A stretch of DNA of 54,810 nt from Gammaproteobacteria bacterium. GTDB taxonomy: Bacteria > Pseudomonadota > Gammaproteobacteria > Thiohalomonadales > Thiohalomonadaceae. Where the stretch lies: contig JADGBN010000005.1 in the NCBI GenBank assembly GCA_015231435.1, positions 1-54,810 of the forward strand, read 5' to 3'. The stretch's first letter is position 1. Every line of letters begins with the position of its first letter. The notes below the pieces were generated by a model. That model was given only the letters and a program-made list of their open reading frames with translations. It was not told where the DNA came from and made no database searches. The position numbers and the translations under genes are program-made. Positions 1-54,810 of the stretch are shown one piece after another.

Positions 1-382
1 TGTGCCGGAGATTCTGAAAATGGCAAATTCGCCGCTGGGACAGCGCTGGTTAAAACGGGTGGTGGTGGAGGGTTATACCGACGCACGCGGCAGCTATCTC
101 TATAATCTTGACCTGTCGCAACGTCGGGCGCAGGCGGTGATTCATGCGCTGCTGACGCGTGGCGAGACGACTCTGAGTTTAGAGGAGCTGGCGGAGGTGG
201 AGCGGCTCTTTATGGTGGGTGGTTTTTCAAGTCACGCGCAGTTGGCGACCGCCGAGGCGAGTCGGCGTGTCGAGTTACGCCTTGATTTTAAAACCTTGGC
301 AGAGCAGGGCGCGACGGATGCGGCAGAGCGCCTTAGTGACGATCTGCAGATCGGGCAGTGTCTTGAGGTGGCAAGCCGCTAA
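1..382 (+). CDS. OmpA-family C-terminal domain protein (5' partial)
   Basis: The reading frame is already open at the left edge, so only the last ~126 codons are present. The visible part resembles the peptidoglycan-binding OmpA/MotB C-terminal domain: a VEGYTDARGS stretch, then LSQRRAQAV, and a late RRVEL motif match the conserved 'GHTD..G....N..LS..RA..V......RRVE' pattern of the family. Such domains anchor outer-membrane or periplasmic proteins to peptidoglycan. Signal peptide and N-terminal domain lie outside the window. The GTG at position 2 is probably an internal codon. It converges with the aldehyde dehydrogenase gene, 16 bases away. Confidence 0.7.
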   Translation, partial: VPEILKMANSPLGQRWLKRVVVEGYTDARGSYLYNLDLSQRRAQAVIHALLTRGETTLSLEELAEVERLFMVGGFSSHAQLATAEASRRVELRLDFKTLAEQGATDAAERLSDDLQIGQCLEVASR

Positions 383-398
383 AGCTATGCCGTTAACA

Positions 399-1763
399 CT
401 ACCCGATCCAGACCGTTTTACAGTTAACGAAGGCGCGAATGCCAAGCTCTGCAAGTTCGCGCCCGTAGCCTGAATCCTTCACTCCGCCAAAGGGGAGACG
501 TGGGTCGCTTTTGACCATGCCGTTCACAAAAGCCGAACCGCATTGCAACTGGCGGGCGAGACGTTCGCCACGCTCACGGTCACCGCACCAGACGGAACCG
601 CCAAGGCCGAAGCGGCTCTGATTGGCGACCTGTAGCGCTTCGCGTTCATTATTAACGCGAATCACCGTAGCGACTGGGCCAAAGAGCTCTTCATGCCACG
701 CCGCCTGCTCGGGGGTGACCCGATCAATGAGGGTCGGTTGGTAGAAAAATCCCGCCCGCTTTACCGAATCCCCACCGACGATTAACTCGCCGCCATGAGC
801 GAGAGAGTGAGCGACTTGCTGCGCCAGTGTGTCACGCAAGTCGCCACGCGCCAGTGGCGCCAGGGTGGTGTGGCGATTCAGCGGATCGCCTGTTCGCAAC
901 GCCGCTATGGCAGCGGCAAAGGCGCTGACAAAGCGGTCGGCGATTGACTCAATCACAATAAAACGTTTGGCGGCAATGCAGCTCTGCCCGCAGTTAATAA
1001 AGCGTGAGCGCAGCGCCTGCGTGATGGTGAACTCAAGATCTGCATCTTCAAGCACAATAAAGGGATCAGCACCGCCTAACTCAAGCACCGCCGGTTTTAA
1101 TGCGGCAGCCGCAGTGGCGGCAATCTGCCGCCCGACGCTGGTCGAACCGGTAAAGGTGACTGCAGCAATTCGCGGGTCACCAATAATTCCCGCCACCGCA
1201 GTGGCGCTAACCGGCAGATTAATCAGCACCCCATCGGGAAAACCGGCGCTGCAGAAGAGGGAGGCGATGTTCGCGGCGCTGCGCGGTACATTGCTGGCGT
1301 GTTTAAGCAGCACCGTATTGCCCGCCGCCAGCGCCGGTACCGCAGCACGAAAGAGCTGCCAGAGGGGAAAGTTCCACGGCATAATCGCCAGCAGGGTGCC
1401 GAGGGGTTGATAAGTGAGGTAACTGCGTTGTGCATCACTGCTAACCGAGGTATCCGCAAGTTGTGACGCAGCGTGCTCAACGGTGTAGTCGCAGAGGGTG
1501 GCGCACTTATCCACCTCTGCCTCCGCTTCGCCAATTAATTTCCCCATCTCTTCGCTAATGGTGAGCGCGAGTTCGTCGCGGCGACGGCGAAGATTGGCAG
1601 CAACCCGCTGCAGATGTTCGCAGCGCATCTGTAGCGGCGTGTTACGCCAGATCGGCACCGCTGCTGCGGCACTTTTGAGTGCACGTTCAATCTTCTCGGC
1701 GCCCCACTGTTCATAGGGCGGTAAGGGTTCGCCATTGGCGGGATTGAGTAAAGTGATTTTCAT
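399..1763 (-). CDS. NAD(P)-dependent aldehyde dehydrogenase, succinate-semialdehyde dehydrogenase-like
   Basis: The 454-residue product has the usual ALDH-superfamily layout: the PWNFPLWQ motif of the cofactor domain, FTGSTSVGR for nucleotide binding, the LELGGADPF segment carrying the general-base Glu, and GQSCIAAKR carrying the catalytic Cys. Length and motifs are closest to the short NAD(P)-dependent succinate-semialdehyde dehydrogenases (GabD/Sad type), which oxidise an aldehyde to the acid in the cytoplasm; the exact substrate cannot be read from sequence. It is transcribed divergently from cca with a 71-base gap. No clear Shine-Dalgarno precedes the ATG, but the start fits the family N-terminus. 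Confidence 0.85.
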   Translation of the reverse strand: MKITLLNPANGEPLPPYEQWGAEKIERALKSAAAAVPIWRNTPLQMRCEHLQRVAANLRRRRDELALTISEEMGKLIGEAEAEVDKCATLCDYTVEHAASQLADTSVSSDAQRSYLTYQPLGTLLAIMPWNFPLWQLFRAAVPALAAGNTVLLKHASNVPRSAANIASLFCSAGFPDGVLINLPVSATAVAGIIGDPRIAAVTFTGSTSVGRQIAATAAAALKPAVLELGGADPFIVLEDADLEFTITQALRSRFINCGQSCIAAKRFIVIESIADRFVSAFAAAIAALRTGDPLNRHTTLAPLARGDLRDTLAQQVAHSLAHGGELIVGGDSVKRAGFFYQPTLIDRVTPEQAAWHEELFGPVATVIRVNNEREALQVANQSRFGLGGSVWCGDRERGERLARQLQCGSAFVNGMVKSDPRLPFGGVKDSGYGRELAELGIRAFVNCKTVWIG

Positions 1764-1834
1764 GGTGGTTATCGTCGCTCAGGGGAGATGGCTTCTATAA
1801 TACCGCAGCCTTAACTGTGAGAGGAGTTTGAAAC

Positions 1835-3058
1835 ATGCAGGTTTATCTGGTCGGTGGCGCGGTGCGCGACAAATATCTTGGAATCGCCCCGCGAGATCGT
1901 GACTGGGTGGTGGTCGGTAGTACGCCAGAAGAGATGCTGGCGCAGGGCTTTCGTCAGGTTGGCGCAGATTTTCCTGTCTTTTTGCATCCACAAACCCATG
2001 AGCAGTACGCCCTGGCGCGCACCGAACGTAAGTCGGGGCCGGGCTATCACGGTTTTATCTGCCATGCTGAGCCAACGGTCACCCTAGAGGCAGATCTGCT
2101 GCGCCGTGATTTGACGATTAACGCTATGGCAGAGGCGAGCGATGGCACGCTTATCGATCCCTATGGTGGTTTGAGGGATCTGCAGCAGCGGCAACTGCGC
2201 CATGTCTGTGCGGCGTTTGCGGAAGATCCGTTACGTATTTTGCGTGTCGCACGTTACGCGGCGCGTTACCACCATTTGGGTTTTGAGGTTGCCGCTGCGA
2301 CGCAAGCGCTAATGGCAGCGATGGTTGCTGCGGGAGAGGTCGATAGTCTGGTTGCCGAACGGGTCTGGCAGGAGAGTGCCGCAGCACTGGCGGAGCCAGC
2401 GCCGCAGGTCTATCTGCAACAGTTGCGCGGTTGTGGCGCTCTGGCGGTGATCTTTCCCGAAATAGATGCCCTCTATGGCGTACCGCAGCCGCCACATCAC
2501 CATCCGGAAATAGATTGTGGTCTGCATACCGAAATGGTGCTGGCGCAGGCGGCGGCACTTTCGGATGATTTGGCAGTCCGTTTTGCGGCGCTGCTGCACG
2601 ATTTGGGTAAGGCAACCACCGATCCAGCACTATTGCCGCGTCATATCGCCCATGAAGAGCGCGGTTATCTGCTGGTGCAGCAGCTCTGTAAGCGGTTAAA
2701 GGTGCCGCGTCAGCTGGCGGAGCTTGGCGAGCTGGTGGCGCGTTATCACGGTCTCTATCACCGTGCTGCCGAGCTGCGCCCGGAGACGCTGTTAAAACTG
2801 CTACAGCAGCTCGATGTCCTGCGCCGGCCGCAGCGACTTAATCAGTTTTTGCTCGCCTGCGAGGCAGATTCACGGGGTCGCTTAGGTTTTGCGGCGGGGG
2901 AGTATCCGCAGGCGTCAATAATTCGTCGCGCCTATGATGCGGTAGTTGCGGTGGAGGTGGAAAAGTTGCTTGCCCAAGGATTTTCTGGAAAAGCGTTAGG
3001 TGAGGCGCTACAGCAGCAGCGGGTGCGTGCCATTGCTGCTGCTTTAAAGGCAACGTAG
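1835..3058 (+). CDS. cca: CCA-adding tRNA nucleotidyltransferase
   Basis: This enzyme adds or repairs the 3' CCA end of tRNAs. The 407-residue product opens with the class II nucleotidyltransferase signature: VGGAVRD, then RDRDWVVVG with the metal-binding acidic residues, then the [10 protein letters not shown] motif. A C-terminal HD-type segment (AALLHDLGK, residues ~250-262) is present, as in the E. coli-type bifunctional or multifunctional CCA enzyme with phosphatase/phosphodiesterase activity. A good ribosome site (GAGAGGAG) lies 8-9 bases before the ATG. It stands alone, divergent from the aldehyde dehydrogenase gene. Confidence 0.95.
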
Positions 3059-3075
3059 CAGGGATTTCTGCAGAA

Positions 3076-3099
3076 CCGTTCGCCCTGAGATGTCGAAGG
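3076..3099. repeat. Short REP-like palindrome after cca
   Basis: The 24-base stretch has the form CCGTTCGCCCTGAG followed by TGTCGAAGG. It resembles a short intergenic repeat (TTCGCCCTGAG...TGTCGAAGG) common in many proteobacterial genomes, and its ends TTCG/CGAA are inverted. Only one copy is visible here, so its status as a family member is inferred from memory of the motif. It lies 18 bases downstream of the cca stop. Confidence 0.35.
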
Positions 3100-3236
3100 T
3101 TAGGATGAGGTGTTGAAAAAGACGGGGATCTGAACTGTTACTTTGGCACAACCATTGCTTTAATTGTTTGGTGTGAGTTGTTGGGGCGCACTGTTGCGCT
3201 GTTTTTTATTCCTGTTGCTGTGGTGAGTCACCATTG

Positions 3237-6200
3237 ATGAAAACGATGACCGTTGCCCGACTGCTGTCGCTGCCTCTCTTGCTACTGCTCTCTTTTGGCG
3301 CCATGAGTGCCGAGGAGACGGTTGATGCGCTGGAGATTGTCTTTATTGATACGCAGGATGAGGATAGCGTGCCAGAGCAGGCGAATCTGCGTGGGGCGCG
3401 ACTCTTTATTGATGAGTTTAACCGGCGTGGTGGTCTTAATGGCAAGCCGGTGCTGCTTAAGCGCTACAACGACTATGGCGACAAGGATAAGGCAAAGGCA
3501 CTGGCGCAACAGATTGTCGATGAGCATCAGGCGATAGCGGTGATTGGCCATGACTACAGTTCGACCTCCATTGCCGCAGGGCCGATCTATGCCGCTGCGG
3601 GGCTGCCGATTATCACCTACAGTGCCACCAATAACCGCGTGACGCTGGATAATGAGTGGTTCTTTCGTACCATTTTCAATGATGAGGCACAGGGGAGTTA
3701 TCTGGCCAATTTTGCGGTTAACGTGCTACAGCAGCAGCGGGTGACGGTCGTAAAGAGCAGTGACGCCTATGGCGATTATCTTGGTACGGTATTTGCCGAT
3801 AGTGCGAAAAAGTTAAAAACTGAAGTGGATAAGGTTCACATCTACGATGGTGATCAGGATGGCCCAAGCCAGGCGCGAGCCATTATGGAGGCGATTCGTG
3901 CCCGTGGCGATCAGGCTGGTCTGATTTTTATGGCGATGTATGGCGAGTATGCGGTGCATCTGGTGCAGGCGTTTCGTGATGTCGGGATGAAAAATCCGCT
4001 TATGGGGGGCGATGCGGTCGCCGGTAATGATTTTACCGATGGTTTTAAGGATCTGCCCGCAGAGAAGCGCCGTCCCGGCTTTTACAGTGACGGTATCTAT
4101 GTCACCGCACCGATTAACTTTGATGCCGCCAATGCCGATGCACAGCTCTTTAAGAGCCGTTATCTTGAGAAGTATCACGAACTCCCCGACTGGAATGCCG
4201 CCTATGCTTATGACACCGCCAAGGTGCTGGTGGAGGCGATGATTCAGGGGGAGATTACCGGTGACCGTGAAAAGCTGGTGGCGGAGCGGCGGCAGTTACG
4301 GGCGCAACTGGCAAAATTTAATGCCCCCGATACGGCGATCCCCGGGGTGACCGGTCTTAACTACTTTGATGCCAATGGTGATGTGAATAAACCGATAGCG
4401 GTAGCGATTTATAATAATAATGTCCTAGTCTCCAGTATGGTGCACTATGAGGTGGTACCCGATATTGGTGAAGTGATTGATATTGCCGGGCAGCGTGAAA
4501 TGGGGTACATCATCGATGTTAACGGGCAGCCGATGTATCGTAAAAACCTAGTTTTTACCGGGGTGAAGATTAATCAAATTGGCCCCTATGATGAGCAGGC
4601 GGAGAAAATCACCCTTGATTTCAATATCTGGTTCCGCTTTCGTGGGGATTTCAAGGCAGATGATCTGCGCTTTGAAAATGCGGTTGATGAGTTGAAGTTT
4701 GGCGATCCGACAGAGCGCAGTGACGATGGCGAAACACGCTATCGTGCCTACCATATTAAGGGTGACTTTCGTACTAACTTTGTCCAGAGTCGTGTCCCTT
4801 TGGGGGAGCATGCCGTGGGGATCACCTTTCGCAATCGCCAGTTAAACCGTAACACGATTATCTATGTAAACGATACGATTGGCATGGGGGTGAATAGTGC
4901 CGTTCCTTTGGTCGATCGCGTTAAACATAATCTGCCGCTTGGCCAAATTGATAACTGGCAAATCACCAATGCGATAAGTTATGAGTCGATAAAATTGGTC
5001 GATACCCTAGGCAGACTTGAGTATCTTAATAACCGCACGGCCCAGGTTGCCTACTCCAACTTTAACTTTATTATCTATTTACAGAAGAGCCATCTGACGC
5101 TGCGGGGATCGATTCCCCAGGAGTACAGTAGTGAGATGGCGATCTTTAGCGGTGCACTGCTGCTGTTGCTGCTGGTGTTGCGTAAAGTAAAGCGCCTGCA
5201 ACGGTTGCGCACCCTCTTCTGGATAATGGAGTTTGCCCTCTATCTGCTGCTGCTGGTGAGTGGCGAGATGTGGTTAATTGATAACTACCTGACCTATCAA
5301 GATCCCTATCTGCAGCAGATAGTGATGAATATTATCGATATGTTGTGGTGGATTTTTCCCGCTCTTCTGATTGTCGATGCGCTGGAGATCTTCTTCTGGA
5401 AGCCGTTGGAACATAGTACGGGGCGTACCATTCCCGGGGTGGTGCGCGGGATTATTGCTGCGATTATCTATACCCTGGCCTTTTTCGCTATTCTCGCCTT
5501 TGTGTTTGATCAAAAGCTGACGGGCTTAATGGCCACTTCAGGTCTGATTGCGATGATTATCGGTTTGGCGATTCAGGTAAACCTGTCAAATATTTTCTCG
5601 GGTATTGCGCTAAATATCGAGCACCCCTTTCGTGTCGGCGACTGGGTGAAAATCGGTGATCATGAGGGTGAGGTGATCGATATTAACTGGCGTGCGACCC
5701 GTATTCAGACGCGCATCAAGCATCTTATTAGTATTCCCAATACGCCGGTGGCGGATGCGCCGATTATTAACTACAGCGCCTACGGTTATGCACGCTTGCA
5801 GATGCCGGTGGCGATACACCCCTCGCATCCACCGCTGAAGGTGAAAAAGATAATTCTGGAGTCACTCTACTCTCTGTCGGATGTCTTGCGTGATCCCTGC
5901 CCAAAGGTCTATTTTCATGGGCTGATCTCCGGTATGGGCAATTATCAGGTGATCTACTCCTTTGCTAGATTTGGCGAACGTAACCGTCTTGAGGAGATTG
6001 TCTGGGTACGGATGTCGGAGTATTTGCAACGTGCCGGTATTACCTTTACCACGCCGCAGTCGCGTATTGAGCTTAATCAGGCTGAACCTGAAGCGATGAA
6101 AATGCCCACTTTTTCCGAGTTGCTGGAGAAGGTCGATATCTTTAGCCACTTCCCCCCCGAGATCTATCCCCGCATTGTTGAAATGGCGCAGATGCGCAGT

Positions 6201-6701
6201 TATCAGGCAGGCGATTATCTGATTCATCAGGGTGAAGAGGGGAGTTCAATTTTTATTATTGTCAGTGGGGTGATCGCCGTTCATGTGGCTGGTCGCAGCA
6301 GTGATGATACGGCGGGCGGGATGGAGCAAGACGCCCTTGAGGTCGCGCGTTTGGGGATTGGTGAGTCGCTGGGTATTCACTCCCTGCTCTATGCCAAACC
6401 ACGCACCGCCAGTGCTATCGCGGTGACGCCTGTTACGGTTGCTGAATTAGAGCGGGCGGTGCTTATTCCGTTAATGAAAACCTGTCCTGAGGCGCTGAAA
6501 CGGGTGTTGCTATTAAATCGTGATCAGCAACAGAAAACCGATAGTCAAGTGAACGCCCATCAACAGTCCAAGGTTGCCGAGCGGGGTCTCTTTAAGCGAA
6601 TGATGCAGCGGCTTCGCGGTAAAAAGTTAGGCTCTATTAATCGACAGGAGAGTGTGAAGGTGACACCGCGTTTTGATACGGAGAAGAGTGGCGGTGATTA
6701 G
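3237..6701 (+). CDS. Periplasmic ligand-binding domain fused to MscS channel and cyclic-nucleotide-binding domain
   Basis: This 1154-residue protein combines domains rarely seen in one chain. A signal peptide (1-25) is followed at ~30-405 by a type I periplasmic binding domain of the LivJ/branched-chain amino-acid receptor class (GARLFIDEFNRRGG, AVIGHDYSSTS, AYAYDTAKV). A ~200-residue extracytoplasmic linker follows. About four membrane helices span ~634-800, ending in the MscS pore helix (LIAMIIGLAIQVNLSNIFSG) and beta domain (HPFRVGDWVKIGDHEGEV, ~800-950). A cNMP-binding domain (~969-1090) has the GES...RTAS phosphate-cassette pattern, and a basic tail ends the protein. ATG at 3237 is preferred over the TTG at 3234; GGTGAG lies upstream. 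Inference: a ligand-gated, nucleotide-modulated channel in the inner membrane. Ligand and ion are unknown. Confidence 0.85.
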   Translation: MKTMTVARLLSLPLLLLLSFGAMSAEETVDALEIVFIDTQDEDSVPEQANLRGARLFIDEFNRRGGLNGKPVLLKRYNDYGDKDKAKALAQQIVDEHQAIAVIGHDYSSTSIAAGPIYAAAGLPIITYSATNNRVTLDNEWFFRTIFNDEAQGSYLANFAVNVLQQQRVTVVKSSDAYGDYLGTVFADSAKKLKTEVDKVHIYDGDQDGPSQARAIMEAIRARGDQAGLIFMAMYGEYAVHLVQAFRDVGMKNPLMGGDAVAGNDFTDGFKDLPAEKRRPGFYSDGIYVTAPINFDAANADAQLFKSRYLEKYHELPDWNAAYAYDTAKVLVEAMIQGEITGDREKLVAERRQLRAQLAKFNAPDTAIPGVTGLNYFDANGDVNKPIAVAIYNNNVLVSSMVHYEVVPDIGEVIDIAGQREMGYIIDVNGQPMYRKNLVFTGVKINQIGPYDEQAEKITLDFNIWFRFRGDFKADDLRFENAVDELKFGDPTERSDDGETRYRAYHIKGDFRTNFVQSRVPLGEHAVGITFRNRQLNRNTIIYVNDTIGMGVNSAVPLVDRVKHNLPLGQIDNWQITNAISYESIKLVDTLGRLEYLNNRTAQVAYSNFNFIIYLQKSHLTLRGSIPQEYSSEMAIFSGALLLLLLVLRKVKRLQRLRTLFWIMEFALYLLLLVSGEMWLIDNYLTYQDPYLQQIVMNIIDMLWWIFPALLIVDALEIFFWKPLEHSTGRTIPGVVRGIIAAIIYTLAFFAILAFVFDQKLTGLMATSGLIAMIIGLAIQVNLSNIFSGIALNIEHPFRVGDWVKIGDHEGEVIDINWRATRIQTRIKHLISIPNTPVADAPIINYSAYGYARLQMPVAIHPSHPPLKVKKIILESLYSLSDVLRDPCPKVYFHGLISGMGNYQVIYSFARFGERNRLEEIVWVRMSEYLQRAGITFTTPQSRIELNQAEPEAMKMPTFSELLEKVDIFSHFPPEIYPRIVEMAQMRSYQAGDYLIHQGEEGSSIFIIVSGVIAVHVAGRSSDDTAGGMEQDALEVARLGIGESLGIHSLLYAKPRTASAIAVTPVTVAELERAVLIPLMKTCPEALKRVLLLNRDQQQKTDSQVNAHQQSKVAERGLFKRMMQRLRGKKLGSINRQESVKVTPRFDTEKSGGD

Positions 6702-7521
6702 GGATGGCATCAATATCACCAAAGTTGCGTAGCGCTGCATAATCATCATCAGAGGCGGCAGTCATCCCGTGACGGATAGTGCTACCCCATTGACTGTAAA
6801 CCGAGGGCGGGGTGGTTAACAGCACCTCTCGAATGGTCTCCAGCGTGGCGGCATCGAGGGTGGCGCTGTTGCCCGCCAGACCAACCGGCGGAACCGCCGC
6901 TGATTGGGCAATCACCCGAATTCCCAGGGGTGAGTATTTAAGGGCAAACTCATCCTTAACCGTGCCAACATCGACCTGTCCTGCTACCACCGCCCGTACC
7001 ACCTCTTCGTGGGAACCCAAATAGTGGTAGTTGCTCTCTGCAAGGGAGAATCCTGCCTGATCTTTTAATATTGCCTCAGTGACCAGATAACCGCAGGTGG
7101 ACATCTGCATGGTGAGACCAAAGCGCTGCCCCTTTAATACGCTTAACGAAGTGGGTCTCTCATCCAGTGCGGCAATCAGGGCGCAGTGGTAGGTGGCGGT
7201 TCCGTCAGCAGCTTTGAAGAAGACCAGAGGCTCTATTTTTGCGTGGTGTTGGCGTGTTTTAAGGTAGGGGAGGGGGCCGAAAAAGGCGATGTCAATCTGA
7301 TTGTTGGCAAAAGCATCTATCACCTCTTGGTTGCTCTCGTAATAGCTTAAGGTGACGGGGTATTGCAGTTGCAGCTCTAAATAGGCAAGCAGCGGGCTAA
7401 AGTTTGCAATGGTGGTCTCGCGGTTTTCCATGGGTAACGGCGCAAAGCGCAGCGCCTCGACTGCGCTGAGGGGCGCGCCGAAGAGAGTTAGTAGAATGAT
7501 CATCAGTTGGCGATTTTGCAT
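6637..7521 (-). CDS. PhnD-like periplasmic phosphate/phosphonate-type binding protein
   Basis: The product is a ~294-residue solute-binding protein of the PhnD/phosphate-phosphite-phosphonate class. It has a signal peptide (residues ~1-20, MIILLTLFGAPLSA), then the family's 'N...LLAYLE..L.YPV.L..Y.S.QEVI.AF.....DIAFFGPLPYL' pattern. No permease or ATPase gene is adjacent, so it may act as a sensor input rather than in uptake. The start at 7521 is chosen because GGAGGAAG lies 7-8 bases upstream; the earlier TTG at 7539 would sit inside that ribosome site. Its last 65 bases overlap antisense the 3' end of the receptor-channel gene. It follows the chaperedoxin gene on the same strand. Confidence 0.8.
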   Translation of the reverse strand: MQNRQLMIILLTLFGAPLSAVEALRFAPLPMENRETTIANFSPLLAYLELQLQYPVTLSYYESNQEVIDAFANNQIDIAFFGPLPYLKTRQHHAKIEPLVFFKAADGTATYHCALIAALDERPTSLSVLKGQRFGLTMQMSTCGYLVTEAILKDQAGFSLAESNYHYLGSHEEVVRAVVAGQVDVGTVKDEFALKYSPLGIRVIAQSAAVPPVGLAGNSATLDAATLETIREVLLTTPPSVYSQWGSTIRHGMTAASDDDYAALRNFGDIDAIPNHRHSSPYQNAVSPSHSPVD

Positions 7522-7566
7522 GCCCACTCTTCCTCCCAAGGTGATTTGAATCCCCCTGATTTACCG

Positions 7567-8382
7567 TTAATACATGTAGAGCGCCAGTTTGCGTTGGTAC
7601 TGTTTTACTATCGGGTCGTCGCTGCCGATGATGGTGAAGAGTGTGAGCATCGCTTTACGCGCAGCGCCATCACGATACCCCTTGTCGCGCTTAATTAGCT
7701 CAAGAAAGCGTTGCAGCGCCTCTTCGTGGTTGCCGTGAATAACGGCGCAGCAGGCAGCGTTGTAGTCACGATCATTGTCACTCTGCGGCGGCTCCTGCGG
7801 TGGACAATTCTCGCGAAGGGTTTCAATAAAGAGTAGGGATTGGGCGCTGTCGTAGACCTCGCTGCCAAGGCGGATCTCCTGCAGCAGTGCCACGGCACGG
7901 GGAAAAAGTTCAAGGCGGATAAAATAACGGGCAGCGGTGAGTTTGCTGCTGTCACTGCTGTCGTTACTAAGCAGTTTCTCGATGGCGCTGATGGCGGCAG
8001 CGCTATCGCCACTATTGACCACCGCTTCAAGTTCGAGAAGTTGCTGACTCGCCTGGGAGGTCATATAGCGGTCGAAGATTTTGCGTAGTTCAGCTTCAGA
8101 GAGGGCGCCAGAGAAGTTCTCAACCACTCTGCCCTCGTGGTAGATACGCACATCAGGAATACCGCGTACCCCATGTTCCAGCGCCAGTTGCTGCTGCTCT
8201 TCAGTGTTTACTTTGGCAAGCAGATAGCCATATTCCGGGGCAAGGCGTTCAAGCAGCGGTTTTAACTGTTGGCAGGGGTTGCACCAGGGCGCCCAAAAAT
8301 CGACGACAACGTAGTTCGCCGCAGAGCCGTTGATAACCACCTCATTAAAGTTACTGGCATCAATATCAAATAGTTGTGACAT
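7567..8382 (-). CDS. cnoX: CnoX/YbbN-type chaperedoxin (thioredoxin plus TPR)
   Basis: The 271-residue product has an N-terminal thioredoxin fold (residues ~1-110) with active site WAPWCNPC and the cis-proline region RGIPDV. The remainder is a helical TPR-like domain, the architecture of E. coli CnoX (YbbN). That protein protects clients from oxidative aggregation and hands them to GroEL/ES. Unlike E. coli CnoX, which has SxxC, this copy keeps a CxxC pair, so it may also be a true thiol-disulfide reductase, as in Caulobacter-type homologues. It belongs to a minus-strand redox cluster with the glutaredoxin at 8744 and the small gene between them. Confidence 0.85.
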   Translation of the reverse strand: MSQLFDIDASNFNEVVINGSAANYVVVDFWAPWCNPCQQLKPLLERLAPEYGYLLAKVNTEEQQQLALEHGVRGIPDVRIYHEGRVVENFSGALSEAELRKIFDRYMTSQASQQLLELEAVVNSGDSAAAISAIEKLLSNDSSDSSKLTAARYFIRLELFPRAVALLQEIRLGSEVYDSAQSLLFIETLRENCPPQEPPQSDNDRDYNAACCAVIHGNHEEALQRFLELIKRDKGYRDGAARKAMLTLFTIIGSDDPIVKQYQRKLALYMY

Positions 8383-8408
8383 TTATACTCCTCTTGCGCA
8401 GCGCGGGA

Positions 8409-8690
8409 TTAGAAGTGTGATTTATTCATCACCTTGTTAATATCGATAAGGGAGCGTCCGGTACTCGACTCCAGAACAATATCCCCCTGAAGATCATAAA
8501 GGCGTGCCATCGCATGGGCTGCACGATAGGCGCCCATCTGCGTTTCGGCAGAGGAGATATGGGTGACGTTGCCAAGGCTGTTGTAATAGACAATATTCCA
8601 CTGTCGGCTACCCGATCTCTGAATCCGCAGCGGCCACTGAATAAACTCATTTTTGTCATTGTATTCGTCTTCATCGTCGTATTCATTCAT
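8409..8690 (-). CDS. Small acidic protein of unknown function
   Basis: The 93-residue product is not recognised. It begins with an acidic run (NEYDDEDEYNDKNEF) and continues with a compact, probably beta-rich region (WPLRIQRSGSRQWNIVYYNS) and a helix (AYRAAHAMARLYD). No signal peptide or membrane segment is seen. It sits between cnoX (26 bases) and the glutaredoxin gene (53 bases) on the same strand, suggesting co-transcription. An overlapping frame (8429-8686) gives a less protein-like sequence and was rejected. The ribosome site is weak. Confidence 0.55.
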   Translation of the reverse strand: MNEYDDEDEYNDKNEFIQWPLRIQRSGSRQWNIVYYNSLGNVTHISSAETQMGAYRAAHAMARLYDLQGDIVLESSTGRSLIDINKVMNKSHF

Positions 8691-8743
8691 GTTGATGGCT
8701 CAAAGTAGCTTCTGTTAGCGGGGAGAGAGGGGCTGCACCGGGC

Positions 8744-9004
8744 TTATTGCTGCGGCAGCAGGCTATCGAGTTCACCATCCATATGCAGCTCGGTCAGTTC
8801 ATTAAAGCCGCCTATCCATCTTCCATCAATGGTAATTTGCGGTACCGTGCGGGCATGGTTGCTAATCTCCAGCATCTCTTTTAATGCCGCCCGATCACTA
8901 TCTACCATCTTCTCAAGATAAGGGATGCCCCATTTGCGCAGCAGCTGTTTAGTCTTGTCACAAATGGGACAGGTGATGGTGCTGTAAACGGTCACTCGGG
9001 GCAT
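8744..9004 (-). CDS. Glutaredoxin (CPIC active site)
   Basis: An 86-residue monodomain glutaredoxin: VTVYSTITCPICDKTKQLL carries the redox CxxC near the N-terminus, TVPQITIDG carries the cis-proline, and IGGFNEL matches the glutathione-binding GG segment. It reduces disulfides or glutathione mixed disulfides in the cytoplasm. The start is placed at the ATG at 9004 because GGAGAG lies six bases upstream; an upstream TTG at 9016 lies before that site. It is divergent from the sulfur-globule gene with a 323-base gap, and heads the minus-strand redox cluster. Confidence 0.88.
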   Translation of the reverse strand: MPRVTVYSTITCPICDKTKQLLRKWGIPYLEKMVDSDRAALKEMLEISNHARTVPQITIDGRWIGGFNELTELHMDGELDSLLPQQ

Positions 9005-9113
9005 ATATCTCTCCAAAGGCGGTGAAGCTGTGGGCTAAAGATGGGGCGCATGATGGTTATTTCTACCGTTTTCCCATAGAACTTTTTAATGCTTGCAATA
9101 AGCCAAAGTTATC

Positions 9114-9142
9114 ATGAATTATGCAGATTACCAATAATTCAT
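9114..9142. promoter_or_regulatory. 9-11-9 inverted repeat upstream of sulfur-globule gene
   Basis: ATGAATTAT at 9114-9122 and ATAATTCAT at 9134-9142 are exact inverted copies separated by 11 bases. The centre is about 125 bases upstream of the predicted transcription start of the sulfur-globule gene and about 125 upstream of the glutaredoxin start. It could be an operator for a dimeric regulator or an RNA hairpin. No known regulator is recognised. Confidence 0.4.
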
Positions 9143-9217
9143 AAGGATAGCAAAATAAGTTAAGGCAGCTTAGATGCGCTGACGCAGTTTTGCCCGCAGC
9201 GGAGTCGATAGGGAGGG

Positions 9218-9246
9218 TTGACTTCTATATTAGCATTCGCTAAATT
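9218..9246 (+). promoter_or_regulatory. Putative sigma-70 promoter of the sulfur-globule gene
   Basis: TTGACT (9218-9223) and TAAATT (9241-9246) are separated by 17 bases, close to the sigma-70 consensus. The start would fall near 9253, leaving a ~75-base leader before the ATG at 9328. The ribosome site AAGGGA precedes the ATG by about 9 bases. Confidence 0.5.
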
Positions 9247-9327
9247 ACTAACATCGTTACAGCCAGACGTGGTTGCAGCGTGTTATAAAGTTCTTTAATC
9301 CACGTAATCCACAAGGGAATAAATATC

Positions 9328-9765
9328 ATGAAAAACGTTGTGAAAGTTGCCGCAGTTGCTGCGCTGTTAAGTGCTTCGATGCTCACCATGCAGTCGGCTA
9401 ATGCCTTTTGGGGCCCTTTTGATAATGACGATTGGGGTAATAACAATAACGGTTGGGGCAACAATAACTGGGGCAATAACGGCTGGGGAGACGGTTTTGG
9501 TGACGCCTTTGGCGACATGATGGGCGATGGCAATTTTGATATGAACTTCAGCGCTCGTGGTAACGGACGTGGTAATGGTCGCGGCTATGGCAACGGTTAT
9601 AACGGCTACAATGGTTATAACGGTTACAACGGCTATAATGGCTACAACGGTGGTTATGCACCTTACTATGGCGCGCCCTATGGCTATCCACAGGCACCTT
9701 ACGGTTATGCACCTTATGGGGCGGTACCTCCTGCACCGGTAGCGCCAGCTGCACCAGCCAAGTAA
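9328..9765 (+). CDS. Sulfur globule envelope protein family
   Basis: The 145-residue product has a cleavable signal peptide (residues 1-26, ending SANA) and a low-complexity mature chain rich in Gly, Asn, Tyr and Trp: WGNN repeats, then GRGN, then about six GYN repeats, then PYGYAPYG and a Pro/Ala tail. This composition and layout match the structural sulfur-globule proteins (SgpA/SgpB type) of purple sulfur bacteria, which coat periplasmic sulfur globules during sulfide or thiosulfate oxidation. There is no enzymatic domain. It has its own promoter and a strong terminator, so it is monocistronic and could be highly expressed. Assignment rests on composition, which is weaker evidence than a folded-domain match. 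Confidence 0.7.
9592..9654 (+). repeat. In-frame 9-bp tandem repeats coding GYN units
   Basis: Roughly six to seven near-identical 9-base units (ggYTAYAAYg pattern) encode repeated Gly-Tyr-Asn in the sulfur-globule protein. Third-position differences between units show that the repeat is not freshly expanded. Such arrays can change length by slippage without breaking the frame. Confidence 0.7.
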
Positions 9766-9819
9766 GTTGTGTGATAACAAATCGGTAATCCTCCTCTGAA
9801 CGGGTGATGGATTACAGAT

Positions 9820-9858
9820 AAAATGGCGATGCTGCTTAAGTGTCGCCATTTTTTTTTA
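9820..9858 (+). terminator. Rho-independent terminator of the sulfur-globule gene
   Basis: A perfect 10-bp stem (AAAATGGCGA at 9820-9829 with TCGCCATTTT at 9843-9852) with a 13-base loop runs into a T tract. It separates the sulfur-globule gene from the malic enzyme gene. A second 7-bp hairpin (9785-9815) lies just upstream. Confidence 0.85.
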
Positions 9859-9892
9859 TGGCGTATGTCCCTTGGATACAAAGAGAAGATAA

Positions 9893-11200
9893 ATGGTTGA
9901 AAATGATGGTTTGCGCGATGCGGCACTTGCCTACCATTGCCAAGATCGGGCGGGCAAGTTGGCAATTAGGGCAACCAAACCGTTATCTGGGCCGAACGAG
10001 CTCTCTTTAGCCTATTCGCCAGGTGTGGCCTACCCCTCGCTGGCGATTGCCGCCAACCCCGCTGCTGCAGCAACCTATACGGCACGCAACAATCTGGTCG
10101 CGGTGATTACCAATGGCACGGCTGTATTGGGCTTGGGTGATATTGGCCCGCTCGCTGCCAAACCGGTGATGGAGGGTAAGGCGGTTCTGTTTAAGACCTT
10201 TGCAGATATTGATGTCTTTGATATTGAGATAGACGAGCGTGACCCGCAGCTTTTTATTGATACCGTGGTGCGTTTGCAACCGACCTTTGCAGGGATAAAT
10301 CTTGAAGATATTGCCGCGCCGGAGTGCTTTACCATCGAGGAGGGGCTGCGGCAGCGACTCTCGATTCCGGTATTTCATGATGATCAGCATGGAACAGCGG
10401 TGGTGGTGGCGGCCACGGTAATTAATGCGCTTTACTATACCGGCAAGCAACTCGACAGTGTAAAGCTGGTGGTTTCAGGTGCCGGCGCGGCGGCGTTAGC
10501 CTGCTGCCAGCAGCTGCTGGCAATGGGGTTGCCGCAGGGGAATATCACGGTTTGTGACGCCGCGGGGGTAATCTACCGAGGGCGACGTGAAAGGATGAAC
10601 CATTATAAGGCGGCCTTTGCTGCTGATACCGACGCTCGCACCCTTGCCGAGGCGTTGCAGGGGGCTGATATCTTTCTCGGGCTCTCGGTCGCCGGTGCGC
10701 TACAACCGCAATGGCTCGCTGCGATGCGTGACAAACCGCTGATTATGGCGTTGGCGAATCCGCAGCCGGAGATCTTGCCAGCGCTGGTGCAGGCGGTGCG
10801 TCCCGATGCGTTGGTCGCCACCGGGCGTTCAGATTTTGCCAACCAGGTAAATAATGTCCTCTGCTTCCCCTTTCTTTTTCGTGGGTTGCTCGATGCCGGG
10901 GTAAGTACAGTTGAGCGTTCGCTACTAACGGCTGCGGCCCATGCGATTGCCGGATTGGCGCGACGTTCGCCACTACCTGAAGTGGAGGCGCTCTATGGTA
11001 ACGTCTCCCTGGCGTTTAATGGTGATAACCTCATCCCGAAACCCTTTGATCCGCGCCTGCTGGAGGAGGTGGCGGCTGCGGTTGCCGAGACGGCGATGGC
11101 GCAGGGTATTGCCGCGCGTCCGCTTCAGGATGTGACTTCTTATCGGCAAACGTTGCGCCAGCTGGGTTGGGCACTTTTTACGCAGCGGCAACAAGGTTAA
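9893..11200 (+). CDS. Malic enzyme, short form (malate to pyruvate + CO2)
   Basis: This 435-residue enzyme oxidatively decarboxylates malate to pyruvate with NAD(P). Visible features are [10 protein letters not shown] and [25 protein letters not shown] of the malic N-domain, [11 protein letters not shown] with metal ligands, HDDQHGTA, and the Rossmann segment [13 protein letters not shown]. It lacks the ~320-residue C-terminal phosphotransacetylase-like domain of E. coli MaeB, so it is the short bacterial form. It is followed 32 bases later by the secreted hydrolase gene. Cofactor preference cannot be assigned safely. Confidence 0.92.
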
Positions 11201-11232
11201 TTCTGTAACTGTTCTGTAAAAGGAGATAAGTC

Positions 11233-12027
11233 ATGTGTAAGAAAAAAATAGGGCTGCTGCTACTGCTACTTCTGCCGCAACTCGTGGCTGCGCGGGCGGT
11301 TGTGTTAATTCAGGGTTTTCATGGGTATGGTCATGAGTGGCGGGATAGTGGCGTAGCTCATGTGCTGTTGGCCAATGGTTGGGCGGATGGTGGCCATCTT
11401 TTTGACACCCCCTTGTCACCCTTCCAGATTGGCGTGACTGGCCGAGAAGATCAGCTCTTAGGAGATAATTTTTACACCCTGTCGCTACCGTCAGAGGCGC
11501 CGCTTCTGGTTCAGTTAACCCCGTTGGTACAGACCGTTGCGCGCATTGCCAAGCGTCATGAGGGTGAACCCTTGGTATTGGTCGGGCACTCGGTAGGCGG
11601 GCTTTTGGCACGCCTTCTGGTTATCTACCATCCAGAGATTAAGGTTGCGGCGGTGGTCACCATTGCCACTCCCCATTTAGGCGCTGCACTGGCGGAGGTC
11701 GGGGAGTTTGTCGGAGATACGCCGTTAGGCATGATGGCGCCGATGTTCGGCGCGGACTCGGTAAATCGGGCTAACCGTCTGCTTGGGGAGATTGGCCGTG
11801 AAGAGCCTGGTATGCTGCTTTTTTGGCTTAATCGTCAACCCCATCCGGCGTTACGCTACATTTCGCTTATTCACATGAGTGATAGTGTAGTAGCGCGTTA
11901 TAGTCAGGATATGAATCAGGTACCGGCGCTTGCCGGACGTGCCGAGACGTTGACAACCTATGGGGGGCATTCGCTAAATATTAGTGATGGTCACCTGCTT
12001 GCGGGTATTTTGGCGACCATCAATTAG
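11233..12027 (+). CDS. Secreted alpha/beta-hydrolase (lipase/esterase-like)
   Basis: The 264-residue product starts with a signal peptide (KKKIGLLLLLLLPQLVAA), then an alpha/beta-hydrolase fold. The oxyanion region IQGFHGYGHEW is followed by a nucleophile elbow GHSVGG (~residue 120) and the TIATPHLG segment typical of PGAP1/lipase-like hydrolases. A late GGHS... histidine completes a plausible triad. It is predicted to act in the periplasm or outside the cell on an ester; the substrate is unknown. An AGGAG ribosome site precedes the ATG. It may be co-transcribed with the malic enzyme gene. Confidence 0.75.
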   Translation: MCKKKIGLLLLLLLPQLVAARAVVLIQGFHGYGHEWRDSGVAHVLLANGWADGGHLFDTPLSPFQIGVTGREDQLLGDNFYTLSLPSEAPLLVQLTPLVQTVARIAKRHEGEPLVLVGHSVGGLLARLLVIYHPEIKVAAVVTIATPHLGAALAEVGEFVGDTPLGMMAPMFGADSVNRANRLLGEIGREEPGMLLFWLNRQPHPALRYISLIHMSDSVVARYSQDMNQVPALAGRAETLTTYGGHSLNISDGHLLAGILATIN

Positions 12028-12035
12028 CGGCTTGT

Positions 12036-12049
12036 TTGATGCACATCAA
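12036..12049 (+). promoter_or_regulatory. FNR/Anr binding site upstream of the peroxiredoxin gene
   Basis: TTGAT-GCAC-ATCAA is an exact match to the FNR consensus (TTGAT-N4-ATCAA). Its centre at 12042.5 is about 60-61 bases upstream of the start predicted from the adjacent sigma-70 promoter, which is the standard class I activation position. FNR homologues sense oxygen through a [4Fe-4S] cluster. The functional link to this gene is inferred. Confidence 0.75.
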
Positions 12050-12067
12050 AAAAAGCGACAATCAGAC

Positions 12068-12096
12068 TTGCACCCCTCGGCGGGCAGGGCTATAAT
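12068..12096 (+). promoter_or_regulatory. Sigma-70 promoter of the peroxiredoxin gene
   Basis: TTGCAC (12068-12073) and TATAAT (12091-12096) are separated by exactly 17 bases. The predicted start is near 12103, giving a ~56-base leader. The -10 hexamer is a perfect consensus. Confidence 0.8.
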
Positions 12097-12158
12097 TCCC
12101 GACAGTTTTTCTTGGTTATATGTCTCGTTAATTTTTATCTACTTTTAAGGAGTAACCG

Positions 12159-12764
12159 ATGGGTGTATTAGTAGGCCGTCCGGCCCCCGACTTTACCGCT
12201 AACGCCGTACTGGGTGATGGTTCGATTGTTGCAAAGTTTAATCTTGCCGCCTCCATTAAAGGAAAGTATGCAGTTCTTTTCTTCTATCCGCTTGACTTCA
12301 CTTTTGTCTGCCCCTCCGAGCTGATCGCCTTTGATCATCGTCTGAAGGAGTTCTCAGATCGCGGTGTAGAGGTGATTGGCGTCTCTATTGACTCCCACTT
12401 TACCCATAACGCATGGCGTAACACCGCAATTAATGATGGTGGCATCGGTCCGGTAAAATATGCGCTGGTGGCTGATATTAACCACCAAATCTGTAAGGAT
12501 TATGATGTTGAGCACCCAGCTGCTGCGGTCGCCTTCCGCGCCTCTTTCCTGATTGACCCTAAAGGGGTTGTGCGTCATCAGGTGGTGAATGATCTGCCAC
12601 TGGGACGTAATATTGATGAGATGCTGCGAATGATTGACGCCCTGCAATTTACCGAAGAGCATGGCGAAGTCTGCCCCGCTGGTTGGAAGAAGGGTGATGC
12701 AGGAATGACGGCGACAATTGATGGTGTTGCCAAGTATCTTTCTGAGCATGCCGACAAGTTATAA
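12159..12764 (+). CDS. Typical 2-Cys peroxiredoxin (AhpC/TSA family)
   Basis: The 201-residue enzyme reduces hydrogen peroxide or organic peroxides. The peroxidatic Cys is in the conserved DFTFVCPSE motif (~residues 46-54) and the resolving Cys in GEVCPAGW near residue 170, as in typical 2-Cys dimers or decamers. It has no signal peptide, so it is cytoplasmic. AAGGAG lies 7-8 bases before the ATG. It is a single-gene unit with its own consensus promoter, an FNR box upstream and a strong terminator. The reductant (thioredoxin or a glutaredoxin) is not shown. Confidence 0.95.
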   Translation: MGVLVGRPAPDFTANAVLGDGSIVAKFNLAASIKGKYAVLFFYPLDFTFVCPSELIAFDHRLKEFSDRGVEVIGVSIDSHFTHNAWRNTAINDGGIGPVKYALVADINHQICKDYDVEHPAAAVAFRASFLIDPKGVVRHQVVNDLPLGRNIDEMLRMIDALQFTEEHGEVCPAGWKKGDAGMTATIDGVAKYLSEHADKL

Positions 12765-12814
12765 TTTAACTCTTCAGGGCAGTAGGCTATATTAGCCTTG
12801 ACCGCTCGGGTTAA

Positions 12815-12850
12815 AAAGGAAGGGGGGCGAAAGCCCCCCTTCTCTTTTTT
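12815..12850 (+). terminator. Rho-independent terminator of the peroxiredoxin gene
   Basis: A GC-rich stem, GAAGGGGGGC paired with GCCCCCCTTC around a GAAA tetraloop, is followed by CTTTTTT. It lies about 50 bases after the stop codon. Confidence 0.9.
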
Positions 12851-12906
12851 AAAAGTTGCCCAGCGGTTGTTAGCTACTTTTGTCACCACTGAGGGGGAGA
12901 ACGCGG

Positions 12907-13041
12907 ATGAGTCTATTTAAGAAAACAGTCGCCTGCACAGGGTCATTTTCCTGTCGCTTTAGAGTGGCAATTTTTTTAACCCTCCTGCTGGTGCTATCAG
13001 GTGTTCTCGCGGTGGTCTATCTGTTTAATTTTTCACCCTAA
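12907..13041 (+). CDS. Small single-span membrane protein (44 residues)
   Basis: A short ORF starts at ATG 12907 and ends with TAA at 13039-13041. A strong ribosome site (GAGGGGGAG) lies 7 bases before the ATG. The product has a basic N-terminus (MSLFKKTVAC, later CRFR) followed by one hydrophobic helix of about 21 residues (VAIFLTLLLVLSGVLAVVYL), so an N-in single-pass membrane protein is expected. It has no recognised family. Its stop lies four bases from the convergent stop of the anti-sigma-like gene. The good ribosome site and membrane-like sequence favour a real gene, but no homology evidence is available. Confidence 0.5.
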   Translation: MSLFKKTVACTGSFSCRFRVAIFLTLLLVLSGVLAVVYLFNFSP

Positions 13042-13045
13042 GACG

Positions 13046-13651
13046 TTAAGGCGCAATCACCGTTAACCAGTGGTTTGGCAGAGTGAAATCGGGATAGTGC
13101 TGCTGAAATAGTTTAATGGCCGCTGCTGCCTGAGTTAGTTCACCTGCATCAATTAGGGCGTTAATCTGCTCTATCGCTGCGTCTTGAGCTACATCACGCG
13201 TTTTTTCAATTTTTTTGTCACTGCTTTGCGCTGCTTCATCCAGCACTGCATTAGATGCAGGCATCGCAGGTACGGCGCGCAGCAGCTGTGGCGCGGCGGC
13301 AGGCGCTGCGACTAGCGGCGCACTTTTGGCGCGATCCTCTGTTGTCATGCTCTCCCGGGGAGCGGCCATCTCACTGCTTAGCGCTGCGGGGGCTAGATCT
13401 TTTTGCGTCAGCTGCTGCCACTGCTCTAGGGTGAGGGAGAGTCCCATGACGAGAAGTGCGGCGGTCGCTAAAGAGATCGGCCAGCGTGAACCTCTGCGCG
13501 GTTTGTTTTGCTTGCTAATGGCGGCAGCTGCCTGTTGGCGAATGGAGTCGTCAAGATGGGGCGAGGGCGTCTCACAGCGACTCTGTTGATAGAGGGCGTG
13601 GATCTCTGCTGCCTTGGGGATGTCGGCAAACTCATTTTGTGAACTCATCAT
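13046..13651 (-). CDS. Putative membrane anti-sigma factor
   Basis: The ~201-residue product has a cytoplasmic N-terminal region with a short helical segment, one membrane helix (WPISLATAALLVMGLSLTL, ~60-80), then an Ala/Pro-rich extracytoplasmic stretch and a C-terminal helical domain. It lacks an obvious HxxxCxxC zinc anti-sigma motif. The role is inferred from position: its ATG overlaps the stop of the upstream ECF sigma gene (ATGA), a typical sigma/anti-sigma coupling, and AGGAG lies five bases before that ATG. Confidence 0.6.
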   Translation of the reverse strand: MMSSQNEFADIPKAAEIHALYQQSRCETPSPHLDDSIRQQAAAAISKQNKPRRGSRWPISLATAALLVMGLSLTLEQWQQLTQKDLAPAALSSEMAAPRESMTTEDRAKSAPLVAAPAAAPQLLRAVPAMPASNAVLDEAAQSSDKKIEKTRDVAQDAAIEQINALIDAGELTQAAAAIKLFQQHYPDFTLPNHWLTVIAP

Positions 13652-14187
13652 AGACACTCCTGCAATTTTTCCCGTAGCTGCTGCATAGCGTAACGCAGAC
13701 GGCTTTTAATGGTTTCGCGTCCTACTGCGAGCAGCGAGGCGATCGCTTCAAGTGTTAGGTTGCTCTCCTCCTTTAGCAGAAAAACATCGCGTTGCAGCTG
13801 CGGCAGATCTTTAATCGCAGCAAGTAGTTGCTGCTGGCACGTCTGGTCGTGATGTACCTTCTCGGCGCTGGGGGCGGTTGCTTCTGCCGCCAGGCTATCC
13901 TCACTGCCGACAACTCTTAAGCGTTGTTTGCGCTGGTGGTCAATAGAGAGATGACGGGCAATTTTAAAAAGATAGGCACGAAACAGCCCCTGAGTAAAAG
14001 GTTCGCTGGCACTAATGACCCGCGACCAGCAGTCATGGTAGAGATCTTCCGCTTCACTGCGACTGCCAAAGGTGCGTAACAGGTAAAGAAAGAGCGATTG
14101 ACGGTAGCGTGCATAGAGGCAGTCAAAGGCGCGCATATCCCCTTGTCGGTAGCGGCCAAACAGTACTTCATCCTCCTCTTCACTCAT
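13648..14187 (-). CDS. ECF-type RNA polymerase sigma factor
   Basis: The 179-residue product has region 2 (FDCLYARYRQSLFLYLLR...EAEDLYHDCW, ~20-60) and region 4 with a helix-turn-helix (LPQLQRDVFLLKEESNLTLEAIASLLAVGRETIKSRLRYAMQQLREKL, ~125-175). These are the hallmarks of sigma-70 family ECF factors. It is followed by, and translationally coupled to, the membrane protein at 13046-13651. The VWA lipoprotein gene lies upstream on the same strand after a 112-base gap containing a strong hairpin. Target promoters are unknown. Confidence 0.88.
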   Translation of the reverse strand: MSEEEDEVLFGRYRQGDMRAFDCLYARYRQSLFLYLLRTFGSRSEAEDLYHDCWSRVISASEPFTQGLFRAYLFKIARHLSIDHQRKQRLRVVGSEDSLAAEATAPSAEKVHHDQTCQQQLLAAIKDLPQLQRDVFLLKEESNLTLEAIASLLAVGRETIKSRLRYAMQQLREKLQECL

Positions 14188-14230
14188 TGCTAACGCTCGG
14201 TAATGGTTTTGCGCATTGTAGCCTGAACAA

Positions 14231-14280
14231 CGCCCGGTTGGGAGTCGGGTTAGCAGCGACCCTGCTCCCTCGTCCGGGCG
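14231..14280. other. Three-tier hairpin between VWA and sigma genes
   Basis: The stretch folds as nested stems: 7 bp (14231-14237 with 14274-14280), 5 bp (14240-14244 with 14265-14269) and 4 bp (14247-14250 with 14259-14262) around an 8-base loop. Neither side is followed by a T tract, so it is not a classical terminator. It could be an mRNA-stability or partial-attenuation element between the VWA lipoprotein gene and the sigma gene. Confidence 0.45.
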
Positions 14281-14299
14281 GTGTCCGTTTAATGCAACG

Positions 14300-16012
14300 C
14301 TAGGGTGATAACTGTTCTGCCAAACCTATCAGCCCGAGAAATGCTTGACGATAGCCAAACTGATCCTCCCCCTTGGCACCCTTTGCCAGTTGTGCGGTAT
14401 CGTGGTAACTCCACGGGTTTGAGGTTGCGCTGCGGGGAAGCTCGTTGCGCAGTTGTTGGGCAAAGGCGGCGACCGCTGCACTAAAACGGTAGTCGTCACT
14501 GCTTGACGCCAAATTACTCTGTAACTCCTGGCGTAGCACTGGGCGTTCGATAAGCTGTGAAGCAGCGTCATAGGTCGCTTTGTAGCGCAGTTTAATAAAG
14601 GCAACCTCACTGCTGACGGATGATTTTTCAGCCGTTTTCTCTGTTGTTGCATAGCGCAGCGGGTCAATTAGGGGGCGCACCGCATCGGTAAAGGTGACCT
14701 CATAGAGTGCGGTGACGCTATGACCGGCGCCAATATCCCCAGCATCGACCCTGTCGTTATTAAAATCAGCCTGTTGCAGTTGACGGTTTTCATAACCAAT
14801 CAGGCGGTAACTGCTGACCTGCGCCGGGTTCCATTCAACCTGAATTTTGACATCGTTGGCGATACTCTCCAGCGTTGCGGAAAGTTCGTCAACCAGCACC
14901 TTTTGCGCCTCCTGCAAGGTGTCGATATAGGCGTAATGGCCGTTGCCGTGGTCAGCAAGTTGCTCCATGAGATGATCGTGGTAGTTGCCATTGAGGGCGA
15001 CCTCACCAAAGCCCAGAGTGGTCAGGGAGATACCGCTCTGCCGCTCCTTTTCGATAAGCGCCAATAGCGCTTCATGGTTTACCGTGCCAACATTAAAGTC
15101 ACCATCGGTGGCTAACATGACGCGATTAATCCCCCCCTTAATGTATGATTTTGCGGCCATCTCATAGGCAAGCTGAATACCTGCCGAGCCGTGTGTCGAT
15201 CCTCCCGCTTGAAGTTTGTCGATGGCGGCGAGAATGGTTGCCTGCTGGTCGCCAGCGGTGGGTTCTAGCACCACACCGGAGTCGCCGGCATAGACCACTA
15301 AGGTGACGCGGTCGGTGGCGGTTAACGATTTGCATAACAGACGAAAGGCCGCTTTTAGCAGGGGGAGTTTATCGTTACTATGCATCGATCCCGAGACATC
15401 AATCAGAAAGACAAGATTGGCGGCAGGGCGCTCACTGTTGCCGCTTACCCGGCTTTTCCCCTGAATGCCAATATGAAGCAGATGGGTGTCACTATTCCAC
15501 GGCGTCACACCCAGTTCGGTGGTGATGCTAAAGGGGTGCGGGCTGTTATCGCTTTTCGGGTAGTGATAGTCGAAGTAGTTAATCAGCTCTTCACTGCGCA
15601 CCGCAGCGGTGGGGGGGAGCTGCCCCTGATTGAGAAAACGCCGTACAACGGCATAACTGCCGCTATCGACATCAATGCTAAAGGTCGAGACGGGCTGTTG
15701 GCTAACAGCCATCGTGCCGCCTGCTGCGGCGGCAGTAAAACGATCGGCAAAGCTCTCCTGTGGCAGCGCTTCCTCCTGATAGATGGCACTCATGACCATA
15801 CTTGTCTGCTTTGCCTGGGGTGCGATGGCTACGGCTTCAGTGGCCGCGATCTCCCTGCGGCTAACGCTGGCGGGGGGTGGCGCGCTGTTCGCTACTGTTT
15901 TGTCGCTAACAGCGGCACTATCCGCTGCAGGGGGAGGCGTGACGGTTGCACTTTGATTGCAGGCAACAAGTCCAGCGGTAAATATTAAAGTTGAGAGGGT
16001 AAGTGGTTTCAT
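14300..16012 (-). CDS. VWA-domain lipoprotein, YfbK family
   Basis: The 570-residue product starts with a lipoprotein signal (LIFTAGLVACNQ, lipobox Cys near residue 18) and a low-complexity linker. A conserved von Willebrand pre-region (YAVVRRFLNQGQLPP...EELINYFDYHYP) is followed by a VWA domain with an intact MIDAS motif (FLIDVSGSM, ~residue 190) and a C-terminal DUF3520-type segment. This matches the YfbK family, which is often encoded next to ECF sigma/anti-sigma pairs. The start at 16012 is chosen because AAGGAG precedes the ATG and the lipoprotein signal begins there. It is probably an envelope-stress or adhesion module; its precise role is unknown. Confidence 0.85.
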   Translation of the reverse strand: MKPLTLSTLIFTAGLVACNQSATVTPPPAADSAAVSDKTVANSAPPPASVSRREIAATEAVAIAPQAKQTSMVMSAIYQEEALPQESFADRFTAAAAGGTMAVSQQPVSTFSIDVDSGSYAVVRRFLNQGQLPPTAAVRSEELINYFDYHYPKSDNSPHPFSITTELGVTPWNSDTHLLHIGIQGKSRVSGNSERPAANLVFLIDVSGSMHSNDKLPLLKAAFRLLCKSLTATDRVTLVVYAGDSGVVLEPTAGDQQATILAAIDKLQAGGSTHGSAGIQLAYEMAAKSYIKGGINRVMLATDGDFNVGTVNHEALLALIEKERQSGISLTTLGFGEVALNGNYHDHLMEQLADHGNGHYAYIDTLQEAQKVLVDELSATLESIANDVKIQVEWNPAQVSSYRLIGYENRQLQQADFNNDRVDAGDIGAGHSVTALYEVTFTDAVRPLIDPLRYATTEKTAEKSSVSSEVAFIKLRYKATYDAASQLIERPVLRQELQSNLASSSDDYRFSAAVAAFAQQLRNELPRSATSNPWSYHDTAQLAKGAKGEDQFGYRQAFLGLIGLAEQLSP

Positions 16013-16075
16013 GACGATCTCCTTAGGGTTGAGTAACTGTTCGTAAAGGAGAACGGATGGGATCGGCAAAAGGGG

Positions 16076-16576
16076 TTAAACCGGAGTGAAATTTTTGCGT
16101 TTGCGGCGAAAAAAGTCGCGCAGCAGCGCAGCGCAGGGTTCGGCGAGAACGCCGCTGCTAATTTCACAGCGGTGGTTAAGGGCGTCGCACTGTAGTAACT
16201 GAAAGCGGCTACCGGCAGCGCCGCTGCGGGGATCGGGGGTGGCAAAGACGAGGCGCTGAATGCGTGCCTGCAGTATTGCCCCAGCACACATCGCGCAGGG
16301 TTCCAACGTCACATAGAGGGTGGTGTTGGGAAGACGATAGTTCGCCGTATGGTGACAGGCGGCACGCAGGGCGATAATTTCGGCATGGGCGGTGCAGTCG
16401 GCGGCGGCAATCGGTTGATTACTCCCTTGACCGATACGGCGATCCCCCTGATAGATCACCGCACCTACCGGCACCTCACCGGCATGCGCTGCCTGCAGTG
16501 CCAGAGCATAGGCCTCCTCCATGCGTTGCAGATCAACTTGGTGAGGGCTATCCGTAAGGTTTGGCAGGGCGATCAC
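16076..16576 (-). CDS. tadA: tRNA-specific adenosine deaminase
   Basis: TadA converts A34 to inosine in tRNA-Arg(ACG). The deaminase core is intact: HAE (TAHAEIIALR) with the zinc-binding His and catalytic Glu, and PCAMCAGA with the two zinc-binding Cys. C-terminal CAALLRDFFRRKRK fits TadA. The start is uncertain. GTG at 16576 gives an N-terminal helix of family length, while ATG at 16522 gives a shorter form; neither has a strong ribosome site. The stop of guaA at 16590 lies just upstream, and the two genes are on the same strand. Confidence 0.9.
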   Translation of the reverse strand: MIALPNLTDSPHQVDLQRMEEAYALALQAAHAGEVPVGAVIYQGDRRIGQGSNQPIAAADCTAHAEIIALRAACHHTANYRLPNTTLYVTLEPCAMCAGAILQARIQRLVFATPDPRSGAAGSRFQLLQCDALNHRCEISSGVLAEPCAALLRDFFRRKRKNFTPV

Positions 16577-16589
16577 CCGAGGGAACTGG

Positions 16590-18167
16590 CTACTCCCACT
16601 CAATCGTCCCCGGCGGTTTGCCGGTGATATCATAAACCACTCGCGAGATCCCACTGCTTTCGTTGACGATGCGGCGACAGACCAGATCAAGAAATTCGTA
16701 GGGGAGGTGCGCCCAGCGGGCGGTCATAAAGTCGATGGTTTCAACGGCGCGCAGGGAGACGACATATTGATAACGGCGGCCATCACCGGTGACGCCGACC
16801 GATTTTACCGGTAAGAAGACGGCAAAGGCCTGTGAAGTTTTATCGTAGAGATCGTGGCGGCGCAGCTCCTCAATAAAGATATGGTCAGCAAGGCGCAACA
16901 GATCGGCGTACTCTTTTTTAACCTCACCGAGAATACGCACACCCAGACCCGGGCCGGGAAAGGGGTGACGGTAGACCATATCGTAGGGGAGGCCGAGCTC
17001 AACACCGAGACGACGTACCTCATCCTTAAAGAGTTCGCGCAGTGGTTCGCAGAGTTTAAGGTTCATCTTCTCCGGCAGACCGCCGACGTTGTGATGCGAT
17101 TTAATGAGGTGCGCCTTGCCACTCTTGGCGCCAGCGGACTCAATCACATCGGGATAGATCGTCCCCTGGGCAAGGAAACGGGCATTGGCGCATTTTTTCG
17201 CCTCCTCCTCAAAAATATCAATAAAGAGATTGCCAATCACCTTGCGTTTTTTCTCAGGATCATCCACCCCGGCAAGTGCCGCAAGAAAACGCGCTTCGGC
17301 ATCAATGCGAATCACCTTTACCCCCATATGTTCAGCAAAGGTGGCCATCACCTGATCCCCTTCGCGAAGGCGCAGCAGGCCGTTATCGACAAAGACGCAG
17401 GTGAGTTGCTGGCCAATGGCACGGTGCAGTAGCGCGGCGACCACCGAGGAGTCCACGCCGCCGGAGAGACCGAGAATTACCTCATCACTGCCGACCTGTT
17501 GGCGGATGGTGGCGATTGCATCATCAATAATATTGCCCGGGGTCCAGAGGCGCTCGCAGCCACAGATCTGCAGCACAAAGCGTTCGATAATACGCTGCCC
17601 CTGGCGGGTGTGGGTCACTTCCGGGTGGAACTGCAGGCCATAGAAGCGGCGCTCTTCATCCGCCATGGCGGCGATGGGAGCAGAGTCGGTAGAGGCCATA
17701 CGACAAAAACCCGGCGGCAGCTCAAGAACGCGGTCACCGTGGCTCATCCAGACATCAAGCAGGCCATAACCCTCGACAGTCGTGTGATCTTCAATATCGC
17801 GCAGCAGAGCGGTGTGATGGTGGGCGCGCACCTGGGCATAGCCATACTCATGGTGGTCCGCCTGTTCGACCTTGCCACCGAGGCTGGCAGCCATCGTCTG
17901 CATACCGTAACAGATCCCGAGCAGGGGGATACCGAGTTGATAGATCTTGGGGTGGGCGGCGGGAGCGGCGGTAGCAGTGGTGCTCTCGGGGCCGCCGGAG
18001 AGAATAATGCCGTTGGCGTTAAAGTTGCGGATCGCCGCCATGTCGATATCGTAGGGGTGAAGTTCGCAGTAAACCCCCGCCTCACGCACGCGGCGGGCGA
18101 TAAGCTGGGAATATTGCGAGCCGAAATCGAGAATAAGAATACGTTGGGCGTGAATATTTGGGGTCAT
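16590..18167 (-). CDS. guaA: GMP synthase (glutamine-hydrolysing)
   Basis: The 525-residue enzyme converts XMP to GMP. The N-terminal class I glutamine amidotransferase domain contains GICYGMQ (nucleophile Cys ~86) and [11 protein letters not shown] (catalytic His and Glu). The ATP pyrophosphatase domain has the P-loop LSGGVDSSV, and the C-terminal dimerisation domain ends PPGTIEWE, identical to the usual GuaA tail. Length is standard. tadA follows directly on the same strand. guaB, a frequent neighbour, is not in the window. Confidence 0.97.
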
Positions 18168-18191
18168 GGGAGTGCCAAAAAGATTGAGGTG

Positions 18192-18668
18192 TTAGGGTTG
18201 GATTTCACTCACCAGGGTGGTGAAGAGTTTATCGATAGCGCTGCGTGCGTTTTTCAGGGGTTGACCACTGCCTAACAGCAGAGGGCGGTGGTAGGCGACA
18301 TAGACCTGATCGGGCTGATCTGCCGTGGTATAGAGAGCGATGGTAAAGGGGCAGACAGTCAGATTCGCAGGGTCGGCTTGGGTCATGATATGTGACAGCG
18401 TAGCGCTGCAAAATTCGAGGGATTCTGCCTGGTGATAGACCGTGCGGGTCATGCCCAGATCGGCAGCGGTGCGACTAAGCATGGCGCTGATATTCATCAC
18501 TTTGGTGATCTCCAACCCCTGATTGACAATCGCGCTCTCTAGGCTATCGAAGGTGGTAAGGTAATCGACGGGGGAGGGGATAACGATCACCTCGGGATCA
18601 TCGGCAAAGCAGATCTGCGCAAAAAGGGAGAACCAGAGCAATGCAGCAAAACGGTAAAGACTACTCAT
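18192..18668 (-). CDS. Secreted DUF302-domain protein
   Basis: The 158-residue product has a signal peptide (FAALLWFSLFAQICFA) and a DUF302-like fold: TFDSLESAIVNQGLEITKVMNIS near the start, then EFCSATLSHIMTQADP and CPFTIALYTTADQPDQVYVAYHRP. DUF302 proteins are small periplasmic or cytoplasmic proteins of unknown function found in many sulfur and methane oxidisers. The gene overlaps the upstream OsmC-family gene by 8 bases, so the two are probably translated from one message. A 24-base gap separates it from guaA. Confidence 0.75.
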   Translation of the reverse strand: MSSLYRFAALLWFSLFAQICFADDPEVIVIPSPVDYLTTFDSLESAIVNQGLEITKVMNISAMLSRTAADLGMTRTVYHQAESLEFCSATLSHIMTQADPANLTVCPFTIALYTTADQPDQVYVAYHRPLLLGSGQPLKNARSAIDKLFTTLVSEIQP

Positions 18669-19071
18669 AACAGATTTCGTAGGTCAGCTCGGCAAACTGG
18701 CGGAACATCGCACTGACCCCGCAGTAACGGTTTTGTGACAGATCAACCGCTTTCACCATCTTCTCCTTGTCAACCGCGCCACTCACCTGATATTGCAGAT
18801 GCACCTCATCGTAAATTTTCGGGTGTTCGTTGGTCTCAGAGGCGGAAGCCGAGACGATGAGACGGCTCGGCTGCTGCTGCATTTTATGCAGAATCGAAAT
18901 AACATCCATTGCCGTGCAGCCACAGAGCGCCTGCAACATCAGCTCTTTGGGGCGAAAACCGTTATCATCACCGCCGACGGCAGCGGGGGCATCAAACTTA
19001 ATGGTCAGGTCACGGTGGCTGCCATAACCGATAAAGGCCATTCGTTGCTGCCACTCTACTGTTGCCCTCAT
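18661..19071 (-). CDS. OsmC-family peroxidase-like protein
   Basis: The 136-residue protein has the OsmC/Ohr fold. One conserved Cys lies in the LMQALCGCTAMDVISILHKM helix and the second in QNRYCGVSAMF; this pair forms the thiol-peroxidase site in OsmC/Ohr proteins. The YhfA-like subgroup lacking strong Ohr features fits best. It is likely cytoplasmic and detoxifies organic hydroperoxides or reactive sulfur species. It is translationally coupled to the DUF302 gene. Confidence 0.85.
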   Translation of the reverse strand: MRATVEWQQRMAFIGYGSHRDLTIKFDAPAAVGGDDNGFRPKELMLQALCGCTAMDVISILHKMQQQPSRLIVSASASETNEHPKIYDEVHLQYQVSGAVDKEKMVKAVDLSQNRYCGVSAMFRQFAELTYEICYE

Positions 19072-19250
19072 ACTCCGCCTCTTCTATTAAGTTTCTGTCG
19101 GGGCGCAGATAGTATGCAAAAATGGTGATAACGGCAATCCCAATCCGCGGTGTTAGCATTCAGTTCTCTCTCTGGTTTTCAGCGGAGCCTCTTGACTTTC
19201 GTCACTCCAATGAAGGTGGGACTCGAGAGTGAACGCCATTAGGGAAAATC

Positions 19251-20157
19251 GGGGTCAGTTCTCGCATTGTGGCATTGGATGAAGTACGGTATCATTTGCC
19301 AATGACCAGACCGCTTCGAATTGAATATTCCGGTGCGCTATACCATATCACTTCGCGAGGAGACAGACGCGAGGATATCTTTGAAGATGACGATGACCGC
19401 TTGATGTTTTTAAGGGGGTTGGCGGAGGTTGTCGAGCGCTACAACTGGTTATGTCATGCGTATTGTCTGATGTCGAATCACTATCACCTGGTGGTTGAGA
19501 CGCCAGATGCAAATCTGTCGAAGGGCATGCGGCAGTTGAACGGGATGTACACGCAAACGTCGAATCGGCGGCACAAGCGGGTAGGGCACCTGTTTCAAGG
19601 TCGATTCAAGGGGATTCTGGTAGACAAAGATAGTTATCTGCTGGAATTGAGTCGCTATGTGGTGTTGAACCCGGTTCGGATTGGCATGGTGAAGACACCA
19701 CAGGAGTATGAGTGGAGCAGTTATCGAGCGCTGGTGGGCGAGACGCCGGTACCGAGATGGCTCACGACGGACGGACTGTTATCTCAATTTGGTAAACGGC
19801 GCTCGGATGCCCAGCGACGCTATAGCCGATTTGTTCATGAGGGGATTGGTAAAGAAAGGATCTGGGGGAAGCTCCATCAACAGATCTATCTTGGTAATGA
19901 AAACTTCGTCGAACGGATGCAGAAGAGAATGGAAGTTAAGGGCGATGAATTGACCATCCCTGGTGCGCAGAGAAGAGCGCCGCCGCCATCGATTGCTGAG
20001 ATTGCAGACAAGTATATAGAGCGAGACGATGCGATTATGGCGGCCTACGCGACGGGCGCCTATAGTTACCGTGAAATTGCCGAATACTTTTCGCTTCATT
20101 TGGCGAGCGTTGGTCGGATAGTCAGGAAGCGGATGCTACAACGCGAGAACTGACCCC
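19251..20157 (+). mobile_element. Complete RAYT-type element with terminal inverted repeats
   Basis: The 907-base unit begins with GGGGTCAGTTCTCGC (19251-19265) and ends with its exact inverse (20143-20157). Allowing two mismatches, the inverted ends extend to 22 bases. It carries one intact TnpA-REP gene. A shortened copy in the same orientation lies at 20756-21273. No target-site duplication is evident at its edges. Confidence 0.8.
19302..20153 (+). CDS. REP-associated tyrosine transposase (RAYT, Y1/HUH)
   Basis: The ~283-residue product is a Y1 single-strand transposase of the IS200-like/RAYT class. The N-terminus RPLRIEYSGALYHITSRG is characteristic, the HUH motif is in SNHYHLVVET, and the catalytic Tyr is in SRYVVLNPVRIG. 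A C-terminal extension ends with a helix-turn-helix-like region (YSYREIAEYFSLHLASVGRIVRK). The ATG at 19302 gives the standard family start; an earlier GTG at 19269 would add 11 atypical residues. The stop is inside the right inverted repeat. Nothing is visibly broken, so it may be active. Confidence 0.9.
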   Translation: MTRPLRIEYSGALYHITSRGDRREDIFEDDDDRLMFLRGLAEVVERYNWLCHAYCLMSNHYHLVVETPDANLSKGMRQLNGMYTQTSNRRHKRVGHLFQGRFKGILVDKDSYLLELSRYVVLNPVRIGMVKTPQEYEWSSYRALVGETPVPRWLTTDGLLSQFGKRRSDAQRRYSRFVHEGIGKERIWGKLHQQIYLGNENFVERMQKRMEVKGDELTIPGAQRRAPPPSIAEIADKYIERDDAIMAAYATGAYSYREIAEYFSLHLASVGRIVRKRMLQREN

Positions 20158-20271
20158 GTTTGTTCGTTTGGCTTAATCACTTATCTTCTAATAGGACATA
20201 TCATCGTTTACCTAACAAAACTCAAGCACACAGGCTCAATCATCAGTTCCAGCGATAAGTTTGGCGCGAAG

Positions 20272-20742
20272 ATGTTCGAGATTTCCCAGCGTCATTTTTT
20301 CCGGTATGCACGTGGCATCTTTATTGGTACGGGAAGCGGTGTGGTCGCGCAATATTTTATGGATACCCCGATCCCATTTAGTTTTGTGGAAAAACACCCA
20401 GCTTTTGTGCGGCAGTTTTACCAACATTTTGGTAATGAAAAACCGCTATTAGCAAAAGATTTTTTTACTCTTCCAGTGGATGACAGCGAGGAAGGTTTGG
20501 GGCAATGTTTGATTGTATCTTGTATGCCCGTGACTGGGCCATTTTACTTTGAGAAATTACTGGAACAATTTCGTGATGCACTAAATAGTGGCTCAACGAT
20601 TGTACAGATGAGCTACATGCCATTTATTAAACAAATTCGCTTATTTGATGGTTTACAACGCGAAGGTTTTGTAATTGAACGAATGAGTACAGTTTTTTTC
20701 AACATACCACCGGCGTCTGTTTTTGTGCTACGGAAACTCTGA
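20272..20742 (+). CDS. SAM-dependent methyltransferase-like protein, probably 5'-truncated
   Basis: The 156-residue ORF has a class I methyltransferase look: a glycine-rich loop (GIFIGTGSGVVAQYF) near the start, an acidic/charged second strand (FSFVEKHPAFVRQF), and a motif LIVSCMP followed by a helix. It resembles phospholipid N-methyltransferase-type proteins. The frame stays open upstream of the ATG through plausible family sequence (YLTKLKHTGSIISSS, from ~20209), with no start codon before the transposon end, so the original 5' end was probably lost. Base composition is clearly more AT-rich than neighbours. It lies between two copies of the RAYT element. Function assignment is tentative. 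Confidence 0.5.
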   Translation: MFEISQRHFFRYARGIFIGTGSGVVAQYFMDTPIPFSFVEKHPAFVRQFYQHFGNEKPLLAKDFFTLPVDDSEEGLGQCLIVSCMPVTGPFYFEKLLEQFRDALNSGSTIVQMSYMPFIKQIRLFDGLQREGFVIERMSTVFFNIPPASVFVLRKL

Positions 20743-20755
20743 TAAGCGAACTAAC

Positions 20756-21273
20756 AGGGTCAGTTCTCGCATTGTGGCATTGGATGAAGTACGGTATCAT
20801 TTGCCAATGACCAGACCGCTTCGAATTGAATATTCCGGTGCGCTATACCATATCACTTCGCGAGGAGAGAGACGCGAGGATATCTTTGAAGATGACGATG
20901 ACCGCTTGATGTTTTTAAGGGTGTTGGCGGAGGTTGTCGAGCGCTACAACTGGTTATGTCATGCGTATTGTCTGATGTCGAATCACTATCACCTGGTGGT
21001 TGAGACGCCAGATGCAAATCTGTCGAAGGGCATGCGGTAGTTGAACGGAAGTTAAGGGCGATGAATTGACCATTCCTGGTGCGCAGAGAAGAGCGCCGCC
21101 GCCATCGATTGCTGAGATTGCAGACAAGCATATAGAGCGAGACGATGCGATTATGGCGGCTTACACGACGGGCGCCTATAGTTACCGTGAAATTGCCGAA
21201 TACTTTTCGCTTCATTTGGCGAGCGTTGGTCGGAAAGTCAGGAAGCGGATGCTACAACGCGAGAACTGACCCC
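20756..21273 (+). mobile_element. Internally deleted copy of the RAYT element
   Basis: This 518-base copy is nearly identical to 19251-20157 at both ends but lacks 389 internal bases (corresponding to ~19544-19932), with a GG microhomology at the junction. Left end GGGTCAGTTCTCGC (20757-20770) has lost one G of the inverted repeat; the right end (21259-21273) is intact. It could be mobilised only in trans by the complete copy. Confidence 0.8.
20801..21269 (+). pseudogene. Broken RAYT transposase
   Basis: The coding region of the deleted element keeps the first ~80 codons, including the HUH motif, then has a CAG-to-TAG nonsense change (21038-21040) and the 389-base deletion, which removes the catalytic-Tyr region. 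The C-terminal 67 codons remain open (21066-21269) but are detached. Confidence 0.85.
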
Positions 21274-21315
21274 ATTTGCTCCCCGTTTGCTTGCGATAAC
21301 GGTCGCCATTTCACC

Positions 21316-22287
21316 CTATCCAACCGTTTGATAGTAGATATTTTGCGGATGGTTGGCCTGGGCAAAAAAGAGCCAGCGCTCAAACAGTAGTCCCAGATAC
21401 TGCACGAACAGCGCAATCAAGATGAGCTGCGCGTTATCGCTGCTCATGCCAAACCAGATAAGCAGCAGCGGCAGCGGAAAGGTCAACACCAGCGCAAGCC
21501 ACTTAATCAGCCGCAGCACCATCCGGCTAGCACCATGAAAATATTCGCGGGTGTTATAGCTCCCCCCCATCATTCCCATCGATTTTTGGGCGATCTGGCT
21601 ATGACGAATACCAATGGCGCTCTGAATGGTCGATTTCGGCTTCAGGCGAGCGTTGCGAATGAGCGCCGCGCTGCGGCTAAACCAAGCCGCAAGGGTGAGA
21701 ATCATCGCCCAACCGCCGTAAAAGTTGACCAGATTTTGGGCATAGTTAGTCGCATAGGCGGTGGCCAGCAGAAAGCCGGAGGCCGCCCCGAGCAGGGTGA
21801 AGTTAATCACCGTTAGCGGCGAGGCCCACTCGCGCAGAAAGCGAATAGAGGCGTAGATCATGGCGGTGGCTATATAGAGCAGAAAGACCGCCGCCGAGGT
21901 CACCGCGCCGAGGGTGAGGGTAATTTCGCTGCCTAACTCCATGCCGAGCAGGGTCGGGTTCCACTCCAGATAGTGGGCGATACTCCAGAGCGCGACCAGC
22001 AACATCACCAGCGGTAGAATGATCACCTCTCGCGATAGCCAAGAGGTGCGCCACTGTGTCACGGCCCGCCACGCCCGTTCGGGGTGCCCTAGATGGAAAA
22101 AGGAGGCAACCAGCCCTGCAATTAACAACATCAGCACAATCAGACCACCAACGGCAAAGAACTGGTGGCGCTGCTCAGGAATGATGTTGATGGCCGCATA
22201 GCTCTCGCCGGTAAACAGCGCCAGAAACAGCCCTTGACCGGCGCCGATAAGGGTGGTCAGGAAGATGACAGATAGTGCTGGATGCAT
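21316..22287 (-). CDS. soeC: Sulfite dehydrogenase membrane subunit SoeC (NrfD/DmsC family)
   Basis: The 323-residue polytopic protein has about eight predicted membrane helices and the DmsC/NrfD-type pattern FHLGHPERAWRAVTQWRTSWLSREV in its first third. In the SoeABC complex this subunit anchors the enzyme on the cytoplasmic face and passes electrons to quinone. It is the last gene of a soeA-soeB-soeC operon, 91 bases after soeB, with a GGAG ribosome site. Its stop is 42 bases from the end of the deleted RAYT element. Confidence 0.88.
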   Translation of the reverse strand: MHPALSVIFLTTLIGAGQGLFLALFTGESYAAINIIPEQRHQFFAVGGLIVLMLLIAGLVASFFHLGHPERAWRAVTQWRTSWLSREVIILPLVMLLVALWSIAHYLEWNPTLLGMELGSEITLTLGAVTSAAVFLLYIATAMIYASIRFLREWASPLTVINFTLLGAASGFLLATAYATNYAQNLVNFYGGWAMILTLAAWFSRSAALIRNARLKPKSTIQSAIGIRHSQIAQKSMGMMGGSYNTREYFHGASRMVLRLIKWLALVLTFPLPLLLIWFGMSSDNAQLILIALFVQYLGLLFERWLFFAQANHPQNIYYQTVG

Positions 22288-22378
22288 TCAGTTAATCTCC
22301 ATTACAAAAATCGATGAGGCTAAGAGAGTCTCGGTGCAAGGCGAGTTTATCCATTTCAGTAAGGCTCAAAAGTCACCA

Positions 22379-23104
22379 CTAGAACATCCAGTCATCAAGG
22401 TTGACCTCACGACTCGGCCCTTTACGAATATCCTCCTTCTTAAGCGGATTATCGGAGCGTACTAGCTCATCTGCGTGGATATGCAGCTCGGTTTTGCGCC
22501 GAGGCAGGTAGTGGTTGGCCGGTTGTGTACCCCATTCGGGCATCAGTTGATAACCACCCCGTTCGCGAATCGCCATAGAGGCGGCTGAGTCGGCATCGTG
22601 AATATCACCATAGATGCGCGCTTGGGTCGGGCAGGCTAAGACACAGCTCGGCTTGCGTTCACTCTCGGGCAGGCTCGCATCGTAGAGTCTATCGACACAG
22701 AGGGTGCACTTCTTCATCACCCGCTGCTGCTCATCAATCTCACGGGCGCCATAGGGACAGGCCCATGAGCAGTATTTGCAGCCGATGCACTTATCGTAAT
22801 CGACCAGCACAATGCCATCTTCGCGGCGTTTATAGCTAGCACCGGTCGGGCAGACCGGCACACAGGGCGGATCTTCGCAGTGGAGACAACTTTTGGGAAA
22901 GTGCACCGTCTCGGTCTTAGGAAAGGTGCCGATTTCGAAGGTCTGCACGCGGTTAAAGAAGGTACCGGTCGGGTTGGCATCGTAGGGGTTATCGTCAAAG
23001 AGCGGTCCTGCTACGCCCGAAGTGTTCCACTCCTTGCAGGAGGTGACGCAGGCGTGGCAGCCGACACAGACATTGAGATCAATCACCAGCGCTAACTGGG
23101 TCAT
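22379..23104 (-). CDS. soeB: Sulfite dehydrogenase iron-sulfur subunit SoeB
   Basis: The 241-residue ferredoxin-like subunit carries four Cys clusters for [4Fe-4S] centres: CVGCHACVTSC, CLHCEDPPCVPVCP, CIGCKYCSWACP and CTLCVDR...CVLACP. This is the DmsB/PsrB-type electron-transfer subunit that links the molybdenum subunit to the membrane anchor. No Tat signal is present. Its start overlaps the soeA stop by four bases (ATGA). The alternative assignment is a polysulfide or thiosulfate reductase subunit; absence of a Tat signal in the partner favours Soe. Confidence 0.9.
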   Translation of the reverse strand: MTQLALVIDLNVCVGCHACVTSCKEWNTSGVAGPLFDDNPYDANPTGTFFNRVQTFEIGTFPKTETVHFPKSCLHCEDPPCVPVCPTGASYKRREDGIVLVDYDKCIGCKYCSWACPYGAREIDEQQRVMKKCTLCVDRLYDASLPESERKPSCVLACPTQARIYGDIHDADSAASMAIRERGGYQLMPEWGTQPANHYLPRRKTELHIHADELVRSDNPLKKEDIRKGPSREVNLDDWMF

Positions 23105-25989
23105 TTTGCGCCACCTTTATTAAAAAGACCGGCCATATAGCTAATCCACGCGGGGCGTTTGGCACTACCCGGCAACTTCGGCAGAGCGGTATAGCGCGGT
23201 GAGGTGGTGCGCGGCTCTTTCGCGCCCGCCGGATAGACGCGCACCCGCACATCGTACCAACCCGCCTGACCGGTGACCGGATCGGAGTTAGAGAGGTGAT
23301 CGCCATCGTGGTGCGGCGGCAGCTCTTCAGAGATCAGATGGTTGAGCAGAAAGCCCTGCTTACTTTCGTTAGCATTTTTACCCAGATTCCATGCGCCAGA
23401 CGCCTTGCCGATGGCATTCCAGGTCCAGACCGTACCCGGCTCGACCGCTTCGGAGTAACGCGCCATACAGCGCACCTTACCGTGCATCGACTCGACCCAC
23501 ATCCAGCCACCATCCGTTATGCCCTGACTCTGCGCGGTTTTCGGGTGCAGATAGAGGAAGTTATAGGTATGAATCTGTCGCAACCAGGCATTTTGTGAAT
23601 CCCAAGAGTGGTACATCGCCATCGGCCGCTGGGTGATGGCATTGAGTGGATAGCGGCTCTGATCGGTGAGCTGTGCCTCTAGCGGTTCATAGTAAAACGG
23701 CAGCGGGTCAAAATATTTCTCAACCCGCTTACGCAGCCGATCGGGGGGCTGTTTGCCGAAGCTCTTACCCTGCGCTGCTAGCCGAAACTTCTGCAGCACT
23801 TCAGAGTAGATATGGATATTGATAGGCTCGGCGTAGCGGGTCATGCCGTGCGCCTGCGCCCACTGCAGATAGCCGAGGTTCCAGTTACGCATATATTGGT
23901 AGGAGCGCGGCAGGTGGTAGTGGAAGACGCAGTTATTCTTCTCATAGGCCTGCCACTGTGACGGGTTAGGCTCCCCCTTGAGCGACTTTTGACCACCGCT
24001 GCCGCGCCAACCACCGAGAAAACCGATGCCGGAGCCGGGGGCGGTCTCAAAATTAATCACAAAGTCGGGATAGTTACGATATTTGCGCTGGCCGTCGTCA
24101 TTAACAAAAATCGGCAGCTTCAAGCGACTTCCCAGTTCAATTAGCACCTCTTGAAAGGGCTTGCACTCGCCGGTCGGTGGCACCACCGGTATGCGTACCG
24201 AATCGACTGGGCCATCAAACTCGGAGATGGGGCGATCCAGCATCGACATACAGTCATAGCGCTCTAAATAGGTCGTATCGGGCAGCACCAGATCGGCAAA
24301 GGCGACCGTCTCGGATTGAAAAGCGTCCGCCACCACAATAAAGGGGATTTTGTAGTTACCGTCGCTATCCTTGTCGTTGAGCATCTGCCGCACGACATCG
24401 GTATTCATCGCCGAGTTCCATGCCATATTCGCCATAAACAGAAACAGGGTGTCGATAGGGTAGGGATCGCCCCGCCAAGCATTGGTGATGACATTGTGCA
24501 TCAGGCCATGCACCGAGAGGGGATACTCCCACGAAAAGGCTTTGTCGATGCGTATCGGCTCACCCTCGGCATCGACAAAGAGATCATCAGGATCCGCCGG
24601 CCAGCCGAGCGGCATACCGTTTAGCGGCGAGTTTGGCTGCACATCGGCCGCTTCGGTCGGGGTCTTCGGACAGGGCGGAATGGGTCGTGGAAAGGGGGCT
24701 TTGTGGCGAAAACCGCCCGGACGGTCGATAGTGCCGAGCAGCGTCATTAAAATCGACAGGGTACGAATCGTATGAAAGCCGTTAGAGTGGGCAGCAAGAC
24801 CACGCATAGCGTGAAAGGCGACCGGATTGCCGCACACCTTATCGTGCTCGTTGCCCCAGACATCGGTCCAGGCAATCGGCAGCTCAATGCGCTTATCGCG
24901 GGCGGTAATACCCATTTCGTGCGCCAGACGCACAATCGTCTCGGTCGGAATGTTGGTAATGGCACTCGCCCACTCGGGGGTGTACTGCTCTAAGCGCTCG
25001 CAGAGTAGGGCAAAGGCAGGTTTTACGGGCGTGCCATCATCGAGCTTAAAGGCACCAAGCAGACGCGGGTCGGAGCCGGGGGTCTGCATGGAGATGGGGC
25101 GATCGAGCTCCCGATCCCACCAAAGTTTATTTTGCGGGTCGAAGCACCCCTCCTCTTCGGGAATCTCGGTGCGCACAAACATACCGAACTCATCGCTCTG
25201 ACTGTTTAGGTTCACCAACTCAGGCGCATTGGTGTAGCGGGCAAGGAAGTCACGGTCGTAGAGGCCAGTCTTTATCAACACATGGCAGAGGGCTAACAGC
25301 AGCGCCCCATCGGTTCCCGGTTTAATCGGCACCCACTCATCAGCAATCGCCGAGTAGCCGGTGCGCACCGGATTGATGGAGATAAAACGGCCGCCGTTAC
25401 GCTTAAATTTGGAGAGGGCGATCTTCATCGGGTTAGAGTGGTGATCCTCGGCGGTGCCGAACATCACAAAGAGTTTGGCTCGATCCAGATCGGGGCCGCC
25501 AAACTCCCAAAAGGAGCCGCCGATGGTGTAGATCATCCCCGCAGCCATATTGACCGAGCAGAAGCCACCATGCGCGGCGTAGTTCGGGGTACCAAACTGC
25601 TTAGCAAACATGCCGGTCAGCGCCTGCATCTGATCGCGACCGGTAAACAGCGCCAATTTTTTCGGATCCGTAGCGCGAATCTCACGCAGGCGATCTTCCA
25701 AGATACCAAACGCCTCATCCCAGCTAATTATCTCAAACTCACCGCTGCCACGCTCGCTGCCTGCTTTGCGCCGCAGCGGATGGGTTAGGCGTGCCGGTGA
25801 ATACTGCTTCATAATGCCCGAAGCGCCCTTAGCACAGATAACGCCCTGATTAAGTGGATGTTCGGGATTGCCCTGTATGTAGCGCACCTCACCATCCCGT
25901 AGTGTCACCCGAATACCGCAACGGCAGGCACACATATAGCAGGTGGTATTTTTTACCTCAACCCGGTGGTTCACTGGGGTGTCGTTCAT
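23101..25989 (-). CDS. soeA: Sulfite dehydrogenase molybdopterin subunit SoeA
   Basis: The 962-residue molybdopterin oxidoreductase of the DMSO-reductase family begins with a [4Fe-4S] motif (CYMCACRCGIRV...GVICAKG, ~18-55) and continues with the molybdopterin domains (for example SINPVRTGYSAIADEWVPIKPGTDGAL) and the C-terminal dinucleotide-binding domain. There is no twin-Arg signal, unlike PsrA/PhsA, which matches the cytoplasmic SoeA of purple sulfur bacteria. SoeABC oxidises sulfite to sulfate in the cytoplasm, a late step of sulfide and stored-sulfur oxidation. It heads the soeABC operon. Confidence 0.9.
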   Translation of the reverse strand: MNDTPVNHRVEVKNTTCYMCACRCGIRVTLRDGEVRYIQGNPEHPLNQGVICAKGASGIMKQYSPARLTHPLRRKAGSERGSGEFEIISWDEAFGILEDRLREIRATDPKKLALFTGRDQMQALTGMFAKQFGTPNYAAHGGFCSVNMAAGMIYTIGGSFWEFGGPDLDRAKLFVMFGTAEDHHSNPMKIALSKFKRNGGRFISINPVRTGYSAIADEWVPIKPGTDGALLLALCHVLIKTGLYDRDFLARYTNAPELVNLNSQSDEFGMFVRTEIPEEEGCFDPQNKLWWDRELDRPISMQTPGSDPRLLGAFKLDDGTPVKPAFALLCERLEQYTPEWASAITNIPTETIVRLAHEMGITARDKRIELPIAWTDVWGNEHDKVCGNPVAFHAMRGLAAHSNGFHTIRTLSILMTLLGTIDRPGGFRHKAPFPRPIPPCPKTPTEAADVQPNSPLNGMPLGWPADPDDLFVDAEGEPIRIDKAFSWEYPLSVHGLMHNVITNAWRGDPYPIDTLFLFMANMAWNSAMNTDVVRQMLNDKDSDGNYKIPFIVVADAFQSETVAFADLVLPDTTYLERYDCMSMLDRPISEFDGPVDSVRIPVVPPTGECKPFQEVLIELGSRLKLPIFVNDDGQRKYRNYPDFVINFETAPGSGIGFLGGWRGSGGQKSLKGEPNPSQWQAYEKNNCVFHYHLPRSYQYMRNWNLGYLQWAQAHGMTRYAEPINIHIYSEVLQKFRLAAQGKSFGKQPPDRLRKRVEKYFDPLPFYYEPLEAQLTDQSRYPLNAITQRPMAMYHSWDSQNAWLRQIHTYNFLYLHPKTAQSQGITDGGWMWVESMHGKVRCMARYSEAVEPGTVWTWNAIGKASGAWNLGKNANESKQGFLLNHLISEELPPHHDGDHLSNSDPVTGQAGWYDVRVRVYPAGAKEPRTTSPRYTALPKLPGSAKRPAWISYMAGLFNKGGAK

Positions 25990-26204
25990 AAAATCTCCGC
26001 ATCACTCTGATGATGTGCGCGATAGTAACAGGAATTAACGCCAAATGGGACTGCGACACCAGCGCGAGATCTCATAACTCGCCTGAGAAACTGTGGATAA
26101 CCTAAGTAGGGCTTGGCCGAGCCCTTGACTTCACCCCTGACGGGTGGGAAACTTCGGTGTAGGCGGTTGGATTCCTATCCTTAGATTACCTCAAGGAACT
26201 GATT

Positions 26205-27191
26205 GTGAGAAAAAGCTTTTTGCCTCGCATTTTAATTTTGCTGTTAAGCGCCTTCATTTCAACACAAGGCGTGGCTGACCAAAGAAAGGTATTTCGTATC
26301 GGCGTGATTAAAATTGCTGCTCATGCCGCGCTGGATGCCGATGAAAAGGGTTTTGAGGCTGGGCTGGCAAGCGCTGGCTTTAAGGAGGGTGTGAATGTCA
26401 TCTATGATCGCCAGAATGCCCAGGGCGACATGGGAAAAGCCAATGCAATCGCTAAAAAATTCGTGGATCAGCAGGTGGATCTGATTCATAGTATCGCTAC
26501 GCCAACGACCAAGGCTGTTATGGATGTCGCCAAGGAGATTCCCGTGGTCTTTTCCTCGATAACCGACCCGGTAGGCTCCCAGATTGTTCCCAGTCACAGC
26601 GCGCCAGGCATGAAGACGGGAACCAACCTGACTGGGGTAAGCGATTTGTGGCCAGTGTTCTTGCAAATGCAGACCTATGCCAAATTCGTTCCCGAGGCGA
26701 AACGGTGGGGTACCATTTACAATCCGGCAGAGCCAAACTCGGTATTGCATGTGACGGAGATGCGCAAAGCCGCGAAGGAGTTGGGACTGACCCTGGTTGA
26801 AGCGATCATCGCCAGCACTAAGGAGGTTCCCCAAGCAGCGGCTTCACTGGTTGGCAAGGTAGATGCAGTCGCGATCACATCCGACAATACTGCTGTGGTC
26901 GATCTGGAATCTATCGTCAAGGTATGCAATGAGAATAAGATCCCTCTCTTTGCAGGTGATGTTGATAGTGTTCCCCGTGGGGCGGTGGCTGCCTATGGTC
27001 TGGACTACTATCTGGTCGGTTACTCTGCCGGTAAGAAGGCAGTGCTGATCCTTAAAGGCACCAAGCCGGGCGATATACCTTGGGGTCCGGTGGAGAAATT
27101 CAGCCTAGTCATCAACGAGAAAGCCGCTGCAGAGCAGGGAGTGGTGCTTTCGCCGGAGCTACTTAAGAGAGCCGACAAGGTCATCAGGTAA
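26205..27191 (+). CDS. ABC-type substrate-binding protein (TrpX/PF04392 family)
   Basis: The 328-residue product has a signal peptide (ILILLLSAFISTQGVA) and a two-lobed binding fold of the ABC_sub_bind family: KVFRIGVIKIAAHAALDADEKGFEAGL, VDLIHSIATPTTKAV, IPVVFSSITDPVG and TSDNTAVVDLESI. It starts at GTG 26205 with AAGGA eight bases upstream. There are no permease or ATPase genes nearby. It is followed after 74 bases by siaB-siaC-siaD-siaA on the same strand, so it probably supplies the ligand input of that signalling unit. The ligand is unknown (family members bind aromatic amino acids or related molecules). Confidence 0.85.
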   Translation: MRKSFLPRILILLLSAFISTQGVADQRKVFRIGVIKIAAHAALDADEKGFEAGLASAGFKEGVNVIYDRQNAQGDMGKANAIAKKFVDQQVDLIHSIATPTTKAVMDVAKEIPVVFSSITDPVGSQIVPSHSAPGMKTGTNLTGVSDLWPVFLQMQTYAKFVPEAKRWGTIYNPAEPNSVLHVTEMRKAAKELGLTLVEAIIASTKEVPQAAASLVGKVDAVAITSDNTAVVDLESIVKVCNENKIPLFAGDVDSVPRGAVAAYGLDYYLVGYSAGKKAVLILKGTKPGDIPWGPVEKFSLVINEKAAAEQGVVLSPELLKRADKVIR

Positions 27192-27265
27192 CTCTTCACG
27201 CTTTTATCATTAAGACAGATGACCCTGACGCAAAACGCACCTCAAAGTACACGGTAGATAAGCTC

Positions 27266-27811
27266 ATGACAAATCAGCCTTCCCCCATTGATCTCCTAGC
27301 TATCCGCGATATTTTCAATCGCCAGAATATCATGCTTTGTTTCAATGGTCCGATCACCGCCCCATTGATCGAAGAAATCGGTAAGGCCTTGCGTAATCAC
27401 ATGGAAGGTTTGCAGGAATCGCCTTCCTCTGTTGCCGACGTATTCTCTGTTTATATCGAAATGGCGCAGAACATCCGTCGCTATTCGCAGGCGGAGGGCT
27501 TCGAGCATGAGGCTGCTACCATCATCATTTCACGGAATGAGCCAGGAAACTATGTCATCTCCGCCAGCAATTTCATCAAGGCTGCCGATGGGGAATCGCT
27601 GCTTGAGCGTATTTCGCAACTGGAGCATATGGACAAGGACGCATTGAAAGCGGCGTTCAAGACGCAATTGCGCCAGCCCCGAACGGCGTTGAGTGGCAGT
27701 GCCGGTCTGGGGCTGATCGATATGGCGCGCAAGGCGACAGCAAAATTGCGGTACTCGCTTCAGCCACTTGATAACGGACGCTCGCTGTTCAGCCTGCGTG
27801 TCATCCTCTAG
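27266..27811 (+). CDS. siaB: SiaB-family kinase (partner-switch)
   Basis: The 181-residue protein matches the SiaB family (DUF6272). It has an NIMLCFNGPITAPLIEEIGKAL N-terminus, an FSVYIEMAQNIRRYS helix typical of the GHKL-related N-box, and an SGSAGLGLIDMARK glycine-rich segment. In Pseudomonas aeruginosa SiaB phosphorylates SiaC and opposes the phosphatase SiaA, controlling the diguanylate cyclase SiaD. Here the order is binding protein-siaB-siaC-siaD-siaA, rearranged from siaABCD. The siaC start is eight bases downstream. Confidence 0.85.
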   Translation: MTNQPSPIDLLAIRDIFNRQNIMLCFNGPITAPLIEEIGKALRNHMEGLQESPSSVADVFSVYIEMAQNIRRYSQAEGFEHEAATIIISRNEPGNYVISASNFIKAADGESLLERISQLEHMDKDALKAAFKTQLRQPRTALSGSAGLGLIDMARKATAKLRYSLQPLDNGRSLFSLRVIL

Positions 27812-27819
27812 GAATTCCC

Positions 27820-28200
27820 ATGAACAATCTGAACCTTTCCCAAACTTCTTCCACCCCATCCATCCTCGCTGATTGGAGCAAGGGTATCGTGCAGATGAAA
27901 GGGGACTCGTACCCCGAAAATTCATTCGAGCTGTTCCAGCCTCTGATCGATTGGGTCCAGGCCTATCTGGCAACAGCCGGCCAGCCGTTGCATCTGGATC
28001 TGGAGTTGGTCTATCTGAACACCAGCAGCATTCGCTCGATGATGGATATCTTTGAACAAATGGAAGCCGCCCATAAAAAGGGCCAGATGGTCAGTGCACG
28101 CTGGTTCTATGATTTCGCCAACGAGCGGGTCGGCCAGCTGGCGGAAGAGTTTCGCGAAGACTGTACCTTCCCCTTCACCATCAGCAGCAAACCCAGGTGA
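27820..28200 (+). CDS. siaC: SiaC-family regulatory phosphoprotein
   Basis: The 126-residue product is a DUF1987/SiaC protein. The motif LVYLNTSSIRSMMDIF places a Thr at residue 68, the same number as the phosphorylated Thr of P. aeruginosa SiaC. Unphosphorylated SiaC binds and activates SiaD to make c-di-GMP; SiaB phosphorylation releases it. The stop overlaps the siaD start by four bases (GTGA), so the activator and cyclase are translationally coupled. Confidence 0.88.
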   Translation: MNNLNLSQTSSTPSILADWSKGIVQMKGDSYPENSFELFQPLIDWVQAYLATAGQPLHLDLELVYLNTSSIRSMMDIFEQMEAAHKKGQMVSARWFYDFANERVGQLAEEFREDCTFPFTISSKPR

Positions 28201-29000
28201 TCCCAGACGCCCTGCCTGCGCTGGAATCGCGCATCGAAATCCTTTTGCACGATCCGGCGGCTTCCCCTGCCGACCTGCATGCTGCGCTGGCGGTGCTTTA
28301 CGAACGCTATTGTCTGCAGGAGCAAATGCTGGCGAGGTTGATCCACATTTCCGACAAGTACCAGATGGCCGAACGGGAACGTGGTTTGTCCCATGTCGAG
28401 CAATTGCAGCGCAAGGTGCGCCAGGTTGAGAAAATCGTGCGCATCAGCGATGGCTATCAGTCCATGCTGCAGGATCTCCACACGCGGCTGACAGCCATCT
28501 CGAATCATGACGATCTGACTGGCTTGCCCAATCGTCGCCACATGCAGGAGCGCTTGAAGCAAACCATTGCCCAGGCTGAGCGGAATGGTGATACCGTATC
28601 CATCGCGTTGGTTGATATCGATTTCTTCAAGAAGATTAACGATAGCGCCGGCCATGCGATTGGCGATGTCGTACTCACCCGCGTGGCCGAGTGTATGCGC
28701 CAGAGTATGCGCGAATACGACATTTGTGCGCGTTGGGGCGGTGAAGAGTTCCTGATGTTGTTTCCCAGTTGTGACCTGCAAAATGCAGCGCAACTGGCCG
28801 AGCGCGCAAGAGCAGCCGTGGCGAAAATTCCAACCGACGACCTGCATGCCGGACTGAACTTGAGCGTTAGCATCGGCTATACCGAATTTCGTCTTGGCGA
28901 AGCTATTGATAGTACACTGAAGCGTGCCGATGATGCCCTCTATTGCGCCAAGAGTTCCGGCCGTAATTGTGTTATTGGCAGCAGCGCTTCCAACGAATAG
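28197..29000 (+). CDS. siaD: SiaD-type diguanylate cyclase
   Basis: The 267-residue cytoplasmic protein has an N-terminal helical or coiled-coil region (~1-100, QLQRKVRQVEKIVRISDGY), the SiaC-responsive part in SiaD, and a C-terminal GGDEF domain. Its active site is an intact GGEEF (RWGGEEFLML). A REYD motif five residues upstream fits the RxxD inhibitory I-site, so product feedback is likely. Substrate-binding DLTGLPNRRHMQ is conserved. It starts at GTG, overlapping siaC. Confidence 0.9.
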   Translation: MIPDALPALESRIEILLHDPAASPADLHAALAVLYERYCLQEQMLARLIHISDKYQMAERERGLSHVEQLQRKVRQVEKIVRISDGYQSMLQDLHTRLTAISNHDDLTGLPNRRHMQERLKQTIAQAERNGDTVSIALVDIDFFKKINDSAGHAIGDVVLTRVAECMRQSMREYDICARWGGEEFLMLFPSCDLQNAAQLAERARAAVAKIPTDDLHAGLNLSVSIGYTEFRLGEAIDSTLKRADDALYCAKSSGRNCVIGSSASNE

Positions 29001-29007
29001 CCACCAA

Positions 29008-31086
29008 GTGAGATTGCAAAACCTGACCGGCCGTATCGGTTTGCGTATGTTCGTGATGAGCGCGCTAATGTTGGTGCTGCTGCCCATCGTCGTCATTACC
29101 GGCTGGATTTCATATCGAAATGCAGAGCAGGCTACTGAACAGTTCACCTACGCCATGGCCAGCGAGGTCAGCGAGCGCATACAGGAGCGGGTGCTGGAGT
29201 TTTTCGACTTTCCACGTCGGGTGCTGGCCTACAACCAGGAGCTTGCCGAAAATGGTCTGCTCGAAGAGGAGAAGCGCAACGAGCTGGTGCAAAAATTCCT
29301 GTTGCAGTTGCGTCAGCAACCGTTGTTGACCTTTGTCTCGATCGGTATGGCGGATGGCGAATACTACGGCGGCAATCGGCCACCGCGAGGTGCTGACCGG
29401 GGCTTGCGCATCCTGCATGCGCGTATCGCCGACGAACGCAAACTGCATATCTATCGGGTGGATGACACCGGACAGCCTGCAGATCTGCTGTTCAAGGGCG
29501 ACAGACCTTTTGATGCGCGTGAGCAGCCTTGGTTTTCCGCTACGACCGGACGGACGGGTATTGCCTGGTACCCGGCCTATCACTACGAGATCGATGATGG
29601 TACCGAAGCTTACGAAGCGATGGGTATCGGCGTATCGGCTGCCTTGTTTAATCCGTTGGGTACCTTTATTGGCGTGGCTACGGCGGACGTGGCGCTTTCC
29701 CATCTCAGCGAATATCTCGGCGAACTGATCGCAAAAACGGGAGGTATCGCGTTCATTGCCGAGAGCGGTGGTGAGTTGCTGGCCAGTTCATCACCGGAAC
29801 CCATCTATCGGATTGTAAACGGAGAAGTGGTCCGCCTTACGCTCTCATCCGGCGCTACTCCCTTGTTGCGCATGGCAGGTGAACGTCTCGCAGCCAACCA
29901 GCAGTCGGTCGGCAGTGAGTTTGTTGATGTTGACGGCGAACGCCACCTGCTCAAATGGCAAAGTCATCAGTTGTTCGAAGGACCGCGCCTGACCGTTGGC
30001 GTATTGCTGCCCAAGGCTCGCTACGCCGCTGTCGCCAGCGACATGTTGCGCAATATCATCTATCTCGCCCTGACCATTGCCCTGTTCAGTATCATCATCG
30101 GTCTGTTTGCCTCGAACTGGATTGCCCGGCCGCTGCGCGCATTGAGTCACTCCGCCGTCAGTCTGGCTGCGGGCCGCTGGCCGATGACGGCGCCGCGCCG
30201 CAGTCCGATTCACGAAGTCGCCACGCTGTTCGCATCGATGGAAGAGATGGCACAGTGTGTCAAGGCGCATTCCGAGAATCTTGAACAACTGGTCGCCGAG
30301 CGTACGCAGGCACTCGAAGCGGCGCACCTCACCCTGACCGACAGCATCAACTATGCGTTATTGATCCAGAACGCTATTCTCCCTGACCGCCGCCTGGCGG
30401 AAGAGATGGCGGAGCGGCATTTCGTGCTCTGGCTGCCGCGCGATGTGGTCGGCGGTGATTTCTACTTCTATCGCGGTGATCCGCAGGGCAAGTTGTTTGG
30501 CGTGATTGACTGTGCCGGTCATGGCGTGCCGGGCGCCTGCATGACCATGGCGGCACATGCGGCCATTGAAGTGGCAACCCAGGCTACCGACTGGTGTGAC
30601 CCGGCGACCATTCTGCAGCAGACCGATGCCACGGGGCGCAACATGCGGCCGCTGGACAGCCGGATTGTCGCCAGCATCGATGCCACTTTCTGCCATTACA
30701 CCGAGGCCACCGGTACGCTCACCTTTGCCGGTGCCCATCAGTCCATGTTTTGGACGGACGGCACGGTCTGCAAGGAAATCACCGGCGGTCGCCGTAGCCT
30801 TAACGACCGCCGGCGCGGCAGCTATGCCAACGTGATCCTGCCGCAGGCAATGGAACGTACCTGTTACCTAGTCAGCGACGGCCTGCTCGACCAAGTGGGT
30901 GGCGAGCAGCAGCACAGTTTCGGCGCTAGTCGCTTACGCGAATGGATATTGCAGCATACCCACCTGTCACTGCCGGAACAGCGGCAGGCATTGATTAACA
31001 CGCTGAACGACTATCGTGGCGCGCACCTACAACGCGATGATATAACCGTCTTTGCTTTTCGCGTGATGTATACCCGTCATCCTTGA
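29008..31086 (+). CDS. siaA: SiaA-type membrane PP2C phosphatase with periplasmic sensor
   Basis: The ~692-residue product has a membrane helix near residue 15-35, a periplasmic dCache-like sensor (~40-345; IHARIADERKLHIYRVDD, EQPWFSATTGRTGIAWYPAY), a second membrane helix and HAMP (SNWIARPLRALS), and a C-terminal SpoIIE/PP2C phosphatase domain (PRDVVGGDFYFY, GVIDCAGHGVPGACMTM, DDITVFAF). In the SiaABCD system it dephosphorylates SiaC, turning on c-di-GMP synthesis. GTG 29008 is preferred because it follows the siaD stop by 7 bases; the frame is open further upstream inside siaD. The 3' end abuts an ERIC repeat. Confidence 0.85.
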   Translation: MRLQNLTGRIGLRMFVMSALMLVLLPIVVITGWISYRNAEQATEQFTYAMASEVSERIQERVLEFFDFPRRVLAYNQELAENGLLEEEKRNELVQKFLLQLRQQPLLTFVSIGMADGEYYGGNRPPRGADRGLRILHARIADERKLHIYRVDDTGQPADLLFKGDRPFDAREQPWFSATTGRTGIAWYPAYHYEIDDGTEAYEAMGIGVSAALFNPLGTFIGVATADVALSHLSEYLGELIAKTGGIAFIAESGGELLASSSPEPIYRIVNGEVVRLTLSSGATPLLRMAGERLAANQQSVGSEFVDVDGERHLLKWQSHQLFEGPRLTVGVLLPKARYAAVASDMLRNIIYLALTIALFSIIIGLFASNWIARPLRALSHSAVSLAAGRWPMTAPRRSPIHEVATLFASMEEMAQCVKAHSENLEQLVAERTQALEAAHLTLTDSINYALLIQNAILPDRRLAEEMAERHFVLWLPRDVVGGDFYFYRGDPQGKLFGVIDCAGHGVPGACMTMAAHAAIEVATQATDWCDPATILQQTDATGRNMRPLDSRIVASIDATFCHYTEATGTLTFAGAHQSMFWTDGTVCKEITGGRRSLNDRRRGSYANVILPQAMERTCYLVSDGLLDQVGGEQQHSFGASRLREWILQHTHLSLPEQRQALINTLNDYRGAHLQRDDITVFAFRVMYTRHP

Positions 31087-31099
31087 AAACGGTGGTTCG

Positions 31100-31220
31100 T
31101 TGCACCAAAGGCCAAGCTGCGCACGCTGCAGTCGCTCACCCCAATCACATAGTTAATCTATGCTCATGGGGATTCGCGACTTTGCCGCCTTCCATCATTT
31201 CCAATGATTTTGGGTATATA
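31100..31220. repeat. Full-length ERIC-type intergenic repeat
   Basis: An imperfect palindrome of ~120 bases lies 13 bases after the siaA stop. Positions 31156-31177 match the 22-base ERIC1R primer core at 18 of 22 sites. The left arm, read on the minus strand, contains the ERIC2 core GGGGTGAGCG, and the right arm reads GGGGATTCGC...GCCGCCTTCC...GGGTATA as in ERIC. Positions 31100-31148 are repeated inverted, with one mismatch, at 37574-37622. Confidence 0.85.
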
Positions 31221-31358
31221 CTCAAAGTCCTTCAGCCATCATGCTCTGCTGCGCTGTGATGTGCTGTGCTTTGTTTGAGTTATGTTCATCGCTGGCAATC
31301 ACCTGCATAGCTGTTTATACTGCCCGCCCTTCGAATCCTCCAAATTATTTAACCCATC

Positions 31359-32498
31359 ATGCCACCATCTCTATCCGGCGCGGCGCAGCTGCGGCCGTGG
31401 CCACACTATATGGCCGAGGCGCTGCAACTGGCGCGTCTTGGTCTCTATAGCACGCACCCCAATCCACGGGTAGGCGCGCTTATTGTGGGTGATGATGGCG
31501 CCGTCGTCGGTCGTGGCGCGCATCTGCGTGCCGGTGAGCCCCATGCCGAAGTGATTGCCCTGCAACAGGCGGGTGAGCGGGCGCGTGGCGCTACTGCCGT
31601 GGTGACGCTGGAGCCCTGTGCCCACTTTGGTCGTACCCCCCCCTGTTGTGAGGCGCTCATTGATGCTGGCATTGCGCGGCTGGTGGTGGCGGGTGAAGAC
31701 CCTAACCCGCTGACTGCGGGAAAGGGGATAGCGTGTCTGCAGGCGGCAGGCATTGAGGTGATTAGTGGCGTGCTTGAGGCCGAAGCAGAGGCGCTTAACC
31801 CCGGATTTATGATGCGTATGCGTGCGGGGCGTCCCTTTGTTCGTTGCAAAATGGCGATGAGTCTCGATGGCCGCACCGCGATGGCCTCCGGTGAGAGCAG
31901 CTGGATCACCGGCAGTGCAGCGCGTCAGGATGTGCAGTATCTGCGGGCCCGCAGTGCGGCGGTGGTGACCGGCATTGGTACGGTGTTACACGATAACCCC
32001 TCGCTGAATGTCCGTTTAACGGCACAGGCGTTGGGGGTTGCGACGCTGCGTCAACCGCTGCGGGTGATTCTTGATCCCCATCTTTCAACCCCCCTAGATG
32101 CCAAAATCCTGACCTTTGCGGGTGCAACCCTCATTGTTACTGCCTGTGAAAGTCGTGGGGTGCGCCAGCAACTGGAGAGGCAGGGTGCCGAGGTGGTGGT
32201 ACTGCCGGATTATCGTGAGCAGATCGATTTAGCTGCTTTAATGGCGTTATTGGCAGAGCGCGAGATTAACGAAGTTCACCTTGAGAGCGGTGCCACCCTC
32301 AGTGGTGCTTTTTTGCGTGCCGGATTCATTGATGAACTGATCCTCTATATGGCGCCCAAGCTGTTGGGTAGCACTGCCCGTGCGCTCTTTAATACGCCGG
32401 GGTTAGATACAATGGCCGATGCCATCGATTTACAGATTTGTGATATTCGCGCAGTGGGCAGCGACTGGCGGATCACCGCAACGGTACAATACGGTTAA
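31359..32498 (+). CDS. ribD: Riboflavin biosynthesis deaminase/reductase RibD
   Basis: The 379-residue bifunctional enzyme catalyses the second and third steps of riboflavin synthesis. The N-terminal deaminase domain has HAEVIAL and EPCAHFGRTPPCC with the zinc ligands. The C-terminal reductase domain has CKMAMSLDGRTAM, SSWITGSAARQDVQ and VHLESGATLSGAFL. It is first in a riboflavin/nusB/thiL/pgpA operon. No FMN riboswitch was found upstream; the 270-base leader side is occupied mostly by the ERIC element. Confidence 0.95.
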   Translation: MPPSLSGAAQLRPWPHYMAEALQLARLGLYSTHPNPRVGALIVGDDGAVVGRGAHLRAGEPHAEVIALQQAGERARGATAVVTLEPCAHFGRTPPCCEALIDAGIARLVVAGEDPNPLTAGKGIACLQAAGIEVISGVLEAEAEALNPGFMMRMRAGRPFVRCKMAMSLDGRTAMASGESSWITGSAARQDVQYLRARSAAVVTGIGTVLHDNPSLNVRLTAQALGVATLRQPLRVILDPHLSTPLDAKILTFAGATLIVTACESRGVRQQLERQGAEVVVLPDYREQIDLAALMALLAEREINEVHLESGATLSGAFLRAGFIDELILYMAPKLLGSTARALFNTPGLDTMADAIDLQICDIRAVGSDWRITATVQYG

Positions 32499-32509
32499 GG
32501 AGAACGCTG

Positions 32510-33172
32510 ATGTTTACCGGAATTATTGAATGTGTTGGCAAGGTGAGCGCAATCACCCCGACAGGTCCCGACAGCCGTTTAACCATCGACGCTGCGACGC
32601 TTGATCGCAGCGATCTGCGTTTGGGGGATAGTGTTGCCGTCAATGGCGTCTGTCTGACGGTCACTGCGCTAACGAACAGGGGCTTCTCTGCCGACATCTC
32701 CCGCGAGTCGTTAAGCCTGACGACCCATGGTGCTCTCAAACCCGGCGATCGTGTCAATCTTGAGAAGGCACTGACCCTGCAGTCGCGTCTTGGCGGCCAT
32801 CTGGTGAGTGGTCATGTCGATGGTATCGGGCGGGTGACGACGCTGGAGCAGGTCGGCTTTTCACAGCGTATCGAGATTGAAGCACCCTCAGCGCTGCTAC
32901 GTTATATCGCTGCGAAGGGTTCGATTGCGGTGGATGGTATTAGTCTGACGGTCAACCGTCTTCAGGGTGCTCGTTTTGAACTCAATATTATTCCCCACAC
33001 CCTCGCGGGTACGACGCTGGATAGTCTGCGTGTCGGCATGATGGTGAATCTTGAAGTCGATCAGATTGCCCGTTATGTCGAGCGCTTAATGCAGGGCGAA
33101 GGTGCAGGGCATCGTGACGCGCTTTCTGCTAAACTATCCCCCTCACTTCTCGCCGAACATGGCTATCTGTAG
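32510..33172 (+). CDS. ribE: Riboflavin synthase, alpha subunit
   Basis: The 220-residue enzyme dismutates two lumazine molecules to riboflavin. Two lumazine-binding repeats are visible: MFTGIIECVGKV...GDSVAVNGVCLTVT and LGGHLVSGHVDGIGRV...KGSIAVDGISLTVN. AAGGAG precedes the ATG, 11 bases after the ribD stop. Confidence 0.95.
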   Translation: MFTGIIECVGKVSAITPTGPDSRLTIDAATLDRSDLRLGDSVAVNGVCLTVTALTNRGFSADISRESLSLTTHGALKPGDRVNLEKALTLQSRLGGHLVSGHVDGIGRVTTLEQVGFSQRIEIEAPSALLRYIAAKGSIAVDGISLTVNRLQGARFELNIIPHTLAGTTLDSLRVGMMVNLEVDQIARYVERLMQGEGAGHRDALSAKLSPSLLAEHGYL

Positions 33173-33214
33173 CACACTCCGTTCACTTAAGGTAATTCAA
33201 GGACTGCCGCAACT

Positions 33215-34336
33215 GTGGAATTAAATACTGTTTCCGAAATAATTGAAGATATCCGTCAGGGCAAGATGGTGATTCTGATGGATGATGAAGATCGCGAAAA
33301 TGAGGGTGATCTGATTATGGCTGCCTCAATGGTCCGTCCTGAAGATATCAATTTTATGGCGCGTTACGGGCGTGGTCTTATCTGTCTGACAGTTACCCAG
33401 GAGCGTTGTAAACAGCTGCAACTGCCGCTGATGGTAAGTGATACCAAAGATGCCCATGGCACCAATTTCACCCTCTCAATTGAGGCGGCACAAGGGGTAA
33501 CGACGGGGATCTCCGCCTATGACCGTGCGATTACCGTGCGCGCTGCGGTGGCACCCAATGCCAAGCCGCAGGATATTGTCCAGCCCGGCCATATTTTTCC
33601 GCTAATGGCGCAGCCGGGGGGCGTTCTCACCCGTGCAGGTCATACGGAGGCGGGTTGCGATTTGGCGCGCCTTGCCGATCTTGAACCGGCGGCGGTGATT
33701 GTCGAGATTTTGAATGAGGATGGCAGCATGGCGCGGCGTCCGGATCTTGAGCTCTTTGCGCAGCAGCATGGTCTGAAAATTGGTACCGTCGCCGATCTGA
33801 TTCACCACCGTTTGCAGAATGAGCCGACCATCGAACGCGTAAGCCACTGTAAAATGCCAAGCCGTTATGGCGACTTTCGCCTAGTCACCTATCGCGATCT
33901 GATTAAACAACAGCTGCACTATGCCCTGATTAAGGGTGATCCTGCTGGCAGTGAGCCGGTGCCGGTGCGGGTTCATATGCAGGATTCATTGTGCGATCTC
34001 TTTGGCAGTTTGCGTCCGGGGTGTCACTGGCCACTGAGTGCAGCGCTTCACTACATGAGTAGCCAGCCCCACGGCGTGGTGATTATTCTCAGTCAGCAGG
34101 AGAGTCACAACGCGCTGTTAGCGCGGGTTCGCCGTCTTGAGGATGAAGATGCTGGCCGCGCCGTAGCGCAGCAGGAGAGCAGTGGTGATCTGCGTACCTA
34201 TGGCATTGGTGCACAGATAATTATCGATTTGGGTATTGAACGGATGATTGTCTTGGGGACCCCGAAAAAACTACACGCCATCTCGGGTTATGCCCTTGAG
34301 GTGAGCGACTATATCGATCCCGAGACATTGGCTTAA
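33215..34336 (+). CDS. ribBA: 3,4-dihydroxy-2-butanone 4-phosphate synthase with degenerate RibA-like domain
   Basis: The N-terminal ~200 residues are a complete RibB domain ([42 protein letters not shown]). The C-terminal part aligns with GTP cyclohydrolase II, but the segment carrying its three zinc-binding Cys (normally ECLTGD...SLRCDC) here reads [18 protein letters not shown], so the ligands are not in place. Similar degenerate tails are common in gammaproteobacterial RibB proteins, which implies a separate ribA elsewhere. It starts at GTG 33215, which matches the family N-terminus. Confidence 0.92.
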
Positions 34337-34400
34337 TTGCGCAAAGATCGTCGTTGAGTAAATCGGCAGTTATTATTTCAGACATATTGAGGAGCAGAAG

Positions 34401-34874
34401 GTGAAACATATTCAAACCACAGAAGGGCAACTGACGATTGATGGTAGCCGTTTTGGTATTGTCGTCGGGCGGTTTAACAGCTTTGTCGTAGAGCATCTGC
34501 TGGAAGGGGCAGTGGATACCCTGTTGCGTCACGGCGCAGTTAAAGAGAATATCGCCATCGTGCGTGTTCCTGGTGCCTTTGAGATCCCGTTGGCAGCACA
34601 ACGCATGGCACGCAGTGGCCGTTATGACGCAATTATCGCCCTCGGTGCGGTGATTCGTGGCGGCACGCCCCACTTTGACTATGTCGCCAGTGAGTGTACC
34701 AAAGGGATTGCCCAGGTCTCTCTGAATGCCGATATTCCTGTCGCCTTTGGGGTGTTGACGGTTGACAGCATTGAGCAGGCGATTGAGCGTTCAGGTACCA
34801 AGGCCGGTAATAAGGGGGTTGAAGCCACCCTGTCGGCAATTGAAATGGTGAATTTGCTGAGCGCGCTTGGTTAG
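34401..34874 (+). CDS. ribH: 6,7-dimethyl-8-ribityllumazine synthase
   Basis: The 157-residue enzyme condenses the ribB product with the pyrimidine to give lumazine. The motifs [47 protein letters not shown] and [15 protein letters not shown] are all present. It begins at GTG with AGGAG six bases upstream. The normal partner riboflavin synthase is encoded by ribE in the same operon. Confidence 0.96.
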
Positions 34875-34909
34875 CCTGCGGTTTTATTAAAGAGACGATT
34901 AGTGCCATT

Positions 34910-35413
34910 ATGAGCCAACCCAATCCCCGCCATTTGGCACGCGAACGCACTCTGCAGGCACTCTATCAGTGGCAGCTGACCGGGCTGTCACTTGTCGATA
35001 TCGAGCAGCAGTTTATTTTAGAGCAGCCGATGAAGGGGGTAGAGATGGGCTACTTTCGCGAGTTGCTGCATCAAATCCCTGCGGTCGTTGACGAGTTGGA
35101 CGCGCTGGCGCTGCCTTACCTTGATCGTCCCCTTGATCAGATTGATCCGATCGAACTCTCACTCATTCGTATCGGAATTTACGAGCTAAAAATGCGACTT
35201 GATGTCCCCTATCGGGTGGTGATTAATGAAGGGGTGATGCTGGCAAAAGCCTATGCTGCAGAGACCAGCCACCGCTATATTAACGGTATTCTTGATAATG
35301 CTGCCACGCTGCTGCGGGCTGCGGAGGTGAATCAGCGTCACAGCGGTGCGCCAGTCGTAAAAACGACGCATAAACGCAGAGTGGTTCCTGCTCCAGGTGT
35401 TGAAGAGATCTAG
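34910..35413 (+). CDS. nusB: Transcription antitermination factor NusB
   Basis: The 167-residue all-helical protein begins RHLARERTLQALYQWQLTG and contains LSLIRIGIYELKMRLDVPYRVVINEGVMLAKAYAAETSHRYINGIL, the NusB signature. It binds boxA RNA with NusE in rRNA antitermination. It follows ribH by 35 bases, as in many proteobacteria. A ~25-residue basic tail after the fold is longer than in E. coli. Confidence 0.95.
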   Translation: MSQPNPRHLARERTLQALYQWQLTGLSLVDIEQQFILEQPMKGVEMGYFRELLHQIPAVVDELDALALPYLDRPLDQIDPIELSLIRIGIYELKMRLDVPYRVVINEGVMLAKAYAAETSHRYINGILDNAATLLRAAEVNQRHSGAPVVKTTHKRRVVPAPGVEEI

Positions 35414-35431
35414 CGCGATGATCCGGCGCGG

Positions 35432-36430
35432 ATGGAACTAAACGAGTTCTCCTTAATTGACCGCTATTTTAAGCGGCAGTCGCATTATCGCCAACCGGGA
35501 ACGCTGTTAGGTATTGGCGATGACGCCGCACTGCTGACTCCAGGCGTTGGTGAGACGCTGCTGGTCTCTGTAGATACGCTGATTGCCGGACGCCATTTTC
35601 CGCATCAGACCAGCGCTGCTGATATTGGTTATAAGGCGCTGGCGGTTAATTTAAGTGATATGGCAGCGATGGGCGCCACACCACGCTGGATAACGCTATC
35701 ACTGGCACTGCCACACGCCGATCCTCAATTTTTACAACCCTTTAGTGATGCCCTGCTGGCCCTGGCGGCGGAGTATCAGCTGGATCTGATTGGTGGTGAT
35801 ACCGTACAGGGGGCGCTCGCGATGACCATTCAGATCATCGGCAGCGTCCCTGCGGGGCAAATACCGCTGTATCGTAGCGGTGGTGTCGTCGGCGATCTTC
35901 TTTTCATCTCCGGGAGTGTGGGTGACGCAGCGGCGGGACTACAGGCGGTGATTGCCGAGCAACAGGATGAGCTGAGTTCACGACTCATCTTAAGGCTAAA
36001 CCGTCCGACTGCACGGGTGGCGTTAGGTCAGGCACTGCTGGGCGTTGCCAACGCCGCGATTGATATCTCCGATGGCGTCGTCGCCGATTTGCGGCAGTTA
36101 CTGCGTGCCACAGGTTGTGGTGCCGATCTATGGCTGGATAAGTTGCCGATCTCGGAGGATCTGCAGCGGTTGCCGTTGGCAGCAGCGGAGAAACTGCGAT
36201 TAATGGCAACGGGAGGCGATGATTATGAGCTACTCTTTAGCGTGCCTGAGGCGCATCGCGCACAAGTGGAAGCGATCGGACAGACCCTGCATCTGCCGCT
36301 GACAGCGGTGGGGCGCCTGACCGAAGGGGCAGATCTGACTTGTTGGCAAAAGGGAGAGAGGGTAGCGCCAAAGTGGCTCTGTCGTGGTGGCTTTGACCAT
36401 TTTGCCGCCGCCGGGGCTCTGTTGTCATGA
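35432..36430 (+). CDS. thiL: Thiamine-monophosphate kinase
   Basis: The 332-residue enzyme phosphorylates thiamine monophosphate to the active diphosphate. It shows FSLIDRYFKR, GIGDDAALL, SVDTLIAGRHF, KALAVNLSDMAAMGA, LIGGDTVQG and the late ATGGDDYELLFSV motif. The ATG lies 18 bases after nusB, and its stop overlaps the pgpA start (ATGA). Confidence 0.95.
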   Translation: MELNEFSLIDRYFKRQSHYRQPGTLLGIGDDAALLTPGVGETLLVSVDTLIAGRHFPHQTSAADIGYKALAVNLSDMAAMGATPRWITLSLALPHADPQFLQPFSDALLALAAEYQLDLIGGDTVQGALAMTIQIIGSVPAGQIPLYRSGGVVGDLLFISGSVGDAAAGLQAVIAEQQDELSSRLILRLNRPTARVALGQALLGVANAAIDISDGVVADLRQLLRATGCGADLWLDKLPISEDLQRLPLAAAEKLRLMATGGDDYELLFSVPEAHRAQVEAIGQTLHLPLTAVGRLTEGADLTCWQKGERVAPKWLCRGGFDHFAAAGALLS

Positions 36431-36924
36431 GAGAGCCTACGGTTAGCGATTTACGGCATCCGGTTGATCTGCTCTCCCTTGGCTTGGGATCAGGGCTGGC
36501 GCGCCATGCACCCGGAACCTTTGGCACGCTGGCAGCGACTCCCTTTTTTCTTCTCCTGTTGCAGCTGCCGTTGTGGGGTTATCTGCTCTGGCTGGTTGTC
36601 ACTTTTCTGCTCGGTATCTACTTGTGTGGCGCCACCGCCAAACGTCTAAAGAGCCACGATCATGCGGCGATTGTCTGGGATGAGTTTGTCGGTCTCTGGT
36701 TAACTCTGCTGCCACTCTCTCTCTATCCAGAACCTTTTGTTCCCGCCTTCTGGTTATGGCTGGGAGTTGGGTTTGTGCTATTTCGCTTTTTTGACATCGT
36801 GAAACCGTGGCCTATTCGCTGGCTGGATCGCCAAGTTGGCGGTGGCTTTGGCATTATGGTGGATGATCTGCTGGCAGGGCTACTGGCGATGGGCGTTCTC
36901 TTTTTGCTAATGCAGAGGTGGTGA
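36427..36924 (+). CDS. pgpA: Phosphatidylglycerophosphatase A
   Basis: The 165-residue integral membrane enzyme removes phosphate from phosphatidylglycerophosphate. It has LGLGSGLARHAPGTFGTLAA at the N-terminus, the IVWDEFVGLW motif with acidic metal-binding residues, and FFDIVKPWPIRWLDRQVGGGFGIMVDDLLAG near the C-terminus, with about four membrane helices. It is translationally coupled to thiL by a 4-base overlap. Confidence 0.95.
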   Translation: MREPTVSDLRHPVDLLSLGLGSGLARHAPGTFGTLAATPFFLLLLQLPLWGYLLWLVVTFLLGIYLCGATAKRLKSHDHAAIVWDEFVGLWLTLLPLSLYPEPFVPAFWLWLGVGFVLFRFFDIVKPWPIRWLDRQVGGGFGIMVDDLLAGLLAMGVLFLLMQRW

Positions 36925-36926
36925 AA

Positions 36927-37577
36927 ATGCACTTTATCCTAGGCGGGGCCCTCTTGCTAATGTTCCATAGTTTTTCTGCGCTGGCAGAAGATCAGGTCTC
37001 CGTACAGGGGCTCTTTGGTGATAAGGTGGCGATAAGTGTCAACGGCAAGCGCAAAGTGCTCTCGCCAACGCCCCCGCCCTATCCGCAACAGAGTGATGAG
37101 ATTTTACTTATTAGCAGTGACAGCGAAGGGGCGCTGCTGCTAATAAATGGCGAAGAGCGCTATCTTGAACTGGGTAGTGAGATCAGCAGCCATTATGTCA
37201 CTGCACAAAAGCAGAAGGTGCAGATTTGGCAAGGTCAGGACGGGATGTACCGCACCCCCGGGCGCATTAACCAGCGCCCGGTTAACTTTTTGGTCGATAC
37301 CGGCGCATCCACGGTTGCCATGAGCCGTCTGCTCGCGCAGCAGTTGGGTATTGATTACCGTCGCTTGGGAAAGGCGGTGAAGAGTGAGACGGCCTCGGGC
37401 GTGGTGGAGGGTTATTATCTCAAGCTTGACAGGATTGATATCGGGGGGATCACCCTCTATCAGGTCGATGCGGTGGTGCTTGACAGCGATATGCCCAGTG
37501 ACCCCCTCTTGGGGTTATCATTTCTCGGACAGCTGGAGATTAACCACAGTAGTATGATGATGGAATTAAGTAAGTGA
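36927..37577 (+). CDS. Retropepsin-like aspartic protease (TIGR02281 type)
   Basis: The ~216-residue product has a signal peptide or N-terminal anchor (ILGGALLLMFHSFSALA), a short SH3-like N-terminal region, and a single-lobe aspartic protease domain with the active-site DTGAS (FLVDTGASTVAMS, ~residue 125) and a C-terminal LLGLSFLGQL. It would dimerise in the periplasm. ATG 36927 is chosen because GAGGTGG lies about five bases upstream, although GTG 36918 is possible. It follows pgpA directly. Its final codons and stop lie inside a half ERIC repeat. Confidence 0.85.
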   Translation: MHFILGGALLLMFHSFSALAEDQVSVQGLFGDKVAISVNGKRKVLSPTPPPYPQQSDEILLISSDSEGALLLINGEERYLELGSEISSHYVTAQKQKVQIWQGQDGMYRTPGRINQRPVNFLVDTGASTVAMSRLLAQQLGIDYRRLGKAVKSETASGVVEGYYLKLDRIDIGGITLYQVDAVVLDSDMPSDPLLGLSFLGQLEINHSSMMMELSK

Positions 37578-37622
37578 TTGGGGTGAGCGACTGCAGCGTG
37601 TGCAGCTTGGCCTTTGGTGCAA
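37568..37622. repeat. Half ERIC repeat overlapping a coding 3' end
   Basis: Positions 37568-37589 match the 22-base ERIC2 primer sequence at 21 of 22 sites. Positions 37574-37622 are an inverted, 48-of-49 copy of 31100-31148. Only one arm of ERIC is present. The stop codon of the aspartic protease gene (37575-37577) falls within the repeat, so the repeat supplies the last codons. Confidence 0.85.
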
Positions 37623-37634
37623 AGACCCTATAAT
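37607..37634 (+). promoter_or_regulatory. Possible promoter for the thioredoxin-like gene, partly within ERIC
   Basis: TTGGCC (37607-37612) and a perfect TATAAT (37629-37634) are 16 bases apart. The -35 lies inside the half ERIC repeat and the -10 just beyond it. The next gene starts at 37694 with AAGGAG upstream. Confidence 0.4.
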
Positions 37635-37693
37635 TTTAAGTAAAAAGGGTATTATCTGATGGGTGATCAACCCGTAATTTTTAAGGAGATCGT

Positions 37694-37963
37694 ATGAAAA
37701 GTGTAAAAATTCTGGGTAGTGATGCTGTGGGTTGTCAGGCTGCCGAACAGCTAATTGCCGAAGTGGCAAAAAGTAAGGGTCTCTATGTCGAAATCGAGCG
37801 GGTAGAGACGATTAAAGAGATGATGAGTTTTGGCGTGTTAACCACCCCGGGCATTGTGGTGGATGGCAAAGTTGTTCACTCGGGCAGCGTCCCGGGTCGT
37901 GAACAGGTGGAGGGGTGGCTCGGCGAAGAGAAGGCAGGCGGCTGTTGCGGCAGTTGTTGCTAA
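37694..37963 (+). CDS. Thioredoxin-like small disulfide protein with Cys-rich tail
   Basis: The 89-residue protein resembles the 'redox-active disulfide protein 2' thioredoxin family (MKSVKILGS...C..., then VLTTPGIVVDGKVVHSG). The usual N-terminal CPKC active pair is reduced to a single Cys (DAVGCQAAEQ). Instead the C-terminus is Cys-rich (CCGSCC). The fold should be conserved, but the redox centre differs. The ribosome site AAGGAG is strong. The tail could be a metal-binding or alternative redox site. Confidence 0.75.
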   Translation: MKSVKILGSDAVGCQAAEQLIAEVAKSKGLYVEIERVETIKEMMSFGVLTTPGIVVDGKVVHSGSVPGREQVEGWLGEEKAGGCCGSCC

Positions 37964-37988
37964 TAAGGTTAAGCCCCCTGTTTCTGAG

Positions 37989-38870
37989 ATGAGTCCGGTC
38001 AGCACCTATTACGCAGTCATTACCCATGCAGGGAAAAACCGTTCGCTGTTAGTCGGGCAGCTGCAGGTTGACTTTGGTTTAAGCCGTGAGGTGTTGGAAG
38101 TTTCGCTGGATAATCTACCCTATGAGTTGCCGGAGGCTTTCTTCTCGGTAAAGGATGCTCGCACCTTTACCCGAGAGTATAGTGAGTTAGGGTGTCAGAT
38201 GGTTATACAGCGCCGAAGTGAGGGTGATGATGAACCTCGACCGGTACGTGTGCCCCCCGATATCGAAGAGCAGGAGCCGCTGCCGTCAACAGATTGGTGG
38301 CAACGTCTCTGGGGATGGCCGCTGATTATCGCGGGGTTGCTGATCTTTACGGTACTCTTTTATCTGCTGCCGGATCACGCTTTTGAGACGCTGTTTGCCA
38401 AATCAAAACCGCCCCCGGTCGTTGTCTCTTCGCAAATGAGCAGAACCATCGCTACCGAGTTGCAGGCGCTGGCGAGCGCTTCCACACTTTCGGCAGAACT
38501 CCTGGCAGAGGCGACGGGAAACAGTGAGCAGTCGGCGCTGGAGCTGCTGTTGCAACAGATAAGTGTTGATCTCAATCCTGCCGACTCGCTGCCGCAGCTT
38601 TTTCGCAAAATTGAGGCGCACCGCCTCGATCCGCTATTGCGACAACAGCTCTCCGCCCACTATGAGCAGCAGGCGCATGAGGGGATCGATGAGAGTATCG
38701 GGATGTTGCGGGTGGCGATCGCCTTTAATCCGGAAAACCGTCAAGCCTGGCTACTGTTGTATAAAACCCATCAGAATATGAAAAATGATGCAGAGACCAA
38801 AGCCATCGCGGCGGAAATAATGCGCCGCTTTCCCGATACTGAGCCGCTGGAGTTAGACGTGACCGAGTAA
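37989..38870 (+). CDS. Single-span membrane protein, unknown function
   Basis: The ~293-residue product has a cytoplasmic ~100-residue domain, one membrane helix (WPLIIAGLLIFTVLFYLLP, ~115-135), and an extracytoplasmic helical region that ends in a TPR-like segment (AIAFNPENRQAWLLLYKTHQ). No family was recognised. The start ATG 37989 lies 23 bases after the thioredoxin-like gene; the frame is open further upstream but reads through that gene in the wrong phase. A clear ribosome site is lacking. It is probably co-transcribed with the thioredoxin-like gene. Confidence 0.65.
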   Translation: MSPVSTYYAVITHAGKNRSLLVGQLQVDFGLSREVLEVSLDNLPYELPEAFFSVKDARTFTREYSELGCQMVIQRRSEGDDEPRPVRVPPDIEEQEPLPSTDWWQRLWGWPLIIAGLLIFTVLFYLLPDHAFETLFAKSKPPPVVVSSQMSRTIATELQALASASTLSAELLAEATGNSEQSALELLLQQISVDLNPADSLPQLFRKIEAHRLDPLLRQQLSAHYEQQAHEGIDESIGMLRVAIAFNPENRQAWLLLYKTHQNMKNDAETKAIAAEIMRRFPDTEPLELDVTE

Positions 38871-38917
38871 GTGATTACAGTCAACGAACCACTGTTTTCA
38901 AGGATAACGGCTATCTC

Positions 38918-40132
38918 TCAGAGGCCGCAAACGCCGCCTTGATACACATCCATGACCGACTTAAGTTCATTGTAAATATAATCACGCTCGGCAGGGGTGT
39001 AGTTATGAAGCTCTTCAGGAAGGTTCTCCTTTTCCAGCATCCGCAGCAGTTTGTTAATCTGTACGCAACCGCGCGCGGAGAGCTCCTCTATCTTGTCATC
39101 TAATTTGGCATAATCGAGCGCTTCGGCAGGCACCACCGCTTGCGGGAAGGTTTTGCCGCTAAACCAGAACTCCAGCCCTTTTGCCAAGAACTCATCATAG
39201 TTGAGATAATGCGTACCGTCGCAGGAAAAATTCAGGCCGATCTTGCCATTGACAATATTTAGCGATCCGTAACGTAGGTATATTGTTTCATCGGCAAAGC
39301 GCAATGCTTTGAACTGTTTAAGAATTTTACCAATATCGCGCTGCGGAACAATGGCCCGCTCAAAATAGGCACGACGCGGATAGGCAAGACAAATATTCGG
39401 GCTAATCAGCTCATCCATGGTGAGAATGCGGTATACATACGGGTCATCCACATGCCAAATAGTCGAACGACTACTGGAAAAGTGTATTTGGACGTGATGC
39501 ACACCCTGATCCAGAATTAACGCCTCATGCACCGACAGGACATCATCAATATGTCGATCCATAATGCTCTCCACCCGCTGCTGCAGGAACAGGCCGCTAC
39601 GAATCGCCGGGTCGCCTTTGATCTGCCGCCACTGGTTCGGCTCCTCATAAATTACCTCGGAATGCGGCAGTTCACGCAGATCGTAGTCAACGCCGAGAAA
39701 ACCGACCCGTTTGCCGCTACTGTCGCGAATAGATTGTATCGCCGTGAGCGATGGGCGTTTTTTGTTGCAGCTGATATAGGCTTCTGAGAGGTTGAAATCG
39801 ACATTTTCATCGTGAATGTGATGCATATAAGGCCGCGCAGAACGATCCCGCCCAAGTGACTCAACATCCGGCCCAAAACGGCTGATGGTGGAGCTAAGTT
39901 GGATACCATTCACATCCAATGCATAGATATATTTGCACAACTCAAGTTTTAGGAAAATCTCGCCCAGATGGAGATCCAGTGCATCAGTATTGCCCAGCAA
40001 TGGTGGCAACTCCCTGGCATGCTGGTTAAGGGTATTGCCCAGTATCTCCCTAAGGCGGACACGCTGGGCGTTAATGGTATGTTTCAGGGTATGGCTAGGG
40101 GACAACGCAGTGGATGGATGTTGGGATTTCAT
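38918..40132 (-). CDS. PDC/Cache sensor-domain protein without membrane segments
   Basis: The 404-residue product carries a PDC/Cache-like ligand-binding core in its first half: YIYALDVNGIQLSSTISRFG, SLGRDRSARPYM, LSEAYISCNKKRPSLTAIQSIRDSSGKRVGFLGVDYDL. This pattern normally sits in the periplasmic part of chemoreceptors and kinases, but no signal peptide or membrane helix is visible here. The C-terminal half (YAYPRRAYFERAIVP, KLDDKIEELSARGCVQINKLL) is not recognised. No output domain is seen. It stands alone between the membrane protein and the HicB gene. Confidence 0.65.
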   Translation of the reverse strand: MKSQHPSTALSPSHTLKHTINAQRVRLREILGNTLNQHARELPPLLGNTDALDLHLGEIFLKLELCKYIYALDVNGIQLSSTISRFGPDVESLGRDRSARPYMHHIHDENVDFNLSEAYISCNKKRPSLTAIQSIRDSSGKRVGFLGVDYDLRELPHSEVIYEEPNQWRQIKGDPAIRSGLFLQQRVESIMDRHIDDVLSVHEALILDQGVHHVQIHFSSSRSTIWHVDDPYVYRILTMDELISPNICLAYPRRAYFERAIVPQRDIGKILKQFKALRFADETIYLRYGSLNIVNGKIGLNFSCDGTHYLNYDEFLAKGLEFWFSGKTFPQAVVPAEALDYAKLDDKIEELSARGCVQINKLLRMLEKENLPEELHNYTPAERDYIYNELKSVMDVYQGGVCGL

Positions 40133-40221
40133 TAATTGATCCTTAAGATTTTATGAGTGCTGCGACAATGCCATTAAGTTAAGGGTATCCACCGCCTGAT
40201 TGCTGAGTAGATCAATCGACC

Positions 40222-40566
40222 CTACTGATTCTCACCTGGTTGGGCTGCATGCTGCAAAGCCTCGGTAGCCCATTGATTCAAGCTTTTTCCCGCTGCCTGC
40301 GCTGCAATGAGTGCGCGGCCATGAACTTCGGGCGGTACGCGCAGTAGCAATTTACCGGAAGCAGGCTTCTCAGGGGGTGTACCTTGCTGCTTGCAGTCCG
40401 CTAGATAGTCATTGATTGCGAGTTCGAACTCAGCTCGCAATTCGGCAACTGTATCGCCATGAAAGCTGATCATGTTGCGAATGCCGAGAATACGACTCAC
40501 TAAAATAGTGTCACGCTCGTCATACTCGACGCGAGCGGTATAGCCTTTATATGTCATGGTGTTCAT
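40222..40566 (-). CDS. HicB-family antitoxin-like protein (orphan)
   Basis: The 114-residue product has the partial RNase H fold of HicB at its N-terminus (YKGYTARVEYDERDTILVSRILGI, FHGDTVAELRAEFELAINDYL) and a ribbon-helix-helix-like tail (LLLRVPPEVHGRALIAAQAAGKSLNQWATEALQ). This is the COG4226 type. No hicA gene is present on either side, so it may act as a stand-alone regulator. AGGAG lies seven bases before the ATG. Confidence 0.82.
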   Translation of the reverse strand: MNTMTYKGYTARVEYDERDTILVSRILGIRNMISFHGDTVAELRAEFELAINDYLADCKQQGTPPEKPASGKLLLRVPPEVHGRALIAAQAAGKSLNQWATEALQHAAQPGENQ

Positions 40567-40772
40567 GGCAGCACTCCTGCACGTTTCAAATGATAGCTAA
40601 AAGTACTATCAGAAACAATGAGGGGGGGAGGATCAACAGGGTCTTGGTAGGGTACTGTTGCGTTAGCGTTGTTGTTTACGCTGAAGGGGAAAGCATACCA
40701 CCGCCACCCGCAGTGGGGTTTGACGGTGTGCTGTTTTGCATAAGGTCTGCGGTTTGTTGAGGGTGTTGAAGG

Positions 40773-41615
40773 TTATGCTGATGTCTCAGGTAGGAGTTCG
40801 GCTATCTCGGTGGTGATAATTTCAATATTCAGTTTGGCGCAAAAGCGCTCCTCTTTGGGGCTGGGTTGCGGTATGAGTGCCCATCCGGCGGGGGTTGCTG
40901 CGCTATAGATAAAGTCGGAGAGCACCATGCGTTCGGTATCGCGGTTAAGCGGCAGGCCGAGCAACAGGTACTGTTTCCCCTGACGTATCGTTTTAACAAA
41001 ATCGGGAATCGCAAAACCCCCCATTAGCTCTGTCAGGTAATCGACATAATCGGCATCGGAAGCGATGTAGGTAGGCGTTGGCAGGGGGCTGCCCATCGGC
41101 TTAAAGAGGATCGGTAGGGTTGGGTCAACCTCCTCCTGGGCAATTTCGTGATCGCTATAGTGGTTGCCGTCATAGTGGTGAATACGAAAGCGGTAGTCAC
41201 TGCCTCCGAGGCGTGCGACACCGCGAATTAGGGTGTGGGGTTTAGCGGCGTAGAGTAGCTGTAGTTGCGTGTCGCGATTAATATCGACAAGATAGGGGGG
41301 TGTGATGGTTGCCAGCCACTGATGTAGCGGGGCGATTGACCAGCTTTGCCGCGCATAGATGGCGTGCAAGGCGTTATGTAGCGCTTTGCGACCCCGTTTA
41401 AGTTCAATATCCATTGCGGCGCGGGGAAACTCGTACATCAGTCGTGGTGACATCGGTTTGCCGTTATTGACAGCAAAAATAAGTTCATCGCTGCTGGTGG
41501 GCATCTTCTCACCACTTTGACTGTCGCTAACCCCCTGTAGAGCGTTTGGCCCGATAAAGGGGATGATCGAACCATCGGTAATTCCGGCACGCAGCATCTG
41601 CATGGTTGTTGTCAT
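40773..41615 (-). CDS. SIR2-like domain protein at the end of the nif operon
   Basis: The 280-residue product looks like a divergent SIR2-type NAD-binding protein. It has an IIPFIGPNAL start, a KPMGSP motif in place of the usual KLHGS, a YIASDADYVDYL helix and a YLLLGLPLNRDTERMVL segment resembling FLGYSLxDxNxRxLL. The canonical GAGxS motif is altered (GPNAL), so catalytic activity is uncertain. It lies 45 bases after nifM on the same strand with GGAG before the ATG, so it is probably the last gene of the nif operon. A role in nitrogen fixation (for example NAD-linked regulation) is inference only. Confidence 0.65.
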   Translation of the reverse strand: MTTTMQMLRAGITDGSIIPFIGPNALQGVSDSQSGEKMPTSSDELIFAVNNGKPMSPRLMYEFPRAAMDIELKRGRKALHNALHAIYARQSWSIAPLHQWLATITPPYLVDINRDTQLQLLYAAKPHTLIRGVARLGGSDYRFRIHHYDGNHYSDHEIAQEEVDPTLPILFKPMGSPLPTPTYIASDADYVDYLTELMGGFAIPDFVKTIRQGKQYLLLGLPLNRDTERMVLSDFIYSAATPAGWALIPQPSPKEERFCAKLNIEIITTEIAELLPETSA

Positions 41616-41660
41616 AATGAAAAGCTCCGAAGTGATAGTGGGAATAGGGGGCAGCGCACC

Positions 41661-42506
41661 CTAAATAGCGGCAATCTCTTTTAGCCATTGTCGTTGTCGC
41701 TGCTGGCGCTGTTTTTCACTTAACAGGGTGCGAACTTTGTCGGCGACCTCGCTAAAGGGGAGGGTGCGGGCGGGGGTGATGCTTTCACAGAGAAGGAGGT
41801 GATAACCGAGTTCTGTGCGGGTGACGGGGCCCATTTGTAGTGCTTTAAGATTAAAGAGCAGGGCATCGAGTTGCGGGTAGAGTTGACCCCGGCGCAGTTC
41901 GCCAAGGTTGCCCCCCTCGAGTGCCGAGGGGCACTCCGAGTAACGTTGCGCGAGGTCGCAAAAGCGTTGTTGGCGTTGTGCTGTCGGCACGTTAAGCTGT
42001 TTGCGAATCGCCTCAATACGCGCCAAAGCGGCGGCGGGCTGATTTTCGGGATAATCGCTGTTTATGGTGATGAGAATATGGCGGGCGTGGCGCTGTTCGG
42101 GGCGGTTAAAGCGTTGCGACTGCTGTTGATAAAATGCCTTAAGTTGCATTTCGCTTAACTCGACCGGAAGGGCGGCAATATCCTGCATCACCGCGTTAAA
42201 ACGCAGTTCGCGCTCGAGTGCCTCACGCAGCGCGGTCTCATCCAATTGATGTTCGCTAAGGGCTGTTTTGAAGGCGTCTGCATCCGCATAACGCTGTTGT
42301 AACTGCTTTATCGCGTGGTCGATTTGTGCAGGCAAAATCTGCTGTTGTTGTGCCTCGGGTTGCGTTAGTACCTGCGCCTCTATCTGGTAGCTCTTTTTTG
42401 CGCGGCTTAGGGCAAGTTGGTAATTTTCCTGGCTTAGAAGTTGCGGCGGCTGGCCGAACTGCTCCAAGGCGATGCGCAGCAGGTGGTAGTTGTACGGGTT
42501 AATCAC
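41661..42506 (-). CDS. nifM: NifM, nitrogenase maturation peptidyl-prolyl isomerase
   Basis: The 281-residue product has a helical N-terminal region and a parvulin-type PPIase domain (~140-250; RHARHILITI, FCDLAQRYSECPSALEGGNLGELRRGQLYPQLD, GPVTRTELGYHLLLCES). NifM is needed for folding of the Fe protein NifH. It starts at GTG 42506, overlapping the nifZ stop by four bases. Position in the nif operon distinguishes it from other parvulins. Confidence 0.9.
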   Translation of the reverse strand: MINPYNYHLLRIALEQFGQPPQLLSQENYQLALSRAKKSYQIEAQVLTQPEAQQQQILPAQIDHAIKQLQQRYADADAFKTALSEHQLDETALREALERELRFNAVMQDIAALPVELSEMQLKAFYQQQSQRFNRPEQRHARHILITINSDYPENQPAAALARIEAIRKQLNVPTAQRQQRFCDLAQRYSECPSALEGGNLGELRRGQLYPQLDALLFNLKALQMGPVTRTELGYHLLLCESITPARTLPFSEVADKVRTLLSEKQRQQRQRQWLKEIAAI

Positions 42507-42952
42507 GTTAAGCGGTCAAGGGCGTCAAGTTGTGACTCGTTAACCTGTAACAGGCGTGAGGTAAAGCGGACATGGTAGGCGGGTTCACTGGCGGCGTTAA
42601 GTAGTACCTTTTCAACCTCACCCGCATCTCCGGGCGTGGCGATGATCTCACCGTTGACGGCCAGCTGGCTGCGTGGGGTGACTTTGTCGCGAAACTCAAA
42701 GCGGGTGGCGATCCATGGATCATTTGCACCCTGAAGCTCCTCCTGACGGCAGCCGACACGAATCGCTTCGTTAATAAAATCGACGCTGTAGATGATCTGA
42801 TCCTGTAAAAAGGTGCCAACATCACGAACGTAACCGATGCTGCCGCGCCGTACCAGTAAGCCACCGGTGGCGACCCCGGGAAAGGTGCCATCATTACGCA
42901 GGGTGCGGATCACCCGCACCGCATCACCATAATCAAACTTTGCCGGTTGCAT
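42503..42952 (-). CDS. nifZ: NifZ
   Basis: The 149-residue product begins [21 protein letters not shown] and contains GSIGYVRDVGTFLQDQIIYSVDF, the NifZ signature. NifZ helps P-cluster maturation in the MoFe protein. The start overlaps nifW by 20 bases and the end overlaps nifM by four. Confidence 0.92.
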   Translation of the reverse strand: MQPAKFDYGDAVRVIRTLRNDGTFPGVATGGLLVRRGSIGYVRDVGTFLQDQIIYSVDFINEAIRVGCRQEELQGANDPWIATRFEFRDKVTPRSQLAVNGEIIATPGDAGEVEKVLLNAASEPAYHVRFTSRLLQVNESQLDALDRLT

Positions 42953-43313
42953 TGATCGCTGCCTTCATTGTGCTTAAAGAGATGGTGGTCACCCCCGCTT
43001 CAGGGGTCTGAAAAACGCGAAAGACCTTCTCCTGTTGCGCGTTGGAATGAACAAAGTCGTTATAGGCCTGCTGCAGCAGTTCGCCATAACGTGTTCGAGG
43101 TTGCGGATCGGTGGCAAGCGTAGTCCGATGGCTGGCAAGATAGTCATGAAAGCGTTGCAGAATATGCAGACGATGGACGTGGACGACAGCAGCATCAAAG
43201 GGGATGGCGAAGTAGTCGAGATACTCCTCAGCACTTTCGAGTTCGGCAAACGTCTCGCTAAAGGTGTTGTCGTTGTCGGGCGTTGTCGCGGCGTGATGCG
43301 CTTGGTTACTCAT
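42933..43313 (-). CDS. nifW: NifW, nitrogenase-stabilising/protective protein
   Basis: The 126-residue product contains the NifW core: [36 protein letters not shown] and [15 protein letters not shown]. NifW associates with the MoFe protein and protects it or aids its maturation under oxygen. Its start overlaps the nifV stop by four bases. Confidence 0.92.
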
Positions 43314-44473
43314 CTTGATGGCTCCTGTAGTAAGCGCTCTGTCTCGCGGCTATCAAGCCAGAACTGCTGTAAATCCTGCGGTTGCGGTGACTGCTTATAG
43401 GCAATGGCGAAGTGACGAATACGTGACAGCAGGGTCGTCGCCTGCTGCGATGAGAGGGTAATGCCGAGTCGCGCATAGTGATCGATGACTGCATGGCTGC
43501 CCGAGTGTTTGCCCAGTACCATGGCGTGTTCCCGTCCCAGTTCGGCAGGATCAATCCCCTGATAGTTGAGACGATCCTTCAGCAGACCATCGACATGAAT
43601 ACCCGCTTCGTGAGTAAACACACCACTGCCGACAAGACTCTTCTGCCAGCTGATGCTGCGACCCGAGGCGCGTTCAACAAGTTGTGACACCTCGCTGTAG
43701 TTATTCATCGCAATCTGATAGCCCTGACGATGAAAGCGACGTAGTCCCATCACCACCTCCTCAAGGGGGGCGTTGCCTGCCCGCTCACCAAGACCGTGAA
43801 CCGTGGTATTGACATGGGTCGCGCCGCCGCGAATCGCTGCCAAGGTGTTGGCGGTGGCGAGACCGAGATCATCATGGGCGTGCATCTCCAGTTCAAGATC
43901 TGAACGCGCGCGCAGCTGGGTAAAATTTTCGTAAACCGCAAAAGGTTCCATAATGCCGACCGTATCGGCATAGCGAAAACGGTGGGCGCCATGTTGCTGT
44001 GCCACCTCAATCACTTTCCAGAGGAAGTCGTTGTCGGCGCGGGAGGCATCCTCTCCACCGACACAGATCTGCAATCCAGAATCTGCGGCAGCATCAAGGC
44101 AGTCGGCAATTTGCCGCAGTACCCAGGCGCGGCTTTTGCCAAGTTTATGATGAATCTGCTGATCTGAAACGGGAATGGAGAGATCCATCCGTTGCACCCC
44201 GAGGTTGTGACAAAGGGCGATCTCGTCGCGGCGCATGCGGCACCAGACCATCAGCTCGGCACTCAGCTGTTGTGCGGCGACGGCGCTAATGGCGGCGCAC
44301 TCCTCCTCACCCATCGCGGGAATACCGACCTCAAGTTCGGGTACGCCAAGTTTTGCCAAAGCGGTGGCGATGGCGATCTTCTCCTCAGCCGAGAAGGCAA
44401 CGCCTGCCGACTGCTCGCCATCGCGCAGCGTGGTGTCGTTAATGGTGATGCTGTGTTGTGGGTAGTTAGGCAT
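43310..44473 (-). CDS. nifV: Homocitrate synthase
   Basis: The ~387-residue enzyme condenses acetyl-CoA and 2-oxoglutarate to homocitrate, the organic part of FeMo-co. It shows the [15 protein letters not shown] metal/active-site motif, the [20 protein letters not shown] segment with metal-binding His residues, and the [22 protein letters not shown] motif. ATG 44473 lies within the nifS stop region (8-base overlap) and matches the family start; the open frame extends further upstream in the wrong context. Confidence 0.95.
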
Positions 44474-45674
44474 AATTGGGGGTAAAGAGATCTTGTGGGT
44501 TGCTGACCGGCCCATCACCGCGCCAGTAGGGCGAGAGTTTGCGAAGCTGTGCAACAATTGGGGGAAGTGACTCAATCACATAGTCAATTTCGGCTTCGCT
44601 GTTATAGCGCGATAGCGACAGGCGCAGTGAGCCGTGGGCAGCGGTGAAGGGGATATCCATCGCCCGCATCACATGGGAGGGCTCAAGGGAGCCACTGCTA
44701 CAGGCGGAACCGGTGGAGGCGGCGATACCCAGGCGATTCAGCAGCAGCAGAATCGCTTCGCCTTCAATATATTCAAAGGCGATATTGCAGGTGTTGGGCA
44801 GACGGTTACCGGGGTCGCCGGTGACAAAACAGTGGCTGATTTGTGCTAACAGACCGCGCTCAAGGCGATCCCGCAGCGCCCGAACCTCGGTCTTCTCCTG
44901 CTCCAGTGTTTGCATCGCAAGTTCGCACGCCTTGCCAAGGGCGACTATTCCGGCGCTGTTTTCGGTTCCTGCACGACGCCCGCGCTCCTGATGCCCACCC
45001 CGCAGTAGTGGGCGAAAGCGTACACCACGGCGCAGATAGAGCACCCCAACCCCTTTGGGTGCGTGGAGTTTGTGACCCGAGAGGGAGAGCATATCAATAC
45101 GGCTCTCTTTTAGGTTAATCGGGAGTTTGCCGACCGCCTGCACCGCATCGGTATGGAAAAGCACCCCCGCCGCGTGGGCAAGCTCCGCCATCTCCTGTAC
45201 GGGAAAGAGGGTGCCGGTCTCATTGTTCGCCCACATAACAGAGACGATAGCGACCTTATCGGAGAGCAGGTTGTAGTAACTCCCCATATCGATGCGCCCC
45301 TTTTTATCCACCTTAAGGTAGTGAACAGTGTAGCCCTCCTCCTCAAGCTGTTTGCAGAGGTTAAGAATGGCGGGGTGTTCAACCACCGTGGTAATAATCT
45401 CCTTGCGCTCTGGTTGTACCCGCAGCGCCGAGAGAATGGCGGTGGTATCGGATTCAGTACCGCAGGAGGTAAAGATAATCTCTGAATCGTGTTCGGCACC
45501 CAGCAGTGCTTGCACCTGACGGCGTGCCTCAGTAAGCGCGCGCCCCACCTTGTCACCAAACTGATGCATCGATGAGGGGTTGCCAAACTGTTCGGAAAAG
45601 TAGGGCAGCATAGCGCTGACCACTTCGGGTGCCACCATGGTGGTGGCGTTGTTATCAAGATAGATACCGTTCAT
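44466..45674 (-). CDS. nifS: Cysteine desulfurase NifS
   Basis: The ~402-residue PLP enzyme provides sulfur for nitrogenase Fe-S clusters. It starts IYLDNNATT, has the PLP Lys in [12 protein letters not shown], and the persulfide Cys in [16 protein letters not shown]. The ATG 45674 overlaps the nifU stop (ATGA). It is paired with NifU as the nif-specific Fe-S assembly system. Confidence 0.96.
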
Positions 45675-46570
45675 GCTGATGCTGCCGTGGTTAATTTGCG
45701 TCTGCTTAACTCGCTGTCGGGAAGGACCAAAATAAATTCGCCTAACCCCTCCGCTAAGTGTTGTTGAATACCGCTTAAGGTGGCACCGGCCATCTGACAA
45801 CCGGCGCAGGCACCGATCATTTTGACGTAGATGTTGCGACCATCGACTTCGACGAGTTCAACATCACCGTGATCCCGCCGTAGATTTGGGCGAATCGCCT
45901 CCAGCAGTGTTTCAATGCGACGAATACGCTGCAGGTTGGTCAGTCCGGAGGAGGGTTTTTGCCGCTCACCGGCCACCGCGTTGGGATCAAACTTCTCGCC
46001 ACGTTCGTTGAGTACACGGTTTAAAATCGCCTCAATTCCTTCATGACAGCTACTGCATCCGGCACCTGCTTTGGTGTAGTTGCTCACCTCCTCAACGGTA
46101 TGAAGGGAGTTGGCGCGAATCGTCTCTTCAATAAGCACCGCATCTACGGCAAAACATTTGCAGACCAGCGCCCCCTCCTGATGGTCATCCTGCCAGATTT
46201 CACCGCGATAGTTGGCCACCGCCGCTTGCAGCGCTTCACGTCCCATGACCGAACAGTGCATCTTCTCTGCAGGCAGGCCATCGAGGTAGTCGGCGATATC
46301 TTGATTGCTGACTAAAAGCGCCTGATCCAGCGTCATCCCTTTAATAATCTCGGTGAGTGCCGAGCTGGAGGCGATGGCCGAACCACAACCAAAGGTCTGA
46401 AACCCTGCCTCAAGAATGGTCTCGCTGTCGGGGTCCACCTTAAGGGTGAGGCGCAGTGCATCACCACAGGAGAGCGAACCGACATCCCCTGTGGCGTTGG
46501 CATTCTCCACTGCCCCCGCATTGCGCGGGGCAAAGAAGTGATCTTTCACCTTTTCTGAATAGTCCCACAT
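45671..46570 (-). CDS. nifU: NifU iron-sulfur scaffold
   Basis: The 299-residue modular scaffold has an N-terminal IscU-like domain ([25 protein letters not shown]: three conserved Cys), a central [2Fe-2S] domain (CKCF...AGCSSCHEG), and a C-terminal Nfu domain with CAGC ([13 protein letters not shown]). Complete three-domain NifU is typical of diazotrophs. It is coupled to nifS and follows fdxB by 32 bases. Confidence 0.96.
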
Positions 46571-46602
46571 CGTTTCTCTCTCCTGATATTGGGTGGCTGC
46601 CG

Positions 46603-46938
46603 TTAGGCAGTAAGGGGCTGGTGGCTAAAGCAGTTTTTCGGACAGATGCGCGAACACGCTTCACAACCGATGCAGTCAAGGGGATTTTTAAGGGACATCA
46701 CCATCGCGGTATCGTCGGCAAAGCCGTCATCATCATCATCGCTATAGGGATCATCATCACCATCGTCATCACTATTTAAGCTGCCAAGGCTCCCTTCGCG
46801 TTCGATAAGTTCAAAGACATCGCGCGGGCAGACCTTAAAGCAGCGGCCGCAGCCAATGCAGTTAATCTGTCGCAGTTCGCTGACAAATTGCGGGGTGTAG
46901 GGGGTGCCGCCACGGGTAATTGCAGTGATAAAACTCAT
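46603..46938 (-). CDS. fdxB: nif-specific ferredoxin III (2[4Fe-4S])
   Basis: The ~111-residue ferredoxin carries two 4Fe-4S motifs, [12 protein letters not shown] and [12 protein letters not shown], and starts with the [17 protein letters not shown] signature of nif-associated FdxB. Between the clusters is a strongly acidic linker ([16 protein letters not shown]) longer than in most members. It probably donates electrons to FeMo-co biosynthesis. ATG 46938 has GGAG six bases upstream; the ATG at 46941 is one codon earlier. Confidence 0.93.
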
Positions 46939-46950
46939 CATTCTCTCCAG

Positions 46951-47172
46951 TTAATTGTTGACCTGTTGTGCCTTCTCAGCAGCAGCGAGCGCGGCTTGCG
47001 CCAAATGCCATTTTTCACAGGCGTCATAGGTCGCTGCCGCAACGCCGGGGAGTTCGGCATAACCTGCGGGAAGGCGATCCTCGACCAGATCATGAAGTTC
47101 ACCGGCCCGCTCACTGGCAATACGCTTTGCCCTCTTTACCGCTTTTTCTAAATCTTCAAGATTTTCCGTCAC
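46951..47172 (-). CDS. CCE_0567-family metalloprotein, nif-associated
   Basis: The 73-residue all-helical product (LEDLEKAVKRAKRIASERAGELHDLVEDRLPAGYAELPGVAAATYDACEKW) matches the small CCE_0567/DUF683 family found in nif clusters between nifX-associated genes and ferredoxins. Such proteins form helical dimers with a His/Cys metal site; their role is not settled. It starts at GTG 47172 with GGGAG six bases upstream. Confidence 0.85.
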   Translation of the reverse strand: MTENLEDLEKAVKRAKRIASERAGELHDLVEDRLPAGYAELPGVAAATYDACEKWHLAQAALAAAEKAQQVNN

Positions 47173-47183
47173 GACTTGCTCCC

Positions 47184-47645
47184 TTACATCCCGGCTGCTT
47201 GCGGGTGTTTGCCAATTATTTCGAGCGCCACTGAGAGCAGTTTGTCTGCCTCATCTTTCATCTTGCTTAAAGAGGCAAAGCCGAAACGGTGGACATCGCG
47301 CAGTGTTTTGTCGAGAACCACGAGTTTGCCGACGGTAATAATGACGCGTCCAAACCCCTCATGGCTCAGGTTGAGCAGCGGTACGGCCATCTGTCCGCAC
47401 TCCGCTTCAATCATTGCCGCGATGGCGTTATAAAATCCCTTGACGCGCGCTACGAGAATTTCGTCAGGATCACCAATCACCGGGATCTCACGACGTTTTT
47501 CCGGGGTGAGAATGAAGGGTTCGAGAATTGTGGCACTGCTGTCGTTGTCATAACTGCCGTAGGTATCGATAGCGCGCATCTGGCGCACCATCTGCCAGAC
47601 AAACTGGGTCTCTAAAACGGGATCTTGGGCATCAATTGCACTCAT
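47184..47645 (-). CDS. NifX-associated nitrogen fixation protein (DUF269)
   Basis: The 153-residue product contains FVWQMVRQMRAIDTYGSYDN, IPVIGDPDEILVARVKGFYNAIA and GFGRVIITVGKLVVLDKTLRDVHRFGF, which define the NifX-associated family. It is always found next to nifX in many proteobacterial diazotrophs, and an accessory role in FeMo-co handling is assumed. AGGAG precedes the ATG. Confidence 0.93.
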   Translation of the reverse strand: MSAIDAQDPVLETQFVWQMVRQMRAIDTYGSYDNDSSATILEPFILTPEKRREIPVIGDPDEILVARVKGFYNAIAAMIEAECGQMAVPLLNLSHEGFGRVIITVGKLVVLDKTLRDVHRFGFASLSKMKDEADKLLSVALEIIGKHPQAAGM

Positions 47646-47675
47646 GGAAAACTCCTGACAGGTTATCGGATGGTT

Positions 47676-48182
47676 TCATTCACTCCACCCCTGCGCTTCC
47701 ATTTGATCAAAGCGGTTGGTGGCGTGGTCTGTTGTGGTGTTATCTAGCTGGGATAGGGCGCGTTGCAGCCAGCCGCGCGGTTGTTGTAGATCGTCGTGAA
47801 GCTGCGCCAGTAACTGCTGAATATCGCTGCTGGCGGCCACTTTGACAGGTTCGATGCCGGCGTTGCGTAGCTGTCCTATCGCCGAGGCACCAACGGCCTG
47901 GGAATAGACCGCTGCACACCCCTGTAGAGCATGAATCTTTGCCTGAAGTTTATCTTCATTGCCATCCTGCTCGTATTCACTAAAGACGATGGCTTCGGCA
48001 AAGCGACTCTTCTCCGGGGTCACCGCATAGATGGCGAAAGCGGTGGCAGTGCCAAAATGCTGGTTCACCTGAAGTCGGTCACTGCTGGCAAAGGCGATTT
48101 TAAGGGCGGCTTGCATCCACTGCCTCTCCTGCGGGTTGGGTAAAAGTTGTAAATGGCGTTGAATGACGGTGCGCCTGGCCAT
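47676..48182 (-). CDS. nifX: NifX, FeMo-co precursor carrier
   Basis: The ~168-residue product contains [29 protein letters not shown], the hallmark of the NifX/NifB-C/NafY family that carries FeMo-co precursors between NifB, NifEN and the MoFe protein. A ~50-residue C-terminal tail follows the core. The start at 48182 is chosen because GAGGAG lies ~10 bases upstream and it gives a normal N-terminus; this makes an 83-base overlap with nifN. An internal ATG at 48116 would still overlap by 17 bases. Confidence 0.9.
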   Translation of the reverse strand: MARRTVIQRHLQLLPNPQERQWMQAALKIAFASSDRLQVNQHFGTATAFAIYAVTPEKSRFAEAIVFSEYEQDGNEDKLQAKIHALQGCAAVYSQAVGASAIGQLRNAGIEPVKVAASSDIQQLLAQLHDDLQQPRGWLQRALSQLDNTTTDHATNRFDQMEAQGWSE

Positions 48183-49566
48183 GGGGTGACGACTCCTCGC
48201 CCTTTTGGCTGTAGATGGAACGATAGGGAGGGATCTCGCCGCGCTCACTGGCGAGCAGCAGGTTACTGAGATCAAACAGCGTCTGGCGACCGCCACGATA
48301 ACCAATCCAGCAGCGCTGCTGGCCACCAAGGGTGTCATACTGCGGAAAACCGGCGCGCAGCAGCGGAATGCCTAGCGCTTCGGCACTGGCGACCGCGTGG
48401 GAGTTACTTATCAGCAGTTCGGCAGCGTTATCACCGGCAAGCCGTTCAAGATCTTCAAGATCACCAATTTTTATCGCCTCTACCGCGCAGCGTTCAAATA
48501 GGGGACTATTGGTTGGCGAGACCGCAGCGACAATCTCCGCCCCCGCTGCTAGCAGCTGTGCTGCCAAACCATGCAGCAGCTCCGGCTCTGCGGCGATGGC
48601 GATACGGCTCATGCCAAGGGAGAAGTGGCAGTCTAGCAGGGCATCCTGATATTGGCTGCGCTGCCGCTCTAGCCGCAGTGGCACAGGGTTTCCTGAGATT
48701 TCGCTTAAGGTCAGCAGCAGCGCATCGGTGGCGGCTAACCCCATGAGATGATCAAAACGGTAGTCGTTGACACCGGTTAGCTGTTTCAGAGCATCGCCAC
48801 AGCGCTGCATTGACGCGCCAATCACCAGCGTTGCCAGCGCATTGCCCGCCTGTTTCAGCGCCGCGACAGAGGTGCCACCACTGCTTAGCGGATTAAATTC
48901 GCTGCTATCGAGATGACCATCAAGGGAGTCGCTGATATTGGGAATAAAGAGCGGTTCCAGCGCAAAGCTGCGGATAATCTCATCCAACGCCTCGAGATCA
49001 CCGGCGGTGAAGGTGGCGCTGACCAGCACATTCACCTGCCGTGGATGAGTGCCAGGGGCAGTGCCAGCCGTTGTTGCCGCAGGTACCAGCGCCTGAATAA
49101 CCGCCTCGATGGCTCGGGCAAAACCGCTCTCCAGCGAGCCGCTATAGTCGGGGGTAGCAACGGTGACCACTGCGGTCGCGGCATACTCCGGATGATGCTG
49201 CCGAAAGAGTTGAATCGCCCGAGAGACATCACTTCCCTGCGTCTCACTCAGACCGGTGGTGGGAATACCGATAAGAGCTGGCGGCTGCTGACGGTTTTTG
49301 CTGCATATAGTAGCCAGTGCCGAGACGACACTCTCCTCGGCACCCATTACCGTGGAGATCTGATCCATAGCGGTGGTTTGCAGCGGGATCGGCTCACGAA
49401 AGTGACGCACAAAAAAGACCTTGGCAAAGGCAGTACACCCCTGCGAGCCATGAAACAGCGGGATCGCCTGCGCAAAACCGAGAAAAGCCAGCGCAGCACC
49501 GAGCCCTTGGCTCGCCTTTAGCGGTTTAACCGTTAGCGCCTTGTTGCGTTTGCTAATTTGGCTCAT
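48100..49566 (-). CDS. nifN: Nitrogenase cofactor scaffold subunit NifN
   Basis: The ~488-residue protein pairs with NifE as the scaffold on which NifB-co becomes FeMo-co. It shows [18 protein letters not shown] and [32 protein letters not shown], including the P-cluster-like Cys, then [16 protein letters not shown]. It is homologous to NifK. The start ATG 49566 overlaps the nifE stop (ATGA). Its C-terminus is longer than usual by ~30 residues, read in overlap with the nifX start. Confidence 0.95.
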
Positions 49567-50999
49567 GGTGAGACCTCCTGTTGCCGCATCTGCAACGCCA
49601 GCGGTTGCGCCGCTTGCCACGGCGGTGGTTGGCGCACCGCAGACCAGATCGGGCTGTTAAGCGTCAGCCATAGCTGGCGTGCCAGCTCAACCATGCCGCG
49701 ATAGCCGGCATAGGCGAATTCGCGCTCTTGGTTAATATCCAAAAAGGGGATGCGCGCCTTGAGCGCGGTGTACATATTGCGCCCGCCAGCAATGAGAATA
49801 TCGACCTGATACTGGCGCACTAACTCAATCAGTGCACGGGGGTTACCATCCTCAATCATTAGCGCATCACTGCCCATTAGCTCACGAATACGCGCTTTGT
49901 CCTCTTCGGTCGATTTTTTGGTGCCGGTGGCGACCACCGTCATCCCGAGATCCTGCAATGCGGCAATAATCGACCACGACTTCACTCCGCCGGTGTAGAG
50001 CAGCACCTTGCGTCCCTGTAACTTCTCCCGCCACGGCTGCAACTGCTGAAAAATAGCTGCCTCTTCACGGGCAATTAGGGCTTCGGTGCGTTGTTGAAGA
50101 TGGTCGTCATTCAGTAACCTTGCAAACTCCCGCAGCGCCATTGAGACATCGGCAACGCCATAAAAACTCCCCTCAAACCAAGGGGTGTCGTAGGCCTCTC
50201 GCAGCTTGCGGGCGACATTAATCATCGCCTTGGAGCAGACCATCATATTGGCTTTAGAACGGTGTAGTGTCTGCACCTCATGAAAACGTGCATCACCCGA
50301 CAGGGTACAAAGTACCCGCAGACCGAGTTCATCAAGCAGCGGTAGCACATGCCACAACTCCCCGGCAATGTTGTACTCACCAATGAGGGCGATGTCGTGA
50401 ACGGTGATCCCTTCACGCTGGCAGTGCGGTGGCAGCGGATCGGGCTCGCGCCCGCCGCAGACATATTTCACCATCGTCTCACCGGCAATCCGATTACCGA
50501 GATTTTTGCTGCCATAAAAGCCGGCAGCATCCACTGGAATTACCGGTATTCCCCAGCGCTGCGCCGCCTCCTTGCAGACAGCGCCAATATCATCACCAAT
50601 CATCGCCGGAATGCAGCTGTTATAGACAAACACCGCCGCAGGTGAGTAGCTGTCGATAGCCTGTTTAATCGCATGAAAGAGACGCTTCTCACCGCGTCCC
50701 ATAATGACATCCTGCTCCGTCAGATCGGTCGTCATGCCAATGCGAAAGAGTTGTGCACCACTGGAACGGGTACCACGGTTATCCCAAGAGCTACCGGCAC
50801 AGGCGATACCGCCATGAACGATATGAGCGACATCGGCAATTGGCAGCAGCGCAATTTGCGCCCCGTCAAAGGCGCAACCCCCCGCCGTCGCCCCAGGGGT
50901 CGGCCGAGCACAGCCGGATTTCGCCTTCTGGTTATGGCTACAGGCGGGTTCATCAAGTAGGGCGGCAATCTCTTTCTGCTTCATCGTCATTACCGTCAT
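49563..50999 (-). CDS. nifE: Nitrogenase cofactor scaffold subunit NifE
   Basis: The 478-residue NifD homologue has [35 protein letters not shown] with conserved Cys, then [21 protein letters not shown], and [20 protein letters not shown]. It forms the NifEN heterotetramer with NifN. It is the first gene of the operon: a sigma-54 promoter and NifA site lie just upstream. Three ATGs (50999, 50990, 50984) are possible; the first has GAGGG close upstream. Confidence 0.96.
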
Positions 51000-51030
51000 C
51001 GCACCCTCTGAAAAAAGTATAACTCTACGA

Positions 51031-51047
51031 TAGCAAAGCTTGTGCCA
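51031..51047 (-). promoter_or_regulatory. Sigma-54 (RpoN) promoter of the nif operon
   Basis: Read on the minus strand, TGGCAC-AAGCT-TTGCTA matches the -24/-12 consensus TGGCAC-N5-TTGC exactly. The predicted start is near 51022, about 23 bases before the first nifE ATG. Confidence 0.9.
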
Positions 51048-51091
51048 TTAGGTAACTACATGAAACTGAATGATTTATTGATGTATCGCTT

Positions 51092-51107
51092 TGTCGCAAA
51101 GCCGACA
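51092..51107. promoter_or_regulatory. NifA upstream activator sequence
   Basis: TGT-N10-ACA (51092-51107) is an exact NifA-binding consensus. Its centre lies about 78 bases upstream of the predicted sigma-54 start, within the usual range. The site is symmetric and also lies 91-106 bases upstream of the divergent cas3 ATG. Confidence 0.8.
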
Positions 51108-51197
51108 AAAGCAACAAACAGCAGGCAAGGCAGTAGCTTGCCGATGTTGCTGTCGTAGAATAGAGGCTGGAAAACCAACAGCGGAGAAACGTAAGAG

Positions 51198-53477
51198 ATG
51201 GCTATCGCTCATATCTGCCGTGATGATTCAGGGCAATTTAGAAAACCGCACTCAATTGAAGGGCATCTAAGCGAAACTGCAAAGTTAGCAGCGATAGCAG
51301 CAAGAGATTTTCAGTCTGAATCATGGGTAGAACTGGCTGGTCGCTGGCACGATTTGGGCAAATATCGGCGGCGGTTTCAGGACTATATTCGTTTAGAAAC
51401 TGGCTATGAAGCAGAAAATGCCCACATTGAGAATGGTCAACGCGCTCCCCACTCTACCGCCGGTGCGATCCATGCCATTGAGCAATTGGGGGCAACGGGT
51501 CAAGGTCATCTGCTTGCTTATCTGATTGCCGGTCATCATGCTGGACTGCCCGATTGGGATGGTGATGGTCGAGCCAGCCTCAGCTATCGCCTTAAAGAGA
51601 GTCGGTCAGAGTATGAGGAGGCGTTGCAGGGGCAGATACCAACCAACATTTTGGCAGGAACCGTACCGCAACTACCACACTTTAATAATCGTTCCCCAAC
51701 CGCCTTATCGCTCTGGATGCGGCTGCTTTTTTCGGCACTAGTGGATGCCGATTTTCTTGATACCGAACGCTACATGGCACCCGATCAAGCGGCTAAGCGC
51801 GAGCAGTGGCCAACATTGGTGCAGTTAAGTGAACGCTTTGAGGTGTCGATTACGGGTTTACAACAGCGGGCACAGAGCGAAAAATCTCCCCTTGCTAAGA
51901 TTCGCCATGCGATCTATCAACAGACGCTTGAGGCGGCACAATGGCAGTCGGGGCTATTCAGCCTGACCGTCCCGACTGGTGGTGGAAAAACCCTCGCCAG
52001 TCTCGCCTTTGCCCTGCAACACGCTAAAAAATACCAGAAGCGGCGGATTATCTATGCGATCCCCTACACCTCGATTATTGAGCAAAACGCTGCCGTTTTT
52101 CGCCAGTTTCTTGGTGAGGATGCGGTGTTGGAACACCACAGCACCCTCGATCGTCCCCCGAATGAAGAGAGCGGTCGCAGCCGACTATCGGCCGAAAATT
52201 GGGATGCGCCGTTGATCGTCACCACTAATGTGCAGTTGTTTGAATCGCTGCACGCCAGCCGTACCAGCCGCTGCCGCAAGCTGCATAATTTGGTCAATAG
52301 CGTGATTATTCTCGATGAGGCACAGCAACTACCGCGCGATTTTCATGCGCCAATCACCGCGGTGATGCAGCAACTGGCTGATGATTATGGGGTGAGTTGG
52401 CTGCTCTGTACCGCTACTCAACCAGAGCTGAGTCAACAGAAAAATCCGTTTGGGCAGATAATAATGGAGGGGTTGGGTGATGTTCGCGAAATTATCACCA
52501 ATCCCGCTGATCTCGCGAGTCAACTACAACGCGTGACGCTGACCATGCCGGACAAGCGTATGTCTCGCCCATCTGACTGGCGGGTGATTGCCGAACAATT
52601 GGCTGAAGAGTCGGTCGTCCTAGCGATCGTCAATAGCCGCAAAGATGCTCGCACTCTATTCGAACTGCTCCCCGAGGAGGGGCAGCGTTTTCACCTCTCG
52701 GCGCAGATGTGTGCCGAACATCGCAGCCGGGTATTAGCTGAGATCAAAAGCGCACTGTTGAGTTGGCGTGAGGGTGATGCGCCGTTACGGGTGGTGACCA
52801 CCCAGCTTATAGAGGCCGGTGTTGATATTGATTTTCCTGTTGTTTACCGTGCTATGGCCGGATTGGACTCGATAGCGCAGGCGGCGGGGCGCTGTAATCG
52901 GGAAAATCGCCTGCTGCAACCGGGCAGGGTTGTGGTGTTTTTGCCACCAAAAGCAGCCTCAGGCGGTTTTTTGCGTCAAGGTGAAGATACGACAAAAGAG
53001 CTGCTCCATGCAGGTAAACTGGAACAGCCGCTGGCGCCGCTGGCGTTTCGCGCCTATTTTGATCAACTAAATGCGAGAGGGGATCGGGATAAACAGAAGA
53101 TTGGCAAACTGCTCACCCCACAAACCACTCACGATGCCCCCCTTTCCATCGCCTTTCGCACCGCAGAACGCCAGTTTCGTCTGATCGATAACGAAGGCGT
53201 TGCGGTCATCGTTCCTTATCGATCGGAAGAGGGTAAAGAGTCCCCCATATACGCTTGGTTAGCACAACTGGAGCAAGATAGCAGCCAGAAATGGATCTAC
53301 CGTAAACTACAACGCTATAGCGTGACTCTGCCAGAAAAATGGGCCATACGGTTGCTGGCCGACAGTGCGATAGAGATCCGTGCTGGACAGCGGCTATTAC
53401 TGGAGTCCTACTATGATGCTAAATGGGGGGTTAATCTTGGTGATCTGTTACTATCTGCAAAAGCGTCTATTTTGTAG
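51198..53477 (+). CDS. cas3: CRISPR-associated helicase/nuclease Cas3 (type I-C)
   Basis: The 759-residue product fuses an N-terminal HD nuclease domain (His23 in EGHLSETAKLA, HD at 51-52 in GRWHDLGKYRRRF, later H in AGHHAGLPDWDGDG) to an SF2 helicase (Walker A VPTGGGKTLAS with Lys264; DEAQ at ~373; late motif IEAGVDIDFPVVYRAMAGLDSIAQAAGRCNRE). Cas3 unwinds and degrades DNA after Cascade binding. Type I-C is inferred from the following Cas5d. It is divergent from nifE. A toxin-antitoxin pair separates it from cas5. Confidence 0.93.
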   Translation: MAIAHICRDDSGQFRKPHSIEGHLSETAKLAAIAARDFQSESWVELAGRWHDLGKYRRRFQDYIRLETGYEAENAHIENGQRAPHSTAGAIHAIEQLGATGQGHLLAYLIAGHHAGLPDWDGDGRASLSYRLKESRSEYEEALQGQIPTNILAGTVPQLPHFNNRSPTALSLWMRLLFSALVDADFLDTERYMAPDQAAKREQWPTLVQLSERFEVSITGLQQRAQSEKSPLAKIRHAIYQQTLEAAQWQSGLFSLTVPTGGGKTLASLAFALQHAKKYQKRRIIYAIPYTSIIEQNAAVFRQFLGEDAVLEHHSTLDRPPNEESGRSRLSAENWDAPLIVTTNVQLFESLHASRTSRCRKLHNLVNSVIILDEAQQLPRDFHAPITAVMQQLADDYGVSWLLCTATQPELSQQKNPFGQIIMEGLGDVREIITNPADLASQLQRVTLTMPDKRMSRPSDWRVIAEQLAEESVVLAIVNSRKDARTLFELLPEEGQRFHLSAQMCAEHRSRVLAEIKSALLSWREGDAPLRVVTTQLIEAGVDIDFPVVYRAMAGLDSIAQAAGRCNRENRLLQPGRVVVFLPPKAASGGFLRQGEDTTKELLHAGKLEQPLAPLAFRAYFDQLNARGDRDKQKIGKLLTPQTTHDAPLSIAFRTAERQFRLIDNEGVAVIVPYRSEEGKESPIYAWLAQLEQDSSQKWIYRKLQRYSVTLPEKWAIRLLADSAIEIRAGQRLLLESYYDAKWGVNLGDLLLSAKASIL

Positions 53478-53497
53478 TTTATTAGGAGGGTTTATTT

Positions 53498-53755
53498 ATG
53501 CAGGCCATAGAAATAGAGATCGATATTGGGCAGGGTGGCGAGCTTAAGCAAATTAAGTTGCCAACCAGTTTTCGCCAGTGGTACGGCAATCACGCAAAAG
53601 TAATGTTGATATTTCCAGATCTCTCACAGCGTAGCCAAACCACCGAGCAGCGCTGGCGTGAACTGTTACAACAGACACAGCAGTTGCCGCAAACAGAGCA
53701 GATATCTCTGGAGGAGATTAATGCTGAAGTTACCGCGTATCGTCAATCTCAATGA
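53498..53755 (+). CDS. Putative antitoxin partner of the PIN toxin
   Basis: The 85-residue product is small and mostly hydrophilic, with an N-terminal beta-rich region (QAIEIEIDIGQGGELKQIKLPTSFRQWYG, VMLIF) and a helical C-terminus (TEQRWRELLQQTQQLPQTEQISLEEINAEVTAYRQ). It is not securely assigned to a named family, but resembles small antitoxins encoded before PIN toxins. It overlaps the toxin gene by four bases (ATGA) and starts 21 bases after cas3, with TAGGAGG upstream. Confidence 0.65.
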   Translation: MQAIEIEIDIGQGGELKQIKLPTSFRQWYGNHAKVMLIFPDLSQRSQTTEQRWRELLQQTQQLPQTEQISLEEINAEVTAYRQSQ

Positions 53756-54168
53756 AAGCAGTGGTCGATACCAATGTGCTGATATCAGCACTCCTTAAAG
53801 ATGGTACTCCTGAACGCGCATTAATAAAGCTTATTACGGCAACTGAGTGGCAATGGGTGGTCAGTAACGAGATATTACAGGAGTACTTTGGTGTCATGGC
53901 CAGGCCGAAATTTGGTTTTTCCGATCATCTGCTGCAATCATGGCAAGAACTATTGAAGCAAAGTGTCATTATTATTGAAGTAACGACCACAATTGACTTT
54001 CCACGCGATCGGAAAGATGCTAAATTTTTGGCCTGCATGATCGCTGCCAATGCCGATCTATTATTGACCGGAGATAGCGATTTTTCTGAAGCGCAAGCAC
54101 TGGTTCGTGGCAATATAGTCACCCCCCAGAGATGGTTGGAGCTAAATCAACAGCTTGAACAGGAGTGA
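53752..54168 (+). CDS. PIN-domain toxin (putative ribonuclease)
   Basis: The 138-residue product is a single PIN domain of the 'putative toxin-antitoxin system toxin component' class. It begins KAVVDTNVLISALLKDGTPERAL, with the first acidic ligand at residue 6, and has RDRKDAKFLACMIAANADLLLTGDSDF, carrying the remaining acidic residues. Such proteins cut RNA. It is translationally coupled to the preceding small gene, and cas5 begins only five bases later, so it lies inside the cas operon. Confidence 0.88.
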   Translation: MKAVVDTNVLISALLKDGTPERALIKLITATEWQWVVSNEILQEYFGVMARPKFGFSDHLLQSWQELLKQSVIIIEVTTTIDFPRDRKDAKFLACMIAANADLLLTGDSDFSEAQALVRGNIVTPQRWLELNQQLEQE

Positions 54169-54173
54169 TAACA

Positions 54174-54810
54174 ATGGGGTTTATGTTGGAAGTGGCGGGC
54201 GATTTTGCTTGCTTTACTCGGCCCGAGATGAAGGTAGAGCGGGTTAGTTATGATGTGATGACCCCATCAGCGGCTCGCGCTATTTTTGAGGCGATCCTCT
54301 GGAAGCCGGCGATAGCATGGCAGATCGATAAAATTGAGGTATTGCAACCGATTCGTTGGTTCACTCTGCGGCGCAATGAGTTAAGTAGTGTGATTGCGAT
54401 GGGTAATATCACCAAAGCGATGAAGGGCGATACGATGCCCAGTTGTGTTATTGATAACGAGCGCCAACAGCGCGCTGGACTATTTTTGCGTGATGTTCGC
54501 TATCGCCTGCATGGCCATTTTAGCCTGACCGATAAGGCTGGCGCGAGTGATAACGCCGCCAAATTTGCTGAGATGTTTCAGCGCCGCGCCCAAAAGGGGC
54601 AGTGTTTTAATCAGCCCTATCTAGGGTGTCGGGAGTTCTCCTGTGCCTTTGAGCTAATTGAAGGCGAGCCGATCACGCCCGCCATTAGCGAAAGTCGTTC
54701 TCTCGGCTGGATGCTCTACGATATGGATCATAGCGGCACAGAGCCACGACCGCTCTTTTTTAATGCGGTGATGGAGCAGGGGGTGGTTGCCATTCCCCCT
54801 CGCAATAGCG
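54174..54810 (+). CDS. cas5c: Cas5 (Cas5d, type I-C), 3' partial
   Basis: The open frame runs to the window edge (212 codons visible), close to the family's full length. The N-terminus VAGDFACFTRPEMKVERVSYDVMTPSAARAIFEAILWKP is the signature of type I-C Cas5d, the endoribonuclease that processes crRNA in systems lacking Cas6. The motif IRWFTLRRNEL follows. AGGAG lies eight bases before the ATG, overlapping the end of the PIN gene. cas8c, cas7, cas4, cas1, cas2 and the array are expected to the right. Confidence 0.92.
   Translation, partial: MGFMLEVAGDFACFTRPEMKVERVSYDVMTPSAARAIFEAILWKPAIAWQIDKIEVLQPIRWFTLRRNELSSVIAMGNITKAMKGDTMPSCVIDNERQQRAGLFLRDVRYRLHGHFSLTDKAGASDNAAKFAEMFQRRAQKGQCFNQPYLGCREFSCAFELIEGEPITPAISESRSLGWMLYDMDHSGTEPRPLFFNAVMEQGVVAIPPRNS

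Follow-up and report, generated by a model that had tools for sequence, protein, structure and literature searches.

The protein encoded at positions 3237-6701 of the DNA analyzed here (54,810 nucleotides, hereafter the window) is probably an amino-acid-gated MscS channel whose sensor is the complete one of a Cys-loop-type receptor from bacteria, i.e., a type-I periplasmic binding domain (PBP) followed by a receptor-type extracellular domain (ECD), and that arose by replacement of the pore. That is, a sensor of the neurotransmitter-receptor type appears to have moved onto a different pore. Specifically, the region that joins the binding domain to the membrane part, which the initial annotation had taken for a long linker, is instead a folded, highly conserved domain and a true homologue of the extracellular domain of Cys-loop receptors (pLGICs).

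Domain architecture of the window protein

The gene is one intact open frame of 1154 amino acids that starts with the ATG at 3237 (an in-frame TTG lies just upstream) and stops at 6699-6701. Its features are as follows, with residues numbered along the window protein:

3237..6701, + strand: complete gene, encoding signal peptide, PBP-I, pLGIC-type ECD, five-helix MscS channel and cNMP-binding-type domain
3237..3308, + strand: signal peptide, residues 1-24 (read from the sequence: hydrophobic core, then A-x-A)
3318..4424, + strand: type-I periplasmic binding domain of the LivJ/LivK class, residues 28-396 (Pfam, phmmer against PDB, Foldseek)
4524..5114, + strand: extracellular beta-sandwich domain of the pLGIC/Cys-loop-receptor type, residues ~430-626 (profiles, hhalign, AlphaFold2, Foldseek)
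4791..4811, + strand: Pro-loop equivalent (beta6-beta7), RVPLGEH with P521; the YPxD of true pLGICs is absent
5118..5420, + strand: TM1-TM3, residues 628-651, 658-685 and 690-728 (AlphaFold2), unrelated to pLGIC M1-M3
5436..5609, + strand: TM4 (734-756) and pore helix TM5 (761-791, GLAIQVNLSN), of the MscS type (AlphaFold2, alignment with YnaI/MscS)
5583..5777, + strand: MscS beta domain (PF00924; MS_channel_2nd, residues 783-847, Pfam E 1.3e-20)
5790..6089, + strand: MscS C-terminal alpha/beta domain, residues 852-951 (YnaI alignment up to 951)
6195..6482, + strand: cNMP-binding-type domain, residues 987-1082 (Pfam cNMP_binding, E 9.1e-14)
6363..6416, + strand: phosphate-binding cassette ESLGIHSLLYAKPRTASA, with Arg1056 kept and the conserved Glu replaced by Ile1047

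The unbroken 1154-residue frame, the LivJ/ANF-receptor-type binding domain, the MscS channel with its beta domain and the cyclic-nucleotide-binding domain had all been proposed by the initial annotation, and all four held up, with significant Peripla_BP (Peripla_BP_6, 5.3e-32, residues 48-356; ANF_receptor, 2.4e-16) and MscS matches and every Pfam match in the protein above its curated cut-off. The signal peptide is likely cleaved after AMSA. Among solved structures, the best sequence matches are to LivJ-type proteins at the N-terminus, to YnaI/MscS over the membrane and vestibule modules (residues 639-951, E 5e-18) and to PKA/PKG regulatory domains at the C-terminus.

The draft genome consists of 223 contigs, and unrelated genes could in principle have been joined by an error of assembly or annotation. 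However, the same domain order recurs in many genomes at 31-51% identity. Full-length examples are L006 from the same genus (51%), L007 from a single-contig, 4.07-Mb genome within the family, L010 from Desulfobacterales bacterium HSG16, L011-L013 and L016, and the layout also occurs in other families of the class. Hence, a frameshift or assembly join between the domains is excluded, and we give such an artefact a negligible chance. A scan of genome contigs with the single protein returned one relative only and was replaced by a multi-genome search.

Identity of the extracellular domain

In the full-length alignment of 15 rows, the stretch between the PBP and the membrane is the best-conserved part of the sensor, with eight of the 21 invariant columns falling in the ECD (W465, F466, R467, N481, F511, D546, G592 and S607, each invariant across 15 MscS-fused proteins). 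Two further proteins (L014 and L015) carry the ECD followed by four membrane helices with a weak Neur_chan_memb match, and a linker profile run against 369 genomes of the class recovered stand-alone proteins of 330-375 amino acids in addition to the fusions, one of which (L038) is a homologue of GLIC (5.6e-16). To avoid circularity, a second profile was built from the MscS-fused linkers only, with no pLGIC rows; of nine stand-alone pLGICs, it matched seven at 2e-10 to 1e-3 (Z = 1e6) and the remaining two at 0.1 and 0.4, whereas the top-scoring of 1000 shuffled control sequences came in at about 780. Consistent with these results, hhalign gave 99.3% over 167 columns.

The AlphaFold2 model of the ECD, based on an alignment of MscS-fused rows only, is a beta sandwich (pLDDT 85.9, pTM 0.82), as in the ligand-binding domain of pLGICs. 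When this model was searched against PDB with Foldseek, the top 50 matches listed were all Cys-loop receptor ECDs or AChBPs, including GABA-A and nicotinic ECDs and acetylcholine- and glycine-binding proteins (best E 2.2e-9, prob 1.00, ~200 aligned columns). The TM-scores were mostly 0.50-0.63, and the ECD is therefore a diverged member of the pLGIC group. A direct sequence search of PDB with a 12-row ECD profile found no match up to E = 10, and Pfam Neur_chan_LBD had no match in the window's own genome, a search that carries no information since its controls gave none either; the link required intermediate sequences and structure. It is the profile, hhalign, AlphaFold2 and Foldseek results taken together that identify the linker as a pLGIC ECD, and since this domain is invisible to Pfam here, such proteins would be annotated only as MscS or binding proteins.

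The MscS pore and the missing Pro-loop motif

AlphaFold2 predicted five membrane helices after the ECD (with low pLDDT for the pore helix); the four-helix M1-M4 pore of pLGICs is absent, and the pore helix and beta domain of the MscS superfamily are present in its stead. MS_channel_3rd was matched in two relatives (L010 and L018). A remnant of pLGIC M1-M3 in TM1-TM3 was considered and rejected, the hhalign probability of 0.2% against a pLGIC TM profile being the same as for reversed and block-shuffled controls. In one MscS-cNMP fusion (L019, G051:C308), ECD and TM1 are separated by a further hydrophobic segment of ~90 residues, which probably represents additional membrane helices.

In pLGICs, the Pro loop has been described as belonging to the contact between ECD and pore, with the proline at the beta6-beta7 tip more strongly conserved than any other site of the superfamily (PMC4795631). 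The motif [YFW]P[FLV][DE] was found in 20 of 20 four-helix proteins vs. none of 35 MscS-fused ones, a comparison of rows that are related by descent and hence do not represent independent events. The proline alone survives in 11 of the 35 MscS-fused proteins, including the window protein (P521), and Gly is the usual residue at the Asp position. Since both the pLGIC pore and the conserved Pro-loop motif are absent, we class the family as a variant in the MscS superfamily and not as a pLGIC.

The missing YPxD loop could also be taken to mean that the ECD is a degenerate spacer and that only the PBP and the cNMP domain regulate, i.e., that the protein is a bCNG-type channel with a flytrap, given that the fusion of MscS with a cNMP domain is already a known type (bCNG, cited in PMC4560390). 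We find this very improbable, since eight ECD residues are invariant across 15 MscS-fused proteins and one protein (L037) retains ECD, MscS and cNMP domains without the PBP; further, the site of the window protein that seems to have degenerated is that of the cNMP domain (below).

Distribution of the family and probable direction of the proposed pore replacement

Sorting by five home-made domain profiles divided 59 ECD proteins, some of which are cut by contig or locus ends, into PBP-ECD-MscS (20), PBP-ECD-MscS-cNMP (13, the four-domain layout surveyed across genomes), PBP-ECD-four-helix (12: L014, L015, L053 and nine more), ECD-four-helix (8), ECD-MscS with or without cNMP (3), and proteins with no detected pore domain (3). 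No protein with both pore types was found among the 59 with these profiles. The two kinds do occur together in one genome (G051), with MscS fusions L011 and L019 and the four-helix protein L053, and the window's own genome encodes a paralogue without the cNMP domain (L002, PBP-ECD-MscS). Five ECD matches are present in the genome of Desulfobacterales bacterium HSG16 (G385, L055-L059), where contig C366 holds two fusion genes within ~6 kb and one copy (L059) has an in-frame TAA.

The PBP+ECD tree (46 rows) shows one pore change, with split support of 98/95, and in the ECD tree rooted with stand-alone pLGICs the MscS-fused rows form one clade (99/93). This clade lies within a grade of PBP-pLGICs in the best tree, but a tree that unites the PBP-pLGICs in one clade is not significantly worse (AU p = 0.31), and hence it is the single origin of the MscS fusion that is firm, rather than its exact sister group or its nesting. 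With one PBP+ECD sensor common to two unrelated pores, the trees indicate common descent of this sensor and that of ligand-gated channels. The simplest direction would be the replacement of the four-helix pore by MscS, since pLGICs in general have a four-helix pore.

Candidate ligand of the binding domain

The binding domain has both the fold (best Foldseek match 4gnr, TMt 0.85) and the amino-acid contact residues of LivJ-type PBP-I proteins. Of what we take to be the LivJ contacts (2liv S79, T102, Y150, Y202 and E226), the first four are all kept (S108, T131, Y178 and Y235, respectively) and the last is D259. Based on these retained contacts, the most likely ligand of the window protein is an amino acid or a small solute resembling one, and a ligand-gated channel with its sensor outside, as proposed initially, is still the best reading, although the gating itself is inferred. 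The PBP is not an amino-acid sensor throughout the family, however, since the S79 and Y150 equivalents are mostly gone in the MscS-fused clade without the cNMP domain; the paralogue L002 may accordingly have another ligand or none. In that clade (L060-L079), the ECD is kept, most LivJ-type ligand residues are gone, and many members have an ECD insertion of ~35 residues.

Alternatively, the protein might be a tension-gated osmotic release valve like YnaI/MscS, with the PBP and ECD only setting the tension threshold, anchoring the channel or plugging the pore rather than acting as the principal trigger. The membrane part is indeed closest to YnaI/MscS and retains a hydrophobic pore helix as well as both the beta and the alpha/beta domain, the Pro-loop coupling motif is gone, and the paralogue clade just described retains the layout without the ligand residues. 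Nevertheless, we regard the valve as unlikely: the S79 and Y150 equivalents are retained in 12 of 12 cNMP-bearing relatives as well as in the window protein, conservation within the shared sensor is highest in the ECD, and that sensor descends from the same source as that of ligand-gated channels.

The neighborhood fits solute sensing but shows no conserved operon. A PhnD-type solute-binding protein gene (PF12974, 2.8e-49; 6637-7539, - strand) converges on the channel gene, its open frame overlapping the 3' end by 65 bp. Among relatives, TRAP transporter genes (DctM and two DctP; L027, G051:C128, 4000-7964) adjoin an MscS-cNMP fusion gene; an SBP_bac_3 protein with a peptidoglycan-binding domain is encoded divergently from fusion gene L007 (L026, 9192-12820), and the gene after it codes for STAS and cNMP-binding domains and begins like a permease; and a TAXI/NMT1-type binding protein lies near another relative (L020). 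Similarly, PBP-II genes have been noted next to bacterial pLGICs (Tasneem et al., PMC549065). When the loci were compared, the neighbors varied and no conserved neighborhood was found, and no ABC importer gene was seen among the neighbors in window positions 1-16069, most of them judged by eye, while one could be located elsewhere. The L002 paralogue (L002/L023, G000:C169) adjoins type VI secretion genes (VipB, DotU) and lies beside genes resembling a type I secretion set. The window also encodes (9328-9765, + strand) a small low-complexity protein that looks secreted and has a high content of Asn, Gly and Tyr, with NNWGNN and GYN repeats.

The cNMP-binding-type domain

An MscS channel with a C-terminal cNMP-binding domain, as in bCNG, is present, parts of this domain having low confidence in the AlphaFold2 model, but the intact Glu and Arg cassette of the bCNG type is not: the ribose-binding Glu is replaced by Ile1047 and Arg1056 is retained. 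The Glu is canonical in 11 of 14 family members, with L037 and the closest relative of the window protein, L006, degenerate as well. L037 (G251), the ECD-MscS-cNMP protein without PBP, shows the same Glu-to-Ile change. A cyclic nucleotide is probably made in the cell, as judged from several class III cyclases encoded in the genome; nine class III nucleotide cyclase matches (L089-L096) are present in this 2.9-Mb genome (G000). Of the nucleotide sensing inside the cell that was proposed at the outset, the domain thus stands, while modulation of the window protein itself is doubtful.

Proposed mechanism and relation to known channels

In the amino-acid-gated channel that we favor, a small amino-acid-like solute would close the bilobed PBP domain, which would change or rearrange the ECD. 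The last ECD strand (603-617) leads within ~10 residues to TM1 (628), and it may pull TM1, shift the MscS helices and thereby open or close the pore. In most cNMP-bearing relatives, cAMP or cGMP on the cytoplasmic domain may tune gating, the site of the window protein being partly degenerate. In evolutionary terms, an MscS channel would have taken the place of the four-helix pore of a PBP-pLGIC on one occasion, after which the contact of the Pro loop with the former pore would have decayed.

As in the PBP-I-fused bacterial ART-LGIC/pLGIC proteins (Tasneem et al. 2004, PMC549065), the N-terminal PBP-I stands directly before the Cys-loop-type domain, and both domains are homologous. Unlike these proteins, with their four-helix pore and Pro loop, the window protein has an MscS pore, has lost the Pro loop and has gained a cNMP-type domain. 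The ECD fold is shared with GLIC and the animal Cys-loop receptors, but not the M1-M4 pore or the Pro loop, and compared to YnaI/MscS, a large periplasmic receptor part and a cNMP domain are added. The C-terminal arrangement is that of the bCNGs, the bacterial cyclic-nucleotide-gated MscS channels (Caldwell et al. 2010, cited in PMC4560390). The replacement of the cassette Glu sets the window protein apart from them. We know of no bCNG that carries a PBP or a Cys-loop-type ECD.

The initial annotation had also seen a functional parallel to ionotropic receptors. The receptor-like character stands, but with respect to Cys-loop receptors it is more than a parallel, the ECD being a true homologue. 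With respect to ionotropic glutamate receptors, the bilobed binding domain outside the channel is alike, and yet there is no parallel by descent, since these receptors have a different pore and a different second sensor domain, and their channel part is not related by descent.

PBP-pLGIC fusions (2004) and bCNG channels (2010) are already known, and what is apparently new is the Cys-loop-type ECD on an MscS pore; no report of an ECD-MscS, MscS/Cys-loop or MscS/PBP fusion was found in the open-access papers searched, although one may exist elsewhere. As far as we have found, the Cys-loop sensor had been described only in combination with the four-helix pore that belongs to it or, as in AChBP, by itself.

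Cys-loop receptors are the classic channels of fast neurotransmission, and the PBP+ECD sensor on a mechanosensitive-type pore represents a natural chimera. Since pLGIC ECDs are pentamers and MscS channels are heptamers, the chimera poses a sharp structural puzzle. We lean, somewhat less strongly than for the reading above, toward a distinct class of ligand-gated channels in which a Cys-loop-type sensor gates an MscS pore following one pore replacement, with the conflict between five-fold and seven-fold symmetry resolved in some way. If this is true, a receptor ECD is able to drive a pore unrelated to its own. Two long-standing questions become testable with this family, namely, to what extent ECD-to-pore coupling is specific, with a Pro loop that decays upon the pore swap, and which natural stimuli are detected by prokaryotic pLGICs and MscS paralogues.
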